Source: Aliiglaciecola sp. M165
GTDB taxonomy: Bacteria; Pseudomonadota; Gammaproteobacteria; Enterobacterales; Alteromonadaceae
Direction of reading: 5' to 3'
Assembly (NCBI RefSeq): GCF_007197995.1
Contig: NZ_VKKH01000001.1
Coordinates: 186,001 to 250,000, forward strand
Length of the DNA: 64,000 nucleotides
The position numbers were made by a program, and so were the translations under genes. Shown here in pieces: positions 1 through 64,000 of this stretch. Below the pieces are notes generated by a model that was not told the origin of the DNA, ran no database searches, and was given only the letters and a program-made list of their open reading frames with translations. Within the stretch, counting starts at the first letter, position 1, and every line of letters starts with the position of its first letter.

Positions 1-140
1 AAGGTGATGGCTGATTTAAGGGCGCGAATTGTATAGAAATACATCTTTGATCACAAGCTTTTATTAGAAAAACCGTGAGATTGGGGAGATTATTTAACCC
101 AAATCCGCGAAAAGTAGGAGAATCTATAAAAATCATGGGA
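1..140. other. non-coding window edge
   Basis: No open frame with family signal and no clear hairpin terminator is seen here. It lies downstream of the EamA gene, which ends at 141 on the minus strand; the neighbouring gene is outside the window. Confidence 0.5.
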
Positions 141-1022
141 TTAGCCATGCTCTAAGGCCACTAACACCCCAACGCCAACGAGCGCCATTAGCGACCAAAA
201 CCCAGTGCGTTTATTGACTCTTTCACCGAGTATTTTTGCAACAAACAATGACAAAACCACACTGGTCGCAAACAGAGTCTGTACAACTGCCGCTTTGGTA
301 TGAGTAAAAGCCAGCATTTGTAAATAAAGTGCGGCGAAGGTGCCAATAACTGTTGCCCCCAAAAAAAACATCCAGGTTTTTTTCACATTCGCCGTTTTTG
401 GCAACCAACGCTTTTTTGTTAACAGCATCAAAATGACAATAATAAACAAACCACCAATCAATCTGATCTGGCTAGCATTAAACGCATCAATATTTGTTGT
501 GGTTAACACGTCTCGACTGACAACGGCTCCTACTGCTTGACATAGTGCTGCGAGTCCAGCGTAAACATAACCAGAGAGCTCAAATTTGTCGACAGTGTCG
601 CGCTTTTGAATTTTGATGATCATATCCACGCTGAATAGGACAAGCGCAACACCAAGCCACTGTTGCCAACTTAACCATTCAGCAATCCAAGCCATGGCGA
701 GCAATGCGGTAAAGATGGGAGCCAGGGTTTCTGCCACCAAAATAGATTGACTGTCGCCAATTTTGTTCAGAGCTTGAAAAAAGAAGGTATCACCAAGACC
801 AATCCCAATAACCCCGCTAAGTAGCAACCAGAACCACGTTTGATTGGATATTGACACCGGCGGCAAGAAAAACTCAGTAATTACTAACAAAATGGCAATT
901 GCCGCTAAGCCTTTCCATAAATTTAGTGATAGCGGTGAAAAATGTTGTCCGAGTACTCGAAACATTCTCGCGGCAACAGCCCAACACAAAGCTGTGCTGA
1001 GCGCAGCGATTTCTCCGATCAA
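141..1022 (-). CDS. EamA/DMT-family inner-membrane transporter
   Basis: A 293-aa, very hydrophobic protein with about ten predicted membrane helices arranged as two EamA repeats (roughly residues 1-137 and 150-290). This is the layout of drug/metabolite exporters of the DMT superfamily, which move small metabolites across the inner membrane; the substrate cannot be read from sequence. The start codon is TTG, preceded by a GGGTG-like ribosome site. It begins 21 bases after the stop of the nSTAND gene on the same strand, so co-transcription is likely although no functional link is obvious. Family call is firm, substrate unknown. Confidence 0.85.
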   Translation of the reverse strand: MIGEIAALSTALCWAVAARMFRVLGQHFSPLSLNLWKGLAAIAILLVITEFFLPPVSISNQTWFWLLLSGVIGIGLGDTFFFQALNKIGDSQSILVAETLAPIFTALLAMAWIAEWLSWQQWLGVALVLFSVDMIIKIQKRDTVDKFELSGYVYAGLAALCQAVGAVVSRDVLTTTNIDAFNASQIRLIGGLFIIVILMLLTKKRWLPKTANVKKTWMFFLGATVIGTFAALYLQMLAFTHTKAAVVQTLFATSVVLSLFVAKILGERVNKRTGFWSLMALVGVGVLVALEHG

Positions 1023-1043
1023 CTTAAATCACCCAGAATCAAA

Positions 1044-3944
1044 TTAAATGCTGTTGGAAGATTCTTCTTCCAATTCTCGTAACTGTTGACGAATAGTTGA
1101 CCGGAGCTTCTCTAGATCAGCATGCGCCCACATTTCTTGGGGCACTGCATCGGAAAGGACTTGTAAATCTGCTGTACGACTTTGAATCGTACAATATTCT
1201 ATGAATGCCAATAGTTCAGCCGGATCTGAAGGACTTTGAAACTGAATAGTGTCACTATCAAAAGAGGCTTTTCGAAGATTGGCTAAACGAAGCTGCCATT
1301 TTTGGACACTGGGTTCATCAGCATTTTCGAGCATTAAACCTGCTGCATCGAAAGCGCTTGAGTTTTCTCGTTGATGATGCATTCGAGCATACCAATATTG
1401 TCGTTCATAAGCCGCTTCGCGCCAATGTTCGTTAGCGATTTGCTGATTTTCATCCAACTCGGCATAACTCTTTTGGAAATAAGAGGAGGCAGCGTCTAGG
1501 CTTGCAGACAAAATCGCAACCTGAGCAAGCCGAGAATAAGAAAAAGCCAAAAGATACTGCCATTGAATATTTTCAGATCCCATTGAGTACTTTTCAGCTG
1601 CCAACAGCAGATCATTTAGTACTAAGTTTGCCTGCTTATGTTGGCCGATTAATATATGTTTATTCGCTAGTTGCCATTTCACACTGGCCAGTGAGAATTG
1701 GTTGTCCTCATTATCATCGCGCTTAACAAGTATTTCGCGGATCCGCTTCTCACCTTTTAACGCGTCAATTGATTCGCTGACTTTAAGGTCGTTAGCATAA
1801 CGGTCGCCCAACCATTGATAAGACTCTGATGCCGCTAGAAGCCCTTCGATGGTTGCCGAAGATTTTCCCTTTTCAGCAAATTTTACTGAATCGTAAAATA
1901 ATTGCGTGGCGCTCTCTATTTGACCTCGCTGTGCAGAAATTTTCGCTAAATGATAAAACGCTCGGGACAACTCTAACTTGGCCGCTGTGCTATCTGGTTG
2001 CAGCTCGACTAATTCAAACGCAGTTTTTTGATACAACAAAAAGTGCTGTGTAGCCTTGTCTTGGTCACCTGCTTTTAGGTAGGTCATAGCAATCCAGTAC
2101 TGCGCTTGGGCTAATTCCATAACATAGTCAAATCCGCTAGGATGGATCTCTACCAATTCATTATCTAATTCTAAGGTCTTTTCAAAGGCTAATAATGCAT
2201 CATCAAATTGGTCATTTTCTAAAAATACTCTGCCAATCTGGTAAAAGGTTTTACTACGACTTAACTTAGCCGCAGTGGAGTCATCTTTGGGTTCTACTGT
2301 TGTTAAATATTCTAATGACCTTGAAGAACCATTTTGCATAAGATCTAATCGGCCAATGCTGTCTAACTGCTCGCTCTCATCAGCAATTAAAAACTCGATT
2401 AGATCATGACTCTCTACAAGTTTTTGTTGTGCTTGTTTTTGCACAACTCTAGACTGATAAGCATTAGTGGCTGTGAACACAAAAAGTGCTACTACGACGC
2501 TTACCCCAGCAACCCACATTCTCTTTTGCACTTGTACACGTTTAGTAGAAGCTTTAATCAATGCACGCAATTTAGGGCTGAGTGAACCTCCCTGTTTAAG
2601 AATGAGCATACCTTCGTCTAGAGCTTTGCCTGGTCGCAATAAAAATGCACTGGGACGCGTGGCACTTTTCCACTGGGTCGCTTGTTGCTCCAAGGAATCT
2701 TTGATCGTTTGAATACGCTGCTGGCCTTCGAGAGATTCCAACATTCTAGGCCAATGCTCAAATAAACAATCATGCACCAAAGCAACATGGGCGATGCCTC
2801 GACTGTCATTTGCTTGGACAAAAATCCCAGCAGAGACGAAGACCTTAATCAAAGTTTTAGCACGATCGCTTTTGCCGAGGTCCTCCATACTGATCCAAAA
2901 TCTTTCGTATAGACCTTTATCGCTCTTTTTCACTAACCGATTGATGATCCGTGAAAAGTGACGTTTCTCGGATCTATCGAGTGCTTCATAGGCGGCTTCT
3001 GTGGTTTTGGCAATAACCCGCTCTAGTCCTCCAAGATTGCGATAAGTTGAATAATTCAATAAGCCATTGACCGATTTGTTGGCAAATAACTGCTGAAGGA
3101 TAAATTGCAAAAGCGGCAAGCTATTTGGAAATTCCAGCGCGCGGTGCACTAAATAGTCATCTAACCCAGGCTGACCATCTTTGCCTTCTTCAAAAGTAAG
3201 TACTTCACCGGTACCCGGTAATGTAACCATTTCCTTTAATTGATCGGCATTGGGTGGCAATACATCTAGTTGTCCGCCATTTTGTTTCAACCATAAAAGC
3301 TCGGGGAAATCCGACAGGTTTTGATAAAAATCATTGCGAAGCGACGCAATCACAAACACGCCGCACTGTCGAATAAAGTCAGCAAGCATGTCGACAAACA
3401 AAGATTGTGTAGCAAAAGTAACGTTTTCGCTCATGAACAGCTTTTCTAGCTGCCTAACACCGATCGCAACTCTTTCAGTTGAGGGTAAGGCATCAATACG
3501 CTCTTTCATAAGCGCAACAAATTGCTGAGGTTGTTCTTTAACAAGCTGAATAGCGGAAGATCGCTCTTGGTCTGCGACGAGCTCAATATCGGTTAAACGA
3601 ATTAATGCATCGATTAACCCTGCAATCGGATCTAAACTTAAATCAACGGGTTCAATGCAAACCGTATGAAATTTAGCAACATCAGGAGAGAATTCAAGAC
3701 GATTGAGGGCAGGCAGAATCCCCGCTTTAAGCAAGCTCGATTTGCCTGAGCCACTTTTCCCCAACAACAACAAAAACGGCTGAGCTTTTTGGGCTTTTCG
3801 GGTGAGTTTATCCAGTGCCTGTTGAATAACTTCGTCTCGTCCTTTGAAACGATCAGCATCAGTGAAATCAAATGGATGTAACCCGACAAACGGATTATTT
3901 GGGTTACGTTTTAAGGAATCCAACTTATTGCGTCCTACTTTCAC
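1044..3944 (-). CDS. nSTAND-type P-loop protein with TPR-like repeats and one membrane helix
   Basis: A 966-aa protein. Residues ~18-75 hold the nSTAND1 entry (NPFVGLHPF followed by FKGRDE) and a clear Walker A, GKSGSGKSS at 62-70. The usual Walker B stretch (hhhDQ.EE.F) reads IGVRQLEKLF, so the Asp is Arg164 (codon AGG). A single membrane helix lies near 475-495, and the C-terminal half is helical TPR-like repeats. STAND proteins are signal-dependent switches, often in defence or transcription control; here no effector domain precedes the NTPase. The start is GTG with a poor ribosome site; a TTG at 3923 preceded by AGGA is an alternative. It is probably membrane-tethered, with the repeats outside the cytoplasm if the helix spans once. 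Confidence 0.75.
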   Translation of the reverse strand: MKVGRNKLDSLKRNPNNPFVGLHPFDFTDADRFKGRDEVIQQALDKLTRKAQKAQPFLLLLGKSGSGKSSLLKAGILPALNRLEFSPDVAKFHTVCIEPVDLSLDPIAGLIDALIRLTDIELVADQERSSAIQLVKEQPQQFVALMKERIDALPSTERVAIGVRQLEKLFMSENVTFATQSLFVDMLADFIRQCGVFVIASLRNDFYQNLSDFPELLWLKQNGGQLDVLPPNADQLKEMVTLPGTGEVLTFEEGKDGQPGLDDYLVHRALEFPNSLPLLQFILQQLFANKSVNGLLNYSTYRNLGGLERVIAKTTEAAYEALDRSEKRHFSRIINRLVKKSDKGLYERFWISMEDLGKSDRAKTLIKVFVSAGIFVQANDSRGIAHVALVHDCLFEHWPRMLESLEGQQRIQTIKDSLEQQATQWKSATRPSAFLLRPGKALDEGMLILKQGGSLSPKLRALIKASTKRVQVQKRMWVAGVSVVVALFVFTATNAYQSRVVQKQAQQKLVESHDLIEFLIADESEQLDSIGRLDLMQNGSSRSLEYLTTVEPKDDSTAAKLSRSKTFYQIGRVFLENDQFDDALLAFEKTLELDNELVEIHPSGFDYVMELAQAQYWIAMTYLKAGDQDKATQHFLLYQKTAFELVELQPDSTAAKLELSRAFYHLAKISAQRGQIESATQLFYDSVKFAEKGKSSATIEGLLAASESYQWLGDRYANDLKVSESIDALKGEKRIREILVKRDDNEDNQFSLASVKWQLANKHILIGQHKQANLVLNDLLLAAEKYSMGSENIQWQYLLAFSYSRLAQVAILSASLDAASSYFQKSYAELDENQQIANEHWREAAYERQYWYARMHHQRENSSAFDAAGLMLENADEPSVQKWQLRLANLRKASFDSDTIQFQSPSDPAELLAFIEYCTIQSRTADLQVLSDAVPQEMWAHADLEKLRSTIRQQLRELEEESSNSI

Positions 3945-4154
3945 CTAAAGCCCGCAAGTACCAAGCGCTAACCTGGCGCGGTTCATTCTAAAAGCCGGGC
4001 CCACAAAACGTGAGAAAATACGGCACAAAATGCGCTAGCTCGTTTTTGAGAGGCCCTTTCCAATGATTGCTAAGTTAGCACTAAATCGTTTTAACCGCAT
4101 TAACAAATTGTTAATGGGTGCAGGAGGTTAGGTCAATATATAGTGCGCTGTGAT
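3945..4154. other. non-coding gap upstream of nSTAND gene
   Basis: Gap between two minus-strand genes. It should hold the promoter of the nSTAND gene and the end of the barrel transcript. No convincing terminator or operator was seen. Confidence 0.4.
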
Positions 4155-6464
4155 TTAATTTAACCACGCATAACTAAATTTCATAAACACAGATTGTTCA
4201 GAAACTCTGCGGGTTGTCAGATCGTCATCTTGAAAACTGCCATCTGAGTAGCCAATAAAAAATTTGGTCAACGGATTAATTTTATAAGAATACAACAACT
4301 GCGTACTCAAACTGCGGCTACTACTTTGAAAATCTGAGGTATCAACAATGTAGTTGTCTAAGTTTCTTTGGATGTCTGAATACAACACGATTAACCTTAA
4401 GAACTGGCGCTGATCAAATTGATAAGTCAATCTGGCATCAGTGAGGTTTGCAGTGAAGAGCTCGGCGTCATCGACCTCTAGGGTGCGATAAGTATGTCTC
4501 ATATTAAGTTGTAGGTGCTTACCTAAGCTCACGTTCATTCGGGGATTGATATTTGTGAACTTGCCTAAACGGTTATTATCAAAATCTATGCGGTCCCCGT
4601 AGCGGACGAAGGTGGCGAAGTACAAAGAGGGATCTGGGCGCATTTCAAAGAAGAAGCTAGCCGAATCCTCATTAAACAGCGTTGCATTGCCATCGACTGC
4701 CAGAGAAGATTCATCTTGTCTGACCCCTACTTTGTCGCGAGTTTGCAAACCTACTTCAAAATAAGACTGCCACTTCCCTCTGATGCTGGCGAAGATTTCA
4801 GCTTCTTCTTCTAACAAATCGCCGGCATTGTTGTGCGCGATATCCCAATCACCAAATACTTCGATTCGGCTCCACCAGCTGTTTTCATTGTACCAGCGAT
4901 ATGCGCCACCGATGATGCTTGTTTCTCTATCGATACCTCGAAAGAAGCCCAGGTCCGCTCTGAAGTTTTCATCATTGCGAAAATGATCGGCACGAAATGT
5001 CCAGTCACGCTCTTCGTGGCGGTAATTTATTCTGAAAGCCTGTCCGCTAAATTCGTCTTCTTGCTGCAACCGTAACGCAGATTCGGCATCAAACTCTTCC
5101 GACAGGTCAATGGGGTATTGAGTTTGCGAACCCACCCATTGTACGCGGAGAGTGTCTTGATCGGTGATTTGATATTTGCTGTCGATGCCATAAACATAGT
5201 TGTGATAGGAATCTGAATCACGGAGGGTGCTCACCACGCCCACCGACAATTCATCAGAGTGATCGTATCGATAACGCACAGCAAGGTTTTTCGATTCTTC
5301 TTCTATTTCAGCAACATTTGAACGTAGATTCCCAGGCACCAGAAATGTAGTGGATTCGTCGTTTGCGGCAAAAACACCTAACGAATGTTCATCCATTCGC
5401 CCAGTCACTTTAACGCCATAATCAGGCGCATTAATATTCCGTGTATAAATCAGGTTGAATGAACTAGTAAAATAATCGGCATTTTCCAAAAAGAATGGCC
5501 TGCGCTCACTGAAAAACAAAGCGTTGGTATTGTTAATACTCAGTTGAGCAATGTCAGATTCAACTTGGGAAAAATCAGGATTGATAGTCGCCTGCAGAGA
5601 AATCTCAGGTGTGATCCCCCAGGAAACATCCAAGCCGACTTCTTGGTTGTCCGAATAATCCCAATCCAGTGTCTCAATGGGATCTCGGCTTCGACCTTTA
5701 GCCACCACAAGGGTTGGAACCAACGCCATGTTTTGACCCTGCTTGGCTTGTCTAAACCCAGACATGTCACCCAATTGGCATAGGTTACAAGAATTGTTTC
5801 GATCAGTGGGCAAGTTGGAAATGCGATAGCGCTCCTCCCGTGGATAGAAACGCACAAATTCAGCCCCCCAAATTTTGTCTTCTTCTCCTTCCTTAAAGTT
5901 AAGAATTCGAAGTGGGATCGCAATCTCTACTTGATAACCCTGTTCCGTGATTTGACCTGCTGAATCCCATATGGCATTCCAGCTATCGCTCTCACGACCG
6001 GTCATCTCATTTTGAATAGAGTCCGCTTGAATACCATAAGGATTGGTAAAAAACTGATAGGCCAATCGACTATCATTGAATGTGTCTAGCTTAAAACCGA
6101 CTAGATCCTCGCTCCACACTTTGTCACGATCTCGGTAAAAAGCACTGATTGCCTCAGGGTCATCGTCATACGCCATAAAACCTATGTAGAGTGTTTCATC
6201 ATCTTCAAACAGTCTAACTTCAGTCTTGACCGGTGGCTGCGTATTTTCGTGAGGACGAACAACGTAATTAAGCGTAACAAGCTTTGCAGATTGCCATTGA
6301 GGATCATCAAATTGACCATCTAGTGTAACAACGCCTTTAACGTTAGGAATGACAATCGGAGATTGTTGTTGATTTTCAGGCAGCACTTTAATTTGTGCAA
6401 GCACTTGCGAATTTATTGTCATGACAAGAAACGTAACACTTACCGCAAAAACTCGTTTAATCAT
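4155..6464 (-). CDS. Outer-membrane CBM9-like/DUF5916 protein
   Basis: From the chosen ATG at 6464 the protein has 769 aa and begins with a signal peptide (MIKRVFAVSVTFLVM, cleaved after VLA). Residues ~40-230 resemble the carbohydrate-binding family 9 fold found at the start of DUF5916 proteins (VTLDGQFDDPQWQSA; LYIGFMAYDDD). The rest is rich in alternating aromatic strands and ends in a terminal aromatic/Asn (SYAWLN), as in outer-membrane barrels. The frame stays open 87 bases upstream, but that extension has no signal character, while 6464 follows a GGGG ribosome site. A role in binding or uptake of an oligosaccharide or peptide is inferred only; no biochemical activity is known to me. Confidence 0.8.
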   Translation of the reverse strand: MIKRVFAVSVTFLVMTINSQVLAQIKVLPENQQQSPIVIPNVKGVVTLDGQFDDPQWQSAKLVTLNYVVRPHENTQPPVKTEVRLFEDDETLYIGFMAYDDDPEAISAFYRDRDKVWSEDLVGFKLDTFNDSRLAYQFFTNPYGIQADSIQNEMTGRESDSWNAIWDSAGQITEQGYQVEIAIPLRILNFKEGEEDKIWGAEFVRFYPREERYRISNLPTDRNNSCNLCQLGDMSGFRQAKQGQNMALVPTLVVAKGRSRDPIETLDWDYSDNQEVGLDVSWGITPEISLQATINPDFSQVESDIAQLSINNTNALFFSERRPFFLENADYFTSSFNLIYTRNINAPDYGVKVTGRMDEHSLGVFAANDESTTFLVPGNLRSNVAEIEEESKNLAVRYRYDHSDELSVGVVSTLRDSDSYHNYVYGIDSKYQITDQDTLRVQWVGSQTQYPIDLSEEFDAESALRLQQEDEFSGQAFRINYRHEERDWTFRADHFRNDENFRADLGFFRGIDRETSIIGGAYRWYNENSWWSRIEVFGDWDIAHNNAGDLLEEEAEIFASIRGKWQSYFEVGLQTRDKVGVRQDESSLAVDGNATLFNEDSASFFFEMRPDPSLYFATFVRYGDRIDFDNNRLGKFTNINPRMNVSLGKHLQLNMRHTYRTLEVDDAELFTANLTDARLTYQFDQRQFLRLIVLYSDIQRNLDNYIVDTSDFQSSSRSLSTQLLYSYKINPLTKFFIGYSDGSFQDDDLTTRRVSEQSVFMKFSYAWLN

Positions 6465-6811
6465 GGAACCCCAAAAATCTAAAAATGCCCAGTATCTCGG
6501 CTGCCCGTAGTGGCGCGAGAGGGTATAGCATCTCTCAATGCAAATACACATTAATAAGTTAAATCAACGTGTTATTGGGATAAAAGGATAGTTGCTGAAA
6601 AGCTTAAAAACAAATCTAGCTAGCACCAGGTAAGCCTCATAATTCAACACATAACGTGCCCTGCTAAGTGAGTTAATGGATAACTGTAGCGAGCTTCCAC
6701 TGACTTTTTATTGACGAACCAAAAAACGTGCTTTGTTTTAACCCCTTTTTTATTTCTAAATCGTTGATGGGGTAAAGACGCAAATTTAATCTAAATAAAA
6801 AGGACGCTCCA
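6465..6811. other. divergent intergenic region
   Basis: Holds the divergent promoters for the outer-membrane protein (minus) and tonB (plus). An AAGGA ribosome site lies just before 6812. No clear operator palindrome was recognised. Confidence 0.4.
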
Positions 6812-7447
6812 ATGCAAAATACCACGACAAATTCTTTGCACGCACCGAGCTTGAGAATCGGTGGTTCGATCACAGCAGGCGCAGCGATCACATTTTCTAT
6901 TTTTGTGCTGATGCATGAACTTGTTGCTCAAGATGGAGGCGGTATTGAGCCGCCAACAGAGTTAGTTATGGTTGACCCGTTTTTAACGGTTGAAGACCCA
7001 AAAACAATTGAAAAGCATAAAATCAAACCCATTGAGCCACCGAAAAAAATGCCAGAACAATTGCGACCTGAATTAGAAATAACGCCGGACGACAACCAGC
7101 CAAACGTTAATGTAGATATTCAACCGCCGACCACTAGTTATGCGAAAACGGAACAGGTGTTTTCTTTAATCGATGGAGAATCACGTCCGATATTCCGTAT
7201 GGCGCCAAAGTACCCGACCAAAGCAGCCCAGGATGGTCTGGAAGGCTGGGTAGAATTGGAATTTACCATCGACGCCAGTGGTGCAGTAAAAGACATCCGT
7301 GTGATTGATGCTAAGCCAAAGCGTATATTTGATCGTGAAGCACGCAGAGCACTACAGAAGTGGAAATACAAACCTTTAGTGGTAGATGGTCAACCTATTG
7401 AACAGCCAAATAGAATGGTTGTGTTAGACTTTAAATTAGAAAGTTAA
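6812..7447 (+). CDS. tonB: TonB-family energy transducer
   Basis: A 211-aa protein with an N-terminal cytoplasmic tail, one membrane helix (~17-38), a Pro/Glu-rich periplasmic linker (~45-120) and a C-terminal TonB domain (~125-211). The domain begins with the classic P-x-YP-x-x-A (APKYPTKAAQDGLEGWV) and ends with WKYKPLVVDGQP. TonB passes proton-motive energy from ExbB/ExbD to outer-membrane receptors; no exbBD is present here, so this is probably an accessory TonB. An AAGGA ribosome site precedes the ATG. The ECF sigma factor 77 bases downstream suggests a joint regulatory unit. Confidence 0.9.
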   Translation: MQNTTTNSLHAPSLRIGGSITAGAAITFSIFVLMHELVAQDGGGIEPPTELVMVDPFLTVEDPKTIEKHKIKPIEPPKKMPEQLRPELEITPDDNQPNVNVDIQPPTTSYAKTEQVFSLIDGESRPIFRMAPKYPTKAAQDGLEGWVELEFTIDASGAVKDIRVIDAKPKRIFDREARRALQKWKYKPLVVDGQPIEQPNRMVVLDFKLES

Positions 7448-7524
7448 AGGTAGAGTCAAACTATTAACATTTACGAATTTATTGCAACGCTTGATGATGA
7501 ATCCAATGGTAATAAGGAGTTTCG

Positions 7525-8115
7525 ATGAGTTTATCGATTGCCATCAGAAACTGGTTTTCCACCAGCCAATCTAACGAATGGTTGGTGGTTAAGTTTGCAC
7601 AAACCAAAGACAAAAAGTTGTTTGAACAACTCTACGACAATTGTGCTGATGACCTCTATCATTTTTTGACAACTCAATCAGATCCCCATTTGGCCAAGGA
7701 TATTTGTCAAAAGACCTGGTTAAAGGTGATTGAGAAACCACATTTATACCAAGAGTCAGGACGTTTTATTGCCTGGCTATTCAGCATAGGTAGAAATGCG
7801 CTAATCGATGAATTCAGAAGATCCAATCGCTTTACATCGCTGCCTGAAAACGCTGATCAATTTGGCTTTACCATCAACCATGAGTTGACTACAAGCCACC
7901 ATATTGAACAAAACTTTGAGTCGGTGTCAGACGCATTCGATCATGCGTTGTTGAAATTACCCTTTGAACAACGCGAAGCGTTTTGTCTGCAGCAAGAAGG
8001 CTTTGGGTTAAATGAAATCGCCACCATTACCCATTGCGGCGTAGAGACGGCAAAAAGCCGAATTCGTTATGCTAAGCAAGCATTGCGTTTAACATTAGAG
8101 AATTATCATGACTAA
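7525..8115 (+). CDS. ECF-type RNA polymerase sigma factor
   Basis: A 196-aa protein with sigma region 2 (~20-100: LAKDICQKTWLKVIEKPHLY, then FIAWLFSIGRNALIDEFRR) and region 4 (~135-188: LPFEQREAFCLQQEGFGLNEIA with the helix-turn-helix CGVETAKSRIRYAKQALR). It lacks regions 1 and 3, as ECF sigmas do, and would direct RNA polymerase to a small stress or envelope regulon. AAGGAG lies before the ATG. Its end overlaps the next gene by 8 bases, which is typical of a sigma/anti-sigma pair. Confidence 0.9.
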   Translation: MSLSIAIRNWFSTSQSNEWLVVKFAQTKDKKLFEQLYDNCADDLYHFLTTQSDPHLAKDICQKTWLKVIEKPHLYQESGRFIAWLFSIGRNALIDEFRRSNRFTSLPENADQFGFTINHELTTSHHIEQNFESVSDAFDHALLKLPFEQREAFCLQQEGFGLNEIATITHCGVETAKSRIRYAKQALRLTLENYHD

Positions 8116-8707
8116 GCAACATGAAGATGTGCCAAAGTCGCATATCGAATCACAAATGTCAGAGCTTTATCAACAGCGAAAGTCTAAACATAGAGCCAAC
8201 AGCAGTATGAAACGTGGTGTGCTGAAAAACTTGGAGCACAGCGGCTCTTGGTTTACCGCAATGAATCGTATTCAACACGTCGCCATCGCAGCGGGGACAG
8301 TATTGCTGATCAGCTTAATTGCCATTCAGCTTCACCAGATCAGACAACCGGTTACGCAAATTACTCAGGCAACTATCGAATTACATAGTATTAGTTCGCA
8401 AGACTCTAATGAGGACAACGCCCTTGGTCAACGTTACGCGCAGCACTATCAAGACTATCTAAAACAAAAAGCGCTATTGGCAAGTCATCACCAGAAATCG
8501 GCCATATTGTCGCAGTTTGATGAAGGTTGGGAACTTGTTACTTGCAAACAGGAATTGGTAAAAATATCTCAAGAGCTGGTCGACACCTTGAAAAAAATGG
8601 ATGCGGTGAATGCTTCGTTGAAAACCGGGGACAGCGTAAAAATCACCTTTAATGTGTCTGGTTTAATTGTCGGTATTGAACCTAGTCCTGCGCCACTGCA
8701 GTGTTAA
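8108..8707 (+). CDS. Single-pass membrane protein, likely anti-sigma factor
   Basis: A 199-aa protein with a cytoplasmic N-terminal part (~1-55), one membrane helix near residues 56-76 (VAIAAGTVLLISLIAIQL) and an extracytoplasmic helical part. It overlaps the ECF sigma gene by 8 bases. Its position and topology match an anti-sigma factor, but I see no ZAS zinc motif (HxxxCxxC), so the call rests on context. The C-terminal portion has two Cys that could form a disulphide. Confidence 0.6.
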   Translation: MTKQHEDVPKSHIESQMSELYQQRKSKHRANSSMKRGVLKNLEHSGSWFTAMNRIQHVAIAAGTVLLISLIAIQLHQIRQPVTQITQATIELHSISSQDSNEDNALGQRYAQHYQDYLKQKALLASHHQKSAILSQFDEGWELVTCKQELVKISQELVDTLKKMDAVNASLKTGDSVKITFNVSGLIVGIEPSPAPLQC

Positions 8708-8723
8708 GCATTTATATATTGAG

Positions 8724-9179
8724 ATGAATTCACACAGTTGGATAAATGGTGTTGTGGTTAGGGGGCATCAAGTAGCATCTGGCAACAACCCAAACTCACC
8801 ATATCCCAAAGGTTCAGTTGAAATGCAATTGCCCTTTTTTAAATCGTTGGGGTTGGATTTAACCCAATGTTATCCCGCGACATTAAACGTGCAATTGGCT
8901 ATCAATACATTTTCAATCATCAAACCAGACTATTGTTTCCCTAAGGTGAATTGGACATCCCTCATCCCACCAGAAACCTTTTCCTTTGTTGCATGCAAAC
9001 TATGTTTTGAAGGTAAAGAATATGACACATGGCTGTATTACCCTCGCCCAGAGACCAAACCTGAGCATTTTCAACCTGTAAATGTCGTTGAAATGATAAC
9101 AGAATACATTCCAACAATTGAGTACGGAAAAAGCGTAGCGGTTGCGTTTAACAAGGAAAAGGTAAATACAATTTTTTGA
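8724..9179 (+). CDS. Protein resembling archaeal CTP-dependent riboflavin kinase (DUF120-like)
   Basis: A 151-aa protein from the ATG at 8724, chosen because an upstream in-frame start would run into the preceding gene. The pattern G-x-V-V-x-G near residues 9-14, LPFFKSLGL at 36-44, YPATLNVQL at 50-58, then FSFVACKLCFEG and a VEMITEYIP...GKSVAVAF tail matches the order of motifs I remember from archaeal riboflavin kinase (GxVVSGxG, LGF-x-PYxGTLNLKL, EIIAP, GDxV). That family makes FMN with CTP in a cradle-loop barrel. Bacteria normally use RibF, so the activity is unproven; it may be a divergent nucleotide-binding relative. Confidence 0.5.
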   Translation: MNSHSWINGVVVRGHQVASGNNPNSPYPKGSVEMQLPFFKSLGLDLTQCYPATLNVQLAINTFSIIKPDYCFPKVNWTSLIPPETFSFVACKLCFEGKEYDTWLYYPRPETKPEHFQPVNVVEMITEYIPTIEYGKSVAVAFNKEKVNTIF

Positions 9180-9221
9180 CGTAAGGACCCAGTTGTCAGA
9201 TCCGGTCGCTGTGTCAGAGAG

Positions 9222-9248
9222 ATCCCGCTCCAAGAGCTTCAGCGGGAT
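9222..9248. repeat. inverted repeat (ATCCCGCT / AGCGGGAT)
   Basis: Left arm 9222-9229 and right arm 9241-9248 are perfect 8-bp complements around an 11-base loop. It sits at the start of a repetitive intergenic element. Confidence 0.7.
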
Positions 9249-9297
9249 GACGGGTTGATTTCGCCTCTGCCGGATGACGGGTTGATTTCACCTGTGC
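9244..9297. repeat. tandem 27-bp direct repeat
   Basis: Two adjacent 27-bp units (9244-9270, 9271-9297) share GGATGACGGGTTGATTTC and differ at a few positions. A third, partial unit (GGGGTGACG) follows at 9298. Downstream, ATTCCC (9321-9326) and GGGAAT (9340-9345) form another inverted repeat. The GTCATTCCC/GGGAAT words are typical of dispersed repetitive intergenic elements in marine gammaproteobacteria. Confidence 0.7.
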
Positions 9298-9403
9298 GGG
9301 GTGACGTTATTCTTTCCGTCATTCCCTATGGCTCTTGTCGGGAATCTGGTTGGTGCATTAATCCCCGTAAAAGAGATCTCGCCACAACCAGAAAATTTCC
9401 TAT

Positions 9404-10075
9404 TTAAAAACCAAATCCATGTTGTTTTTGACTTTCAGCTTCAATCGGTTTGACGAGTTCCTCTCCTTGATTTGCGACTTTATTTACCTTGTTTGAAACC
9501 GGGTAATATTCGTAATCATCTGGATAGGTATACCACGCAAGGCCTTCACATTGATCGTTGTCGCCAGCGAACCACTGTTTACTCTGGTCGCGGTCGAACA
9601 TTAAAGGCATGGCGTGATGTAAGGGTTCAAGAGGTCCTTGGGCTGGCCTAGTAATGATAGTAAATGAACCGGGATTATACTGGTTAGGCGACTCATATAA
9701 GCCACCAAATAAAATCGGGTCCCCATCTTTACGGCGGACAAAATAGGCCTGCTTTATGCCGTTTTCTTGTTTCCATTCATAATACCCCAACGCCGGCACA
9801 ATGCAGCGCTGTCCCTCTTTCCACGCGTGCCGAAAGGAGGGCTTTTCGGATAAAGTTTTTAAGCGGGCATTAAAGGTTGAAAATTCAGTATTGGCGGTTT
9901 TCACCCAGGAAGGCAGTAATCCCCAACGAAATACCTCACAGCCATCGGGCGTGACAATAGGCGCCAATTGAGTTGGCGCAATATTGAATCCCAGCTCAGC
10001 CTGCGCAGGCCAGTCGGCCAATACGTCCACCCAACCGTGCATTGCTCCTACATGGTTAGCGTAGCGTCCACACAT
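9404..10075 (-). CDS. SOS response-associated peptidase family (YedK/HMCES) protein
   Basis: A 223-aa protein starting MCGRYA, where Cys2 becomes the nucleophile after Met removal. HMCES/YedK proteins form a thiazolidine crosslink to abasic sites in single-stranded DNA and so shield the lesion. The conserved elements are present: N in FNARLKTL, E in GYYEWK and H in PLHHAMPLMF. Length is typical for the family. It stands alone, convergent with the plus-strand genes to its left. Family call firm. Confidence 0.93.
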   Translation of the reverse strand: MCGRYANHVGAMHGWVDVLADWPAQAELGFNIAPTQLAPIVTPDGCEVFRWGLLPSWVKTANTEFSTFNARLKTLSEKPSFRHAWKEGQRCIVPALGYYEWKQENGIKQAYFVRRKDGDPILFGGLYESPNQYNPGSFTIITRPAQGPLEPLHHAMPLMFDRDQSKQWFAGDNDQCEGLAWYTYPDDYEYYPVSNKVNKVANQGEELVKPIEAESQKQHGFGF

Positions 10076-10222
10076 TACTAATTCTCAGTCTAAACAATCG
10101 ATAAATACAGTATGGCAAAAATCGAAGATCCTAAAAAGCCAGCGACGATTTAAAGTTTGCCATTTGGCTGAAACAGGATTAATTTTGGTAAGTGTATTTT
10201 TTAAGCAAAAAGGAAGCTAAAA

Positions 10223-10786
10223 GTGAAAAAACAAATAATTGGCGTAGGTATTTTACTCTCTTTCATATCAGGGTGGGCCTCTGCAGAAGATAGCCCAAAG
10301 GAAGCCTGCCAAAACGCAGCCGAGCTTTATGCCGACAATGATGTAACCGGCGCTTTAGAAGAAGCCAAATGGTGCGTGACGTTACTCGAGCAGGAGAAAC
10401 AACAAAGTGTAAACCGTGTTTTCCCAGATACCTTAATGGGTTTTCAGGGGGCAGAAATTGAACACCAAAGTGCCATGGGATTTTCTTCCACAGTTAGGGA
10501 TTACAATCAAGGCGATCAAACCATTACCGTGACCTTAAGTGGTGGTAGTGCGATGGGTGGAGCAATGAATGCATTTGCGGCATTGGCACAGTATGGCGGC
10601 GGCACCAAAACTCGTATTCAAAAACGCAGCGCAACCATCAACAACAGTGATGGTCAGGTTCAAGTTATGGTGTCGCTCAAAAGTGGTGGCTTGTTGATGT
10701 TTGAAGCCTATGACATAACACAGACCAAAGTAGTCGATTTTGCTAAAGCATTCCCCGTCGAAAAACTGGATGACTCACAACAGTGA
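10223..10786 (+). CDS. Exported protein of unknown function
   Basis: A 187-aa protein with a signal peptide (MKKQIIGVGILLSF, cleavage after ASA). The mature N-terminus has two Cys (CQNAAELYADNDVTGALEEAKWC) in a short helical hairpin that resembles one TPR-like unit. A Gly/Ala/Met-rich stretch (GGSAMGGAMNAFAALAQYGGG, about residues 107-127) follows and could insert into a membrane. I do not recognise a family. AAAAGGAAG precedes the start. Confidence 0.6.
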   Translation: MKKQIIGVGILLSFISGWASAEDSPKEACQNAAELYADNDVTGALEEAKWCVTLLEQEKQQSVNRVFPDTLMGFQGAEIEHQSAMGFSSTVRDYNQGDQTITVTLSGGSAMGGAMNAFAALAQYGGGTKTRIQKRSATINNSDGQVQVMVSLKSGGLLMFEAYDITQTKVVDFAKAFPVEKLDDSQQ

Positions 10787-10817
10787 TAGCGCTTATCTAC
10801 AACTATAAATAAACTTA

Positions 10818-10846
10818 TGTTGCGTCAATAAAAAATTGGCGCGACA
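10818..10846. other. hairpin between genes
   Basis: TGTTGCGTCAA (10818-10828) can pair with TTGGCGCGACA (10836-10846), including two G-U pairs, around an A-rich loop. There is no strong T-run after it, so it is a weak terminator or a structured leader of the GST gene. Confidence 0.35.
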
Positions 10847-10873
10847 GTAGATGTTTTAACTGTGGAGACATCT

Positions 10874-11542
10874 ATGCTCAAATTATACGGTTTTGACGTG
10901 AGCAATTATTACAATATGCTCAAGCTCGCGTTGGCAATAAAAAAAGTCGACTACCAGGGCATCATCACTTATCCAAATCAAACCCCAGAATATCTTGCCA
11001 TTTGTCCCACAGGAAAGGTCCCAGCGCTGCAAACCGATGAAGGTATTTTGGTCGAAACCAATGTAATTATGGAATACATAGATGAGAACTATGGAGACGC
11101 TCAATTGTATGCCGGCTCCTCTTATCAAAAAGCCCGAATTAAAGAATTAGCCAAGATGATTGAGTTGTACCTTGAGTTACCCGCTCGACGTTGCCACACA
11201 GAGGCGTTTTGGGGTGTTCCGGTTCATGAGCAAACCAAAAAAGAAGTCAAACGTGCTTTGCTCAATGGTATGCAGTCGCTATCTCGTGCTGCATCGTTTT
11301 CACCCTATGTCGCGGGTGACACCTTCAGCGCCGCTGACATTTTCTTTTTATACTCAGCAGATTTAGCGTCATCAGTCGCCAGAAAGCTTTTTGATATAGA
11401 CTTACTAGCCGAAGCCCCTGGGGCCGCTGCACTCATGAAAAAACTCAATGAGATGCCTGAAGTTCAAGTGATCGCGCAAGCAAGAACTGATGCAACTCCT
11501 GCTTTTAATGCCTATCTGGCTGAAGCCTTTAAAAAGAAATAG
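10874..11542 (+). CDS. Glutathione S-transferase family protein
   Basis: A 222-aa protein with an N-terminal thioredoxin-like domain (MLKLYGFDVSNYYNMLKLAL; the cis-Pro segment GKVPALQTDEG; then VETNVIMEYIDENY) and an all-helical C-terminal domain from about residue 85, including the AADIFFLY helix. GSTs join glutathione to electrophiles or serve as disulphide reductases; the substrate is unknown. An in-frame GTG lies four codons upstream, but GGAG sits 7-8 bases before the ATG at 10874, which is therefore preferred. The M19 dipeptidase gene follows after 10 bases. Confidence 0.88.
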   Translation: MLKLYGFDVSNYYNMLKLALAIKKVDYQGIITYPNQTPEYLAICPTGKVPALQTDEGILVETNVIMEYIDENYGDAQLYAGSSYQKARIKELAKMIELYLELPARRCHTEAFWGVPVHEQTKKEVKRALLNGMQSLSRAASFSPYVAGDTFSAADIFFLYSADLASSVARKLFDIDLLAEAPGAAALMKKLNEMPEVQVIAQARTDATPAFNAYLAEAFKKK

Positions 11543-11552
11543 AGTAGCGTAA

Positions 11553-12728
11553 ATGAATTTGACCAAGATCACTGTGGCCTTAGTGGGTGTTATTTGCATT
11601 GCTTATGTGGGTATGCGAATTATTGCGCCGCCCATGCTAGAAAAACAGCTCAATCGCGTTAGCCCACTTGCCGATTATTCAGTCAACGAACAGGCTGCTG
11701 CGATACACAATCAGCTCATCGTGGGTGACTGGCATGCAGACAGTACGTTGTGGAATAGAGATTTACACGAACATGGGGGTTATGGTCATGTCGATCTGCC
11801 CAGATTGCGACAAGGAAATGTTGCACTACAGATGTTCACAACTGTCACCAAGTCCCCCGATGGCCTGAATTACGAACAAAACGATGCAGATACCAGAGAC
11901 AACATCACCCAATTGGCCTTCGCACAGGGTTGGCCGTTATCGACCTTAACCAGCTTAAAAGAAAGAGCCCTGTATCAAGCAGAAAAAATACATAAGCTTG
12001 CGCAAAAAAGCCCTGAAGATTTTATGTTGGTCACCTCGAAAGCTTCCTTAGCAGAATTCTTGCAGGCGCGCCTCTCAAACATTGATTTGGTAGCTGGATT
12101 GATTGGCACCGAGGGCTCTCATGCACTAGATGGTGAAATTGAAAACATTCAGGTTTTGTATGATAAGGGCTTTCGGATGATGAGCTTACAACACTTTTTC
12201 GATAACAAGTTGGGGGGCTCATTACACGGCACCAGCAACGCTGGTTTATCGGATTTTGGCCGCGAAGCCGTTCAGGTAATGCAAAGCATGGACATCATCG
12301 TCGATGTTTCTCACTCTTCGGCACAAACCGTTAGAGATGTATTGGCTATCAGCCAAAAGCCCTTGGTGATCAGCCACACCGGTTTTAAAGGTCATTGCGC
12401 GAATAAGCGCAACATCGATGATGAATTAATGCTGGAAATTAGTCAGCAAGGAGGACTGATTGCGGTGGGTTATTGGGATGAAGCCGTGTGTGGCATCACC
12501 CCAAGCGATATCGCCGACGCGATTATTTATGGCGTGAACTTGCTCGGCGAAGATCACGTCTCTTTAGGTTCAGATTTTGATGGTGCGGTGGAAACAGGTA
12601 TCGATACCAGCCACCTGCCACTGATTACGCAAGCTTTGCTGGAAAAAGGCATCGATACAGACGTCATTAGCAAGGTAATGGGTGGAAACATGCTTAAATT
12701 TTTACAGCAAAATTTACCTGATAACTAG
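11553..12728 (+). CDS. Membrane dipeptidase (peptidase M19)
   Basis: A 391-aa protein with an N-terminal hydrophobic anchor or signal (~5-25) and an M19 renal-dipeptidase-type barrel. Metal ligands are visible in order: HAD in GDWHADSTL, E in GTEGSHALDG, H in DVSHSS, H in VISHTGFKGHC and the terminal D in GSDFDG. The family cleaves dipeptides, including some D-containing ones. It lies 10 bases after the GST gene and ahead of an ABC exporter, so a link with peptide or glutathione turnover is possible but unproven. Confidence 0.9.
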   Translation: MNLTKITVALVGVICIAYVGMRIIAPPMLEKQLNRVSPLADYSVNEQAAAIHNQLIVGDWHADSTLWNRDLHEHGGYGHVDLPRLRQGNVALQMFTTVTKSPDGLNYEQNDADTRDNITQLAFAQGWPLSTLTSLKERALYQAEKIHKLAQKSPEDFMLVTSKASLAEFLQARLSNIDLVAGLIGTEGSHALDGEIENIQVLYDKGFRMMSLQHFFDNKLGGSLHGTSNAGLSDFGREAVQVMQSMDIIVDVSHSSAQTVRDVLAISQKPLVISHTGFKGHCANKRNIDDELMLEISQQGGLIAVGYWDEAVCGITPSDIADAIIYGVNLLGEDHVSLGSDFDGAVETGIDTSHLPLITQALLEKGIDTDVISKVMGGNMLKFLQQNLPDN

Positions 12729-12819
12729 AAACTTAAAAAAGTGACTTTTGGCACTTGTTAGTTTTGCTTGATTAATGAATGATAAATCTCATTAACTATC
12801 TGATTAACAAGGAAAAAGA

Positions 12820-13719
12820 ATGGACTCTGAAAAAACTATTCTACACGCCAAGAATTTGCATAAATCCTATGGCAATGTCAATGCTATTCAAGGCATAGAC
12901 TTTGCCATTGACCAATCTGGTGTGGTGGCAATTTTGGGTCAAAACGGGGCTGGAAAAACCACGTTAATTCAGTGTGCCCTGGGGCTAGAAAAAACTACCT
13001 CTGGTGAGCTGAAAACCCTTGGTCACCTTCCAGGGAATTTAAGTGCAAAACAACAAATCGGTGTGATTCTCCAAGACGCAGACCTACCCGATCTGCTCAC
13101 CGCAAGAGAGCAAATCATCTTGTTCGCAAGCTATTACCCTAATCCATTCTCGGTGGAGGAAGTTATTGAGCTGTGCAACCTAAGAGACTTTGTTGATAAG
13201 CGCTACAAGAAACTCTCTGGTGGACAAAAACGGCGTGTGCAATTTGCTTTGGCAGTAATTGGTGACCCCAAATTAATCTTTCTGGATGAACCCACCACTG
13301 GGCTTGATATAGAAGCCCGTCGAAATCTATGGCAAGTGATTAGAGGTTTCGCGGCTAAAGGCAAGACCATTGTCTTAACTACCCACTATCTTGAAGAAGC
13401 CGACGCCTTGGCTGATCGGATTATCGTGATGAATTCAGGCAAGATTGTTGCTGATGCAACGCCCGAAGATATCCACAATCAAGTCCGCGGCTCAGCAGTT
13501 CGCTGTCAAACACAGCTGACAGAAGCTCAACTTCGTGCATTGACAGGGGTTGAATCGGTTAAAATCGCCGGACGCTTCAGTGAGCTGCGCTGCTCAGATG
13601 TCAATGCGGCATTGACCGCGCTTTTAGCCAGCGATCCGGTTATCACTGACCTGACAGTCACTCAGCCGAAACTGGAAGACATTTTCACCCAATTAAGCCA
13701 GACAGGAGAGGCATCATGA
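12820..13719 (+). CDS. ABC transporter ATP-binding protein
   Basis: A 299-aa ATPase with Walker A (GQNGAGKT), Q-loop (VILQDADLPD), signature (LSGGQKRR), Walker B (LIFLDEP) and H-loop (TTHY). The extra C-terminal ~80 residues, after IVADATPEDI, are usual in ABC-2 exporters of the CcmA/NatA group. Its stop overlaps the ATG of the permease gene by four bases, so the pair forms one exporter. The substrate is unknown. Confidence 0.93.
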   Translation: MDSEKTILHAKNLHKSYGNVNAIQGIDFAIDQSGVVAILGQNGAGKTTLIQCALGLEKTTSGELKTLGHLPGNLSAKQQIGVILQDADLPDLLTAREQIILFASYYPNPFSVEEVIELCNLRDFVDKRYKKLSGGQKRRVQFALAVIGDPKLIFLDEPTTGLDIEARRNLWQVIRGFAAKGKTIVLTTHYLEEADALADRIIVMNSGKIVADATPEDIHNQVRGSAVRCQTQLTEAQLRALTGVESVKIAGRFSELRCSDVNAALTALLASDPVITDLTVTQPKLEDIFTQLSQTGEAS

Positions 13720-14459
13720 GCAGCTTGATTCGTTCATTTAGCTTAGAAGCAGGGGCTGAATTATTAAAGGCATTTCGCGCACCGGAGTTTATTATTCCAA
13801 CCCTAGGGATGCCAGTGGCGTTTTATTCGTTATTCGGCATCATGATTTCGGGTAGCAATTCTAATGCAGCTTACCTGCTTGCAACCTATGGCGTGTTTGC
13901 GGTGATGGGCCCTGCTATTTTTGGTTTTGGCGTGAGCGTTGCTAATGAACGAGACAAAGGCTGGTTGGCCATAAAACGAGCTGCGCCTAGCCGAGGTGCT
14001 AGCTACATAGGCGCCAAGGTGTGCAGTACGATTTTATTTTCTAGTGTGTCGGTAGCTTCGATCTATGCGGTTGCCGGTTTTGCTGCAGGCGTAGCGCTAC
14101 CTACACAAGTCTGGGCGAGTATGTTAGCGGTGCACATTTTGGCAACCTTTCCGTTTATTTTGGTCGGGCTGTGTATTGGTTTTTTGTGTAACAGTAATGC
14201 AGCGGTTGCCATTTCAAACGTATTCTTTTTGGCTTTTTCTGCTTTAGGCGGCTTATGGATCCCCATCATGATCTTTCCGCAAGCCATGCAAACCTTTGCG
14301 CATTTTTTACCGACATTCCATTTGAGTGAGATTGCGTTGGCGATCTCTGGCGCACCAGGTGAGCGAGATGTGCAATATCATTTATTGGCCATTGGTGTTA
14401 TGACGCTTTTGTTATTGGTCGCCACATCTATTGCTTGGTCAAAGCAACGTAACAACTAA
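13716..14459 (+). CDS. ABC-2 type permease
   Basis: A 247-aa membrane protein with about six helices, translated in overlap with the ATPase gene at 12820. The central ANERDKGWLAIKRAAPSR segment and the following helices fit ABC-2 membrane domains. It would form a homodimer with two copies of the ATPase. The following amidohydrolase starts 17 bases downstream and is probably co-transcribed. Confidence 0.88.
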   Translation: MSSLIRSFSLEAGAELLKAFRAPEFIIPTLGMPVAFYSLFGIMISGSNSNAAYLLATYGVFAVMGPAIFGFGVSVANERDKGWLAIKRAAPSRGASYIGAKVCSTILFSSVSVASIYAVAGFAAGVALPTQVWASMLAVHILATFPFILVGLCIGFLCNSNAAVAISNVFFLAFSALGGLWIPIMIFPQAMQTFAHFLPTFHLSEIALAISGAPGERDVQYHLLAIGVMTLLLLVATSIAWSKQRNN

Positions 14460-14476
14460 AGAAAGGGAAATCATTC

Positions 14477-16291
14477 ATGATACGTTCAATATTTGTCATC
14501 GCAACAACCATTATTGTTGCTGGACTTGCTCTGCTGATCAGTCTTTTGCCTACCCCTGAAACTAGTTTCTCAGAGCAGGCCGAATTAACAACTAACAGCT
14601 TGTTTATCAACGATATCGCAGTGTTTGATGGGCGAAAATTTCATCCTTCAATGGATGTTGCAATTAAAGATGGATTAATCGCGCAAATGGGGCAAGAGCT
14701 GGCTGCCCCAGACGATCTGCCGGTTATAGAGGGCAGCTCAATGACACTGATCCCAGGATTGATAGATGCGCATACCCATTCTTTTATGACAGCATTAAAT
14801 GACGCTTTGCGCTTTGGGGTCACTGCCCATTTGGATATGTTTACCTCTGAGTACGAATTAGCAAAGACGATATTAAAAAGGCAATCTTTGCAGCAAAGCG
14901 ATCAAGCAGACTTGTTCAGCTCAGGGACCATGGCAACCGTTGATAAAGGCCACGGCACCCAATATGGCTTTCCTATCGACACTATCGGTAGTATCGACGA
15001 AATAGAACAATGGGTGAGTGCGCGAAAACAAACGGGCGCCGACTACATCAAACTGGTTTACATGCCTTATCAAAATCGTATTCCCAGTTTGGATCGAAGC
15101 ACTGCAAGCGCGATAATAAAAGAAGCCAAAAAACAGCAGCTCATGGTCTTAGCTCACATATCAAAACAGGCAGCGGCTAGAGATATGATTGAAGAGGGCA
15201 TTGACGGTCTGGTTCATGTTTTTGCCGATTCTGTCGTTGAAGACGATTTACTCTTGCTCGCAAAAGAAAAAGGCGTGTTTGTCATCCCAACCTTGTCTGT
15301 GATTGCCGGAGTCGATGGTAGAGGCAATCAACAGGCACTTCTTGCTATAGAAGGCGTCGAAGACTTACTTTCAGGGCAACAGCGTTCAACCCTAAATGGC
15401 AGTTTCGGACAAAATATTCCAGGGTTTGATCTCGATATCGCACTGCAAAATGTTAAACAGTTTTTTGATGCTGGCGTACCTATTTTGGCAGGCTCAGATG
15501 CGCCTAACCCTGGCACAGCTTACGGAATTAGTACTCACGGTGAAATGCAGCTTCTAGTAGAGGCCGGTTTAACCGCTGAACAGGCACTGGTCGCTGCAAC
15601 GTCGTTACCTGCTCAACTGTTTGAACTTGAGGGCCGAGGACAAATCGCTGAAGGCGCCAGAGCGGATTTATTGTTGTTAAACGGCAACCCACTTACCGAC
15701 ATCACGCAAACACTACACATCGCATCGATTTACAAAAATGGTTTCAAGGTAGAACCTAACGTTACAAAGACGCAAACCACCAGCATCGCAGCATCGGCTT
15801 TACTGGGTGACTTTGAAGGCAATACTGAGCAATCACTTCAAAGTCAGGGGAATATGCAATGGACGCATTCCGATGATTCCTTTGCAAATGGAAAATCCAC
15901 AGCGCAAATTAGCGTTATAAGCACTGACGACGGCTCGTCAGTTTTGCAAGTAAAAGGCGAAGTCAACGCTGGCTTCCCTTACCCTTGGGCAGGTGCCGCG
16001 ATAGGAGATTTCACGCCTCCGGTAACCGCTATTGATGCGTCAGGATTTACCCACGTGGTATTCGATGTAAAAGGTAAAGCAGGTAATTACCGGATCATGG
16101 TCTTTGATGCGGTCAACCAAGGAATTCCCCCAAACCAGACATTTGAAATTACTGAGCAATGGCAAACCATTGAGATCAAGTTAGAGGGTTTTAAAGGATT
16201 TGAAGCCAAGGTATTTTCTGGCCTTTCGTTTGTTGCAGGACCCGATTTAGGTGAATTTCACTTCGTGTTGGATAATGTGCGTTTTGAATAA
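14477..16291 (+). CDS. Exported amidohydrolase with C-terminal CIA30-like domain
   Basis: A 604-aa protein with an N-terminal hydrophobic signal or anchor (~3-22), a metal-dependent amidohydrolase domain (~35-425) and a C-terminal beta-domain (~440-604) resembling CIA30/galactose-binding folds. Metal ligands are seen in HTHS (LIDAHTHS), Lys in YIKLVYMPY, His in VLAHISK, His in LVHVFAD and Asp in AGSDAPN. The family hydrolyses imides, ureas or dipeptides such as prolidase substrates. Position behind the ABC-2 pair suggests co-expression. The C-terminal call is less certain than the catalytic one. Confidence 0.85.
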   Translation: MIRSIFVIATTIIVAGLALLISLLPTPETSFSEQAELTTNSLFINDIAVFDGRKFHPSMDVAIKDGLIAQMGQELAAPDDLPVIEGSSMTLIPGLIDAHTHSFMTALNDALRFGVTAHLDMFTSEYELAKTILKRQSLQQSDQADLFSSGTMATVDKGHGTQYGFPIDTIGSIDEIEQWVSARKQTGADYIKLVYMPYQNRIPSLDRSTASAIIKEAKKQQLMVLAHISKQAAARDMIEEGIDGLVHVFADSVVEDDLLLLAKEKGVFVIPTLSVIAGVDGRGNQQALLAIEGVEDLLSGQQRSTLNGSFGQNIPGFDLDIALQNVKQFFDAGVPILAGSDAPNPGTAYGISTHGEMQLLVEAGLTAEQALVAATSLPAQLFELEGRGQIAEGARADLLLLNGNPLTDITQTLHIASIYKNGFKVEPNVTKTQTTSIAASALLGDFEGNTEQSLQSQGNMQWTHSDDSFANGKSTAQISVISTDDGSSVLQVKGEVNAGFPYPWAGAAIGDFTPPVTAIDASGFTHVVFDVKGKAGNYRIMVFDAVNQGIPPNQTFEITEQWQTIEIKLEGFKGFEAKVFSGLSFVAGPDLGEFHFVLDNVRFE

Positions 16292-16629
16292 TCGAACAAC
16301 GCAGAGATAGGAATAAATAGCGTTGCTTGCAGGCGTTGCTTATCTGGGATTGCGGTTGGTTATTGAGTCGTTTAAGTCGATTCACTTCAACCGCCGTATT
16401 GACGTCCAATAGAGCCAATCGCGATAAAAATGCGTTGAACGAACACACCCAACTGAATTTGTTTCTCTGATTGTGATGTATCGAAAAAAAGACACTAATC
16501 TGACTATTTTTCGCTCCATCACAATGAGTAGAAATTTGCGCTTTCTACGATCTTCAACTATATGAATTTATGAACAAATTTTAACCAATATTGTATTACC
16601 TGAATTCTTCGAAGCCAAGGGACGGTCAA
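16292..16629. other. non-coding gap before muramidase operon
   Basis: Should carry the promoter of the four-gene operon starting at 16630. It is AT-rich towards the gene. I see no strong terminator, operator or RNA. Confidence 0.4.
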
Positions 16630-17733
16630 ATGCTTAATATTTCACAAACCAGAAAATCTGGTCAAACCTTTGTCAGTAGCCTAATTGTTTTTACCCTGTT
16701 ATGGGTGGCATTGTATGTCGGCTCTCACTGGCTTGCAGACAAGGGATCTGGTTTATTGCATATAGACTTGACCGATTCATATCATCTTACCCCTCAAGGG
16801 GAATTCTTAATCAACGATGTCCTTGCGATTCACTGGGCAATGGGCGAGACCAACGCAGAAATCATACTGAAAAGATTGGATGAACGAACAGGCAAAATAA
16901 GAGTTTTATTAGAAAATCTCAAAACCAATTCTGCCCGTCTGCAAAATAGTCTGGAAGGACAATTCGAATCGCCACTGGGTCTTGAAGGCAGCCCAGTCGC
17001 TATTATCAACGAAGCTCGCTCTCGCGCCCATTGTGACGATAATTGCTACCTTTGGGACGAAGCATTAATAAGCATACAAAGCCTCATAAAAGATGTTTCC
17101 AATATAAATAGCTATTCTGATACCAACGACATAGCCAACCAACTGTTAATCACCCTATCAGACTTAAAGCAACAAATTGACGCACAAAAACGCGACGTCA
17201 AAGCGTTAAAACCCAGTAGCGCCCGTTCGTTTTTCTGGTCGAGTCCTACCGGAAGCTCAATTGAAGTGATTTTCTTTGCCGTGTTTGGCGTATTGGCAAA
17301 TTTGTTAGTGCATTCAGCTGAGTATTTGCGAAAAGGAAACTTTAAACCCAGCGAGCGCTGGGTTGCTTATGCAAAAATTGTTTATGGGCCTATTTTAGCT
17401 TGGATATTAGTGACCGCCATCGCTGTTGGATGGTTCGATCTGGGCGAATATGAAGTAGGCGTGCTAAGCCTTCCTTTGCTGGCGTTTATTCTTGGATTCT
17501 ATTCAAGAAAAACCGTCGCACTATTCGACAGATTAGGCAAAAAAGTCTTAGGTGAAGCCGAAAAGTCTATAGAAAAAGGGCCAGCAGAGATTACAGCGCG
17601 CCGCAAAGCTGCTCTGGACAAATTTATGCATTCACTGCGACCTAGAAGCCCCGCCGAGATCAAACGCACAGCCTTTGATCTAAAAGATGACATCGTAAAA
17701 ACCATCGTCATGGAAAAGGAGCTAAACAAATGA
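16630..17733 (+). CDS. Multi-pass membrane protein, first gene of the muramidase operon
   Basis: A 367-aa protein from the ATG at 16630 (AAGGGA about nine bases upstream; an in-frame TTG at 16591 lacks a site). One helix lies near residues 15-38, then a helical extracytoplasmic region (~40-205) with a CDDNC pair, then three helices in the C-terminal third (FFAVFGVLANLLV; IVYGPILAWILVTAIAVGW; GVLSLPLLAFILGFYSRKTV), and a charged cytoplasmic tail. No family recognised. Its stop overlaps the next start (ATGA), so the two products are probably made together. Confidence 0.75.
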   Translation: MLNISQTRKSGQTFVSSLIVFTLLWVALYVGSHWLADKGSGLLHIDLTDSYHLTPQGEFLINDVLAIHWAMGETNAEIILKRLDERTGKIRVLLENLKTNSARLQNSLEGQFESPLGLEGSPVAIINEARSRAHCDDNCYLWDEALISIQSLIKDVSNINSYSDTNDIANQLLITLSDLKQQIDAQKRDVKALKPSSARSFFWSSPTGSSIEVIFFAVFGVLANLLVHSAEYLRKGNFKPSERWVAYAKIVYGPILAWILVTAIAVGWFDLGEYEVGVLSLPLLAFILGFYSRKTVALFDRLGKKVLGEAEKSIEKGPAEITARRKAALDKFMHSLRPRSPAEIKRTAFDLKDDIVKTIVMEKELNK

Positions 17734-18821
17734 AACCTTTACTGATCTGCCTCGTGGCATGCACCTTGGCGATTAGCGGTTGCCTGACTACGTCACAAAC
17801 AACAAAAGATGTCGCAGGTACAGTTATTGATGCAGCAGGAATCATGCACCAGCAACATATCAACACCATTGATGCCTACATTAAGTCGTTAGAAGCAGCG
17901 AGAGACGACACCAACACGCTGTTCAACGTCATTCAAAACGATAGCGTACAGGCTAGAGCTTTAAAAAAACAAATTCTGGAATTAACAGCGCAAGCAATGA
18001 CAGGCGACGCACTGTTGAAATACCAAAACAAAGTTCAACAACAGATATTTTCAGGACTTGATCAGAGAATTGAAGATGAATTTTGGCCGCCAGTTGTCGC
18101 CAAACAAAATGTATATAGAAGTCAAGCTGATGCCTTGGGTGATGTGGTGAAATCCCATACCTGTGCAACAAGTCCTCAAGGATGCGGTGCAATCGCCATG
18201 GCGGACTATCAAAAGATCAACAAAGAATATCGCGACTACAGCGTTGCTGCAGAATATATTATCCACCTTGGATACAAAAAGGAGACTGAGATATGGCAAC
18301 AGGCAGTAGAATCTTTTGAGGAGCAAAAAATCAATCTGGAGTCCAAAGTTTCAAATTTTATTGCTAAGCAGGATTTGCAACTAAATATCTCGACCGAGGC
18401 GCTAGCGCAAGAGCTAAAGCAGGTCGCCAGCAATTTTGATAACACAATTGCCCAGTTAGAAAAAGACAAAGCCATCGCTGCACAACATTGGGCTTCCACA
18501 GAACGATCGTTGAAAGTATTACAAAGCGAACTTAGCAAACCTGCCATCTGGGAGTCGATATTAAGCGGAATGTCTGACCAGGCTAAAACTTTGTTAACGA
18601 GTTACAGTGGCACCATCAATCAGGCCGTAAGCGGTGTATTTGGGCAAGATATTGGCAACCTTGTCAGCAACTCTTTTGTCAGTCAGGTAGAGGGCATCAT
18701 TGATATTGGTGTTGGAAATATTAGCTCAACGGTTGGTAGTGCGATTAAAGATGCGCAAACGGTTTTAAATAAGGAAGCCGAGCAGTTTAATACCACCAAT
18801 AACATTAACGTCAGGTTATAG
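17730..18821 (+). CDS. Helical lipoprotein, second gene of the muramidase operon
   Basis: A 363-aa protein with a type II signal peptide (LVACTLAISGC; lipid-anchored Cys18). The mature part is almost all helical, with coiled-coil-like stretches and a CATSPQGC pair in the middle. The C-terminal ~70 residues are Gly/Ser-rich and weakly hydrophobic (ISSTVGSAIKDAQTVL). Start overlaps the previous stop by four bases. No family recognised; a structural or tethering role in the envelope is inferred from the layout. Confidence 0.75.
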   Translation: MKPLLICLVACTLAISGCLTTSQTTKDVAGTVIDAAGIMHQQHINTIDAYIKSLEAARDDTNTLFNVIQNDSVQARALKKQILELTAQAMTGDALLKYQNKVQQQIFSGLDQRIEDEFWPPVVAKQNVYRSQADALGDVVKSHTCATSPQGCGAIAMADYQKINKEYRDYSVAAEYIIHLGYKKETEIWQQAVESFEEQKINLESKVSNFIAKQDLQLNISTEALAQELKQVASNFDNTIAQLEKDKAIAAQHWASTERSLKVLQSELSKPAIWESILSGMSDQAKTLLTSYSGTINQAVSGVFGQDIGNLVSNSFVSQVEGIIDIGVGNISSTVGSAIKDAQTVLNKEAEQFNTTNNINVRL

Positions 18822-18831
18822 GGAGCGACAA

Positions 18832-19257
18832 ATGCCAAACTTTAGACCGCCAGATATCGATCCAGCGCTGACTCAAGAAGCGCAACAAGTTGTGAATGAA
18901 GCCTCGGCAAAGATGGAAAGCTGGTTAGTGGAGTCATTCGAAAAGTTGGAAAAAGATTTCGACAAAAGCCTTAGTGACATTCAGGCTACCCTCGATGCTG
19001 AAAAAAACAAATTTATTGAAGAAGAGCAGCGCCAAGCAAAACAGCTTCAAGACCAATTGAACCAGCTTAAAGCTGCCACACAGTTTCTTACGCCACTTGA
19101 CCCGGATCAAAATGCAGTGATCGAAAAGCTAAATATTTTGGCAAGTCAGGCAGAGCAAGATTTGAAAGCTCGCGAAGAACGCTGGACAAACTTCGGTAGC
19201 AAAGCGGTTTCCATCGCACATACCGGAGTCAAAACCTTGATCAAAGGCGTTCTTTAA
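18832..19257 (+). CDS. Small coiled-coil protein, third gene of the muramidase operon
   Basis: A 141-aa protein without signal peptide, dominated by one long charged coiled coil (~20-115; FEKLEKDFDKSLSDIQATL) and a short non-polar C-terminus (VSIAHTGVKTLIKGVL) that could be amphipathic. GGGAG lies before the ATG. It is 10 bases from the lipoprotein gene and 11 from the muramidase gene. No homologue recognised. Confidence 0.7.
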   Translation: MPNFRPPDIDPALTQEAQQVVNEASAKMESWLVESFEKLEKDFDKSLSDIQATLDAEKNKFIEEEQRQAKQLQDQLNQLKAATQFLTPLDPDQNAVIEKLNILASQAEQDLKAREERWTNFGSKAVSIAHTGVKTLIKGVL

Positions 19258-19268
19258 AGGAATTTAAT

Positions 19269-20141
19269 ATGCTGAGACTCGATGACGGATTTTCTCGCGG
19301 CCGCCCAGAATTTAAGGCTGAAGTTCAGCACTTACAACGTTCGTTGAATCTCATTGGGTTTCAAATGGTAGCTGACGGTTTTTTTGGAACAGCGACTCAA
19401 GAAGCGGTAAAGCTGATCCAGCAATCTCACGGGTTACATGAAAGTGGAGAAGTCGACACAAAAACCTGGCAAGTGATTGAACAACGGATGGTGGGCAACA
19501 TCATCGCCAATGAGAATGTTAGTCAAGTCACCCCCGTTTTCAACCAAACCCAAACTGCACCAGCGCAGAATTCCTTGTTGGCAGGCTTTCGTGGAGATTT
19601 GGCCTGGATCCACGCGCGAGAAGGCCATGCAGGCAAAGCTTATTGGCCGGGCGGTGCCTCGGGAGTAACGCTAGACCCGGGGTTTGATTTGGGCCAACAA
19701 GATCACGAAGAACTAAACGAACAATATTCGAACATTCTCAACGCAGATCAACTTTCTGCATGCCAACATTGCATAGGGTTAAAAGGTCGAAAAGCTAAAA
19801 GCCACCTCAATCGTTCAGCCACTTTGTTAGGTATTAGAGTGAGCAAAGGTCAGGCACTTAACATTTTCCCGACAATCGTACATCCCTACTGGGTAGCAAT
19901 TTGTAAACGTTTCCCTCAACTGAAACATGAAAATACGCCTCATGCCGTACAAACCGCTTTGCTGTCGTTAGCGTTTAATCGCGGAGCGAATAACCGTGCA
20001 CTTGCTATATTGAGTTCTCCCCTTTCACAGGGTGATTGGTCAGGATGCGCAAACTTAATCAGAAGCATGCAGCAAGACCACGCATTAGAAGGAATTAGAA
20101 GACGTCGCAAAATGGAAGCCAATCTTATAGCGCCCAATTAG
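19269..20141 (+). CDS. Peptidoglycan-binding, pesticin/lysozyme-like muramidase
   Basis: A 290-aa protein. Residues ~14-72 are a PG_binding_1 domain (VQHLQRSLNLIGF, then ADGFFGTATQEAVKLIQ). After a linker, ~107-290 resembles the pesticin C-terminal / T4-lysozyme-like muramidase: catalytic Glu118 in HAREGH, then SGVTLDPGFDLGQ with Thr134 and Asp140, matching the Glu-Thr-Asp order of that family. It would cleave the glycan strand of peptidoglycan. There is no signal peptide, so export must rely on another route, or it acts after lysis. Last gene of a four-gene operon. Confidence 0.8.
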   Translation: MLRLDDGFSRGRPEFKAEVQHLQRSLNLIGFQMVADGFFGTATQEAVKLIQQSHGLHESGEVDTKTWQVIEQRMVGNIIANENVSQVTPVFNQTQTAPAQNSLLAGFRGDLAWIHAREGHAGKAYWPGGASGVTLDPGFDLGQQDHEELNEQYSNILNADQLSACQHCIGLKGRKAKSHLNRSATLLGIRVSKGQALNIFPTIVHPYWVAICKRFPQLKHENTPHAVQTALLSLAFNRGANNRALAILSSPLSQGDWSGCANLIRSMQQDHALEGIRRRRKMEANLIAPN

Positions 20142-20250
20142 GAAATTGTTAGGTTTGGAACAATTAGCATTGTCCTCGTTGGCTTTGAGCAATGATGGAG
20201 TGGCGCTATTTAACGATACTGAAACAATGTCATGCTTACCGTCTTGGCTC

Positions 20251-21774
20251 TCATTCTGCGACGGTTTCCCGAATCTTTATAAACATGGCTCTGCTAACGG
20301 GGACCCGGTGACCCTGTGCAAGCTGCAGTTCGCCATTTCCTGATGGCATACGTTTTAGTTCTGTGATGTATTTTGCATTGACGATATAAGACCTGTGAAC
20401 CTTTAAAAAACCTGATGTCAGCTCGTCTATCAGACGCTGCAAACTACCAGAGAATAGCACTGATTGATCTTTGCAAACCAGCTCAACATAGTCCCCAGCG
20501 GCCTTGCAAAAAATGATGCTGTCCATCGGCACGAGGGTAATTTGACCAGCTGACTTAATCTTGATCACTTGGTCTGCTGGCTTTTCGTACGTAAGCGCTA
20601 ATGCCATTTTGAGTTTTTCTGCCTGATGTTTGGTATTTGATAATTCTTTCTCAAGTGTCACTTTGCGCTTCGATTCGACAACAGTCAGCGCAACTACAAT
20701 AGCAGCAATAAGGTAGTAGAAAAATGAGTCGAGAAATTCATTTTTTGTTACGAATGTGGCCAATAATAACGATAAAAATATCAGCGCGTAGGTATTTTGG
20801 TGGCTAGATGTGCTCGGTTTAATTAGTTTTAGTTTTTGTGCACAGGTCCACAGCAGCCACAAGACAGCAGGGATCTGTACCGCAACAATAGCTTTATAAT
20901 CGTAATCTTCCGTTACAATTTGCACGGCCAAGGTCAAAAGACTGGAAGCAGATACAATTAGCAATAATCGAAATCTAGATACATTGCGAATAGTCACTAG
21001 CAGCAAACATTGACCAAAGAAGAACGCACATAACGCTATTGCAAACAATCTGGCGTCTTGAAGGTAATAAGGGTAAGCGTATATACCCCGGGAAACCTCT
21101 ATCAGCAGCTGTACTATTGCTATGATCACCAATGCTAATAATGGCCTTGATGAGCGTTTGAACCCTCGACTCAGTAAAAAAGCTAACCCAATTAGCATGG
21201 CGCCAAGGGGAACAAATGTCAGAGCGTAATGCTTGTTGTATTCGTCTGTTGTATTAATAAATTCTCCTACATACAAACGATTAAAATACCCCTGGCGAGA
21301 AGTGATGTTTCGATGGCTTGATATTAAAAGCGTTAATGTATTTGCACCCTGATGAACAAAAGACGGATCGACAAAACCTACCCAGTCAAACGCGCCTGCG
21401 ACTTCATTTTCTGGTGTGATAGAGGCTAAGCCTTTACCCCCGATGTAATTGCCGTTGAGATAGGCACTTGCACTCATATTGCCAGAAATGAATAGACCAA
21501 GAGGTTGCTCCGATTCAATCTGTTTAGTGGTTAAGTCTATTGAAATAGTGAGCCAAACAGCAGGGCCAGACATAACGTAGTCGGACAGGTTTATTTCTCG
21601 GCAAGTAGAAAGGGAGAATTCAACGTTACTGATATCCTCCTGGATGGCAGGGCATTCTAAACTTTGACTGAATGCCACAGGCACGAACAAAAAAATGAAA
21701 GAGGATCCAATTACAGAAATAATTTGTCTTAGCAGCACATTGCTTCCAATCACAGAAAAAAAGCGACCATTCAC
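20251..21774 (-). CDS. Membrane-bound LytTR transcription regulator
   Basis: A 507-aa protein with a signal peptide or first helix (~12-36), an extracytoplasmic beta domain (~37-175), about seven to eight membrane helices (~185-365), a short coiled coil, and a C-terminal LytTR DNA-binding domain (~410-507: ITLVPMDSIIFCKAAGDYVEL; FLKVHRSYIVNAKYI). The build resembles 7TMR-DISM receptors with the kinase replaced by LytTR, giving a one-component receptor that binds DNA from the membrane. It is divergent from the serine hydrolase gene at 21968, its likely target. Confidence 0.85.
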   Translation of the reverse strand: MNGRFFSVIGSNVLLRQIISVIGSSFIFLFVPVAFSQSLECPAIQEDISNVEFSLSTCREINLSDYVMSGPAVWLTISIDLTTKQIESEQPLGLFISGNMSASAYLNGNYIGGKGLASITPENEVAGAFDWVGFVDPSFVHQGANTLTLLISSHRNITSRQGYFNRLYVGEFINTTDEYNKHYALTFVPLGAMLIGLAFLLSRGFKRSSRPLLALVIIAIVQLLIEVSRGIYAYPYYLQDARLFAIALCAFFFGQCLLLVTIRNVSRFRLLLIVSASSLLTLAVQIVTEDYDYKAIVAVQIPAVLWLLWTCAQKLKLIKPSTSSHQNTYALIFLSLLLATFVTKNEFLDSFFYYLIAAIVVALTVVESKRKVTLEKELSNTKHQAEKLKMALALTYEKPADQVIKIKSAGQITLVPMDSIIFCKAAGDYVELVCKDQSVLFSGSLQRLIDELTSGFLKVHRSYIVNAKYITELKRMPSGNGELQLAQGHRVPVSRAMFIKIRETVAE

Positions 21775-21967
21775 AGAGAATCGATTTTAATGGAGATATC
21801 CTTCATTAATCATACGCTGAAACCTTGGCAAGGTGTAATGTCTATCTGGTGTTAATAATAAATGCTCACTCCTTAGTCACTTTGCTAGGCAGATAAATCT
21901 AGTATGTGTTTAAGTGAAGTAAGGGTTTTACGCCTAATGCATGATCAACAAAATTGGGAACAAAAAT
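21775..21967. promoter_or_regulatory. divergent promoter region, LytTR regulator / serine hydrolase
   Basis: 193-base gap between divergent genes, the expected place for a LytTR operator (usually imperfect direct repeats about 20 bp apart). I could not fix a specific repeat by eye. Confidence 0.35.
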
Positions 21968-23812
21968 ATGTCACGTTCAACCAGGTTCATTGCCCTAGTC
22001 ATTATCTCGTTAGGCTGCTTATTTGCTTGTGTTGACACTAAGGTTAATCAGAACAACTCTCAAAATGATACTCAAAGCCATGTTAATGACACACCGCCAT
22101 ATGGAATTTGGTTTTGGCGTGATGATGATTTTGCAACTGAGAGAAACGTTAGCGTCTCTAGAGAAGAGCATTCTTGGTCTGCAATGGTCGATGGCAAGGC
22201 AGTGTCGGTCGAGAAAGTAGAAGGCAAATTGGTTTTTGAGTTGCCCAACCATGAACGATTTGTCGGCCAAATTAGTGAGAACAAAGGTTTGGAAGGAACC
22301 TGGTACCAGCCAGAATCTAAGTACTTTTATTCTTCGATGGCGACAAAAATTCTCTTACCTTTAGTTTCAAACAATGAGTGGTCAGGAGATATTACTATTC
22401 AACCAAGGCCATTCCATTTATTCCTTGATGTTTTTAAGGACAATGATGGAAATCCCACAGCGGTTCTACGAAATCCAGAACGCAATGATACGCTTCGCTC
22501 GTCTATTTTCAGTTTAACCAAAGGACCGAGCAAAAACGGCGCTCAAATTTGGCATCTAGTCGCTAAAAGACGCTGCGGTGACATCAAAATACCGCTGCTA
22601 TATTCTGTGAACGATTCACTGCAGCTCACATATAACATGGTTGACCAGCCTGTCGTTTTAAGTCGAGCTAAAACCGACGATTTGGACAAATATTACAGTC
22701 GCTCACCGGGCGAAGCCAATCGTAAACTTACCTCTGTGGAACAAATAGACGACGGCTGGGAGGTTGCACAGGCAAGTGACGTTGGATTCGATAAAGAGAT
22801 ACTCAGCCAACTTGCAAATAAGTTAGCCTCCAACGACCCAAGAGATCGTTCACCTCAACTTCTGCATAGCTTGCTTGTCAGCTATAAAGGTCAACTTGTT
22901 GTTGAAGAATACTATTATGGACATGATCGTGAATCAGTTCACGACACACGCTCTATGGCAAAAGTATTTGGCTCTGTGCTTGTGGGGGCGGCGCAGCAAA
23001 AAGGCTTTGATATTACTCCTGCCTATTCGCCACTTCCCGCTGTGTTTGCGTCACACGGCAAAAAAGTACCTCCGGAAAAATCGTTGATCACCTTAGAGCA
23101 CTTCTTAACTTACACTAGTGGCTTGGATACCAGCGAAGACTCAAATTCAGCCGGATCAGAAGATAGGTTATGGGAACAGCGCAAAGAGGATTTTTGGCTA
23201 TACACGGCTAGGCTTCCAGTACTCCATCCGCCTGGGAAGCTTTATGCATACTCATCCGCCAGTGCAAATATGGTAGGAGCTGCTTTGGAGCAGGTCACAA
23301 GCACTCCGGTAAACGAATTTTTTCATGAGGCCATTGCAAAACCGCTTAACTTTTCCACTTACCATTGGAATTTAACACCAAATGGCAAATCCTATTTGGG
23401 GGGCGGGGTTTATATGCGTCCAAGAGACATCTTAAAAATCGGTGCACTGTATGCTGCAAATGGGAAATGGCAGAACAAACAATTAATTCCTCAAGAGTGG
23501 GTCTCTTTGTCGACAACCACTAAAATCAACATCACGCCGCAAACAACAGGTTTGACTGAAGAAGAGTTTTCCAACAATTATTCCGCCGACGGACAAGGCT
23601 ACATATGGTCAGTAAAGGAAATCCTAGCCGGGAACAATGCCTACAGAAGCTACACAGCATCGGGCAACGGAGGTCAAATGATCATCGTAGTTCCCGACTT
23701 AGAACTGGCAGTTGTTTTTACTGGAGGGAACTATCGCATGTTCTCAGTTTGGGGAAAATGGCGGCAACAGATTGTTGGTGACTTTATCATACCCGCTTTA
23801 AAAATTGAGTAA
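21968..23812 (+). CDS. Serine hydrolase lipoprotein (class C beta-lactamase-like)
   Basis: A 614-aa protein starting at 21968, preceded by TTGGGA; an earlier in-frame ATG at 21941 lacks a site. It has a lipoprotein-type signal (ISLGCLFAC), an N-terminal beta region (~30-240), then a penicillin-binding/beta-lactamase-like domain (~270-600). Catalytic Ser-x-x-Lys is SMAK in DTRSMAKVFG, the Tyr motif is YAYSSAS, and the third motif region is ASGNGGQ. Such enzymes act as esterases or D-aminopeptidases. It is divergent from the LytTR regulator. Confidence 0.87.
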   Translation: MSRSTRFIALVIISLGCLFACVDTKVNQNNSQNDTQSHVNDTPPYGIWFWRDDDFATERNVSVSREEHSWSAMVDGKAVSVEKVEGKLVFELPNHERFVGQISENKGLEGTWYQPESKYFYSSMATKILLPLVSNNEWSGDITIQPRPFHLFLDVFKDNDGNPTAVLRNPERNDTLRSSIFSLTKGPSKNGAQIWHLVAKRRCGDIKIPLLYSVNDSLQLTYNMVDQPVVLSRAKTDDLDKYYSRSPGEANRKLTSVEQIDDGWEVAQASDVGFDKEILSQLANKLASNDPRDRSPQLLHSLLVSYKGQLVVEEYYYGHDRESVHDTRSMAKVFGSVLVGAAQQKGFDITPAYSPLPAVFASHGKKVPPEKSLITLEHFLTYTSGLDTSEDSNSAGSEDRLWEQRKEDFWLYTARLPVLHPPGKLYAYSSASANMVGAALEQVTSTPVNEFFHEAIAKPLNFSTYHWNLTPNGKSYLGGGVYMRPRDILKIGALYAANGKWQNKQLIPQEWVSLSTTTKINITPQTTGLTEEEFSNNYSADGQGYIWSVKEILAGNNAYRSYTASGNGGQMIIVVPDLELAVVFTGGNYRMFSVWGKWRQQIVGDFIIPALKIE

Positions 23813-23868
23813 ACATCCTCTAAGTAGCAAATTTAAACGACGCAATTTGAGCCCTACTGATTACTTTT

Positions 23869-24387
23869 TCACTCCTCTTCAATCGTCACGCTAAAGACCA
23901 GTGCATCATAGTCAGGTGGTGTTTTATGTCCCGGGCTACATCGAAATAGAAAGGTATTTTCGCACTGCGGCTCTACAATCATTCCCGCATTTTCTGTCCA
24001 CTTCTCTTCAAATCGATGATCCCCTCTTTGCTCCGTATATACGTTGTTAATCGACAACTTCTGGGTTTTACTAAACCCTGTATATTCAAAACGAGGCTCG
24101 TATTTTGGGTTGTGCCATGAACGCAGAGTTTTTATTCTCTCACCCTTCTCCAATTCAACATAACCCGCATCGACATGTATATCCATTCCCTGATTTGTGT
24201 CTGGGGCGGACAAAAAATCAACCTTTATTTTGAAACGTTCTGGGACTACCATCCAGTGAGAAGTCTTAACTTTAACACCATCAAATATGATGTAGTCTGG
24301 CCTATTGGCAGCCCCCCCTTTATGGCTTTTGGCCATATCAACCATTGCCTGCTGAATCGTATAATCAACGCTTTTGTATGTCTTCAT
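23869..24387 (-). CDS. Uncharacterised protein
   Basis: A 172-aa soluble, beta-rich protein with no signal peptide and no motif I recognise. It contains aromatic strand pairs (RSWHNPKYEPRFEYTGF) and ends in a short acidic tail. It is convergent with the serine hydrolase gene and 57 bases from its stop. The composition looks like a genuine protein; function unknown. Confidence 0.55.
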   Translation of the reverse strand: MKTYKSVDYTIQQAMVDMAKSHKGGAANRPDYIIFDGVKVKTSHWMVVPERFKIKVDFLSAPDTNQGMDIHVDAGYVELEKGERIKTLRSWHNPKYEPRFEYTGFSKTQKLSINNVYTEQRGDHRFEEKWTENAGMIVEPQCENTFLFRCSPGHKTPPDYDALVFSVTIEEE

Positions 24388-24510
24388 TAATTACGCCTGA
24401 AGTAATCGATGCTAAACCTTAGAGTTTTACATATTGAAAAAGCGATATCCAGGTAACCAACGACACACAACACTTGATTACGAGGATACCGCAAGGACAA
24501 AGGAACTTTG

Positions 24511-25638
24511 TTAGGATTTAAACGGGTCAAAAAATTCTAAAGCTTTGTCGAAGTGTCGTCGCTCGATTAACTGACCTTTTTCGTTGTACAAGTAATTTAT
24601 TGCCGCTGCGCCGCCAAAATAAGGGTTTTCCTGAGGTGTTTTATTACCATCAAAGAACCGATCCCATTCAATGCGGGTATTGTTGGCATTGAGCTGTCGA
24701 TCATGCACCTGAATTGGCTTACCTGTTTTATCAAACTGGATTTCTTTTATAAAACTACCCATGGTGTCATAAGTGTTTTCAGCACGGTGTAAGCCATCTG
24801 AAGATTCCATGGGATAACCTGCACGGTCAAAAAACCTTACTGCGCGCTTGTCTCCTACGTCGTTGTATAGATACTCACCAATGTGAACATTAGGGCCGTT
24901 TCCTTCAACGGCATTTCCTTCTTTGTCATAGACTTGCCAGCGAATAAAGTTGCCGTCTAAATCATAAAAAATGCGGTCAATTGCAGCACCAGAAGTATTG
25001 TTGGTTATCTTGCCAGTTTTGCCAAAATTATACATAAACTGCACTTGTCCTTTGGCGTCAAATTTGAATCGTGTTTCATGAAATTCCACATCTGGGCGCA
25101 ATGTGACCAGGTCCCCTGCAACGCTGTAGCGTTTCTCGACGATGCGTCCTTCGTTGTCCACACTCCAGTGATAACGATGAGCACCAAAGCGGTTGTTCAA
25201 CTTGGTATTGTCATGTTTAAAATAGTGTAAGGCGATTCGTTGCCCGTCATCATCAAGCGTGTATTCAGCATAATGAGGAATGTAATTCGAATGGATTTCT
25301 TGTCCTTGATCATCAAGGTAGTAATGCACTTCTTTATTGTCCGAATAATCAATTCTTACGCCCGCACTAAACCAATAGTAAGTATCAAAACTGCCCAAAT
25401 AAACTGCGGGAGTATTCCCTACAAAACTGCGTATTTCAGATATCCGATTTTGATCATCGTAAATAAATCGATAGTGAATGCGGCTTAGCGCCTCTTTTTT
25501 GTTTAGAGGATGAATACCAACCAAAGGTGAAAAAGGTGTTTCTTGAAACTTCAGATGCGCATAATATTCGACTTTAGCCATTACCTGAGATGCGGCCAAC
25601 AAACCAAAAGTGATCAGCAGTATTTTGATGAATTGCAT
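24511..25638 (-). CDS. Exported protein with YD/RHS-like repeats
   Basis: A 375-aa protein with a signal peptide (MQFIKILLITFGLLAAS, cleavage after VMA). The rest consists of about a dozen copies of a YxYDDxGxxxxxxxFD-type unit (IHYRFIYDDQNRISEIRSF; YLYNEKGQLIERRHFDKAL), the strand pattern of YD/RHS or MORN-like repeats. It lacks the RHS core and a toxin domain, so it is probably a small envelope repeat protein rather than a polymorphic toxin. Confidence 0.7.
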   Translation of the reverse strand: MQFIKILLITFGLLAASQVMAKVEYYAHLKFQETPFSPLVGIHPLNKKEALSRIHYRFIYDDQNRISEIRSFVGNTPAVYLGSFDTYYWFSAGVRIDYSDNKEVHYYLDDQGQEIHSNYIPHYAEYTLDDDGQRIALHYFKHDNTKLNNRFGAHRYHWSVDNEGRIVEKRYSVAGDLVTLRPDVEFHETRFKFDAKGQVQFMYNFGKTGKITNNTSGAAIDRIFYDLDGNFIRWQVYDKEGNAVEGNGPNVHIGEYLYNDVGDKRAVRFFDRAGYPMESSDGLHRAENTYDTMGSFIKEIQFDKTGKPIQVHDRQLNANNTRIEWDRFFDGNKTPQENPYFGGAAAINYLYNEKGQLIERRHFDKALEFFDPFKS

Positions 25639-25973
25639 TTAATGTCCTATGAATTTAAGCAAATTTATCCCGTGATGGTTCGTTTCAAATATTTATTGAA
25701 CGATGCACGAAATATTTCTGTGACTGTTTAACACCTGCTCATTATGAAAAACGCAGACATCGGGACACAAATCCAATTGCACTCATTTTTGTCCAATTTA
25801 AATCCAATGTGGCTATTGATTTGGAAACCAAACAATTTAATTGGTAGATAGTACTTAAATTCTTAGGGCATGCTGAAATATGTAGATCAAAGTGCTCAGT
25901 AGTGCATGAAATTTACAAATATTAATTGAGCTTTAAACAAAGCTATACCGACATTTCTTATCCAGGATTGGGG
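25639..25973. other. non-coding gap
   Basis: 335 AT-rich bases between minus-strand genes. The word TCCAAT occurs three times (near 25775-25812), but no hairpin or box could be defined with confidence. Confidence 0.35.
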
Positions 25974-28085
25974 TTAACTATCAAATAGTGCGACAACTTC
26001 TGTTTCGTTTACCACGTTAACGGTGAGATATAATCGTTGGTTGTGCTCGTTGAACACTAGATTTTTACCTATCGCAACAGTACCAGACGGATACTGCACT
26101 ATTGTTTGTGCTGATTGTGTTGCATAGGTATAGAACATAACACGATCCTGAAGTGAGTCTCGCATAATGTAATAAATCCCTTTGTCAGCAGCATACCAAT
26201 TGCCCCAGTCCTTTTGCTGAAGAGAACCAACTAGCAGATGATCGTTTTTGTTCCCATCTAACTGCCAAATTCCATCGCGATCAGCCTTGCTAATAAAGCG
26301 GTTGCCATTTCGGTGCTGGATAATACCGCCGCCATTGAATGTCTCTTGGCTAGGCGGCGCAACAGAATCTAAAGAATATTTCCATATTTCCCAACGACCC
26401 GTAATTGCAGTTGCCGCATATACAGCTTTACCATCAGGGCTCCATGAAGGCACAAAGTGATCGCCTGCACCTTGGCTAACTTGTAAAACCTGCTTGCCCT
26501 CTACTGACATTCGAAAGACATGTCTAAACTGATGCCCCGCTTGCAACGCAACAAACGCAACAAACTTACCATTAGGTGACGTAACCGCCTGGCTTACATC
26601 ACTATAATTTTCCGGGAACTGATAGGGGGTATTAATATTGTCGTTTATATCAAGGCGAAAGAAAGCTGCCTGATTATTCACGTATTGTGCGTAGTCTATG
26701 TGATTGTTTGCCTCAGAGAATACAGGTTCAGAGTTGGGGGTTTGCTGGTCGTTTAACGGAACAGGCTCAGATTTGGGATCCGTTACATCTACGCTAAGAA
26801 TGTTCTGAATGCTATTCACATTTTCAATCAACAAAATAGATTCATTTGCAGAAATTGAAAGATTTCTCCCCAGTATGTCGAGAGCGGTTGGCAGTTTGTC
26901 TTGTAAATTCTGACGCCACAACCCAGATTGCCCAGCGCGAGTCGATGCAAAAACGATTGTTTGATTGTCTTGCAGCCAACGGATACCGAAGATTTTGGCA
27001 TTGTCGTAAGTCATTCGTGTGGTTTGTTGACTAGCTATGTCATAGACAAAAACATCCTGTGCATTGGTTGACGGGGAGCGTACAAAAGCGATTTTACTAC
27101 CATCATTTGAAAACGCAGATTGCCCATCCAGATACAGCCGAGTTGAAAATGGAATAGGTAAAAGTGACCGCTCACCGCTAGAAACATTTACTTTGTAGAG
27201 CCCACCGATATTTTGTTGTGGTCTTTTGTCAAATACGAGTAGCTCGTTATCATTGTTCGACCAAGCCACTTTGCTTAACAGCGTATCAGTACATTGTGTA
27301 ACTAACTGACTTTGGGCTGTTTCAACGTTTAAAATATAGATGCCGCATCGAGAACGTCCCCGCCCTCTTATAAACGTAATGTACTTTCCGTCTGGTGAAA
27401 ATCGTATGTGGGATTCTGGATCTGGATGATTGGTCAGTTTGATTTCCACTGCCTGTGAAGAACTAGGATTTATAGTTAATTCGCGCAAATAAATATCATA
27501 CTGGCCCTGTGCAAACTTACTATAAGCAAAGTGTTCTCCACCAGGCGATATTGCAGAAAAGACCTCCGTACCTTTTATATTAAGTTGGTTGACCGCTGAA
27601 TTTGCGGCAAATTCATTGAATTGTGTTTGGCTGTCGTGCAGGAAATAATAACTACCTATAGCCAAAAGCATTATTGCGGCAAAGAGCACCGTCGGCACAA
27701 ACCTCTTCTTTAAGGGTGCATCGAAAAGTTCTTCAGGGGTTGCATGCTTTTCCTGTTGAACTGAGACCTTACCAACCTGCTCGTCACTGACAGTCAGTAA
27801 TAGCTGATAGCCTTTTTTAGGAACAGTTAAAATGGCATCACTTTGCATGTCTATTTGTTGCAGATCTGAACGAAGCTGCCATATGGCATTGGTTAATCCC
27901 TTTTTGCCTACAGGTTCATTTCCAAGCCATATTGCGTCAATCAATTCATCACGAGAAACAAGGCGGTGGGAATGCTTGGCCAGATAAATTAGAACCGCCA
28001 TCACCTTGTTCCTCAATGTGATAACCGCCTCATCTTTTAAAAGTTGATTTTTACTTTCATCAACCTGCCAACCACCAATAAGCAT
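25974..28085 (-). CDS. CadC-like membrane regulator with winged helix and TolB-type propeller
   Basis: A 703-aa protein. Residues ~8-100 are an OmpR/CadC-type winged helix (ITLRNKVMAVLIYLAKH; SRDELIDAIWLGNEPVGKKGLTNAIWQLR), then a linker, one membrane helix near 132-150 (VLFAAIMLLAIGSYYFL), and an extracytoplasmic TolB/WD40-like beta-propeller with repeated FSPDGKYITF, WSPDGKAVYAA and similar units. It would sense something in the periplasm and bind DNA directly. It is divergent from the CHRD lipoprotein gene at 28276, the likely target. Confidence 0.88.
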   Translation of the reverse strand: MLIGGWQVDESKNQLLKDEAVITLRNKVMAVLIYLAKHSHRLVSRDELIDAIWLGNEPVGKKGLTNAIWQLRSDLQQIDMQSDAILTVPKKGYQLLLTVSDEQVGKVSVQQEKHATPEELFDAPLKKRFVPTVLFAAIMLLAIGSYYFLHDSQTQFNEFAANSAVNQLNIKGTEVFSAISPGGEHFAYSKFAQGQYDIYLRELTINPSSSQAVEIKLTNHPDPESHIRFSPDGKYITFIRGRGRSRCGIYILNVETAQSQLVTQCTDTLLSKVAWSNNDNELLVFDKRPQQNIGGLYKVNVSSGERSLLPIPFSTRLYLDGQSAFSNDGSKIAFVRSPSTNAQDVFVYDIASQQTTRMTYDNAKIFGIRWLQDNQTIVFASTRAGQSGLWRQNLQDKLPTALDILGRNLSISANESILLIENVNSIQNILSVDVTDPKSEPVPLNDQQTPNSEPVFSEANNHIDYAQYVNNQAAFFRLDINDNINTPYQFPENYSDVSQAVTSPNGKFVAFVALQAGHQFRHVFRMSVEGKQVLQVSQGAGDHFVPSWSPDGKAVYAATAITGRWEIWKYSLDSVAPPSQETFNGGGIIQHRNGNRFISKADRDGIWQLDGNKNDHLLVGSLQQKDWGNWYAADKGIYYIMRDSLQDRVMFYTYATQSAQTIVQYPSGTVAIGKNLVFNEHNQRLYLTVNVVNETEVVALFDS

Positions 28086-28275
28086 ATGTTCTCAACTCAC
28101 TACGACAATGGGCTCAGTATAATCAAAGCCATTATTAAATACGATGCGTTTAACCTTGCAAGTACGGCGATTAGACATTTATTGGACATAAATGAGCAAG
28201 ATTGGATTTGTATCCCCCACCTGAATTTACCCAGACTGTTTCTACATTTGAGACAAAATAAAAAAGGAAGAAATA
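28086..28275. promoter_or_regulatory. divergent promoter region, CadC-like regulator / CHRD lipoprotein
   Basis: 190-base gap expected to hold both promoters. AAAAAGGAAGAAATA before 28276 supplies the ribosome site of the CHRD gene. No specific operator identified. Confidence 0.35.
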
Positions 28276-30105
28276 ATGAAATATCAAAGCGCTATTAACT
28301 GCGCGAAATTAAGTATTTTCGCGATGGTGTTTGGAATGTTAAGTGCATGTAACAACTCCGATTCTGAGTCACCGACAATGGAAGAACCGGCGAATGTGGT
28401 TCAGATCAGCACCACCTTAACCTCAGCAAGTCAAATTCCTAGAAGAGAGTCTCAAGAAAAAGCATCTGGAACCTTAACTTTAAATATGGATACAAGTACG
28501 TTAAGTGCGCAGATTTCTTTTGAGCAACTCAACGTAACGGCCGCGCACATACATCAAGGGTTTGCAGGGGAAATAGGCAGCGTTTTCGCAGCGTTTGAAG
28601 CCACATCGGATCCTTCAGTAATGGAATTAACAGAAACTGAGTTGACCGAAGCGCAAATGGCTCGACTGCTAGCCGGTGGCTACTATATTAATCTGCACAA
28701 TGATAATTTTCCTGAGGGTTATTTGCGTGGTCAAATTTTAACTGAAGAAATTTCCACACGAATTTTTAAGTTGTCTGGGGCGCAACAAATTCCCAATGTT
28801 GTCACCACTGCCACAGGCGCCGCTTATATAACCCTAAATCATAACCAATCGACGGTGCGAGTGAATGCGTTTATTGATACGCCAAACACGCCCATCGCGG
28901 CACATATTCATTCTGGAGACATCTCCGAAAACGGTGCTCCCATCCTGGAGTTGCAACAAGATATAGAAAACCCCGAGTATTGGTACAGTGACGAGCAAAC
29001 CCTTGCTCAAGATCTTTTTGAACTGGTCACTAGTGGCAGAGCATATCTAAACATCCATACTGATGCTCACCCGGAGGGGGAGTTGCGTGGTCAAATCGTC
29101 AATCAATATAAACAAGTGTTTAGTTTTTCATTGGATAGTCTTCAAGCCAGAGCTCCTCGCGTGTCAGAGCAACAAGGAATAGGTAATGTGATACTAAATC
29201 GTGAAAGTGGTGAAGCGAGTTTTTATATTGCCACACAAGGAATCGAAGATGCCACGCAAGCTCATATTTTTAGTGAGCAAGACACTGCCAGTGATCCAAT
29301 AATACAGCTCAATCAAGATGCCAATGATCCACAGCGATTTAGCTTAGACACATCATTAAATTCAGACGAAGTTGAACAACTTGTTCAACAAGAGTGGAAA
29401 GTTTCTGTTGGCAGCACCGAATATGAACAAGGCGCAATAACCGGTCAAGTGCTTGTCGAACCCTCACCAAGTGGCTTGGTTCTCGATCAGTCGTCACTTG
29501 TTGCAGAGCGTAATACCTACACAATAAACTTCAATGGACAGGCACTGGGAACCGCGATTATTGATATGCAGCGAGAAGGTGATGTGATGACAATTACAGA
29601 AATCACTGACGCAGTGCCCTTTGGTATTACCGAAACCCTAAGCGTAAAAATTGACACTCGTACACTAGCACCTATTTCTTATGAAGGAACTGGAACTGCT
29701 GAAGGTACGGAAGGAACACGTTTTATAGATATTAATTTTAACTGGGATAAAAATCGGGTTACAGGTAGCACAGATTTACAAACAGACCCATTTGAACAAC
29801 TACTGCCCGAGCAAACTGTTGAGCAATTGGGACTATTTTATAGTATACATACCTTGCCTTTGGCAGAAGGCCTAGAATATCCAATTACGGTTTTTAATGC
29901 TTTGGATAACTCTTTAACAGAGCGCCAACTCACAGTAGTGGGAATAAGAGAAGTCACTGTAGCAGCCGGTACTTTTCAAACCTATGAGGTTTTTTTAAAC
30001 GGTGCAGACGTCAATCAAATATTCTTTGTTAGCCAAGAGGCACCTAGACGACTCATCCAAATCGGATTTGATAGATTTCCTATCACTTATGAGCTGCAAC
30101 CATAG
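28276..30105 (+). CDS. Lipoprotein with three CHRD-like domains
   Basis: A 609-aa protein with a lipobox (MVFGMLSAC, Cys near residue 25). Two clear CHRD domains follow (~40-155, AAHIHQGFAGEIG to FPEGYLRGQIL; ~158-277, AAHIHSGDISENG to HPEGELRGQIV) and a third, worn copy (~280-395, with AHIFSEQDTA and QGAITGQVLV) that lacks the second His pattern. The last ~200 residues form another beta domain. CHRD occurs in chordin and in bacterial surface proteins; its role in bacteria is not settled. Confidence 0.88.
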   Translation: MKYQSAINCAKLSIFAMVFGMLSACNNSDSESPTMEEPANVVQISTTLTSASQIPRRESQEKASGTLTLNMDTSTLSAQISFEQLNVTAAHIHQGFAGEIGSVFAAFEATSDPSVMELTETELTEAQMARLLAGGYYINLHNDNFPEGYLRGQILTEEISTRIFKLSGAQQIPNVVTTATGAAYITLNHNQSTVRVNAFIDTPNTPIAAHIHSGDISENGAPILELQQDIENPEYWYSDEQTLAQDLFELVTSGRAYLNIHTDAHPEGELRGQIVNQYKQVFSFSLDSLQARAPRVSEQQGIGNVILNRESGEASFYIATQGIEDATQAHIFSEQDTASDPIIQLNQDANDPQRFSLDTSLNSDEVEQLVQQEWKVSVGSTEYEQGAITGQVLVEPSPSGLVLDQSSLVAERNTYTINFNGQALGTAIIDMQREGDVMTITEITDAVPFGITETLSVKIDTRTLAPISYEGTGTAEGTEGTRFIDINFNWDKNRVTGSTDLQTDPFEQLLPEQTVEQLGLFYSIHTLPLAEGLEYPITVFNALDNSLTERQLTVVGIREVTVAAGTFQTYEVFLNGADVNQIFFVSQEAPRRLIQIGFDRFPITYELQP

Positions 30106-30189
30106 CCGACTCATCGCATAACCGTTTTTATATATGGCAGATGAGTGAATAACCCTTCTGCCTACACTTTAATTTAGAACTGAATCATT

Positions 30190-30846
30190 ATGAATCTTAA
30201 CGAATATAAAAAACGCTATTCAGTTGATGATGCGGCCCCAGGTTGGGACGCCATTGATAAGGCGCTAGAGAGGCTTTACTTTACACAAAATCCTATGCAC
30301 TGGGGTACTAGCCTCAATTATCATCTTGGTGGGAAAAATCCTCTGGATGGGATAAGTGCATACCGAAGCCAATCAAGCGGTACTCTCCATCTGCATTTTT
30401 GTAGCTACGGGTTTTCTTCACTGTATTATAACGAAGAAGCCGTAGGCGGTGAGTTCAGTCAGTACGGTTTTGAACTGACTTTCAGGCTTGCAATTGAAAG
30501 CGATGAGCAAAACGAACAAAAATGGGTTTGCGGGTTGATGCAGAATTTAGCAAAGTATGTGTTTAGCTCCGGAAAGTGGTTTTCTGAATATTTATGGCTT
30601 CCTGCAAACGGTCCAATTCATGCTGGCTTCGATACTGATATTGTCGGACTCGCATTTGCCAAAGACAGTGAATTGACGCCGATAGACACTCCTCATGGAA
30701 AAGTCGAGTTTATCCAGATGTTTGGGATCACCCAAAATGAGCTTGATTTACTGAAAAACGGAGAGAAAACTTGTCAGCAGCTGTTATTAGCGCACCAACA
30801 AGAAAATCCTCTTTTAATCACTGACCTGAGTCGAAAGAACGGTTAA
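30190..30846 (+). CDS. Suppressor-of-fused (SUFU) family protein
   Basis: A 218-aa cytoplasmic protein matching bacterial SUFU domains: an opening APGWDAIDKAL-x-x-LY, then HLGGKNPLDGISAYRS, FELTFRLA and LPANGPIHAGFDTDIVGLAFAKD. In bacteria these domains are often immunity proteins beside polymorphic toxins, but no toxin gene lies next to it; some occur alone. It stands between the CHRD lipoprotein and the SnoaL-like gene, each with its own spacing. Confidence 0.85.
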   Translation: MNLNEYKKRYSVDDAAPGWDAIDKALERLYFTQNPMHWGTSLNYHLGGKNPLDGISAYRSQSSGTLHLHFCSYGFSSLYYNEEAVGGEFSQYGFELTFRLAIESDEQNEQKWVCGLMQNLAKYVFSSGKWFSEYLWLPANGPIHAGFDTDIVGLAFAKDSELTPIDTPHGKVEFIQMFGITQNELDLLKNGEKTCQQLLLAHQQENPLLITDLSRKNG

Positions 30847-30852
30847 CATTCA

Positions 30853-30889
30853 AAACAACGGGCAACCTACACTACGTGTTGCCTTGTTT
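30853..30889 (+). terminator. probable terminator after SUFU gene
   Basis: AAACAACGGGCAAC (30853-30866) can pair with GTTGCCTTGTTT (30878-30889) with a two-base bulge. It lies just after the SUFU stop and ahead of the next gene. Confidence 0.5.
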
Positions 30890-30922
30890 ACCAGTCATTA
30901 GCCACCCATTTAAGGAATCAAA

Positions 30923-31411
30923 ATGAAGTTAAAAGGTCTATTTTACTTCTTGTTGCTCTTTTTGGTCTTTGCAGCCAATGCAGAACCTTCCGCCAAGCAA
31001 ATAGCGCAGCGGTACATGCAACATTATTCAAACGCCAACTTTCAAGACATGGCAACTTTGATGGACCCAAACATTCGATTTGAAGACCTTACCTTCCCTG
31101 TTAATCAAGGCGGGCCAGCGATATATGAAGGTAAAACCTCACTTATCGGAGCACTTGAGGACTTTAAACAGACGTCAAAACTCATTCGTCTTGGGTTTGA
31201 ATTTGAGTCAATTTACGCAAGTGAAAATATTGTCACTTTTATTGGAAGGGTTAATTCTTTGTACGCAACGTCGGCAGAAAATCAGACCTATCAATGGCAG
31301 GCCCGTCAAGTTTCGGTGATCCAAGTAAAAAATAACTTGGTCATTAGTCACAGCGATTACGTTGATTACGCCAACCCATCGGAAAAAATTATTGAAAAAA
31401 ATGAGCGTTGA
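30923..31411 (+). CDS. Exported SnoaL/NTF2-like protein
   Basis: A 162-aa protein with a signal peptide (MKLKGLFYFLLLFLVF, cleavage after ANA) followed by a SnoaL/NTF2-like fold: AKQIAQRYMQHYSNANFQDMA, then LMDPNIRFEDL and a C-terminal sheet ending SHSDYVDY. Such folds bind small hydrophobic ligands or act as small lyases/isomerases; no catalytic Asp/His set is certain. GGAAT precedes the ATG. Confidence 0.8.
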   Translation: MKLKGLFYFLLLFLVFAANAEPSAKQIAQRYMQHYSNANFQDMATLMDPNIRFEDLTFPVNQGGPAIYEGKTSLIGALEDFKQTSKLIRLGFEFESIYASENIVTFIGRVNSLYATSAENQTYQWQARQVSVIQVKNNLVISHSDYVDYANPSEKIIEKNER

Positions 31412-31437
31412 ACAGGCTGCTGTTTAGCACAACCCGA

Positions 31438-32646
31438 TTACACCCTTTGTTCATTATCAATATTTGCATTGGTGATTATTCGCGCACAATATAATCCATC
31501 AGCCTGCGTGTAATTCACCACAAAATTAAAGCGTTTAGCTAGCTGATTAACCAATAATATGCCTATGCCAAAGCCTTCACTTTGGCTTTGAGTATTGAAG
31601 CGATTAGTAAAGGTAACCCCTGTGCAATCCGATTTCACGCTAATTTCATTATCCGTACAGTGGTTGATAGCGTTCCTCAATAAATTTTCCAACACCACGC
31701 CAATGACTTCTCTGGGAGCTATTAAATAACAAGTTTGCTCAATGTCGGTCATTACGATGAGCTTTTGTTTTTGTACCAAGTCCCGGCTAGCACTGATAAT
31801 GTCCTCCAGTATATTCGTCACTTCTACAGACACATGCCATGTGTTATTCGAACTTAACCATAAGAACGCACTGCTGGTTTTTTCCATTTTATTCAATGCT
31901 TGCTTGAGCCGTTCAAGGGCGCGGCTAGACACATCATCATTACTTTTAATCAGCTCCGTAGCATGTTTTGCTACCTGAATGGGTGTACTCAATTCATGAC
32001 TAATGCCTTGATTAAAGGTAATTTGATCGTTCAACATGTGTTCCCGCTGCTGCAAATTTTCCGCTATGGACAAAAACAGCGATTTAATGTCTTTCTCTCG
32101 AATTGTTTCGCCAAGTTGCTGCACTTCTGTATACCCTGCAGACGTGTTCACCACTTCAACAAGCTTTTGGAAAGGTCGTAAAATTATTTGGGAAAAGAAG
32201 CGTGTAAAAAACAGCGTACAAACCATCATGACGACAAACAGAGCTGCAAATAAAGAAGACAAATCGTCCAAGCTATTGGTGACCAGCAATTCATCCGTCA
32301 CATCGTAAACCAGGAACGATTGCGTATCAGCACTGCGATTCAGGGGTAAAACGTGGAAATAGCGGTCGTTGTGGCTAATCTCTGTGATTTCATTAGTTTG
32401 GAAGTTAGCACCAACAAACGGAAGATTGCGCTGTTCAGTGTAATACACGATGTTAAATTTAATGATTTGACCATTGTCTAGATTAGTCTGTTCATTTTCG
32501 ATCTCCAGCGCAGCTGTTTTGAGTTTGCGGTCAAAAAAGCCATCTTCAATAGCATACAAGCTAACTATCGTTAACAAACAACACATGGCAAATGTGCAAA
32601 TCGAATAGCCTACAAAAAAGGCATTTAAGCGCTTGCCCAATGTCAT
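31438..32646 (-). CDS. Sensor histidine kinase
   Basis: A 402-aa kinase with two membrane helices (~12-34, ~127-150), a periplasmic domain between them, a HAMP-like segment, an H-box (GISHELSTPIQVAK; His is the phosphorylation site), an N-box (ENLLRNAINHC) and a G-box (GFGIGILLV). The catalytic domain is short, and the usual DxGxG of the first G-box is not apparent. Its start overlaps the response regulator stop by four bases (ATGA), so the two form a two-component system. The signal is unknown. Confidence 0.9.
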   Translation of the reverse strand: MTLGKRLNAFFVGYSICTFAMCCLLTIVSLYAIEDGFFDRKLKTAALEIENEQTNLDNGQIIKFNIVYYTEQRNLPFVGANFQTNEITEISHNDRYFHVLPLNRSADTQSFLVYDVTDELLVTNSLDDLSSLFAALFVVMMVCTLFFTRFFSQIILRPFQKLVEVVNTSAGYTEVQQLGETIREKDIKSLFLSIAENLQQREHMLNDQITFNQGISHELSTPIQVAKHATELIKSNDDVSSRALERLKQALNKMEKTSSAFLWLSSNNTWHVSVEVTNILEDIISASRDLVQKQKLIVMTDIEQTCYLIAPREVIGVVLENLLRNAINHCTDNEISVKSDCTGVTFTNRFNTQSQSEGFGIGILLVNQLAKRFNFVVNYTQADGLYCARIITNANIDNEQRV

Positions 32647-33350
32647 GTTTGGTCCTCGTGACTAAGTTTGTGCTTTAAGCAATAGCCAATGCCTTTGACT
32701 AACACTATTTCGATTTGTCGAGAGACTTCCTTAAGGCTTTGGCGCAAATGATAGATGTGCGCCCGCAGCGGATCAGATTCAGGAACATCCTCCCCCCAAA
32801 GTGCTCGTGTCAATACCGCATGACTCACAGGTTCAGGCGCATGCTCAAGGAGTTTTCCGATAATAACCAGTTCTGTAGCAGTTAGTTTAATCGAATGCTC
32901 ATTTACTATAGCTTCAGTGCGAGCGGCGTTTAAATGCAGCTCACCAAATGCCAAGGTTTGCTGTGAGTTGGGTTTAGGCAATTGCAGCAACACTTTTATA
33001 CGTGCCTCAAGCTCTTTAAAAGAAAATGGTTTTGTTAGGTAATCCCAAGCGCCCGCCTCGAAGCCTTTCAACTTAGTATCCAGTTGGTTATTTGCCGTCA
33101 TGATCAAAACTGGGGTATGCGCCAAAGCATTATCTGCGCTCAAAGAAGCACAAATTTGCAGCCCACTTTTCCCCGGCAAATTCAAATCTAACAAGATAAG
33201 ATCATAGTGCTGGCTATTGATTAGGGCCTGAGCATGATCACCCCGATAAGCAAAGTCGAGTTCGTAAGGATGCTGATGAAGAAAGTCAGCTAACCCTTCA
33301 GCAATAGCCACATCATCTTCTACCAACAAAATTTTCTTTAAGGTTGTCAT
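32643..33350 (-). CDS. OmpR-family response regulator
   Basis: A 235-aa protein from the ATG at 33350, which overlaps the upstream stop (ATGA). The receiver domain (~4-118) has the acidic pair (EDD), phospho-acceptor Asp in LILLDLNLPG and Lys in TKPFSF. The C-terminal winged helix (~135-232) ends HIYHLRQSLKEVSRQIEIVLVKGIGYCL. The frame stays open 48 codons upstream inside the serine hydrolase gene, but that part has no receiver character. Partner of the kinase at 31438. Confidence 0.93.
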   Translation of the reverse strand: MTTLKKILLVEDDVAIAEGLADFLHQHPYELDFAYRGDHAQALINSQHYDLILLDLNLPGKSGLQICASLSADNALAHTPVLIMTANNQLDTKLKGFEAGAWDYLTKPFSFKELEARIKVLLQLPKPNSQQTLAFGELHLNAARTEAIVNEHSIKLTATELVIIGKLLEHAPEPVSHAVLTRALWGEDVPESDPLRAHIYHLRQSLKEVSRQIEIVLVKGIGYCLKHKLSHEDQT

Positions 33351-34492
33351 TGCTTTGTTTCTAACCAATCGTAGACCATTGGAACCAGACTCTTCTCCAT
33401 AGCTTTGCGGCCTCCCAACAATTGAGTCATGGCCACAACTGTTAGTTTCTTTGCAGGGTCTACCCAAAAAATAGTGCCTGCTAAACCGGCCCAATAGTAA
33501 CTATTTTTATTTAAGTATTTTTCATCTTCGAGCTTCACGCCAACGCCATACCCATATCCGGTTTTAGGGTATATGGTTTCAGGTATAGCGGGCAGATTTG
33601 CGGGCAGTTGGTTCACAACCACTTGTTTTAGCTTATCTTCAGCGACAAAACTTTCATATGCTGCAGGATTTGTTAAGACACGTAAAAAGTGCATATAGTC
33701 GGAGGCAGTGCCGGTCATACCGCCCCCACCTGAAAATACATGTTTGTCCCACTCAGTCGGGTCTTCAACTCTAATACTGGATTTAGATTCTCGGTCGTAG
33801 CGATAAAATGGGGCAAGGGTTTTGTCTGTCATCCCCTTAGTAATAAACCCAGTCGATGTCATCTTTAATGGGGTGAAGATTTTTTCATGCATATATTTGT
33901 CAAAGCGTTGTCCATTCACTTTTTGAATAATCGCGCCTAAGACGTCACTTGACATACTGTATCGAAACTCTTCTCCAGGGTCGCTCATTAACGGAATACC
34001 ATCTAGTTTACTCATCAATTCAGGTAACGAATTTGCGCGTTCAAGGGGTCCAAACATCCAGTATAGCCAACCCGTAAAGCTATTCCATTCCCCCCCGTAA
34101 CCAAAACCCGCTGTGTGATTCATAATTGTCGAAACGGGTATCTTTTCGTCTCTGTCAAAATTTGGATAAAGGGTTTTTAACGGAACATCTACATCTAAAC
34201 CTTGGTCATGCAAGGTTTTTAGCATAGCAACAGCTGTCACAGGCTTACTCATCGAAAACCAGCGAAAGCGCTGGTCCTTGGACATAGGCGTTTTCTGCTC
34301 AATATTCGAATAGCCAATAGCCTGATCAAAAATAATTTGGCCTTCTTGTTCAATGATGACCACCATCCCTGGAATATTCTTTTGTGCAACTAGATTTTCA
34401 AGTTGCAATTTCAACTCATTGGCCTGCGCATTGGCTTTGCCAGCCAAAAGCACAATACTCATCAGAAGTGATGTAAAAAATTGTCTTTTCAT
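33347..34492 (-). CDS. Exported beta-lactamase-like serine hydrolase
   Basis: A 381-aa protein with a signal peptide (MKRQFFTSLLMSIVLLAG, cleavage after ANA) and a class C beta-lactamase/esterase domain. The Ser-x-x-Lys is SMSK in WFSMSKPVTAVAM and the Tyr motif is YSMSS in FRYSMSSDVLGAI. It is the first gene of a three-gene operon with ATGA overlaps to the response regulator and then to the kinase, which suggests autoregulated expression of a periplasmic esterase or D-aminopeptidase. Confidence 0.9.
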   Translation of the reverse strand: MKRQFFTSLLMSIVLLAGKANAQANELKLQLENLVAQKNIPGMVVIIEQEGQIIFDQAIGYSNIEQKTPMSKDQRFRWFSMSKPVTAVAMLKTLHDQGLDVDVPLKTLYPNFDRDEKIPVSTIMNHTAGFGYGGEWNSFTGWLYWMFGPLERANSLPELMSKLDGIPLMSDPGEEFRYSMSSDVLGAIIQKVNGQRFDKYMHEKIFTPLKMTSTGFITKGMTDKTLAPFYRYDRESKSSIRVEDPTEWDKHVFSGGGGMTGTASDYMHFLRVLTNPAAYESFVAEDKLKQVVVNQLPANLPAIPETIYPKTGYGYGVGVKLEDEKYLNKNSYYWAGLAGTIFWVDPAKKLTVVAMTQLLGGRKAMEKSLVPMVYDWLETKQ

Positions 34493-34645
34493 TTTTTAAT
34501 AATCTCAGTAATCGTGTTAGTGGGTGTCAGAGTAACAATGCGGATGTAAAGACAACGTGAATTGTTATTAAAAAAGTTATTTAGGGATTTTATTCATGAC
34601 GGGTTAACGCAAATCAGATAAAGTCGAAACAACGGTATTGATTAC

Positions 34646-35899
34646 ATGAGAAGCAATATGCCAACAAACTTCAGGTTAAAATATCGACAAGCACTGACAA
34701 CATCGCTACTTATTGTTTTTCTATCAGCGTGCACAACAATAGAAAGTGGCAACAGCCAGTCATCTAATCTTCGCACACTGACAGAGCAAAATCTGATCGA
34801 TATTCTGGTTGGTTCCTGTATTCAATCGACTCGAAACTGCGACCCAAGCGACTCTATTAAAGAAGTCAAAAAAGCCTTGTCAGAAGGAAAAGTGTTTCGC
34901 CTTATACAAACAGAAGATGTGCCGCAAGAAGACATGGTTATCGCTGTTCAAGGAATTGGCGGCGGCGGACCTTGGCAGTACGTTATTGATCGCACTACAA
35001 AACAAGGATTAGAAAAAATCGAGGACCCCAGAAAGGCGGTTGTGACGTTATTTAGTGAGTATACAAACCAACGGGTTGCAGCATTGGTGCGTTCAGAAGC
35101 GGCAGGAGCCACTGCCACAGCATTGTTATTAGGTGCAGAGATGGGAATCCCAACATTAGATGGTGGCATTACTGGGCGAGCCGTTCCTGAAGTACAACAA
35201 TCAATTCCTTGGATTAATGGCATTGCCTCGGTTCCTACTGCAATCATTACCCCTTGGGGGGATAAAATCATTATTGCCGATGCAGTTGATGAGTATCGCG
35301 TGGAAGACCTAGCACGGGCCATTGCGGTTGCCAGTGCTGGTGATGCATGGATTAGTATGACACCCATGGCAGGCAGTCAGCTTGATCGCGGAGTACTTAA
35401 AGGCAATATTTCTGAGGCGGAATTGTACGGAAGAACGGTAAGAGAAGCACGTGAGCAAGGCAATGATCCCATTGCTGCGCTAATTGGCGTATCCAATGGC
35501 TACAAGCTATTTGAAGGCATAGTGACCAAATCTACAGAGCAAGGTGACCGAGGTTTTAATTGGGTCGAAGCTGAATTTGATGGAACAGGAAATTTCACAG
35601 GACGCCAATACCGTATGTTCGTCAAAAACGAAAATATAGTGGGTTGGCTTGATGAAAAGCTTAATGCCATGTCTCCAGACTATATTTATAACTTAGACCC
35701 GGATACAGGTGAATCTACACTAGGCATTGGTTATGGCGGCTATGTTGTGGGTGAAAAGGTAGTCATTATTGCGGTGCCTGCACCGGCCCAGTGGCGCAGC
35801 AGAAAAGGCATAGAGTTGATGGGCCCAAGGCACTTCGGATTTGATTTTGACTATATACCTATCGAACAACTTCAAGAAAAAGCTAGTCTGGAAGACTAG
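34646..35899 (+). CDS. DUF917-family protein with lipoprotein signal
   Basis: A 417-aa protein. Residues ~10-29 form a lipoprotein signal (LLIVFLSAC). The remainder matches DUF917/hydantoinase-like proteins: VQGIGGGGPWQYVIDRTTKQGLE, LLGAEMGIPTLDGGITGRAVPEVQQ, and a YVVGEKVVIIAVPAP C-terminus. Family members known to me are cytoplasmic (S-methyl thiohydantoin desulfurase and relatives), so an exported, lipid-anchored copy is unusual. A second ATG (34658) follows GAGAAG and gives the same signal; the true start may be either. Confidence 0.75.
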   Translation: MRSNMPTNFRLKYRQALTTSLLIVFLSACTTIESGNSQSSNLRTLTEQNLIDILVGSCIQSTRNCDPSDSIKEVKKALSEGKVFRLIQTEDVPQEDMVIAVQGIGGGGPWQYVIDRTTKQGLEKIEDPRKAVVTLFSEYTNQRVAALVRSEAAGATATALLLGAEMGIPTLDGGITGRAVPEVQQSIPWINGIASVPTAIITPWGDKIIIADAVDEYRVEDLARAIAVASAGDAWISMTPMAGSQLDRGVLKGNISEAELYGRTVREAREQGNDPIAALIGVSNGYKLFEGIVTKSTEQGDRGFNWVEAEFDGTGNFTGRQYRMFVKNENIVGWLDEKLNAMSPDYIYNLDPDTGESTLGIGYGGYVVGEKVVIIAVPAPAQWRSRKGIELMGPRHFGFDFDYIPIEQLQEKASLED

Positions 35900-35903
35900 C
35901 TTT
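35879..35903 (+). terminator. terminator hairpin overlapping the DUF917 stop
   Basis: AAAGCTAGTCT (35879-35889) and AGACTAGCTTT (35893-35903) are perfect complements with a three-base loop. The right arm contains the TAG stop of the DUF917 gene. A short T-run and the symmetric arms mean it could work in both directions for the convergent PsiE gene. Confidence 0.55.
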
Positions 35904-35950
35904 AAGACTTGTTACTGAGTCAAAATATAGCCCTTAGCATCTAGATTTTG

Positions 35951-36379
35951 TCAACCCACCATTTGTTTTTCACGTTGATAAACAATAATACTAGCTATAC
36001 GGAGTGCGCCTAAAACTAGCAGTACCGCTGAAAGTGCATACATCATGTCTGGTTTCATTTCATGCTTAAACAGCAAGATCAGAAACTCTCTAATGATAAA
36101 TACAATAGCGGCATCAACAATGAATGTGAGCCTCAACTTGTGTGAGTCAAAGTATTCAATAAGTGATCGGCTCAGTTCTACTAAAACATAAAGCGTTAAA
36201 ACGTCGGTAATAATGTCTATGTAATGTCCAGTTATGCCTTCAAGCTTGAGTAGCTCCCACACATCTGCGAACAGTTGGAAGGCTCCAATAGCCAGGGCTA
36301 ACATAATAAAAAACAGTATTACCCCAAAGATTATGTCGACAAGCTTGTCATAGAAGTGTCTTATTTTTTCACTTAGCAC
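35951..36379 (-). CDS. PsiE-family membrane protein
   Basis: A 142-aa protein with four membrane helices (~12-34, ~50-70, ~80-105, ~112-132). It matches phosphate-starvation-inducible PsiE: DKLVDIIFGVILFFIM, LTLYVLVELSRSL and FIIREFLILLFKH. Function of the family is unclear. Convergent with the DUF917 lipoprotein gene. Confidence 0.82.
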   Translation of the reverse strand: MLSEKIRHFYDKLVDIIFGVILFFIMLALAIGAFQLFADVWELLKLEGITGHYIDIITDVLTLYVLVELSRSLIEYFDSHKLRLTFIVDAAIVFIIREFLILLFKHEMKPDMMYALSAVLLVLGALRIASIIVYQREKQMVG

Positions 36380-37021
36380 AAATGATTCTCTTTATTTTAG
36401 TGGTAGAAAAAGTAATGTTTTGCTTTACAAGAAACAACACCTGATAACCGTTGCATAATTTTTCATTGAGCACAATCATTCTGCATTTAGCAAGATTTAA
36501 CTTTTTACTTTATGTTTAGCGCAAAAAATAACCTTGCATATTGCGTGACCCTTTTCGCTTTAGTTAGCTCAACAAATTGCGGCTCAACTCAGGTATTGCC
36601 TACTCAACTAACGATAGACAAGCATGGTCAATCTGCAACTTAAAATCAGGTAATGTTATCAATCTACATCAAGAACGCGAGTCAGGTTGTGTAAGTTAAT
36701 GGCCTTCCAGGTGCGTGATCTGTCAAATAACCCCAATTACTTCTAATAAAACCTTAAATACACTTCAATTCACGACTATTTTATAGCCAAAAATAGAAAT
36801 ACAACCCAAATTTGCAATGTATTCGAATTATAAACCGTCCCTTACAACTTAAATAAGTTGCTAATAAACTGTGGATAAAATCGATTTTCATGATCTGCAT
36901 TTAATTTTTCGATACTTAATGTTTAGTACACTAATCATTTGTGTTATATTTATTTTCTCAGAGTGTAGTCTACGCTCAGTGGTTTATACACAGCGAGTAA
37001 TTAATGTCTAAGGACAAAAGA
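36380..37021. other. long AT-rich region upstream of proB
   Basis: A 640-base non-coding, AT-rich stretch between the divergent psiE-like gene and proB. A candidate promoter lies near 36922-36950 (TTTAGT, 17 bases, TATATT), followed by a near-palindrome at 36961-36977. Nothing else is recognisable. Confidence 0.4.
36922..36977 (+). promoter_or_regulatory. candidate proBAC promoter and operator-like palindrome
   Basis: TATATT (36945-36950) has a weak TTTAGT 17 bases upstream. GAGTGTAGTCTACGCTC (36961-36977) is a near-perfect palindrome around its central base, close to the predicted start site. Function not demonstrated. Confidence 0.3.
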
Positions 37022-38125
37022 ATGAATTTATTTAACTGGAAACGTATCGTAATCAAAGTTGGCAGCGCATTAATTGCCCCCAACGGGAAAGGTTGCAGTA
37101 GCCATTATCTGCTTGGTATCGCGCAATTTATCGTACGATGCAGGGAGTTGGGCGTGCAGGTAGTCTTGGTATCATCCGGTTCAGTCGCAGCGGGCGCACA
37201 CCTGTTTTCACAGAAAGAACCAACATTGGCAATCAAGAAAGCCATGGCAGCCGCCGGTCAAACAGACATGATGGCAACTTGGGATAAGTTGTTTGATTTC
37301 CCCACTGCACAAATACTCTTAACGCACGCCGATCTGCGAAACAGAGACAGATATATCAGTGTGCGACAAACCATATTCAGCCTGCTTGATAATGGCATGT
37401 TGCCCGTTATCAATGAGAACGACACTGTCACCACAGACACGTTAAAGGTAGGTGACAACGATAACCTCTCGGCCATGGTAGCAGCGGCGGCAGACGCGGA
37501 TGCACTCATTATCTGTTCAGACGTTGATGGGCTGTACGACAAGAATCCGCACACCAACGACAATGCACAGCTATTGTCTTGGGTGTCTAAAATCGATGAG
37601 AAAATTTATGCCATGGCGGGTGGCGCCACAAGCCAAGTAGGCACTGGTGGCATGAAGACTAAAATTGAAGCAGCAGAGAAAGCGACTTCCCACGGGATCA
37701 ATACTTTCATCGTTAACGGCTTTACCGAATTATCATTCAATATGCTTTTAGAGGGCAAAAATCCAGGCACTCACTTCCAGCCTTATGAAGAGCCCATGCA
37801 GGAGCATCTCCATTGGATGACCCACACCTCAAAAGCGCAAGGAGAAGTTATCGTAGAAAACGATTTTAACACCGCACTGGATGCTGCGAGTGAAGAGTTG
37901 ACCGCGCAAGAAATTGTCAAAGTAGAAGGCGATTTCGCGGTCGGAGATACCATCCTGGTGCGCAAAGATGACGGCACTAAACTGGCTAAGGCCAAATCAA
38001 ATTATAGCAGTTGCCTATTAAGTTTTCTGGCTGACCAGCAAGACAAAGACTTTACCCAGAAGATGCAAAACAAGACCGGACCTGTGATTTCTGACAAAAA
38101 TATTGCCGTATTGGAGGCATCATGA
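37022..38125 (+). CDS. proB: Glutamate 5-kinase
   Basis: A 367-aa enzyme that phosphorylates glutamate, the first step of proline synthesis. The amino-acid-kinase domain (~8-255) shows IVIKVGSALI, VSSGSVAAG, PVINENDTVTTD, DNDNLSA and GTGGMKTKIEAA; a C-terminal PUA domain (~275-365) ends AKSNYSS. An ATG six codons upstream (37004) is possible, but AAGGA lies seven bases before 37022. Its stop overlaps the proA start (ATGA). Confidence 0.95.
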   Translation: MNLFNWKRIVIKVGSALIAPNGKGCSSHYLLGIAQFIVRCRELGVQVVLVSSGSVAAGAHLFSQKEPTLAIKKAMAAAGQTDMMATWDKLFDFPTAQILLTHADLRNRDRYISVRQTIFSLLDNGMLPVINENDTVTTDTLKVGDNDNLSAMVAAAADADALIICSDVDGLYDKNPHTNDNAQLLSWVSKIDEKIYAMAGGATSQVGTGGMKTKIEAAEKATSHGINTFIVNGFTELSFNMLLEGKNPGTHFQPYEEPMQEHLHWMTHTSKAQGEVIVENDFNTALDAASEELTAQEIVKVEGDFAVGDTILVRKDDGTKLAKAKSNYSSCLLSFLADQQDKDFTQKMQNKTGPVISDKNIAVLEAS

Positions 38126-39369
38126 ACCTGATTAAAACTATAGCTAAAAACGCGGCCATCGCTGCACAAACCTTGTCTTTGTTAAATGAACAAGAAAAAA
38201 ATGCCGTGTTAACCGACATGGCCAAAGCGTTGCGTGAAAACAGTTTGCTTATTCTCAAAGCAAACAAACTAGATTTGGACAACGCACAAAAAGGTAATTT
38301 AGCAGCCGCAATGATCGACCGCCTGCTCCTTGACGAAGGGCGAATTGAGGCCATGGCAAACGGGATCGAGACAATAATTAATTTGCCAGACCCTGTTGGC
38401 AAAGAACGACTAATCGATATGCGCCCAAATGGATTGGAAGTGAAGAAAATGCGCGTACCCCTGGGTGTAATATGCATGATTTATGAAGCACGCCCAAATG
38501 TGACAGCAGACGCAGGGGCGCTGTGTTTTAAATCGGGCAACGCGGTAATACTTCGCGGCGGTAAAGAGGCACTTAATTCAAGCCAAGCGATCGCGAAAGT
38601 TCTTCAAGACGTGCTGCTCAAACACAATTTACCTGTGGAGCTTATTAGTGTGGTCCCTGACCCTGACAGAGCCTTGATGCTGGAATTACTAGCACAGCGC
38701 GATTATATCGATGTAGTTATTCCTCGCGGTGGAGAAGGCTTGATCAGATATGTCACTGAAAATAGCAAAATTCCTGTTATCCAACATTTCAAAGGGGTAT
38801 GTCACTTATACGTTGATAAAGACGCAGACTATGTGACGGCGCTCAAGTTACTGTTAAATGGTAAAACGCAGCGAACTGGCGTTTGCAACGCGATAGAGTG
38901 TTTGTTAGTACACAAAGACATTGCTCATGAGTTTTTACCCTTGGCAGCAGAAGCACTCAAGCTACATGACGTAAAGATCAACGGCTGTAGTGACTCGATG
39001 CAATTTTTTGAGCATGTTACGCCGCTGGAAGAAGACGACTTTGGTCAGGAATATCTGGACTTAGAAATTGCTGTTCGCGTTGTTGGCAACACTGAACAAG
39101 CTTTAGCACACATTGCTCAGTTTGGCAGCAACCACACTGAGGTGATTTGCACTAAAAACGATGACACTGCACGAGACTTTCAGCGCGCAGTAGACGCTTC
39201 TGTTGTAATGGTAAATGCATCGTCACGGTTCTCAGATGGCAGTGAATTAGGTCTGGGTGCCGAAATTGGTATTGCAACGACTAAGCTACATGCATACGGG
39301 CCAATGGGATTGGAATCCCTGACCACTGAAAAATACCTTGTGTCCGGTAGCGGTCAAGTTAGAGCTTAA
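38122..39369 (+). CDS. proA: Gamma-glutamyl phosphate reductase
   Basis: A 415-aa NADPH-dependent dehydrogenase that turns glutamyl phosphate into glutamate semialdehyde. Visible family signatures are YEARPNVTADAGALC, KSGNAVILRGG, DVVIPRGGEGLI, the catalytic Cys in TQRTGVCNAIE(C), and SRFSDGSELGLGAEIG. Full length. It overlaps proB by four bases and is followed by proC after ~15 bases. Confidence 0.96.
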   Translation: MNLIKTIAKNAAIAAQTLSLLNEQEKNAVLTDMAKALRENSLLILKANKLDLDNAQKGNLAAAMIDRLLLDEGRIEAMANGIETIINLPDPVGKERLIDMRPNGLEVKKMRVPLGVICMIYEARPNVTADAGALCFKSGNAVILRGGKEALNSSQAIAKVLQDVLLKHNLPVELISVVPDPDRALMLELLAQRDYIDVVIPRGGEGLIRYVTENSKIPVIQHFKGVCHLYVDKDADYVTALKLLLNGKTQRTGVCNAIECLLVHKDIAHEFLPLAAEALKLHDVKINGCSDSMQFFEHVTPLEEDDFGQEYLDLEIAVRVVGNTEQALAHIAQFGSNHTEVICTKNDDTARDFQRAVDASVVMVNASSRFSDGSELGLGAEIGIATTKLHAYGPMGLESLTTEKYLVSGSGQVRA

Positions 39370-39384
39370 AGAGGAGGTGCATTG

Positions 39385-40215
39385 ATGTTAGATCCCGACA
39401 TTAACATCGCGTTTATCGGTGGTGGAAACATGGCTCAAGCGATCATTGCAGGTTTAATCAAACAGGGGCACAAGCGAGACAAGATACTCGTATGTGCTCC
39501 GTCGATTGAAACTCGAGAAAAATTGTCCTCTGAGTACCACATACGAGTTGAACGTGAAAATAGTAAGGCCGCGGCATTTGCTGACGTCATCATTTTAGCC
39601 GTCAAGCCAAACTTGATTGGGGAAGTGTGCATAGAGTTAAGTGACGCGATGGAACAATTGCAGAAATACCAATTGGTGATCTCTATTGCCGCAGGGGTAA
39701 AACGCGATTACATTTCCGATTACCTTAGTGGGTCGTCTCGAGTGGTTTGCGCTATGCCAAATCTGCCTGCAGCGATCTGCAAAGGCCTCATTGGCATGCA
39801 CACTCACCAGAGTTGCGATGTCCGTGATGTGACAATGGCAGAGCAAATTATGCAAGCCGTTGGCGAAACTGTCTGGGTAGAAGATGAATCTCAAATGCCT
39901 GCAATTGTTGCCACAGCAGGCAGCTCACCAGCTTACTTCTTCTTATTTATGGAATCCATGGAAAAAGCCGCAGTTGAACAAGGATTAGATCCGCATGTTG
40001 CTAAAACATCGGTATTGCAAAGTGCCTTGGGAGCGGTATCCATGGCGGTACAAAGTAACCAATCACTATCGGAACTGCGCCGCCAGGTTACGTCCCCCAA
40101 AGGCTCTACTGAGCGAGCAGTTGAGGCGCTTATAGATGGGGACATAGGAGATGTTGTGTCCGACGCAATGCAGTCAGCGGCCAACCGTGTGGATGAACTA
40201 TATGAGCTACATTAG
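39385..40215 (+). CDS. proC: Pyrroline-5-carboxylate reductase
   Basis: A 276-aa enzyme for the last step of proline synthesis. The Rossmann start is IAFIGGGNMAQAIIAGL, followed by VICAMPNLPA-type and GSSPAYFFLFMESMEKAA segments and the C-terminal signature VTSPKGSTERAVEALI. GAGGAGG lies seven bases before the ATG at 39385; a TTG one codon earlier is too close to it. Third gene of a complete proBAC operon. Confidence 0.95.
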   Translation: MLDPDINIAFIGGGNMAQAIIAGLIKQGHKRDKILVCAPSIETREKLSSEYHIRVERENSKAAAFADVIILAVKPNLIGEVCIELSDAMEQLQKYQLVISIAAGVKRDYISDYLSGSSRVVCAMPNLPAAICKGLIGMHTHQSCDVRDVTMAEQIMQAVGETVWVEDESQMPAIVATAGSSPAYFFLFMESMEKAAVEQGLDPHVAKTSVLQSALGAVSMAVQSNQSLSELRRQVTSPKGSTERAVEALIDGDIGDVVSDAMQSAANRVDELYELH

Positions 40216-40250
40216 TCAAGAATCGCTTACGACTATCCAATGACACAAAA

Positions 40251-41330
40251 CTACTTCTCCTGAGGCATTTGTTTAATGTAGAGGTCGTGTTTGGAATAAG
40301 GAATTTCGATATTGTTTTCTCTGAATTTTTTAAGTATTTCACAATTCAAAATATCAATAATACGGCCTTTTAGTTCTGGTTTATCAATCCAGACTAGCAA
40401 CTCAAAATCAAGAGCTGAACCACTAAATCTGCGGAAGCGAACTCTGGGTTCAGGTTCTGTACAAACTGATTCCTCACTTAATGCAATGGCCATTAATAGG
40501 TCGCGAACCAAGTCGATATCAGTTTCGTAGGATACGCCAATCGGGACACGGCACCGGGATTTTTCGTGTGGTCCCCCTGATTCATTAATAATTTTAGAGT
40601 TTCCCATAACGGAGTTTGGGATGGTAATTTCCACATCGTCCCTTGTTAGCATACGAGTACTACGGATCCCTATGTGGGTAATTTCTCCGCGTTCACCGGA
40701 ATCTAAAACCACATAATCCCCCACTTTGTAGGGCGCGTCAGCAATAATAAATACACCAGAGAATAGATTGGCCAAAGTATCTTTTGCGGCAAACCCCACT
40801 GCGATACCAATGATTCCCGCCGAGGCAAGCCAGGCCGTCATATCGACTTTCCAAATCGAAAAAATTAAATAGACAGCAAGGACTATAATGACAATGTTGA
40901 TAACATTCTGAAATAGCGGCAAGGTTTTGTGATTGATGCTTTTGAATCTGGTGGGGTGAAGCATGAGACTTCTAAGTAACTGCCTGTTTCCCCTCAACAA
41001 AAAGGATGTCCAGATCAACATACCAACTGACAAAAGTATCGATGTTCCAATAAAGAGGTACAGCGTGTCTGTGGTTAATACAAATAACGCACTTGTTAAA
41101 CCTATGAGAAGAACGCTGTAATAAATGGGACCGTGTAGTAAATCCAAAAAACCATTGGCCACGCTGATTCTAGAACGAGAAATTAACCATCTTAACCCCG
41201 CAATGAAGATGTATTTAAAGATAGAGGCAACGACGAAAGAAATCATAATGACCAGTGCAGCTTGCATCATTAAACTGTCGCCAAATGTTTTCAAGAACGA
41301 TGTTATGGATATCTGAAATTGCTCTATCAT
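40251..41330 (-). CDS. MscS-family mechanosensitive channel
   Basis: A 359-aa protein with four to five N-terminal membrane helices and the MscS pore and beta domain (WLASAGIIGIAVGFAAKDTLANLFSGVFIIADAPYKVGDYV; then GEITHIGIRSTRML). It should release solutes on osmotic downshock. The frame stays open 17 codons further (TTG at 41381), but the ATG at 41330 fits the family better. Convergent with proC, with no terminator seen in the 35-base gap. Confidence 0.9.
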   Translation of the reverse strand: MIEQFQISITSFLKTFGDSLMMQAALVIMISFVVASIFKYIFIAGLRWLISRSRISVANGFLDLLHGPIYYSVLLIGLTSALFVLTTDTLYLFIGTSILLSVGMLIWTSFLLRGNRQLLRSLMLHPTRFKSINHKTLPLFQNVINIVIIVLAVYLIFSIWKVDMTAWLASAGIIGIAVGFAAKDTLANLFSGVFIIADAPYKVGDYVVLDSGERGEITHIGIRSTRMLTRDDVEITIPNSVMGNSKIINESGGPHEKSRCRVPIGVSYETDIDLVRDLLMAIALSEESVCTEPEPRVRFRRFSGSALDFELLVWIDKPELKGRIIDILNCEILKKFRENNIEIPYSKHDLYIKQMPQEK

Positions 41331-41607
41331 TTTCGTTTCTGCACTTATTAATGTTTTTATAAGAAAGATTCTAAGGATCAACCTGTAGTCAATTCTTTTG
41401 ATTGCTGTTGATTTTGAGGAACCTTAATCAATTATATGCGCTTGTTTAGCAAAGTAATCAAATTCTGTTTCAACATTCATTCAACCTTTTAGAGCTTGTC
41501 GAGCTATTAGCGTGAAATGTTTAGTATCTAAACTATCTGAAGACTTCTTGCTTCACTTCAAAACGTGATGTTTTATTAGTTTTGGTTGTGGCGAGAACTA
41601 ATCGACG

Positions 41608-42348
41608 TCATGTATTTAGCATCGAAAATGCTTCAAGTTTTTCAAAGGCAGGTTTACCGATGAAGTAGCCTTGAAATAACTCAATACCTAAGCTCTTTAA
41701 TGTTTCAAGTTCCTCGCGTGTTTCTACGCCTTCAACGATGACTTTAGAACCAAGTTTTTGGAAAGTTGTCACTATCCCCGAAACAATGATTTGCTTCTTT
41801 TTCAACTTGTCGATATCGCGAATAAGCTCCATATCGATTTTAATGATATCTACCTCTACATCTGCGATCAGATTTAAACCAGAGTACCCTGCACCAAAAT
41901 CATCAATAGCAGTTAAAAAACCTCTGAGCTTGTAATGATTAACTATATTCTGCAGGTGCGTCGTGCTTTTTACTCTTTCAGTTTCAGTAAATTCAAAGAC
42001 TAATTTGTCAAGCGGAAAACAGAATTGACGCGCTGCTTTAAGGGTTGTCCTAATGCAGGATTCAGGATCGTATATCGCGTTAGGCATGAAGTTAATACTG
42101 AGCTGAGTATCTATTCCCAACTGACTCGCTAGCTCAATCGCCTTAACACGGCAAGCCTGGTCAAACGCATATCTATTGTGTTCGTTAACTTTTTGAAAAA
42201 CCTGCGCAGCACCTCCTCCATCAGGTGTTCGAACAAGTGCTTCATATGCAAAAATCTGCTTACGTTTAATATCTACGATAGGCTGAAACGCCATCGAAAT
42301 ATCAAAATTCAAAGCATCACCGTTTTTGCATTTTTTACATTTACTCAT
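41608..42348 (-). CDS. EAL-domain cyclic-di-GMP phosphodiesterase
   Basis: A 246-aa stand-alone EAL domain that would hydrolyse c-di-GMP. Visible motifs are FAYEALVR (EAL), LSINFMPNAI, FEFTE, DDFGAGYSGL, and KIDMELIRDI, then KVIVEGVET. A CKKC pair at the N-terminus is common in small EAL proteins of this type. The catalytic Glu, Asn and Asp residues appear intact. It stands alone. Confidence 0.9.
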   Translation of the reverse strand: MSKCKKCKNGDALNFDISMAFQPIVDIKRKQIFAYEALVRTPDGGGAAQVFQKVNEHNRYAFDQACRVKAIELASQLGIDTQLSINFMPNAIYDPESCIRTTLKAARQFCFPLDKLVFEFTETERVKSTTHLQNIVNHYKLRGFLTAIDDFGAGYSGLNLIADVEVDIIKIDMELIRDIDKLKKKQIIVSGIVTTFQKLGSKVIVEGVETREELETLKSLGIELFQGYFIGKPAFEKLEAFSMLNT

Positions 42349-42689
42349 TAGAAAACCTTCCTTTGTTTCAGATAGATTTGACCAGATTAATTACACTATT
42401 AATTTGTAACTTGCTCGGCAAAAGTTTTGCATATAAAAGTTATCAACATACAAAAGAAATGCCTCTATTCATAGCATAAATGTTTGAGGCTGAAATGCTC
42501 TGTACTGACCAAAACATCGAAGATTAACAAATTGAACTTACCAAGTTGGCCCTAGTTGAGGCAGTTTAAAGGTACTTTTACTTATTAAGAGAGGTTTAAA
42601 ATAGCGCACACCAAAAGCACTAAACATTTCTGTTCGGGCTCAAAGGATAATGAGCCTCGACCCGAGTTCGCTGTGCGCAAAAGCGTGCC

Positions 42690-43015
42690 AAAGTGAAGAG
42701 TGCAGAAATCCGTAAAGACCAATAGCAGTTTTCTGCTTCAGTCATGTGCCGTGTATTAAAGACAAATTTAAGTGAACTTTACGCTTAGCTAATACAACCA
42801 CTGAGTAATATAGCTTTCGGAGACAGTCGTTGTTGGAGACGCTCAAAGAGTCATTTCTTGCCATCAGTGGAATGTTCGGTAGCCCATAGATACGTCGTGA
42901 GGTTGACGAATCTTGCGACGTCCATCATGAAGTAAATACTGTTCGTAAGAACAACCTTGGAAAGCAGATTGTAGACAAGCGGAAATATATAAAAGCTGAT
43001 AAGCCATTATGAAGT
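42690..43015 (+). pseudogene. Remnant of an IS3-family transposase OrfB
   Basis: Translating in two frames gives IS3 OrfB pieces. First MCRVLKTNLSELYA (from 42744) followed by a stop and QPLSN; then, after a frameshift, LETLKESFLAISGMFGSP, a stop, IRREVDESCDV and finally VRKNNLGKQIVDKRKYIKADKP. This is the order of the IS150/IS2-type OrfB N-terminal third (MCRVL..SGYYAW; YGSPRI; KRKY). Two stops and at least one frameshift are present, and the catalytic DDE part is missing. Confidence 0.75.
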
Positions 43016-43243
43016 GAGGATAACGTCTTAGAAACGTAATTTCGCACCTAACGCATCAAATATTGAATGGGTTTGCAACATAGCAATCTAACATACTTAA
43101 GAGCGCTTTTCGTACTTCGCAACCGTAATCTACGTGTTTCTCGACGGGTGCTCTGTTGGTCGATGCACAAAAAAATTCCAGGAATTCTCTCAATTACAAA
43201 ACTAGATTGGCATTCAATAAACGCTGTGAATCCATTCATTATG

Positions 43244-43270
43244 AAAAAAGCCCGCTCATAGGAGAGCGGG
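43244..43270 (-). terminator. rho-independent terminator, minus strand
   Basis: On the minus strand CCCGCTC (43270-43264) pairs with GAGCGGG (43257-43251) and is followed by C and six T (43249-43244). A T-run also lies before it. It is ~290 bases beyond the stop of the SARP-like gene and ~55 bases beyond the predicted box A start. Confidence 0.8.
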
Positions 43271-43302
43271 AAAAAACGCAAAACAACATCACTTACTTAG
43301 TC
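43244..43302 (-). ncRNA. possible ~60-nt RNA from box A promoter to terminator
   Basis: Box A (43324-43341) is followed on the minus strand by a -10-like TAGTCT (43314-43309), which predicts a start near 43302. The terminator ends at 43244. The implied transcript is about 60 nt: a single-stranded, U-rich 5' part and a terminator stem. It could instead be a leftover promoter whose gene was lost. No homologue recognised. Confidence 0.3.
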
Positions 43303-43323
43303 GGAGGTAGACTACTGGCTAGG

Positions 43324-43341
43324 TGTCACAATTTCGTCACA
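43324..43341 (-). promoter_or_regulatory. SARP-type direct repeat, box A
   Basis: Minus strand: TGTGACG-AAAT-TGTGACA, two heptamers with an 11-bp period. A -10-like TAGTCT starts nine bases after it (43314-43309). It faces the terminator at 43244. Confidence 0.6.
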
Positions 43342-43557
43342 GATGATTTGTATTTTGGTCATGACATAATGGTATATGCTGAATTACTTGAAGGCGGAAT
43401 CTATTTAATCGTTGCTGACTAACCCGATACAATGTAGTTAAGCCAGAAACATTTTGACTAGCGCAACCTTTCCAACTTTAGACTAATGTAATAGTAACAA
43501 ACTAGTGTGTAACCGTTGATGCAATACCTCTTAATATGTAGGAAATTGGTTTGTTCG

Positions 43558-45150
43558 TTACCCCAGCTGCCGAGTGAACTTTCTTAGTTCTAGAAAGAAT
43601 GTTTCTGTGTCCTCAAGCCAAAGCCAATGACAATTTCCTTCTAGACCCACAAACCTTGCATTGGGTATTGACCGGGCTAAGTATTTACCATTCTCAACAC
43701 GAACGACTTTATCGCCTTCCTTATGGACAACAAGGGTTTTTATTGCAACTTGCTCTAAATCGTCGCGCAAATCGATATGCTTCGCAGCCAATAAAAGACG
43801 TTTGACCATTTCTGGCCCAGAGGCAGAACGGACCATTTTTGCCCACCAATTGATAAGAGGAAGGTCTTTCTCAAAAGTGGGAGCAAAGTTAGCGACACTT
43901 ATCGGCTTACCCCAGTTAAGCCTTATTTTTTCGATCCATTTGTCAAAGACAACATCTGGTACAGAATACGGATAATCTAAATCGGAGGTCCATTTAGCGG
44001 ATGTTCCGTATAAAACTAAACTATCAACGACACCACTATTGTTTTGCGCAGCAAACCTAATGGCAGGAAGACCTCCAATTGATGTACCTACCAATGTGAC
44101 TGGACCAAGAGAGTAGAAATGAATAATTTCGCGGATCGCTTCAGCTGTCTCTTGCATTGTTGGAGGCTGTCCTGTTCTTTCGGACAACCCAGACTCTCGT
44201 CGGTCAAAAATAACAACATTGTACTCTTCGGCGAAATCCATTAAGAAATGGCTTAGTCGAGGTTCTTCAATTGCTATTTCAATGTGCGAAACAAAACCTA
44301 ATAAAAAAACTAATGTTCGTCTTTTTTTATTATCAAAGTGCATCGCCGCTATAGATGAATTCCCACAAGCTATATAGTCGACTTTTGAGCTTAAATGCGC
44401 CTTTTTATTAGAAATCAAACTTGTATTGTAAGTTGATTCATTAAGAATCGTGGATCTCAAATTTTTGATAGCGATCGTCACACTCGAATCGTTGTTAGCC
44501 AAATTCGCAGATTCATATTGGTCCAATGCAAGCTCTGCCTTTTCTTTCATACCCTTTTCTATAAATTTCGAAACTACGGCCTCTACTGCAACGTCGCTTT
44601 CGGGGTCTGACAATATTGACATATTTAAATATTCTAAAAGTGTTTCAGGTGGAATTTTGTCTTCATTAACTGCAGTCAAAATAATTTTGGAAAATGTATC
44701 TTTGAAAAAAGCTTTATCAATCGTTGCCCATTGGGAAAGCTCGTCAGAAAAGTCGAAGTTTACACCTTCCAAGTGCTCCTTATTTAGAAGCGAGAAAAGA
44801 TGATTGAGTGTTTTCTTGCTGGCGTCACGAAGACAGTGTTTTGCTAACGATAAGTCATCAACCACTGTTAGTTGCTTAGATAATCTTATACTATCATTCG
44901 AGTATTCGAAAATGTCACATCTGAACGCTTTATTTATATCCGATAGAACTGTACGCAAAGCCCCCTTTGCTTTGGAAAAGTCTGAATCTGGCCAGAACAA
45001 AGATGACAATTTGTTTCTGTCATTCCACCCCTTGTTTGCGTGGAGGTACACAAGAAGAATTTTAGATTTTTTTCTTGAGAGCCGTATATTTTGACCACGA
45101 AACACAAATTCGAGCCTTCCGATAGTTTTAATCTGCAATTTGGTGGTCAT
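43558..45150 (-). CDS. SARP/BTAD-like winged-helix regulator fused to an alpha/beta hydrolase
   Basis: A 530-aa fusion. Residues ~5-95 are an OmpR/SARP-type winged helix (IKTIGRLEFVFRGQNIRLSR; LLVYLHANKG; LFWPDSDFSKAKGALRTVL), and ~97-235 are helical like a BTAD. Residues ~258-528 are an alpha/beta hydrolase: FDRRESGLSER, nucleophile Ser357 in GTSIGG, Asp480 in HKEGDKVV and His508 in GNCHWLW form a plausible triad. Such hydrolase domains in regulators may bind or cleave a signal. No membrane helix. It probably controls the box genes at 43.3-52.8 kb (inference). The usual SARP C-terminus is replaced. Confidence 0.82.
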   Translation of the reverse strand: MTTKLQIKTIGRLEFVFRGQNIRLSRKKSKILLVYLHANKGWNDRNKLSSLFWPDSDFSKAKGALRTVLSDINKAFRCDIFEYSNDSIRLSKQLTVVDDLSLAKHCLRDASKKTLNHLFSLLNKEHLEGVNFDFSDELSQWATIDKAFFKDTFSKIILTAVNEDKIPPETLLEYLNMSILSDPESDVAVEAVVSKFIEKGMKEKAELALDQYESANLANNDSSVTIAIKNLRSTILNESTYNTSLISNKKAHLSSKVDYIACGNSSIAAMHFDNKKRRTLVFLLGFVSHIEIAIEEPRLSHFLMDFAEEYNVVIFDRRESGLSERTGQPPTMQETAEAIREIIHFYSLGPVTLVGTSIGGLPAIRFAAQNNSGVVDSLVLYGTSAKWTSDLDYPYSVPDVVFDKWIEKIRLNWGKPISVANFAPTFEKDLPLINWWAKMVRSASGPEMVKRLLLAAKHIDLRDDLEQVAIKTLVVHKEGDKVVRVENGKYLARSIPNARFVGLEGNCHWLWLEDTETFFLELRKFTRQLG

Positions 45151-45306
45151 AGCGATACGGTCGTTTAATGCTGATGACTGAGTTTACTAAATTTGAAAAC
45201 AAAAAAATATCTGATTAGCCACCCTTTAAACGCTTTCTGACCGTCTATATTTCCTTCCGAAAAAACCACATTTATTGTACGATTACACTTCTTTTTCGGG
45301 GGTATT

Positions 45307-46371
45307 ATGGCGACAAATCAAAACCGCAGTCTTGAAAAATTTTATTTTGTCCGAAATACAAAGCTAGCTGTTTTTGTTCACCCGTTACTATTCCCTATTT
45401 TATACTTTTCCACTGACGAAACCTTATTTGATTTTAACGTTTTCATTCAAATAGAAATTGCCTTTCTTTGTATTGGATTGACACGTTATTTTTGTGCTAA
45501 AAAGTTCCTAGATGGATCAAGCTCAAGCGCTGTTGGTATGGTTGCAATATACGGTTTTGTTCTCGCTGGCCTCTTATGGGGGACAATAGGCGTACTTATT
45601 TCTGAAGCAAACATGCATTTATCATTCTTATTGTTTGCATCAACGAGCGTGGCGTTAGCCGCACATGGGAGCATTTCGTTTGCCCCGATTAGGCACGGTG
45701 CAATCCTCAATATATTAATTTTAATGAGCCCAATACTTTTTCACGTTTATGCACAAGGCAACTTTGCCGCTGTGACATACATAGTCGTTATCTCAGGAAT
45801 GGCAGTAGCCTTTGTGTTTATCTCGAAAAGAAACTTTAGAGGAGATAAAAGGCATCTGTTAAGTATTGAAGAAAAAACTACTGTCGATCAAATGACGGGG
45901 TTACTAAATAAGACAATTGGAGTACAGAAGGCAGAGGCTTATTTAGAGAGTGGTTTTCCCCCCGGCGGGATTGCTATATCGATTCTCGACATTGACCACT
46001 TCAAAGCTATCAATGACACTCATGGCCACAGCGTAGGAGATAAATGCATATTGGAAATGGCCAATCTGATAAAGATAAATGTGCGATCTCACGCAGATCT
46101 TTCTATACGATATGGTGGCGAAGAGTTTGTGCTTGTGCTCACTTCAATAAAGCGCAATGAGTTAAAGGATGTGTTGGAACGAATAAGGGTTGCAACAGAG
46201 AGACTCGTTGTTAAAGAGGGTTCTTGTGAAGTGAAATTTACAGTTTCTGCTGGCGCAGCTTGGACATACAATGATGGAGATTCTTGTACGTTTAAGGAAC
46301 TTTTTGAGATAGCTGATAAAAATCTTTACGCCGTAAAAAACGAGGGAAGAAACGGCGTATTACTTAGCTAA
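45307..46371 (+). CDS. Membrane diguanylate cyclase (GGDEF)
   Basis: A 354-aa protein with about six membrane helices in residues ~20-175 and a GGDEF domain (~190-352): DQMTGLLNK, ILDIDHFKAINDTHGHSVGD and the active-site loop RYGGEEF. It would make c-di-GMP from GTP. Five residues before the active site the inhibitory-site RxxD reads SHAD, so product inhibition is probably lost. It is convergent with the PhnD-like gene; the IS481-type element sits immediately after its stop. No box of the SARP type lies in front of it. Confidence 0.92.
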   Translation: MATNQNRSLEKFYFVRNTKLAVFVHPLLFPILYFSTDETLFDFNVFIQIEIAFLCIGLTRYFCAKKFLDGSSSSAVGMVAIYGFVLAGLLWGTIGVLISEANMHLSFLLFASTSVALAAHGSISFAPIRHGAILNILILMSPILFHVYAQGNFAAVTYIVVISGMAVAFVFISKRNFRGDKRHLLSIEEKTTVDQMTGLLNKTIGVQKAEAYLESGFPPGGIAISILDIDHFKAINDTHGHSVGDKCILEMANLIKINVRSHADLSIRYGGEEFVLVLTSIKRNELKDVLERIRVATERLVVKEGSCEVKFTVSAGAAWTYNDGDSCTFKELFEIADKNLYAVKNEGRNGVLLS

Positions 46372-46373
46372 AT
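46367..46373. repeat. target-site duplication, left copy
   Basis: GCTAAAT just before the left terminal repeat, repeated at 47394-47400. It includes the TAA stop of the GGDEF gene. Confidence 0.75.
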
Positions 46374-47393
46374 TGTGTGATTCATAGACATCCTTTCATT
46401 ATAATTGGATGTTATGAATGATGAAATTCAACAGAGATTGGTCTGGATAAAATTACTTGAATCATCAGGTGATGCAGGTTTAGTTTGTCGTAAATGTGGC
46501 ATCACCAGACCAACTCTCCGTAAATGGTGGAGGCGCTATCAAGAGTTAGGCAAAGTTGGTCTGATTAGCCAAAGTAAGCGTCCTCATTTGTCACCAAATC
46601 TTAAAACCACAGACAAAGTTGAGAAGCTAATTTTGGAATTACGCTCAGCAAGAAATCTCGGAGCTAGGAGGCTTCAAAGCGAGTTATTTAGACTTCACAA
46701 CATATCATTAGGTCTGGCGACAATTCACAAAGTTTTCAAAAAGCATCAAGTTAAACCTCTTCAAAAATTCAGGCGAAAGGTTGATTACATTCGATATGAA
46801 CGACCATTGCCTGGCGATAGAGTACAAATGGACACTTGCAAAATAGCTCCTGGGCTTTATCAATATACTTCGATCGACGACTGCACTAGATATAGGGTTT
46901 TGAGGCTCTACAAGCGTCGTACGGCAGCCAATACATTAGACTTTATTGACGCTGTTGTTGAAGAAATGCCTTTTCCTATTCAGCGATTTCAAACTGATCG
47001 TGGCAGAGAATTTTTTGCTGAAAAGGTTCAGAAAAAAATGATGTCTCTGGGTATCAAGTTTCGTCCTAATAAACCAGCTTCACCACATCTTAATGGAAAA
47101 GTTGAGCGATCTCAGAAAACCGATAAAGCCGAGTTTTATGCAACTGTAGATATCGAATCTGATGACTTGGACAGTCAACTTTCTGAATGGCAGCACTACT
47201 ATAATTGGAATCGTCCACATAGTGCTCACAAAGGCAAAACACCAATGGAAAAGTATTTCATTCTCTCTGAAGAAACTCCGTTCTCAGATGCTGTTATTGA
47301 AAGCTATAAACTCAAAAGTGAAAGGGTTCAGGATGCAAATTACAGACGAGATTTAGAGATCGCCAGATTGAAACGATCTCTATGAATCACACA
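46374..47393 (+). mobile_element. IS481-type insertion sequence
   Basis: A 1020-bp element bounded by perfect 15-bp inverted repeats (TGTGTGATTCATAGA at 46374-46388 and its complement at 47379-47393) and flanked by a 7-bp GCTAAAT duplication. It carries one intact transposase gene. Perfect ends and intact target duplication suggest a recent insertion. Confidence 0.9.
46414..47385 (+). CDS. IS481-family transposase
   Basis: A 323-aa DDE transposase: N-terminal helix-turn-helix (DAGLVCRKCGITRPTLRKWWRRYQ), then an rve-type catalytic core with Asp in VQMDTCKI, Asp in FQTDRGREF and Glu in NGKVERSQKTDKAEF, and the C-terminal YNWNRPHSAHKGKTP. Length is normal and no stops interrupt it. A TTG three codons upstream (46405) is an alternative start. 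Confidence 0.9.
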   Translation: MNDEIQQRLVWIKLLESSGDAGLVCRKCGITRPTLRKWWRRYQELGKVGLISQSKRPHLSPNLKTTDKVEKLILELRSARNLGARRLQSELFRLHNISLGLATIHKVFKKHQVKPLQKFRRKVDYIRYERPLPGDRVQMDTCKIAPGLYQYTSIDDCTRYRVLRLYKRRTAANTLDFIDAVVEEMPFPIQRFQTDRGREFFAEKVQKKMMSLGIKFRPNKPASPHLNGKVERSQKTDKAEFYATVDIESDDLDSQLSEWQHYYNWNRPHSAHKGKTPMEKYFILSEETPFSDAVIESYKLKSERVQDANYRRDLEIARLKRSL

Positions 47394-47400
47394 GCTAAAT
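47394..47400. repeat. target-site duplication, right copy
   Basis: GCTAAAT just after the right terminal repeat, identical to 46367-46373. Its last base is part of the stop codon of the PhnD-like gene. Confidence 0.75.
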
Positions 47401-48260
47401 TAAAGCTGTTTTAAGATCCTTACTAGTGGTTCGAGATCGCTTTTTTCCACTCTAACAAACGTTGTCGAATTTCCGAATTCTGGCCAACCTTTTTTTAGCC
47501 CTTCCAATATCTTTTCGCTCTCTTTAGCGTTTTTTATTAAAATATGTTGAAGCCGAAGACAAGAACTCAATGGTTCAATTGCACACACCAGAGGCCCAAA
47601 AGGAATAATCGATGACCGCCAAACTTCTGATACTTTTCCTGGATTTTTTTTACTTTCCTCTAAAAACACTTTGGTGGCAAGAATCCCGAATTCAAAGCTT
47701 AATTCCGCTACCCCTTTGAACACATTTACATGACTACCGACATATGCCGTTTCATAACTCAAGCCTTTGTTATTTAGTCTTGTATTGACATATGCTAATC
47801 CAACTAACCCACCGGATATAGAATCAGACCAGACGGTTGCAATAGGCTTGTTGGAAAGCGCACGTAAATCTGTCAACGTTGTTTGTCCTCTGAAACTTGT
47901 CACAATACTACTGGTATAACTTGACCCTAATGTGTCTGGGCTAGCAAGCAAAACGAAGTCAATTGTAGGGCTGAATGCGATCTGCAGATAGCCAGCAAGA
48001 TTGGGAACTGCTATTTGAATTTGACCTTGCTTGAACGCATCTGCTAGCTCAGAAGGAGAGTCAAATAAAACTACCACAGCGGGGGCATTTAAATTGGCTA
48101 CTACTGACTCTAATAGTGGCTTGATCGAAGCCGCCCTGTCTATTCCTGGGTATTTATACGTTCCTATCAATATAGGCGACTGACTACCATCTGCCTGAGC
48201 GAGACAAGACACGGCAAGCATTAATGCAAACACCATATATTTAACCAAAGTACATTTCAT
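47400..48260 (-). CDS. Periplasmic PhnD-like substrate-binding protein
   Basis: A 286-aa protein with a signal peptide (MKCTLVKYMVFALMLAVS, cleavage after AQA) and a PhnD/phosphonate-type binding fold (ILIGTYKYPGIDRAASIKPL; LADAFKQGQIQIAVPNLAGYL; LRALSNKPIATVWSDSISGGLVG). No permease or ATPase genes are nearby, so it may serve as a sensor or an orphan binding protein. It has a Cys pair near the C-terminus (CAIEPLSSC). No clear SARP-type box upstream. Confidence 0.75.
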   Translation of the reverse strand: MKCTLVKYMVFALMLAVSCLAQADGSQSPILIGTYKYPGIDRAASIKPLLESVVANLNAPAVVVLFDSPSELADAFKQGQIQIAVPNLAGYLQIAFSPTIDFVLLASPDTLGSSYTSSIVTSFRGQTTLTDLRALSNKPIATVWSDSISGGLVGLAYVNTRLNNKGLSYETAYVGSHVNVFKGVAELSFEFGILATKVFLEESKKNPGKVSEVWRSSIIPFGPLVCAIEPLSSCLRLQHILIKNAKESEKILEGLKKGWPEFGNSTTFVRVEKSDLEPLVRILKQL

Positions 48261-48386
48261 CCAAAACTCTAAAGCTGAAGGGGGCAGATTTGGCTACATA
48301 AACTGAAAGTTATGAGACAAAACGATTACTATCATCTAGTCAACAAGCATCTATTAGTATTTTCACATAGTTGAGCGAATGCCTAG

Positions 48387-48947
48387 TCACGAGCTACAGG
48401 CTTGTTCTAACGCTTTTGAAGCATACATCGCTCGGCGATTTACCAGCGGACTTTCTAAATTCCGCAGTAAAATGGAAGTTCGCTCAAAGCCGGCAAAGTC
48501 ATTTATTTTATGGTCCTCGCATATCGCTCGATGGGTAGGGATAATTATTGATATAGGGCACGCAGCGAGAGCTCTTTTTATTTTTTCTTTGGAATCAAAA
48601 ACATTTAAGCGTCGAGATATTTTGGAGTACGTCGAGCGTTGTCCAAAAGGGATTCTTCGAACTTGATGCCAAACTTCGGATTGGAAGTAAGTTCCATCAA
48701 GGGTGAAAGGAACAGTGAACGCCGTACGACATCCCGAGAAATACTCTTCAATTTGGTAAATCGCTTCTTCCAATAGAGGGGACTTACCTTTTCTAAAAGA
48801 TGCCGAATATTTTCTGCAAAGTCGATTGTAAATAAGGATTCGATTGGATCTGCAGGACCAATCACACATAACGAGCCTTCCCTGAAAATCGCCTAAAACT
48901 AGTTCGCCAAGAGGAGACAGAAAAGTTTCACATACGATTGAAGCCAT
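48387..48947 (-). CDS. Alkyltransferase-like protein (O6-alkylguanine family, active Cys replaced by Thr)
   Basis: A 186-aa protein from the ATG at 48947 (AGGTG upstream; an in-frame GTG at 48956 is possible). An N-terminal AGT-like half (SPLGELVLGDFQGRLVMCDW) is followed by the DNA-binding half (FQSEVWHQVRRIPFGQRSTYSKISRRLNV). The signature PCHR is PTHR here: Thr138 (codon ACC at 48534-48536). Without the acceptor Cys it cannot transfer alkyl groups; ATL proteins with Trp at that position bind lesions and recruit excision repair. Thr is not the usual ATL residue. A SARP-type box lies 57 bases upstream. Confidence 0.8.
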   Translation of the reverse strand: MASIVCETFLSPLGELVLGDFQGRLVMCDWSCRSNRILIYNRLCRKYSASFRKGKSPLLEEAIYQIEEYFSGCRTAFTVPFTLDGTYFQSEVWHQVRRIPFGQRSTYSKISRRLNVFDSKEKIKRALAACPISIIIPTHRAICEDHKINDFAGFERTSILLRNLESPLVNRRAMYASKALEQACSS

Positions 48948-49003
48948 TTTGTACACCTAAACATCCACTTTATTACCAGAACGATACGATAATCCTTTAA
49001 ATG

Positions 49004-49021
49004 CGTGACAAAACCGTCACA
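49004..49021 (-). promoter_or_regulatory. SARP-type direct repeat, box B
   Basis: Minus strand: TGTGACG-GTTT-TGTCACG, 11-bp period. A -10-like GATTAT (48994-48989) starts nine bases later, predicting a ~35-nt leader before the alkyltransferase-like gene at 48947. Confidence 0.6.
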
Positions 49022-49144
49022 AATATTCTGGGTGAATGAGAAACTGTGCTCTTAAATTAAAAGGACTTTGTGCTTTAAAGAAAAGTACCATTGGAAAATA
49101 CTGCTAGACGGGAACGAGATCACAATGCAATTTGTTAGGCTTTT

Positions 49145-49618
49145 CTACAAATCAGCAGAGCAACTTTCATTAGCATTAAGAATTTCTAATTCTAATAAAC
49201 TTTTTTCCATATGAATTTTTGGTTCTTTGAGATCAGTGAAACCAAATTTAGAATATAATCCCTGAGCATCCAATGTAGATAACATGAACCTTCTTAGCCC
49301 TTGTAAATCCTTATGCCTGAAAATATTCATAAGTAACAACTTCGATAAACCAAATCCACGATATTCCTGCAATATATAAACATCAGATAGATAGGCAAAG
49401 GTTGATTTGTCAGATATGACTCTGGCGAATCCTACTTGCCTGCCCTGTGGAGAAATCACTCCAAAACAAAGTGAGTTTTCAACGGCTTTTGAAAGCCTTT
49501 CAAGTGTGATTCCCTTTGCCCAGTATGAAGACTCGAGGAACGAGAGCACAGAATACAAGTCAAATTCATCCTGATTGGTAGTAATACGAAAACCAGGAGT
49601 TAAATTATTGCTTACCAT
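49145..49618 (-). CDS. GNAT-family acetyltransferase
   Basis: A 157-aa GNAT protein: a Trp-rich N-terminal region (SSYWAKGITLERL), the central sheet VGFARVISDKSTFAYLSDVYIL and the acetyl-CoA loop EYRGFGLSKLLL, with a C-terminal YSKFGFTDL. It would acetylate an amine; the substrate is unknown. It has its own 226-base upstream gap without a recognised box. No neighbour explains its role. Confidence 0.88.
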   Translation of the reverse strand: MVSNNLTPGFRITTNQDEFDLYSVLSFLESSYWAKGITLERLSKAVENSLCFGVISPQGRQVGFARVISDKSTFAYLSDVYILQEYRGFGLSKLLLMNIFRHKDLQGLRRFMLSTLDAQGLYSKFGFTDLKEPKIHMEKSLLELEILNANESCSADL

Positions 49619-49844
49619 AGAGCCTATTCCCTATTTTTTATATACGTTTCAAAACAGCGATTAATAGATTGCTATTAAGAGTTTTGGTCCATAGTGTATG
49701 CATTTACCAAATAATACTTTTTATAAGCAACCTCGCATAGAAAGACGTGCATCTGCGTAAGTAATATTCCAACCTTCGCTCTTCATTGATATGTATGAAG
49801 TGACCGCTTGAGCTGCCAATATTAATTAGTGTGAAGACAAACTG

Positions 49845-50942
49845 TTAGTTAACAAAATCTTTAGGAATTTGGACCTGAAAAACGCCACCTTTGTAGAGCC
49901 CCAAATAAACAATAAAAAATTCTTCAGATTCTTTGAAAGTGAGGCTCCAAACGCCGCCAAAAAGATCATTATCGTCTAACGTATATTTATGCCAACTGCC
50001 TCCGCCATCACTGCTGACTTCTAGAATGAGAGGTTGCGACGAATCGAAATTTTTAGCCCAAGAGGAAGTCACCAATAAATTGCTTGTGCCTAACTCCACT
50101 AGGTCAAAGTAAAACCTTGAATTTTCATCTTCAATTAAAGCGGCCCAACTTTCACCTGAGTCATCTGAAAACACAATACCTCCCTCACCTGATACTACGA
50201 CCCGCTCCTTGTTCGACCCTACAAGATTTATACTCTTCACTGAACTAGGCGACTCTAAGACATCAACTACACTAGTATAATTAATCGTTTCAAGAGTATT
50301 TTCGTCGAAGCTCCGAAGCAAGGCCCCCTCTATTGCGTTTTGACCTCCAAACCAAATTTCACTGCTTGCAGGCATTTTTAATAGAGTAAAAAGCCCTGTA
50401 GCAAAAGTCTGCCATTCGCCTGAAAGCTCTTGCCATGTAATACCGAAGTCGTCTGACTTTGCAAGAACGCCATAACCTACTGCGTAGAGCACGCCAAGTG
50501 TATCGTCGAACATAAGTCTATTCGCGGGTTCATATAGCTCGGAAGTTGGCTGAGGATTTGGTCCGCCAAAATTAGTTGAGATGATCTCCCAGGAAGCACC
50601 ATTATTCCTTGTTTCATAGAGGAATTCGTTTTCATTGACAGACACACTGGCTATAAGGTGTTCTGGGTATAAAGACACAACATCACGGACATACCAATCG
50701 TCATTGCTGATTAACTGCCAATCGCTGCTATTGTTCAATATGAAAACGCCCGCACTTGTAGCAGCCGTTATGCTGTCATCAAAAACTGACTTTTCAAATT
50801 GGTTAATAATTAAACCTTCTAAACCCATACTTTGGAATTCAATTTTGGAAGGCGGGTCCAATGGTTCAGTAGATGCGTCTTCTTCAATATCACAGCCGAA
50901 AAGAATTAAACAAAAAATGAGGAGGAAAAAATAACGAAACAT
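49845..50942 (-). CDS. BNR/YCF48-like beta-propeller lipoprotein
   Basis: A 365-aa protein with a lipobox (FFLLIFCLILFGC, Cys near 16) and a run of BNR/sialidase-type beta-propeller blades with Asp-box-like units (FSDDSGESWAAL; KSDDFGITWQEL; VSSDGGGSWHKY). It is probably a surface- or periplasm-facing recognition propeller rather than an enzyme, as no catalytic Arg/Tyr set is visible. The ATG follows GGAAGC. A SARP-type box lies ~47 bases upstream. Confidence 0.8.
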   Translation of the reverse strand: MFRYFFLLIFCLILFGCDIEEDASTEPLDPPSKIEFQSMGLEGLIINQFEKSVFDDSITAATSAGVFILNNSSDWQLISNDDWYVRDVVSLYPEHLIASVSVNENEFLYETRNNGASWEIISTNFGGPNPQPTSELYEPANRLMFDDTLGVLYAVGYGVLAKSDDFGITWQELSGEWQTFATGLFTLLKMPASSEIWFGGQNAIEGALLRSFDENTLETINYTSVVDVLESPSSVKSINLVGSNKERVVVSGEGGIVFSDDSGESWAALIEDENSRFYFDLVELGTSNLLVTSSWAKNFDSSQPLILEVSSDGGGSWHKYTLDDNDLFGGVWSLTFKESEEFFIVYLGLYKGGVFQVQIPKDFVN

Positions 50943-50988
50943 TGATTTGCTTCCATAAATTAAGAATTCAGTAAGAATAAGGAGTGGA

Positions 50989-51006
50989 CGTCACAGAAAC
51001 GTGACA
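50989..51006 (-). promoter_or_regulatory. SARP-type direct repeat, box C
   Basis: Minus strand: TGTCACG-TTTC-TGTGACG, 11-bp period. A -10-like TATTCT (50979-50974) starts nine bases later; predicted start near 50967, about 25 bases before the lipoprotein ATG at 50942. Confidence 0.65.
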
Positions 51007-51217
51007 AAAAAATAATACGGATATTGAAGCTACTAGTATTGCCAAAACATTTCTCGCTAGTTGGCATTTTTTATAAAGCGATCGTAAAAAAGGAAAGTAA
51101 AGCGTCCAGAAAATTGTTTGATGTGTTCTACAAATGAAAGCTAAGCCGAACTTAAGTATTAGAAACCGTGATTCACCTATTTAACTTGGATAAAATTTCA
51201 ACTGTTACTCGGGAAGT

Positions 51218-51754
51218 CTAAGCAAGTTTTTTTGCGAGAACGCTGTATATATGCCAATTGTTGTTATCACATTCAGTGGAGGAACCCGAGCAGCGAATTT
51301 CATCAAAAGAAATGATTTCTAGATTTTTAAAGTACTCCCTGATTTCCTGTTCATGAATTGCTTCGGAATAGAACCAACTATGTACGTGTGGATAATTTTC
51401 AAGCATTGAGTCGTGCTCGCCTAAAAACGTAGCGAAAAAACGCGTCCTGGTCTCAGTGCAGGTAACATTCTAGATATTGAAAGTGCGAGTTGATCTAACG
51501 GCAAAAAATAAACTCGCATCTGCAGCAATGAACAAAGCATCTGGGTAGTCGAAATCCAAAAATACTAACTTTTTTACTTGAACAAACGAATTGTCTTTGA
51601 ATCTACCTGATAGCATTTCTAGTGCTCTATCTTCATTGTCATAGCCAAATACTTCGTATCCTGTTGAAAGTAAAAACTCAATGTCACTTCCTGCACCACA
51701 ATCACAATCACAATCACAATCAACGGCTATTGTGCGAAACTTATATGCGCACAA
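51218..51754 (-). pseudogene. Disrupted SAM-dependent methyltransferase
   Basis: A class I methyltransferase broken in the middle. The first part has motif I as VDCDCDCDCGAGSD and continues GYEVFGYDNEDRALEML and DYPDALFIAADASLFF. A stop at 51467-51469 interrupts that frame; a neighbouring frame there reads LDQLALSISRMLPALRPG, and the original frame resumes with FFATFLGEHDSMLENYPHV and IHEQEIREYFKNLEII. Two compensating frameshifts therefore explain the break. Motif I is also lengthened by a tandem 6-bp repeat. Product almost surely inactive. Confidence 0.8.
51698..51721. repeat. (ACAATC)x4 hexanucleotide repeat
   Basis: Four perfect tandem ACAATC units (GATTGT on the coding strand) within motif I of the methyltransferase pseudogene. 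Each unit encodes Asp-Cys. The normal motif would contain one or two copies. Confidence 0.85.
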
Positions 51755-51801
51755 CGCCGCTTTTAAACGCTCTCACACGGTTTTTGAGGTAATATATTTG
51801 G

Positions 51802-52599
51802 CTAGTGTGTGTTTTCATGTGAGTTTATTACGTTAATTGTTTCATTAATCAACTGCGCCGATTCTCGTGGCATTTCGAGTGGAAACATATGTCCCCCTTG
51901 GACCATTTGGACTGAACTTTCGAACATGCTATTCCTACACCAGCTCACATCCCAAGAAGAAATCATATTGCTTTTAGATCCAAAAATTATTGTGCTTTTT
52001 ACATGTTTCAGTTGCCTTGGTATGTTGACAAGAATCGTGCGGAAAAGCTGGGCTTCAATCTCCGTTGAAAAAGACAAATGGATAGTTCCATCCTTTAAGT
52101 AAAAGCCGCTTTCCATAAAATCTTCAAAACATGCATTATCAAAATTTGAAAATAGGTTCTTTCGGGAGAAATGTATACGCGCATCATTGATTGTGGCAAA
52201 TCGATTTTTTCGTTTCTTTGCTGCGCCGGAAGGGCCAAAGTAGTCAATTAGGCCCAATGTCTTTAAAAACCCAATAATCAGACGCTTTGATGTTGAAAGA
52301 AATATCGGTTCTAACATAATAACCCCTTTGAACAAATAGGGATATCGCGAAGCTGCCAAGCCTACCACACAAGCTCCTGTGCTATGCCCCATGGCGATGA
52401 CTGGGGCTTCGAAGCCGGCCATAACAGAGTCAACAAACTCTTCAACCAGCGCATCCAAATTTTTGGGTAATACTGTGCTTTTGTGGGAAATTTTTTCAAT
52501 TGCTTTGACTTCAACATTTTTTAGCATACCTAAAAAGCTAGAGTAGCAACCGGCTGGGAAGCCGTTTGCGTGAACGAAATGCAATTGTGTCGAACTCAT
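51802..52599 (-). CDS. Alpha/beta hydrolase
   Basis: A 265-aa alpha/beta hydrolase (from the ATG at 52599, with GAGGTGG upstream; an in-frame GTG lies four codons earlier). It begins LHFVHANGFPAG, has the nucleophile elbow GHSTGA and a final His in QGGHMFPLEMP. These fit small serine hydrolases that act on esters or lipids. It starts in four-base overlap with a small frame upstream and lies ~190 bases downstream of a SARP-type box. Substrate unknown. Confidence 0.85.
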   Translation of the reverse strand: MSSTQLHFVHANGFPAGCYSSFLGMLKNVEVKAIEKISHKSTVLPKNLDALVEEFVDSVMAGFEAPVIAMGHSTGACVVGLAASRYPYLFKGVIMLEPIFLSTSKRLIIGFLKTLGLIDYFGPSGAAKKRKNRFATINDARIHFSRKNLFSNFDNACFEDFMESGFYLKDGTIHLSFSTEIEAQLFRTILVNIPRQLKHVKSTIIFGSKSNMISSWDVSWCRNSMFESSVQMVQGGHMFPLEMPRESAQLINETINVINSHENTH

Positions 52600-52748
52600 A
52601 TTTGAACCCACCTCAATGTTTTACATTTAATAGTATTTCTTAAGCGCTGCCTGTGAGGGCCATATTTACTAAACGATTCTGAATTCATACCCGACTGATA
52701 ACGGGCCCATAGAGCGTATCGGTAACCAAATATTTGATAGATCTGCAA
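52596..52748 (-). CDS. Possible small protein coupled to the alpha/beta hydrolase
   Basis: A ~50-aa frame (TTG at 52748, with GAAGGG upstream) ending in an ATGA overlap with the hydrolase start. It is rich in Tyr/Arg (IFGYRYALWARYQSG; KYGPHRQRLRN). Box D predicts a transcript starting near 52765, just ahead. No homologue recognised. It may be a real small protein or just a coupling leader. Confidence 0.35.
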   Translation of the reverse strand: MQIYQIFGYRYALWARYQSGMNSESFSKYGPHRQRLRNTIKCKTLRWVQI

Positions 52749-52785
52749 TAGATGTGTCGCCCTTCGGTAGATGATTACCACACAC

Positions 52786-52803
52786 CGTCACAAATACGTC
52801 ACA
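52786..52803 (-). promoter_or_regulatory. SARP-type direct repeat, box D
   Basis: Minus strand: TGTGACG-TATT-TGTGACG, the best copy, 11-bp period. A -10-like TAATCA (52777-52772) starts eight bases later and faces the small frame and alpha/beta hydrolase. A TATAAA at 52824-52829 could serve the plus-strand homocysteine methyltransferase gene. Confidence 0.65.
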
Positions 52804-52994
52804 ATTTGAAATTCGTAACCCTGTATAAAATAAAACAAATATTAGATTTCACTTCCAAATAGTCGCCGCCAAAAAACTAGATATTGAATAGTCCAATATT
52901 GCTGATGATAATTATTGAAGCATTTTTGATTACTTTTTAGCTCACATAACGCCATCTGGCGTGATGTGATAACAAATAAAATACGGAGTCTAAT

Positions 52995-53948
52995 TTGACG
53001 AATATCAATTTTCCCGAAAGCCGTCCCAATACAATTTTTCTTACAGAAGGCGGGATTGAAACTGAAATAATGTACAAATGGGGATTTGACTTACCTCATT
53101 TTGCTATGTTCCCTTTATTAGAAAACCCTGAAGCCTCAGAAACTATTAAGAATATGTATCGCAGATATCTTGACGTCGTTGCTAAATATGGCCATAACGC
53201 GCTCATTGGCGGTTTCGACTACAGGGCGAGCCCAGATTATGGCAAAGCCTTGGGGTATTCAGAAGACGGTCTTCGAGAGGCTAACATGAGATCAATCCAA
53301 TTCTTACGAGATGTCGCAGCCGAATATAACGGGCAAATAGATCAGTGTTTATTTACCGGGTACGTAGGGCCTAGAGGAGACGCATACTTCGGTGCAAACA
53401 ATATGTCGATAGAAGAATCAGAGCAATACCATAGTGTGCAAATTGAGACGCTAAAAGCGGCAGGTGTTGATCTGGTCTGGGCAGTTACGTTTTCACATGT
53501 GCAAGAAGCAATAGGTGTCGTGAGAGCTGCAAAAAAAATAGGATTGCCTATCGCGATTTCTTTCACGTTAACGAGTGAGCACAAGTTATCGAGTGGTTTG
53601 TCATTTTCGTCCGCTATTAAAATTGTTGATGCTCAAACTGCCGGATACCCTTCTTTTTTCAGTATCAACTGCTCACACCCGGATGAATTCGGGCCAGCAC
53701 TTAGTGACGGAGAATGGATGCACAGAGTCAGATCGCTGAGGCCAAACGCTGCAAAGATGGACAAAATTTCATTGTGTAAGCTTGGTCACCTAGAAGAAGG
53801 GAATCCCGTCGAGCTAGGTATACAAATCGGAGAATTAAAAAAGCGGTACGAACATATGGATATTTGGGGTGGATGTTGCGGTACATGTGAGACTCATCTA
53901 GAGGAAATGGCCAAAAACCTCCCTTCAGGGCTTTATAAGTCTCCTTGA
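52995..53948 (+). CDS. Homocysteine S-methyltransferase family enzyme
   Basis: A 317-aa protein with the homocysteine-methyltransferase barrel. N-terminal LTEGGIETEIMYKWGFDLPHFA, zinc-binding Cys in INCSHP and the CC pair in WGGCCGTC (Cys294/295). It would move a methyl group from a donor such as S-methylmethionine to homocysteine. The start is TTG, supported by ACGGAG six bases before it. It stands alone on the plus strand with no amino-acid permease beside it. Confidence 0.9.
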   Translation: MTNINFPESRPNTIFLTEGGIETEIMYKWGFDLPHFAMFPLLENPEASETIKNMYRRYLDVVAKYGHNALIGGFDYRASPDYGKALGYSEDGLREANMRSIQFLRDVAAEYNGQIDQCLFTGYVGPRGDAYFGANNMSIEESEQYHSVQIETLKAAGVDLVWAVTFSHVQEAIGVVRAAKKIGLPIAISFTLTSEHKLSSGLSFSSAIKIVDAQTAGYPSFFSINCSHPDEFGPALSDGEWMHRVRSLRPNAAKMDKISLCKLGHLEEGNPVELGIQIGELKKRYEHMDIWGGCCGTCETHLEEMAKNLPSGLYKSP

Positions 53949-54052
53949 TTTATCTACTAATAGTATTTACGCAACAAATGGCACTATGAGATACATTTTA
54001 GGGCACATATAGGTCTAATCTCGACTTTCCTTGGTTCGTTCAATCATTGGAA

Positions 54053-54086
54053 CGAAAAAGCCCCGAAAATTTCAGCGCAGGGCTTA
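54053..54086 (-). terminator. minus-strand terminator
   Basis: On the minus strand AAGCCC (54085-54080) pairs with GGGCTT (54063-54058) and is followed by TTTTT. The flanks closely match the terminator of tRNA-Phe at 56623-56651. Confidence 0.65.
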
Positions 54087-54093
54087 GAAATAA

Positions 54094-54117
54094 TGGTGTT
54101 CGAGGCGGGATTCTCCT
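54094..54117 (-). other. tRNA 3'-end-like fragment
   Basis: Minus strand GAATCCCGCCTCGAACACCA is placed relative to the terminator as the T-arm, acceptor and CCA of tRNA-Phe are at 56661. Upstream sequence does not fold as a tRNA. It is probably a decayed tRNA end or an attachment-site scar. Confidence 0.4.
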
Positions 54118-54533
54118 GAGGTTTGCAAACTCGTTGAGCCAGAATACCTGCGAACTTCATCGTCATCATGGGAAAGCCAGATGGTCCAAATAAGAACACT
54201 CATTATTCGACATGTTTTGCGCGTTATTACAAAGTGCTCTCAAATAAATGCACAAACATCTGCATATAGTTGGTATTGGACATTGATTAAGCGTTATAGT
54301 GAGACAGCACTGCTCAAATATTAACCGATTTTAAAGCGAGAAACGACCTGTTTGAGAACTCATTGCTCTCTTTGTAAGGGTAAATCATAAATTGGTCAAC
54401 ATAACGATACTAGGTCACAAGTTGTCTCAACTGTTATTCATTGCATTCCGACTAAGCGAGAAAGTTACAAATTTTAATAGGTTGACGCAGCGCTACGCGG
54501 AAGTTATTTCATACACCAAAGGGATAAACACTT

Positions 54534-56324
54534 ATGCGGATATTAAATTTTAACGGTGGTGTTTTCTCCCATCGACTTTTTTCAAAAACGTTCCTCACAA
54601 TCGCCTCACTGATTTTATTATTTGGCTGTGGGGATAATATTGATAGCAAAAACGCTGATACCGGTGCAGAAACGAAAACAGATTTGGAGCTTGCACAAAG
54701 CAATTGGCGGCAACCCTTATTTAGTGGTTTGGGCGAAGTGAACTTTCCCATCACTACCCAATCTGCTGTCGCGCAACAGTACTTTAACCAAGGACTTGCC
54801 TTATCCTATGCGTTTAACCATGCAGCCGCGGATTTCGCGTTTAACGAAGCAACCATTTATGACCCAGATTGTGCCATGTGTTATTGGGGCAGCGCGCTAG
54901 TTTTGGGGCCAAATGTGAATGCCGATATGGCAGCTGGAAATGCCCCCCGCGCTTTTGGTTTAGCTAAAATGGCGAAAGAACTAAGCGAAAACGTCAGTGC
55001 CAAGGAAAAAGCGCTCATCAATGCACTGCAAAATAGGTATTTAGAGACTGAGCCTGCGGATAGAACCTCGCTAAACGAAGCATACGCAGAGGGTATGCGC
55101 GCAGTAATGAAAGCCTACCCGAAAGACGCCCATATTACTGCATTAGCGGCCGAATCAATGATGGACGTTCACCCATGGGATTTTTGGGATGCAAAAGGTG
55201 TTACACGACCTTGGACCAAAGAAATAACAGATACCATTGAAACCGCTTTAGCGCTCGATAAAAAACACATTGGCGCAATTCACTTATATATTCATGCAGT
55301 AGAGCAATCTACAAACCCAGAGCGTGCAGAACCCTATGCAGATACGCTGGCGGAACTTGCCCCTGCGGCCGGGCATTTGGTTCATATGCCTGCGCATATT
55401 TATATGAGAGTGGGGCGTTACTATGATGCAACCCTGAATAACATGTTAGCGACTGCCGCAGATAATGAGTTTGTTCAAAGCTGTCGGTCAAATAGTCCAA
55501 TCTATCTCGCTGGATACATCCCACACAATTGGCATTTTGGCTGGGTGACGGCAGCCATTAGTGGTTGGAAAAGTAAAGCCTACGAACTCGCTGAAGGGAC
55601 TGCCGCGGCACTAACAGAAGAGCTACTTCGAGCACCAGGCATGGCCGTGGCACAACATTTTTATTCGCAGCCACTCTACGCAAAAGTCAGGTTTGCTGAT
55701 TGGCAGGGGATCCTCGACACACCTGAACCAGCAGAGGATCTGCTGTACGCACGTGGAATTTGGCACTATGCCCGGGGGCAAGCGTTTGTTGGGCTTAATG
55801 ACCCAACAAACGCCGAGTTAGAACTCACAAAATTAGCCGAAATTCGGAACATGCCAGAGACCGAATCTCTTCGTTTTTTTAATCGCGAGGGGGCACCAAT
55901 TCTTTTGAAGATTGCTGAGACAGTGTTAACGGGCTCGATTGCAGAATATGCTGGAGATCTGCAAACAGCAATATCCACATTTAAGACAGCTGTAGTATTG
56001 GAAGATTCGTTGCCGTACTCAGAACCACCAGAATGGTTCTTTCCTGTAAGACATGCGCTAGGTGCCGCACAACTAGCAGCAGGTGAATTTGCAGCAGCAG
56101 AAGCGACCTATCAACGAGACCTTGAGATTATGGTCGAAAATGGCTGGGCGCTCCGCGGACTTGCCGAAGCCTTAATCTTACAAGGCAAAACTGAAGAAGC
56201 AAAGAATGTGGAGAGTAGATTTGAGGCCGCATGGAAGCACGCCGATATTACTATCAACGGATCAGTAATTTCTACAGATGAAACAATGCTCAGCGCTTCT
56301 ACTAGAACACAAGGACCAGGTTAA
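54534..56324 (+). CDS. TPR-repeat lipoprotein
   Basis: A 596-aa protein with a lipobox near residue 34 (ASLILLFGC) and TPR-like helical repeats over most of its length. Early repeats run YFNQGLALSYAFNHAAADFAFNEA and CAMCYWGSALV; the C-terminal repeats include RHALGAAQLAAGEFAAAEATYQRDL and LAEALILQGKTEEA. Such proteins organise envelope complexes. CAMC could bind a metal or haem-like group but only one such pair is seen. It lies just beyond the accessory region. Confidence 0.85.
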   Translation: MRILNFNGGVFSHRLFSKTFLTIASLILLFGCGDNIDSKNADTGAETKTDLELAQSNWRQPLFSGLGEVNFPITTQSAVAQQYFNQGLALSYAFNHAAADFAFNEATIYDPDCAMCYWGSALVLGPNVNADMAAGNAPRAFGLAKMAKELSENVSAKEKALINALQNRYLETEPADRTSLNEAYAEGMRAVMKAYPKDAHITALAAESMMDVHPWDFWDAKGVTRPWTKEITDTIETALALDKKHIGAIHLYIHAVEQSTNPERAEPYADTLAELAPAAGHLVHMPAHIYMRVGRYYDATLNNMLATAADNEFVQSCRSNSPIYLAGYIPHNWHFGWVTAAISGWKSKAYELAEGTAAALTEELLRAPGMAVAQHFYSQPLYAKVRFADWQGILDTPEPAEDLLYARGIWHYARGQAFVGLNDPTNAELELTKLAEIRNMPETESLRFFNREGAPILLKIAETVLTGSIAEYAGDLQTAISTFKTAVVLEDSLPYSEPPEWFFPVRHALGAAQLAAGEFAAAEATYQRDLEIMVENGWALRGLAEALILQGKTEEAKNVESRFEAAWKHADITINGSVISTDETMLSASTRTQGPG

Positions 56325-56660
56325 ATAGCTTAGATGAGTATTTTGACTCTAATTTGATAGTTGAAAATAATGATGCTTCGGCCCGAGATCGGAACGCGTG
56401 CGCGGCACAGGGTGAAACTGGGGCTTTCTGGAGCACTGTTCCAGCCGGTTGATAGACAGTCCACGGACGGACTGGCTAGAAGAGTGACCAAGGATGGGTT
56501 CAGTATGCGTTTTGTTTTGGATACCGTCGAAGAGGTTCTTTTGTCTAATTCGTCAGTCTTTTAAGGAGAGCCCGCACTGCGTGCGCGCCGTAAGAGCATG
56601 CCGGGATAATGTGACTGAAACGAAAAAGCCCCGCAATTGCTTGCAGGGCTTCTGGAATAG
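56325..56660. other. non-coding gap downstream of the TPR gene
   Basis: 336 bases, GC-richer than neighbouring gaps, including the tRNA-Phe terminator. Short frames here carry no family signal; it may be decayed DNA downstream of the tRNA. Confidence 0.4.
56623..56651 (-). terminator. tRNA-Phe terminator
   Basis: On the minus strand AGCCC (56650-56646) pairs with GGGCT (56631-56627), extended by CTGC-AAGCAATT-GCGG, and followed by TTTTT. It lies ten bases after the tRNA CCA. Confidence 0.8.
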
Positions 56661-56736
56661 TGGTGCCTCGACCCGGGATCGAACCAGGGACACGCGGATT
56701 TTCAATCCGCTGCTCTACCAACTGAGCTATCGAGGC
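56661..56736 (-). tRNA. tRNA-Phe (GAA)
   Basis: A 76-nt tRNA with an encoded CCA. The acceptor GCCTCGA pairs with TCGAGGC; the D-arm is TAGCTCAGTTGGTAGAGCA; the anticodon loop TTGAAAA holds GAA; the T-arm is CCTGGTTCGATCCCGGG. It matches the gammaproteobacterial tRNA-Phe closely. It lies beside yggX-mutY, a common arrangement in the group. Confidence 0.97.
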
Positions 56737-56904
56737 ACAGACATATTGTCTTCAAACACAGCGCTTAAAAAGTGACTTGGCAGCGCCGTGGGTGCGTATT
56801 AAACGGATTCTTGGCTTTCAAGTCAACCGATTTTTCGTAATTTTTAAGCTTTATAACAAGATTGATGGAAAAGTCAGCAATAAACCGGCCAATGTAAGCC
56901 CAAA

Positions 56905-57177
56905 TCAACTCTGAGGCGGCACATATCCCTCAATATTGGGCTCTTTGCCTTCAAACAAATAACCGACCATTTGCTCTTCCAAAAACGCGCGTGCTTCAGG
57001 TTGCATCATGTTCAATTTATTTTCATTGATTAACATGGTCTGTTTTTTTTGCCATTCAGTCCATGCTTCTTTACTGATGTTGTCAAATATGCGCTTTCCC
57101 AGCTCACCGGGATACAATTGAAAATCTAAGCCATCTGCATCTTTTTGCAATTTTTGACAAAAAACCGTTCTACTCAT
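56905..57177 (-). CDS. yggX: Fe(2+)-trafficking / oxidative-damage protection protein YggX
   Basis: A 90-aa protein matching Ygg[36 protein letters not shown] and [10 protein letters not shown]. Cys7 is the conserved Cys. It protects iron-sulphur enzymes from oxidation. It follows mutY by 20 bases on the same strand, the usual pairing, since MutY holds an iron-sulphur cluster. Confidence 0.95.
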
Positions 57178-57197
57178 TGATTGATTCCGTGAAGTAA

Positions 57198-58253
57198 TTA
57201 AAGATTTGCGCTTAGTGTACTAAAAAGTTTAGTGGTTGGCGCTGCTAATCCTACATTTGGTGGAGAGCGAAGGTCATACCAAAGTGTTTCGTTTTCGGAC
57301 ACCTGACCCGTAGGCGGTTTTTTTAACTCCAATAAAATTGGTTGAATGTCCAAATGAAAATGACTGAATGTGTGCCTGAATGGCTCAAGTTTTTGCTCGT
57401 TGTAAGCGCCAAGTTGCAACCTTTGGGAAATCGCTTGCACGTCACTTAGCTGTTGGGCTTCAAAAAAACCAAACAATCCTCCCCAAATCCCCGATGAAGG
57501 GCGTTTATAGATTAAAACCTGTTGTTGCCACATTGGCAGTATCATAACTGTGGATTTTGTTGGGATGACTTTTTTTGGCTTTTTGCCAGGAAACTCACTT
57601 TGAGTGCCCTGTGCAAACGCCAGACATTGATTTTGTACCGGGCAATCATCGCAGCTTGGCTTGCTGCGTGTGCAAAGGGTTGCGCCAAGATCCATCATCG
57701 CCTGTGTATAAATTCCCGTATCTTTTTTTGGTGTCAACGCATCAGCGTACTCCCAGAGCTGCTGCTCAACTGCTCGATTTCCAGGCCACCCAGAGACAGC
57801 AAAGAAACGCGAAAGCACTCTTTTAACATTGCCGTCTAGGATGCTAATTGATTGACCGCAAGCAATCGATAGAATCGCTCCTGCGGTTGAGCGTCCAATG
57901 CCAGGCAATGCCATGACACTTTGTAAATCTGTTGGGAAATTACCGTTGTTATCGTCCATTATTTTTTGCGCAGCCTTGTGCAGGTTTCTAGCTCGGGCGT
58001 AGTAGCCCAGCCCTGTCCAATGGTGTAGTACATCATCGGTATTTGCCTTGGCAAGCGCCTCAATAGTAGGAAAACTCGTCATAAATTTTTGATAATAGGG
58101 GATCACCGTTTTGACTTGGGTTTGCTGTAGCATAATCTCAGAGACCCAAACCCTGTAGGGTGTTTTGTCTTGCTGCCAGGGTAAGTCTTTCCTACCGTGT
58201 TGGTGGAACCATGCTAAAAGTTTTTCACTAAATGGTTGCTCAGTATGTTGCAT
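57198..58253 (-). CDS. mutY: Adenine DNA glycosylase MutY
   Basis: A 351-aa enzyme that removes adenine opposite 8-oxoguanine. The helix-hairpin-helix is [13 protein letters not shown] with catalytic Asp in [10 protein letters not shown]; the iron-sulphur cluster ligands run C-x6-C-x2-C-x5-C ([17 protein letters not shown]). The C-terminal NUDIX-like domain (~225-345) contains [11 protein letters not shown] for reading 8-oxoG. Full length, co-transcribed with yggX. Confidence 0.96.
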
Positions 58254-58334
58254 CAGTTGCCTGTCAAATTTTGATTGGCGTTACCGCCTGATAGTGTGAT
58301 CATACAAGAATCCAAAGAAAATAGACCACACTTA

Positions 58335-59042
58335 ATGAAGACAATTGAACAACCCGTAATATTTTTCCCCGGAATGCTTTGTGACGAAAGAATATGGTTA
58401 CCCGTGTGGCAACGTATGTCATTCCAGCAACGCAGTTACGTTCCTTTGCAGTGGGCGGATTCTTTGGCGCAGATGTTGGCGTTAAGCCAAGACAGAATAG
58501 ACTCATTTGAACAGGAAGTTCACTTAGTCGGTTTTTCCATGGGCGGATTTATAGCGTCAGTTTGCGCAAGTCAGGCGCCAGGGAGAATCGCCTCGTTAAC
58601 CCTCATTGGCTATAACCCCAAAGGCTTAACTAACGAAGAGATTCGCGCACGAGAACAATTGCTTAAAACCCTGCATCAAAATACAAAATTGACTATGAAC
58701 AAAGCACGCCTAAAGCAATTTGTCACGTCTGACGAATTGAATAACGAAAACATTACCGGGCCAGTATTGGAGATGGAAAAAGACCTTGGCAATACTGTGT
58801 TGCGTGGTCACATCCAATCAACCACACCCCGTGAAGACATGAGCAAACAACTTCAAAACGCGCCTTTTCAGATTAATTTCATCACGGCTCAACACGACAA
58901 AATTGCAGATTGCGACTCAATTGCACAACTGAGCCAGCGCTGCCTAAAATCGACTCATCTAAATCTGCAAGATACTGCACATATGATGTTACTTAGTCAG
59001 CCAGATGTCATTGCAGATCAGCTTTACAAACTTCTAAATTAA
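58335..59042 (+). CDS. Alpha/beta hydrolase
   Basis: A 235-aa alpha/beta hydrolase from the ATG at 58335; a TTG at 58275 adds 20 residues without fold character. It has VIFFPGMLCDERIW, the nucleophile elbow GFSMGG, an Asp in TAQHDKIAD and His in DTAHMMLL. These fit small serine esterases. It runs divergently from mutY and convergently with the DUF2306 gene, one base from its stop. Confidence 0.85.
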   Translation: MKTIEQPVIFFPGMLCDERIWLPVWQRMSFQQRSYVPLQWADSLAQMLALSQDRIDSFEQEVHLVGFSMGGFIASVCASQAPGRIASLTLIGYNPKGLTNEEIRAREQLLKTLHQNTKLTMNKARLKQFVTSDELNNENITGPVLEMEKDLGNTVLRGHIQSTTPREDMSKQLQNAPFQINFITAQHDKIADCDSIAQLSQRCLKSTHLNLQDTAHMMLLSQPDVIADQLYKLLN

Positions 59043-59043
59043 C

Positions 59044-59871
59044 CTAGGTCATTCTGGGCAACCACATGCCTGCAAAGGCCGCAAATATGCCCACTGACAT
59101 ACATAAGGTGGTCAACAAAACAATAACGCTTGCCAGCACTTTATTGAGGTGATTTGTTGACTGCTGACCAGCAAAATAACATTCGAGTATAAGAAGGGGT
59201 AACAAAAACTGTCCGACGGTCATTATTTTGATAGCGGGACCGGTGAAAGTCTCTAGGTCAACACCTACAGGCCCGCCATTTGCCGTAAACCAGAACATTA
59301 ACATCACTCTAAACGTCCAAACGCCACTGACCACAACAAATAAACGCATAGCCCACTTGCGATGTTCTTCAATATTGCGGCGCATCGCCATATCAATGGT
59401 GAAATAGGCAAAAAGTAAAATGAGTAAGCCATTAAATGTGGTGATCAAGTGCTGGATCGTGTCACCAACAGTGCCTCGCACCAGAATCATATAAATTCCG
59501 GTTATGCTGGTGATGACCGCAGTGATTAAATAGACGCGTCCATTAACGCGGTGAAATGTTCTAAATCGATTTCGAATGGCTGGTACAAGCTGCAAACCAC
59601 CCAACGACATAACTAAAATTGGCAATAAAATATGGATAATGATCATCGAATTGCCAAAGCTTTCTCCCTCTATGATCCCCTTTGGAAGTACATCTGCCCA
59701 TTGTGACAAGTTTCCGCCAACGAAAGACAGACCATAAAAACCGATGATGTAACTGACAAATAACCACTGTCCGATTAAAGCCGTTGTTAGCCAAAGCGCA
59801 CCGGTGCCGTTTAACAATTTATCGGACCAAAGACGCTCGTCGTCAGAAAAAGCGGCTAGGCTAGTCTGCAT
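59044..59871 (-). CDS. DUF2306-family membrane protein
   Basis: A 275-aa protein with about seven membrane helices and the DUF2306 core: LGGLQLVPAIRNRFRTFHRVNGRVYLI and EHRKWAMRLFVVVSGVWTFRVMLMFW. The conserved His/Arg residues (FHR..GR; HRKWAMR) may bind haem or quinone, but the function is unknown. AGGAG lies seven bases before the ATG at 59871; an earlier ATG at 59877 is too close. Confidence 0.85.
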   Translation of the reverse strand: MQTSLAAFSDDERLWSDKLLNGTGALWLTTALIGQWLFVSYIIGFYGLSFVGGNLSQWADVLPKGIIEGESFGNSMIIIHILLPILVMSLGGLQLVPAIRNRFRTFHRVNGRVYLITAVITSITGIYMILVRGTVGDTIQHLITTFNGLLILLFAYFTIDMAMRRNIEEHRKWAMRLFVVVSGVWTFRVMLMFWFTANGGPVGVDLETFTGPAIKIMTVGQFLLPLLILECYFAGQQSTNHLNKVLASVIVLLTTLCMSVGIFAAFAGMWLPRMT

Positions 59872-59877
59872 GACCAT

Positions 59878-60247
59878 GCTCCTATTTTTTCTAAAATTAA
59901 ATTATCCCTTTCCTTGAGCAACCATAATGCCAATTATTTTTCATATATTATTCAATTAGTTAGTCAAATATGGTGCTTGTGGCATCCTAAATTGAGCCAA
60001 AAAGTTGTGTAAATGACCAGATTGTTGAGATCCCCACAAGCATGCGCTCTAGCGGCGACTGTTTACCCTGTTACTTTCTATATCCACATTGCTGCATTAG
60101 ACTCATACGGTCTGTCCAAAAAGTGACAGATTTAATCTGTCGGTTAGGTTTGATTTTTAAGGCAACCAGTGCATAATGCGCAGCCCCCATCCTCCAAGAG
60201 ATTGAAGGATGTTATTAGGTCCCAATTCGAAAATTTTTAGGTACGTT
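59878..60247. other. non-coding region upstream of trmB
   Basis: 370 bases. Contains a perfect interrupted palindrome GACAGATT-T-AATCTGTC (60125-60141) and a smaller hairpin CATCCT/AGGATG (60188-60211) just before trmB. The palindrome could be an operator or a leader hairpin. No gene seen. Confidence 0.45.
60125..60141. repeat. 17-bp palindrome upstream of trmB
   Basis: GACAGATT and AATCTGTC are perfect complements around one central T. It lies ~107 bases before the trmB ATG. Confidence 0.6.
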
Positions 60248-60967
60248 ATGAGTCAATTCAAAACTCAAGAAGAAGCCGAAGCTGCAGGCGTTTATGTTCA
60301 AAAAGTTCGTAGCTTCGTAAAGCGAGAAGGCCGATTAACAAAAGGCCAAGCGAGAGCTTTAGAAGAGTTTTGGCCGTCAATGGGTCTGGAACACAAAAAC
60401 GGCATGCTGGAAATGGCTCAAACTTTTGGTCGCGATGCACCAGTGGTTCTAGAGATCGGATTTGGTATGGGCACATCATTGGTTGAGATGGCATCCAATG
60501 AACCTGACAAAAACTTTATTGGTATTGAAGTTCACCGTCCTGGCGTAGGAACCTGCATGGCTTCTGCGGATGAAAAAGGTGTCACTAACCTACGCGTTTT
60601 CGAACATGACGCTGTTGAAGTGCTAGCCGATTGCATCCCGGATGCTAGCTTGCAGCGCGTACAGCTGTTTTTCCCTGATCCCTGGCATAAAAAACGCCAT
60701 CACAAGCGCCGTATTGTACAAGCCGATTTTGTTGAAAAACTTAGAAAGAAACTAGAAGTTGGTGGAGTTTTCCACATGGCAACAGATTGGGAAAACTACG
60801 CCGAACACATGCTTGAGGTAATGAAGCAAGCCCCAGGATTTAAAAACCAGTCCGTTACTAACGACTTTGTGCCACGTCCAGACAACCGTCCTTTGACCAA
60901 ATTTGAACAGCGCGGCCATCGTTTAGGTCATGGAGTTTGGGATTTGATGTTTGAGCGTGTTAGCTGA
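60248..60967 (+). CDS. trmB: tRNA (guanine-N7)-methyltransferase
   Basis: A 239-aa enzyme that makes m7G46 in tRNA. Motifs are [16 protein letters not shown] (SAM loop), [32 protein letters not shown] and the tail [17 protein letters not shown]. The ATG at 60248 gives the usual length; an ATG 13 codons earlier is possible. Its TGA overlaps the rsmC ATG by one base. Confidence 0.95.
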
Positions 60968-61983
60968 TGCTTTCTGCGCCTAGTCAGGTCATTCTAAGGA
61001 ACCAAGATTTCTTTGAACAAGGGAACTGGTTGGTCGCCAATGCTCCTGAGGCAGAGATATTTACGAACTTGGATCGTCAGCGCTTTAGCGGATTCCATCA
61101 AATGTTCGACGTGTACCAACGATGTACCAATCAAGCCCCCGAGCAACGCCACGAATTCGCTGCCAGCATAACCGTAAAAGACGCCTACGATGGCGCAATC
61201 ATCTACATGCCTAAATCCAAAGAACATGCGCAGATGTTGATTCAAAACATGGCAAGTTGTATCAAGCCTGATGGTTTGATTTATTTAGTGGGTGAGAATA
61301 AATCTGGGATTAAAAGTGCAGACAAGCTGTTCAAACAAGTCGCAACTCAGGTTAACAAAGTCGACTCGGCACGCCACTGTGCGCTGTATTGCGCGCAAAT
61401 TAACAAAGCTGTGGCTTTTGATTTGGCTAATTGGGTAACCTACAGAGACATTACTGTAGCCGAAACTACTGTCTCTGTCGCATTTTTACCCGGCGTATTT
61501 AGTGCTGGAGAGCTTGATCCGGGCACCCGGTTGTTATTAGAAAATTTACCGCAAACGCTCAAGGGGGATATTTTGGATTTCGCTTGCGGTGCGGGGATCA
61601 TTGGCTGCTTTTTAGCAAAAAAGCATGAGAATTTGCAGGTCACCTTCTGTGATGTCAGTGCATTGGCTATTCATGCAACCGAACTCACGTTGGAAAAAAA
61701 TGGTTTTAAAGGCAAGGTTGTTCCTTCCAATGGACTGACCAATATTAGTCAAAGGTTTAATCACGTTTTTACTAACCCCCCTTTTCATACTGGGATCCAC
61801 ACAAACTACGATGTAACCCAGGATTTCATTGCGGGAATAAAAAACCATTTGGAGCCCAATGCTACATTGACCTTAGTCGCCAATCGTTTTTTACCTTATC
61901 CTGATCAACTCAAAAAATCCTTGGGAAATGTTAAGACGTTGGCGCAAACCAGTAAATTTAATTTGTACTTTAGTCGCGCTTAA
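60967..61983 (+). CDS. rsmC: 16S rRNA (guanine1207-N2)-methyltransferase
   Basis: A 338-aa RsmC with the two-domain layout: an N-terminal degenerate methyltransferase half (~1-165) and a catalytic C-terminal half with ILDFACGAGIIGCFLAKK and the NPPF motif (FTNPPFHTGIHTNYDV) for amino-group methylation. It methylates G1207 of 16S rRNA. Overlaps trmB by one base, so the two are co-translated. Confidence 0.93.
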   Translation: MLSAPSQVILRNQDFFEQGNWLVANAPEAEIFTNLDRQRFSGFHQMFDVYQRCTNQAPEQRHEFAASITVKDAYDGAIIYMPKSKEHAQMLIQNMASCIKPDGLIYLVGENKSGIKSADKLFKQVATQVNKVDSARHCALYCAQINKAVAFDLANWVTYRDITVAETTVSVAFLPGVFSAGELDPGTRLLLENLPQTLKGDILDFACGAGIIGCFLAKKHENLQVTFCDVSALAIHATELTLEKNGFKGKVVPSNGLTNISQRFNHVFTNPPFHTGIHTNYDVTQDFIAGIKNHLEPNATLTLVANRFLPYPDQLKKSLGNVKTLAQTSKFNLYFSRA

Positions 61984-62127
61984 TACCAATTCCACTGAAT
62001 ACGAGACCGTCTTAGCTCAAAATGACAGCGCAATACTTGCGATCCTGTTGTTTGCTCGTATAGTCTTGCAGACCAGCATAAAAGCAATCTTAATCATCAA
62101 TATGGTGGCATTTAGGAGTAGCAAAGT

Positions 62128-63549
62128 TTGAAAATTCTGTTTGTTGTTTCAGAAGTCCAGGATCTTGCCAAGACAGGCGGTCTAGCTGATGTCGCAAAGT
62201 CTTTGCCTATTGAGCTGAAAAAGCTTGGGCACGAAGTCATTATAGTGATGCCATTTTATAAATTGATTGAAGACAATCATGAAGCCAAAACAGTAGTTGA
62301 TGAGCATACGATTCATGCTTACGACAGGGCTTATTCATTTGGTGTTCGTCAGGTATACATTGAAGATGTACCCGTTTATTGCGTCGCCCATGCAGACTTT
62401 TTCTCTCGAAATGGTTTTTATACCGATGGCTACCATGCCTACCCAGACAATGCTGAAAGGTTCGCATTTTTTGCAGATGCTGCTCTGCATACCGCGAAGT
62501 TGTTAGAATTCCAACCTGACATTGTGCATTGCAATGACTGGCACACCGCTTTAACACCTTATTTTTTGCGTACCGACAACAGTGGATTTTTTAAAGACAG
62601 TAAAAGCATTTTGACCATTCACAATGGTGCTTTTCATGGTACGCATCGTTTGGACGAAATTCCCTATTTACACCCGCATAAAGCGTTACACAGCCAACTT
62701 GACGGAGACGCAGTTAACTTTCTTCGGATTGGTATTCGTTATGCTGACAAAATCAATACGGTAAGTCCAAATTATGCCAGTGAGTTGTTAACCACTCTTG
62801 GCAGCCACATGCTGTATAACGAGTTTCAAGCGCGCCGCAAGGATGTCTCTGGAATTTTGAATGGGTGCGATTATAGCGAATGGGATCCGGCGACTGATAA
62901 GCTATTGCCAACTAATTATGATGTTGAGTCACTGCAAGGCAAAGGATCCTGCAAGCGGTCATTACAAATTAAAGCCGGGTTACCTGAAAATAGTTCAGTA
63001 CCATTAATCGGTATGGTTTGCCGATTAACGGAGCAAAAGGGATTTGGCTATATCCTGCCCATTCTCGAAGACCTATTACAACACAATGTGCAGCTATTAA
63101 TTGTAGGTACGGGCGATCCTTCAATAAGCGAGGTTTTGCATCGACACGCGTTGATCCATCCCGACAAATTTATTTTTATCGAGACATTCAGTGAAGAGCT
63201 GGCGCACCTATTGGAAGCCGGAAGTGATTTCTTTTTAATGCCTTCTCTTTTCGAGCCTTGTGGATTGAATCAGATGTACAGCCTGGCCTATGGAACTTTG
63301 CCGATAGTCCGTGCTGTAGGAGGATTAAAAGACACGGTGATTGATTTGAAGGAACAACCGGACCAATCGACTGGTTTTGTATTTGACCAGCCTGACAGCA
63401 CCGCGCTACTTAGCTGCATTTTACGTGCACTTTTACACTATTACGAATATCCGCAGAGTTTTGCTAAAATGAAAAAGCGAGCAATGCATACAAAATTCAC
63501 TTGGCATCAAGCTGCGCTCGACTATCAAGAGTTGTATGAGTCATGTTGA
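62128..63549 (+). CDS. glgA: Glycogen synthase
   Basis: A 473-aa ADP-glucose starch/glycogen synthase of the GT5 family. The N-terminal KTGGL motif (VQDLAKTGGLADVAKSLP) binds ADP-glucose; further signatures are HCNDWHTALTPYF, LTIHNGAFHG, TVSPNYASEL and the C-terminal LFEPCGLNQMYSLAYGTLPIVRAVGGL. The start is TTG with AGGAG ten bases before. No other glg gene lies in the window. It overlaps the next gene by seven bases. Confidence 0.95.
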   Translation: MKILFVVSEVQDLAKTGGLADVAKSLPIELKKLGHEVIIVMPFYKLIEDNHEAKTVVDEHTIHAYDRAYSFGVRQVYIEDVPVYCVAHADFFSRNGFYTDGYHAYPDNAERFAFFADAALHTAKLLEFQPDIVHCNDWHTALTPYFLRTDNSGFFKDSKSILTIHNGAFHGTHRLDEIPYLHPHKALHSQLDGDAVNFLRIGIRYADKINTVSPNYASELLTTLGSHMLYNEFQARRKDVSGILNGCDYSEWDPATDKLLPTNYDVESLQGKGSCKRSLQIKAGLPENSSVPLIGMVCRLTEQKGFGYILPILEDLLQHNVQLLIVGTGDPSISEVLHRHALIHPDKFIFIETFSEELAHLLEAGSDFFLMPSLFEPCGLNQMYSLAYGTLPIVRAVGGLKDTVIDLKEQPDQSTGFVFDQPDSTALLSCILRALLHYYEYPQSFAKMKKRAMHTKFTWHQAALDYQELYESC

Positions 63550-63884
63550 AAAAACAAAAATTAAAATTCAGCCTGGCTTTCGGCTTAGCGTTTTCCTTGT
63601 TTAGTCAAAACTCCTATTCTCAAGAAATGCCTGAACAATGTGTCCAGTTGCCGCAGCGAACCCAGGTTTGCCCGAACTTGTTATACAAAAGGGCTTCTTT
63701 GAGTCTTCCTTCGTTAAACGTGATTGAAGGCGAAATGGTGTGTATTTGCATGGCAGATTTCCAGTCAATAAGAATTGCAGCAGCAACAGAGCAAGGCAAA
63801 ATCGATGAATTAATTGAACTAGGTAGATTGGCAAATCAACTTAGTATAAGTGAGTCTGATTTTGTCTCGCTAATTAGGGATTAA
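63543..63884 (+). CDS. Small exported protein
   Basis: A 113-aa protein with a signal peptide (MLKKQKLKFSLAFGLAFSLF, cleavage near SYS) and four Cys in the first half of the mature part (CVQLPQRTQVC; MVCICMAD), which may form disulphides. Translationally coupled to glgA by a seven-base overlap. No family recognised. Confidence 0.6.
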   Translation: MLKKQKLKFSLAFGLAFSLFSQNSYSQEMPEQCVQLPQRTQVCPNLLYKRASLSLPSLNVIEGEMVCICMADFQSIRIAAATEQGKIDELIELGRLANQLSISESDFVSLIRD

Positions 63885-64000
63885 TCACTGCCGCTTTTCA
63901 CTTTTGCCATTGATTTTTTTACTATTTCCATCAAAAAGTTTCCTTTTTATTGGTTTTATATCAATATTAGAGTCACTGCTGAAAATAACGAGCGCAACCT
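63885..64000. other. non-coding window edge
   Basis: No gene or terminator is recognised in the last 116 bases. Confidence 0.4.

Follow-up and report, generated by a model that had tools for sequence, protein, structure and literature searches.

SARPs are mainly found in actinomycetes and bind direct repeats with a period of 11 bp, which overlap the -35 region and of which the 3' copy lies 8 bp from the -10 element (available parts of PMC10936776). In AfsR, DnrI, ActII-ORF4 and PimR a winged helix is followed by a BTAD, the sites of actinobacterial SARPs consist of 7-bp repeats located about 8 bp upstream of the -10, and the PimR site is situated between divergent genes (available parts of PMC10936776, PMC10972967 and PMC3367932). 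The locus described here, in a stretch of 64,000 nucleotides from Aliiglaciecola sp. M165 (contig NZ_VKKH01000001.1; hereafter the window), resembles these systems in repeat format, probably in domain order and, in relatives, in the placement between divergent genes. It differs from actinobacterial SARPs in that it lies outside the actinobacteria, in its spacing (mostly 9 nt) and heptamer (TGTSACG), and in that the window targets form no evident antibiotic cluster; moreover, the C-terminal part is an alpha/beta hydrolase here, and NOD/TPR or LAL in AfsR and the other SARPs. HilA-type regulators of enteric bacteria combine an OmpR-type winged helix with a TPR/BTAD-like region and use a repeat-type box near -35, and they are not known to have a hydrolase domain. 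Literature searches found no paper on a likeness to HilA-type regulators and none on a SARP-hydrolase protein in Pseudomonadota, the latter being weak evidence of novelty since subscription journals were mostly outside their coverage.

Judging from sequence comparisons, the gene at 43558..45150 very probably encodes a SARP-type activator with an alpha/beta-hydrolase effector domain, which would control a small local regulon through four sites, S1 to S4 (Table 1). These sites had been described in the initial annotation as 18 bp long, on the minus strand, in one orientation and with an 11-bp period, and we confirm their coordinates, the mismatches to TGTGACG-N4-TGTGACG being 1, 1, 1 and 0 for S1 to S4, respectively. 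All four span 9.5 kb, adjoin the regulator gene and show the SARP hallmark of 7-bp direct repeats with an 11-bp period. Since GTSAC is its own reverse complement, whether they are called direct or inverted depends on the flanking T and G, and these letters, present in 8/8 and 7/8 heptamers, give the same orientation at 4/4 sites.

Table 1. Positions in the window of the regulator gene, the repeat sites and the features around them
Feature	Position	Strand	Remark
Terminator-like hairpin (intrinsic)	43251..43270	(-)	Bounds a putative ~60-nt RNA together with S1
-10-like TAGTCT	43309..43314	(-)	9 nt past S1
Site S1, TGTGACG-AAAT-TGTGACA	43324..43341	(-)	Motif match
Regulator	43558..45150	(-)	OmpR/SARP-type winged helix (N-terminal), BTAD-like TPR region, C-terminal alpha/beta hydrolase
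O6-alkylguanine-alkyltransferase-like protein	48387..48956	(-)	Putative target of S2; Pfam PF01035 E 1.6e-14, PF02870 E 2e-4
-10-like GATTAT	48989..48994	(-)	9 nt past S2
Site S2, TGTGACG-GTTT-TGTCACG	49004..49021	(-)	Motif match
GNAT acetyltransferase	49145..49618	(-)	Pfam Acetyltransf_7 E 6e-10
BNR-repeat (propeller-like) lipoprotein	49845..50942	(-)	Putative target of S3; Pfam BNR E 2e-6; lipoprotein by reading
-10-like TATTCT	50974..50979	(-)	9 nt past S3
Site S3, TGTCACG-TTTC-TGTGACG	50989..51006	(-)	Motif match
Short methyltransferase-like frame	51470..51754	(-)	Methyltransf_25 E 0.005, under cut-off
Alpha/beta hydrolase	51802..52611	(-)	Putative target of S4; Abhydrolase_6 E 8e-7
-10-like AATCAT	52771..52776	(-)	9 nt past S4
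Site S4, TGTGACG-TATT-TGTGACG	52786..52803	(-)	Perfect motif match

The -10-like hexamers reported downstream of the boxes also hold, as NANNNT starts exactly 9 nt past the second heptamer at 4/4 window sites and at 2/42 matches elsewhere (1/14 of the other matches in the same genome and 1/28 in relatives); TAATCA, previously given for S4, is the AATCAT stretch read one base earlier. The spacing to the putative -10 is thus 9 nt in the window, compared with 8 bp in published SARPs and 8 nt at the sites of the homolog G013 (see below). Between 42300 and 53000, 20 sigma-70-like promoters were predicted and none coincides with S1-S4, which fits activator dependence.

In the window, four motif matches with at most two mismatches were found versus 0.19 expected, a number reached by 0/100 shuffles, while with at most three mismatches there were six versus 3.4 expected (six being reached by 13/100 shuffles). 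Across the 4.61-Mb genome, five matches with at most one mismatch are present (one for a backwards-read control motif), and four of the five are S1-S4, clustered within 9.5 kb and not scattered at random. With at most two mismatches the clustering is not accompanied by a genome-wide excess (18 matches vs 30 for the control), so the set is local. In 59 other genomes we detected 28 matches, at most two per genome, versus 61 for the control, and 21 of the 28 fall inside stop-free stretches of at least 150 codons. The control reaches five matches in two of these 59 genomes; five per genome is therefore unremarkable by itself, and it is four in 9.5 kb that is remarkable.

The genes that the sites had been said to face agree with our annotation. 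S1 faces no gene, only a terminator; the segment 43242-43302 folds with -16.2 kcal/mol (z -2.65), and searching 40000-56000 against Rfam gave nothing at gathering score. The alkyltransferase-like protein reads PTHR in its translation, with Thr replacing the active-site Cys of PCHR, the active-site motif of O6-alkylguanine-alkyltransferases. The GNAT acetyltransferase gene is possibly co-transcribed from S3, and the alpha/beta hydrolase gene starts ~175 nt downstream of S4, with the short methyltransferase-like frame as a possible second gene of that unit. The region also includes a transposase gene (46405-47385) and a gene for a phosphonate-binding-type protein (47400-48260), and its G+C content is slightly under that of the flanks (0.38-0.41 vs 0.41-0.46).

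Two readings in which the sites have nothing to do with the adjacent regulator can be weighed here. That they belong to another regulator using tandem repeats or TGTGA half-sites, e.g. PhoB or CRP, is improbable. Pho boxes are 7-bp repeats at 11 bp (CTGTCAT-N4-CTGTCAT), a phosphonate-binding-type protein is encoded nearby, and CRP half-sites start with TGTGA; moreover, two species of the same genus that lack the regulator (L040 and L041) have in common one intergenic TGTGACG-N4-TGTCACG, the only case of conservation without the regulator, and this site is without NANNNT at 8-9 nt. However, the pho box occurs, with at most two mismatches, at 24 places in the genome (control 15) and at none in the window, and the inverted TGTGA-N6-TCACA needed by CRP is found in 0/4 sites; both readings were rejected. 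A global regulator would, in addition, hardly be expected to have 4/5 of its sites within 9.5 kb, and the repeat format travels with the SARP-type regulator in unrelated neighbourhoods. That S1-S4 stem from a mobile or repetitive element such as a cassette boundary and are not operators, as the transposase gene and the lower G+C might suggest, is more improbable still, because all they have in common is the 18-bp format plus the -10, with spacers and flanks that are not alike, and because unrelated genes in other genera and classes are preceded by this format as well.

The description of the regulator as a SARP/BTAD-like winged-helix protein finds support in its homologs, while the window protein itself misses the Pfam cut-offs: it scores 16.3 bits against Trans_reg_C (cut-off 26.2) and has no reported BTAD match. 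Five full-length homologs exceed the BTAD cut-off of 22.1 (L020 with 36 bits; L152, L154, L155 and L150 with 52-60 bits), and L020 has a weak match to NCBIfam AfsR (E 1.7e-5). A BTAD following the winged helix is accordingly a feature of the clade, and is assigned to the window protein by alignment only. An N-terminal profile of seven homologs matched 12 solved structures, with EmbR (PDB 2fez, residues 8-88, E 0.009) as the only SARP-type entry; E was 0.008 for a response regulator. EmbR carries an FHA domain where the window regulator carries the hydrolase. The latter domain, which was not part of the initial annotation, matches Pfam Abhydrolase_1 (E 3e-15), and Ser357, Asp480 and His508 are invariant in the homolog alignments A1 and A5, which we read as a retained hydrolase triad. 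Its profile matches structures of the RsbQ/KAI2 type (PDB 1wom, 9wgk, 8tmx, 5z7w and 5dnu; E 4e-12 to 4e-9), with esterases matching better (E down to 4e-27). Proteins of the RsbQ/KAI2 type use an intact triad in sensing small molecules, and the window regulator differs from them in having the domain joined to a predicted DNA-binding activator. AlphaFold2 on the single regulator sequence gave a mean pLDDT of 38.9, too poor for use, and scans of genome contigs with the regulator and with A3 yielded no confirmed relative.

G013, a homolog from another genus within one family, is 35% identical to the window regulator, which is the only protein that its neighbourhood (20 kb) and that of the window (16 kb) have in common. 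Upstream of it, facing a divergent gene, lies TGTCACG-CTTT-TGTCATG followed after 8 nt by TACTAT, and 5.7 kb away a second site, TGTCACA-CTGT-TGTCACG, is followed after 8 nt by GACAAT. The two other motif matches in this genome each lie in a stop-free stretch, one of 395 codons and the other of 717. Genes following the repeats at the loci L152, L156 and L199 (at L199 the second gene) share 37-38% identity with the gene after the second G013 site. A blind repeat scan of the 20 kb gave two sites with a common heptamer, as did 3/20 shuffles; the evidential weight of these sites is that their heptamer agrees with that of the window.

Ten further homolog loci, from six other genera (with several loci sharing a genus), have (G/A)GGGACG-type repeats 22-53 bp upstream of the matched start of the regulator and facing away from it, unlike the window, where no TGTGACG-type site is present upstream of the regulator's own gene. 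At 10/10 loci TA stands exactly 9 nt past the repeat; only this TA is constant, with T at position 6 in 3/10 (L150, L155 and L202). In a strict test of repeat and spacing 9/10 loci pass (chance ≤0.0004 each) and 0/10 loci of distant groups, and 9/10 also pass when any repeated heptamer is allowed (chance ≤0.0064 each). In the strict test L202 drops out owing to two base differences between its repeat copies, and G013, which was tested as well but is outside the ten, owing to a TA placed at 8 nt. The first six loci were the source of the test motif, which leaves only L199, L200, L202 and L203, added later, as independent cases; for these, a prediction set beforehand was borne out at 3/4 (strict) and 4/4 (loose). 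They were added after the tree was made and their group membership is taken from E ≤1e-225 to A6. The 15-row tree separates the repeat-bearing rows from all others by a branch with 100/100 support, with a long-branch warning for the window and G013 proteins, and the heptamer differs by group (TGTSACG in the window and G013, GGGGACG type at the ten loci).

Dropped before counting were L196 and L197 (the species of L150; both with the same repeat), L198 (locus of L153), L201 (locus of L155), L204 (as L156), L172 (remainder of a split gene) and L144 (locus of L141). Hydrolase-only matches were kept outside the counts, with a repeat scan covering 13 of them; L123 and L142-L147 were searched for TGTSACG and any repeated heptamer, and the strict test excluded L145, L146 and L147. 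L157 was omitted from the tree due to its length and included in the non-clade test. Sinorhizobium terangae L195 was considered as a further test locus and discarded; by reading, off the tree, its N-terminal sequence places it with L157 in another group, and the site is absent at this locus.

Hence, the comparison shows the repeat-plus-spacing format in company with the regulator, both in two unrelated neighbourhoods within one family and at ten loci of six other genera, a sequence-level association that supports the SARP-type reading. We infer that the regulator binds S1-S4, activates from them and senses a ligand. Two protomers would lie side by side on TGT(G/C)ACG heptamers that are spaced by one helical turn and located just upstream of a -10 without a good -35, and would thereby recruit RNA polymerase and switch on the four minus-strand promoters; in the relatives, the same type of regulator would act on the promoter of a divergent neighbour. 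The hydrolase domain is probably the sensor, most likely binding or hydrolysing a small molecule. That the protein instead binds and represses, or is constitutive with the hydrolase domain as a structural remnant, is unlikely, albeit the least improbable of the alternatives: the domain could be a scaffold, but its Ser, Asp and His are invariant across the aligned homologs, and S1-S4, which coincide with no predicted sigma-70-like promoter, overlap the presumed -35 region one turn from the putative -10 as do the sites of SARP activators (available parts of PMC10936776).

Returning to the activator, its wider meaning would be that a SARP-type protein, a hydrolase domain and a putative operator can be traced together over several genera of Pseudomonadota. 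Tentatively, these may represent a one-component class in which an alpha/beta hydrolase, related by profile to karrikin/RsbQ receptors, is joined to a SARP activator and ligand hydrolysis switches small dedicated regulons, and the window would then be a case where the usual divergent operator was multiplied into a four-promoter regulon including a small RNA (S1). The shift from GGGGACG to TGTSACG between the groups offers a system for studying change in SARP recognition, and the domain fusion one for asking if alpha/beta hydrolases are intracellular signal receptors in bacteria. Finally, the neighbouring genes, which are of hydrolase, methyltransferase and oxygenase type, give a hint of the chemistry of the signal.

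Four copies of a direct heptamer repeat, TGTGACG-N4-TGTGACG with at most one mismatch per heptamer, are present as the initial annotation gave them, all on the minus strand (see the table). With at most two mismatches to the heptamer repeat the window holds four matches vs 0.19 expected, and chance is excluded as their source. The genome-wide scan called for earlier (4.61 Mb, at most one mismatch) returned five places, four of which are S1-S4; the fifth falls in a run of 119 codons with no stop and lacks the -10-like pattern NANNNT at 8 or 9 nt. Across 59 further genomes from its genus, family and order, 28 matches turned up (no genome having more than two; 21 lying where at least 150 codons are free of stops) vs 61 for the motif in reversed order, a control that attains five in each of two genomes. 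The motif is thus unenriched among these relatives and five per genome is ordinary by itself; the remarkable feature of the window motif is its clustering, not its number per genome.

Repeat sites and associated features (window positions unless a locus, L, in another genome is named)
Feature	Location	Strand	Repeat	Hexamer 9 nt on
S1, facing terminator	43324-43341	minus	TGTGACG-AAAT-TGTGACA	TAGTCT
S2, facing alkyltransferase-like gene	49004-49021	minus	TGTGACG-GTTT-TGTCACG	GATTAT
S3, facing lipoprotein gene	50989-51006	minus	TGTCACG-TTTC-TGTGACG	TATTCT
S4, facing alpha/beta hydrolase gene	52786-52803	minus	TGTGACG-TATT-TGTGACG	AATCAT
Stretch after S1 with its -10 and terminator-like hairpin	43242-43323
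Regulator gene	43558-45150	minus
Integrase-core transposase gene	46405-47385
Alkyltransferase-like protein	48387-48956
Methyltransferase-like frame	51470-51754
6-bp tandem repeat in that frame	51697-51722
Intergenic site, L040	1501-1518		TGTGACG-N4-TGTCACG
Intergenic site, L041	1501-1518		TGTGACG-N4-TGTCACG
Distant SARP-hydrolase group, L120	8675-11184
Distant SARP-hydrolase group, L121	8656-11153
Distant SARP-hydrolase group, L021	668-3069
Membrane protein, L122	15589-16353
Second perfect repeat, L187	G1398:C1:853707-853724		GGGGACG type

The hexamer proposed 8-9 bases downstream is borne out, NANNNT lying exactly 9 nt past the second heptamer at 4/4 sites vs 1/14 other matches in the same genome (at most two mismatches) and 1/28 in relatives (1/14 and 3/28 when 8 or 9 nt is allowed). 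No site coincides with any of the 20 sigma-70-like promoters predicted in 42300-53000, as expected where an activator replaces the -35. According to published accounts, SARPs use direct repeats with an 11-bp period that overlap the -35, the 3' copy standing 8 bp from the -10 (PMC10936776; PMC10972967; PMC3367932), whereas the spacing in the window and the homolog loci is mostly 9 nt, which counts against the SARP reading.

The weak profile scores of the window protein itself also count against it: residues 1-250 gave a weak Trans_reg_C score and no BTAD profile match, but five full-length homologs reach the BTAD cut-off. Compared with solved structures, the N-terminal profile gave E 3e-10 for designed TPR proteins and weak matches to EmbR (E 0.009) and a response regulator (E 0.008). 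Residues 278-516 constitute an alpha/beta hydrolase in which Ser357, Asp480 and His508, a putative catalytic triad, are invariant across aligned homologs; among the best 60 of 183 structural matches esterases were nearest, with KAI2-type receptors and RsbQ lower. SARP-like N-terminal domains were matched in 61/369 genomes belonging to the class of the window, and many of the open frames concerned run to 1000-1300 codons, a LAL-like length.

Twelve of 395 family genomes, own included, had a match at E ≤1e-20, and besides the window's own the sole close full-length homolog was that of genome G013 (35% identity). When 40-56 kb of the window was compared with the 20 kb surrounding the G013 gene, the regulator was the only shared protein, two further matches being antisense frames of the regulator gene. 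A motif-free scan of the G013 locus for repeated heptamers ranked TGTCACG/TGTCATG and TGTCACA/TGTCACG first; since two sites sharing a heptamer also arose in 3/20 shuffles, the weight of this result lies in a heptamer identical to the window's. The first site stands some 90 bp upstream of the regulator, faces a divergent gene and has TACTAT after a gap of 8 nt; the second has GACAAT after 8 nt and leads to genes for a membrane protein of 254 residues and a hydrolase. In all, TGTSACG-type matches (S being G or C) number four in that genome vs one control, the other two lying where 395 and 717 codons are free of stops.

A plasmid search yielded a Paraburkholderia caribensis homolog (28%) whose intergenic region carries a perfect GGGGACG-CTCA-GGGGACG, 9 nt and TACCAT towards a divergent gene that reads as FAD-monooxygenase-like. 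A search of 398 genomes of the phylum added five close homologs (L152-L156, of which L156 is truncated at a contig end), found in genomes listed under other classes. In 5/5 this repeat lies 22-53 bp upstream of the matched start and points away from it, with TA at exactly 9 nt. With the prediction fixed beforehand, 161 genomes from the family of G1351 and 149 from that of G1398 were searched and gave four new loci; three (L199, L200, L203) pass the strict rule, and at the same place L202 has AGGGACG/GGGGACT, its copies differing at two bases, with TAGGGT at 9 nt. The motif-specific rule is passed by 9/10 loci (chance ≤0.0004 each) and the same nine pass with any repeated heptamer plus TA at 9 nt (≤0.0064 each), both against shuffled upstream DNA, vs 0/10 loci of more distant SARP-hydrolase groups under either rule. 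As the motif was taken from the first six loci, only the later four are an independent test, and the ten loci, from only six genera, represent fewer than ten independent events. Their hexamers start with TA in 10/10, with T at position 6 in only 3/10. A 15-row tree, which carries a long-branch warning for the window protein and that of G013, places the eight repeat-bearing proteins on one side of a 100/100 branch, by themselves. The heptamer site is absent from a second, distant SARP-hydrolase group (L120, L121, L021), beside which the genes read as ECF sigma factors.

Conservation of the motif without the regulator, which the initial annotation named as refuting its reading, occurs at one site and counts against that reading: two species of the same genus lacking the regulator (L040, L041) share an intergenic site near what read as bacterioferritin-like genes, but with no NANNNT at 8-9 nt. 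Since this site also reads as inverted GTGAC-N6-GTCAC and lacks the hexamer, a different regulator may bind it.

Genome-wide excess is absent for the second motif as well, GGGGACG-N4-GGGGACG (at most one mismatch) occurring at 14 places vs 22 control in seven genomes. Perfect repeats there number four, three being the divergent sites, so relatives apparently carry one operator or a few. In G1398 a second perfect GGGGACG repeat, L187, lies just past a gene end and is aimed back into the gene, which reads as another methyltransferase-like membrane protein. None of the window's four sites lies upstream of the regulator itself, and their arrangement suggests a regulon spread along a single stretch. 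S1, with its -10, runs directly into the hairpin, so an RNA of only about 60 nt is possible; S1 could yield a small RNA or be an orphan promoter.

The membrane protein encoded after the second G013 site shares 38% identity with the divergent targets at L152 and L156, and 37% with L199's second divergent gene, so the TGTSACG and GGGGACG groups are joined through a target gene besides the regulator. This protein recurs behind repeats across genera (L122, L152, L156, L199) and weakly resembles isoprenylcysteine methyltransferases (E 0.002, below cut-off). Other divergent frames read as alpha/beta hydrolases (L154, L199, L200), methyltransferases (L155, L202) and an oxidoreductase (L203). In the window, S4 likewise leads to an alpha/beta hydrolase, with a short methyltransferase-like frame after it, although comparison found no close kinship between target hydrolases of the window and other loci. 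The alkyltransferase-like protein matches both Pfam domains and is probably inactive as a methyltransferase because Thr (PTHR) replaces the expected methyl-accepting Cys. The tandem repeat (4.3 perfect copies) reads DCDCDCDC in its frame's first motif and is possibly a length-variable tract. The transposase gene lies between regulator and targets, in a region of G+C slightly below its flanks.

The proposed SARP reading is supported: the regulator is probably an activator of the known SARP type, here carrying a hydrolase domain and occurring outside the actinobacteria, with a predicted operator conserved alongside. The substrate of the recurring membrane protein may hint at the signal.
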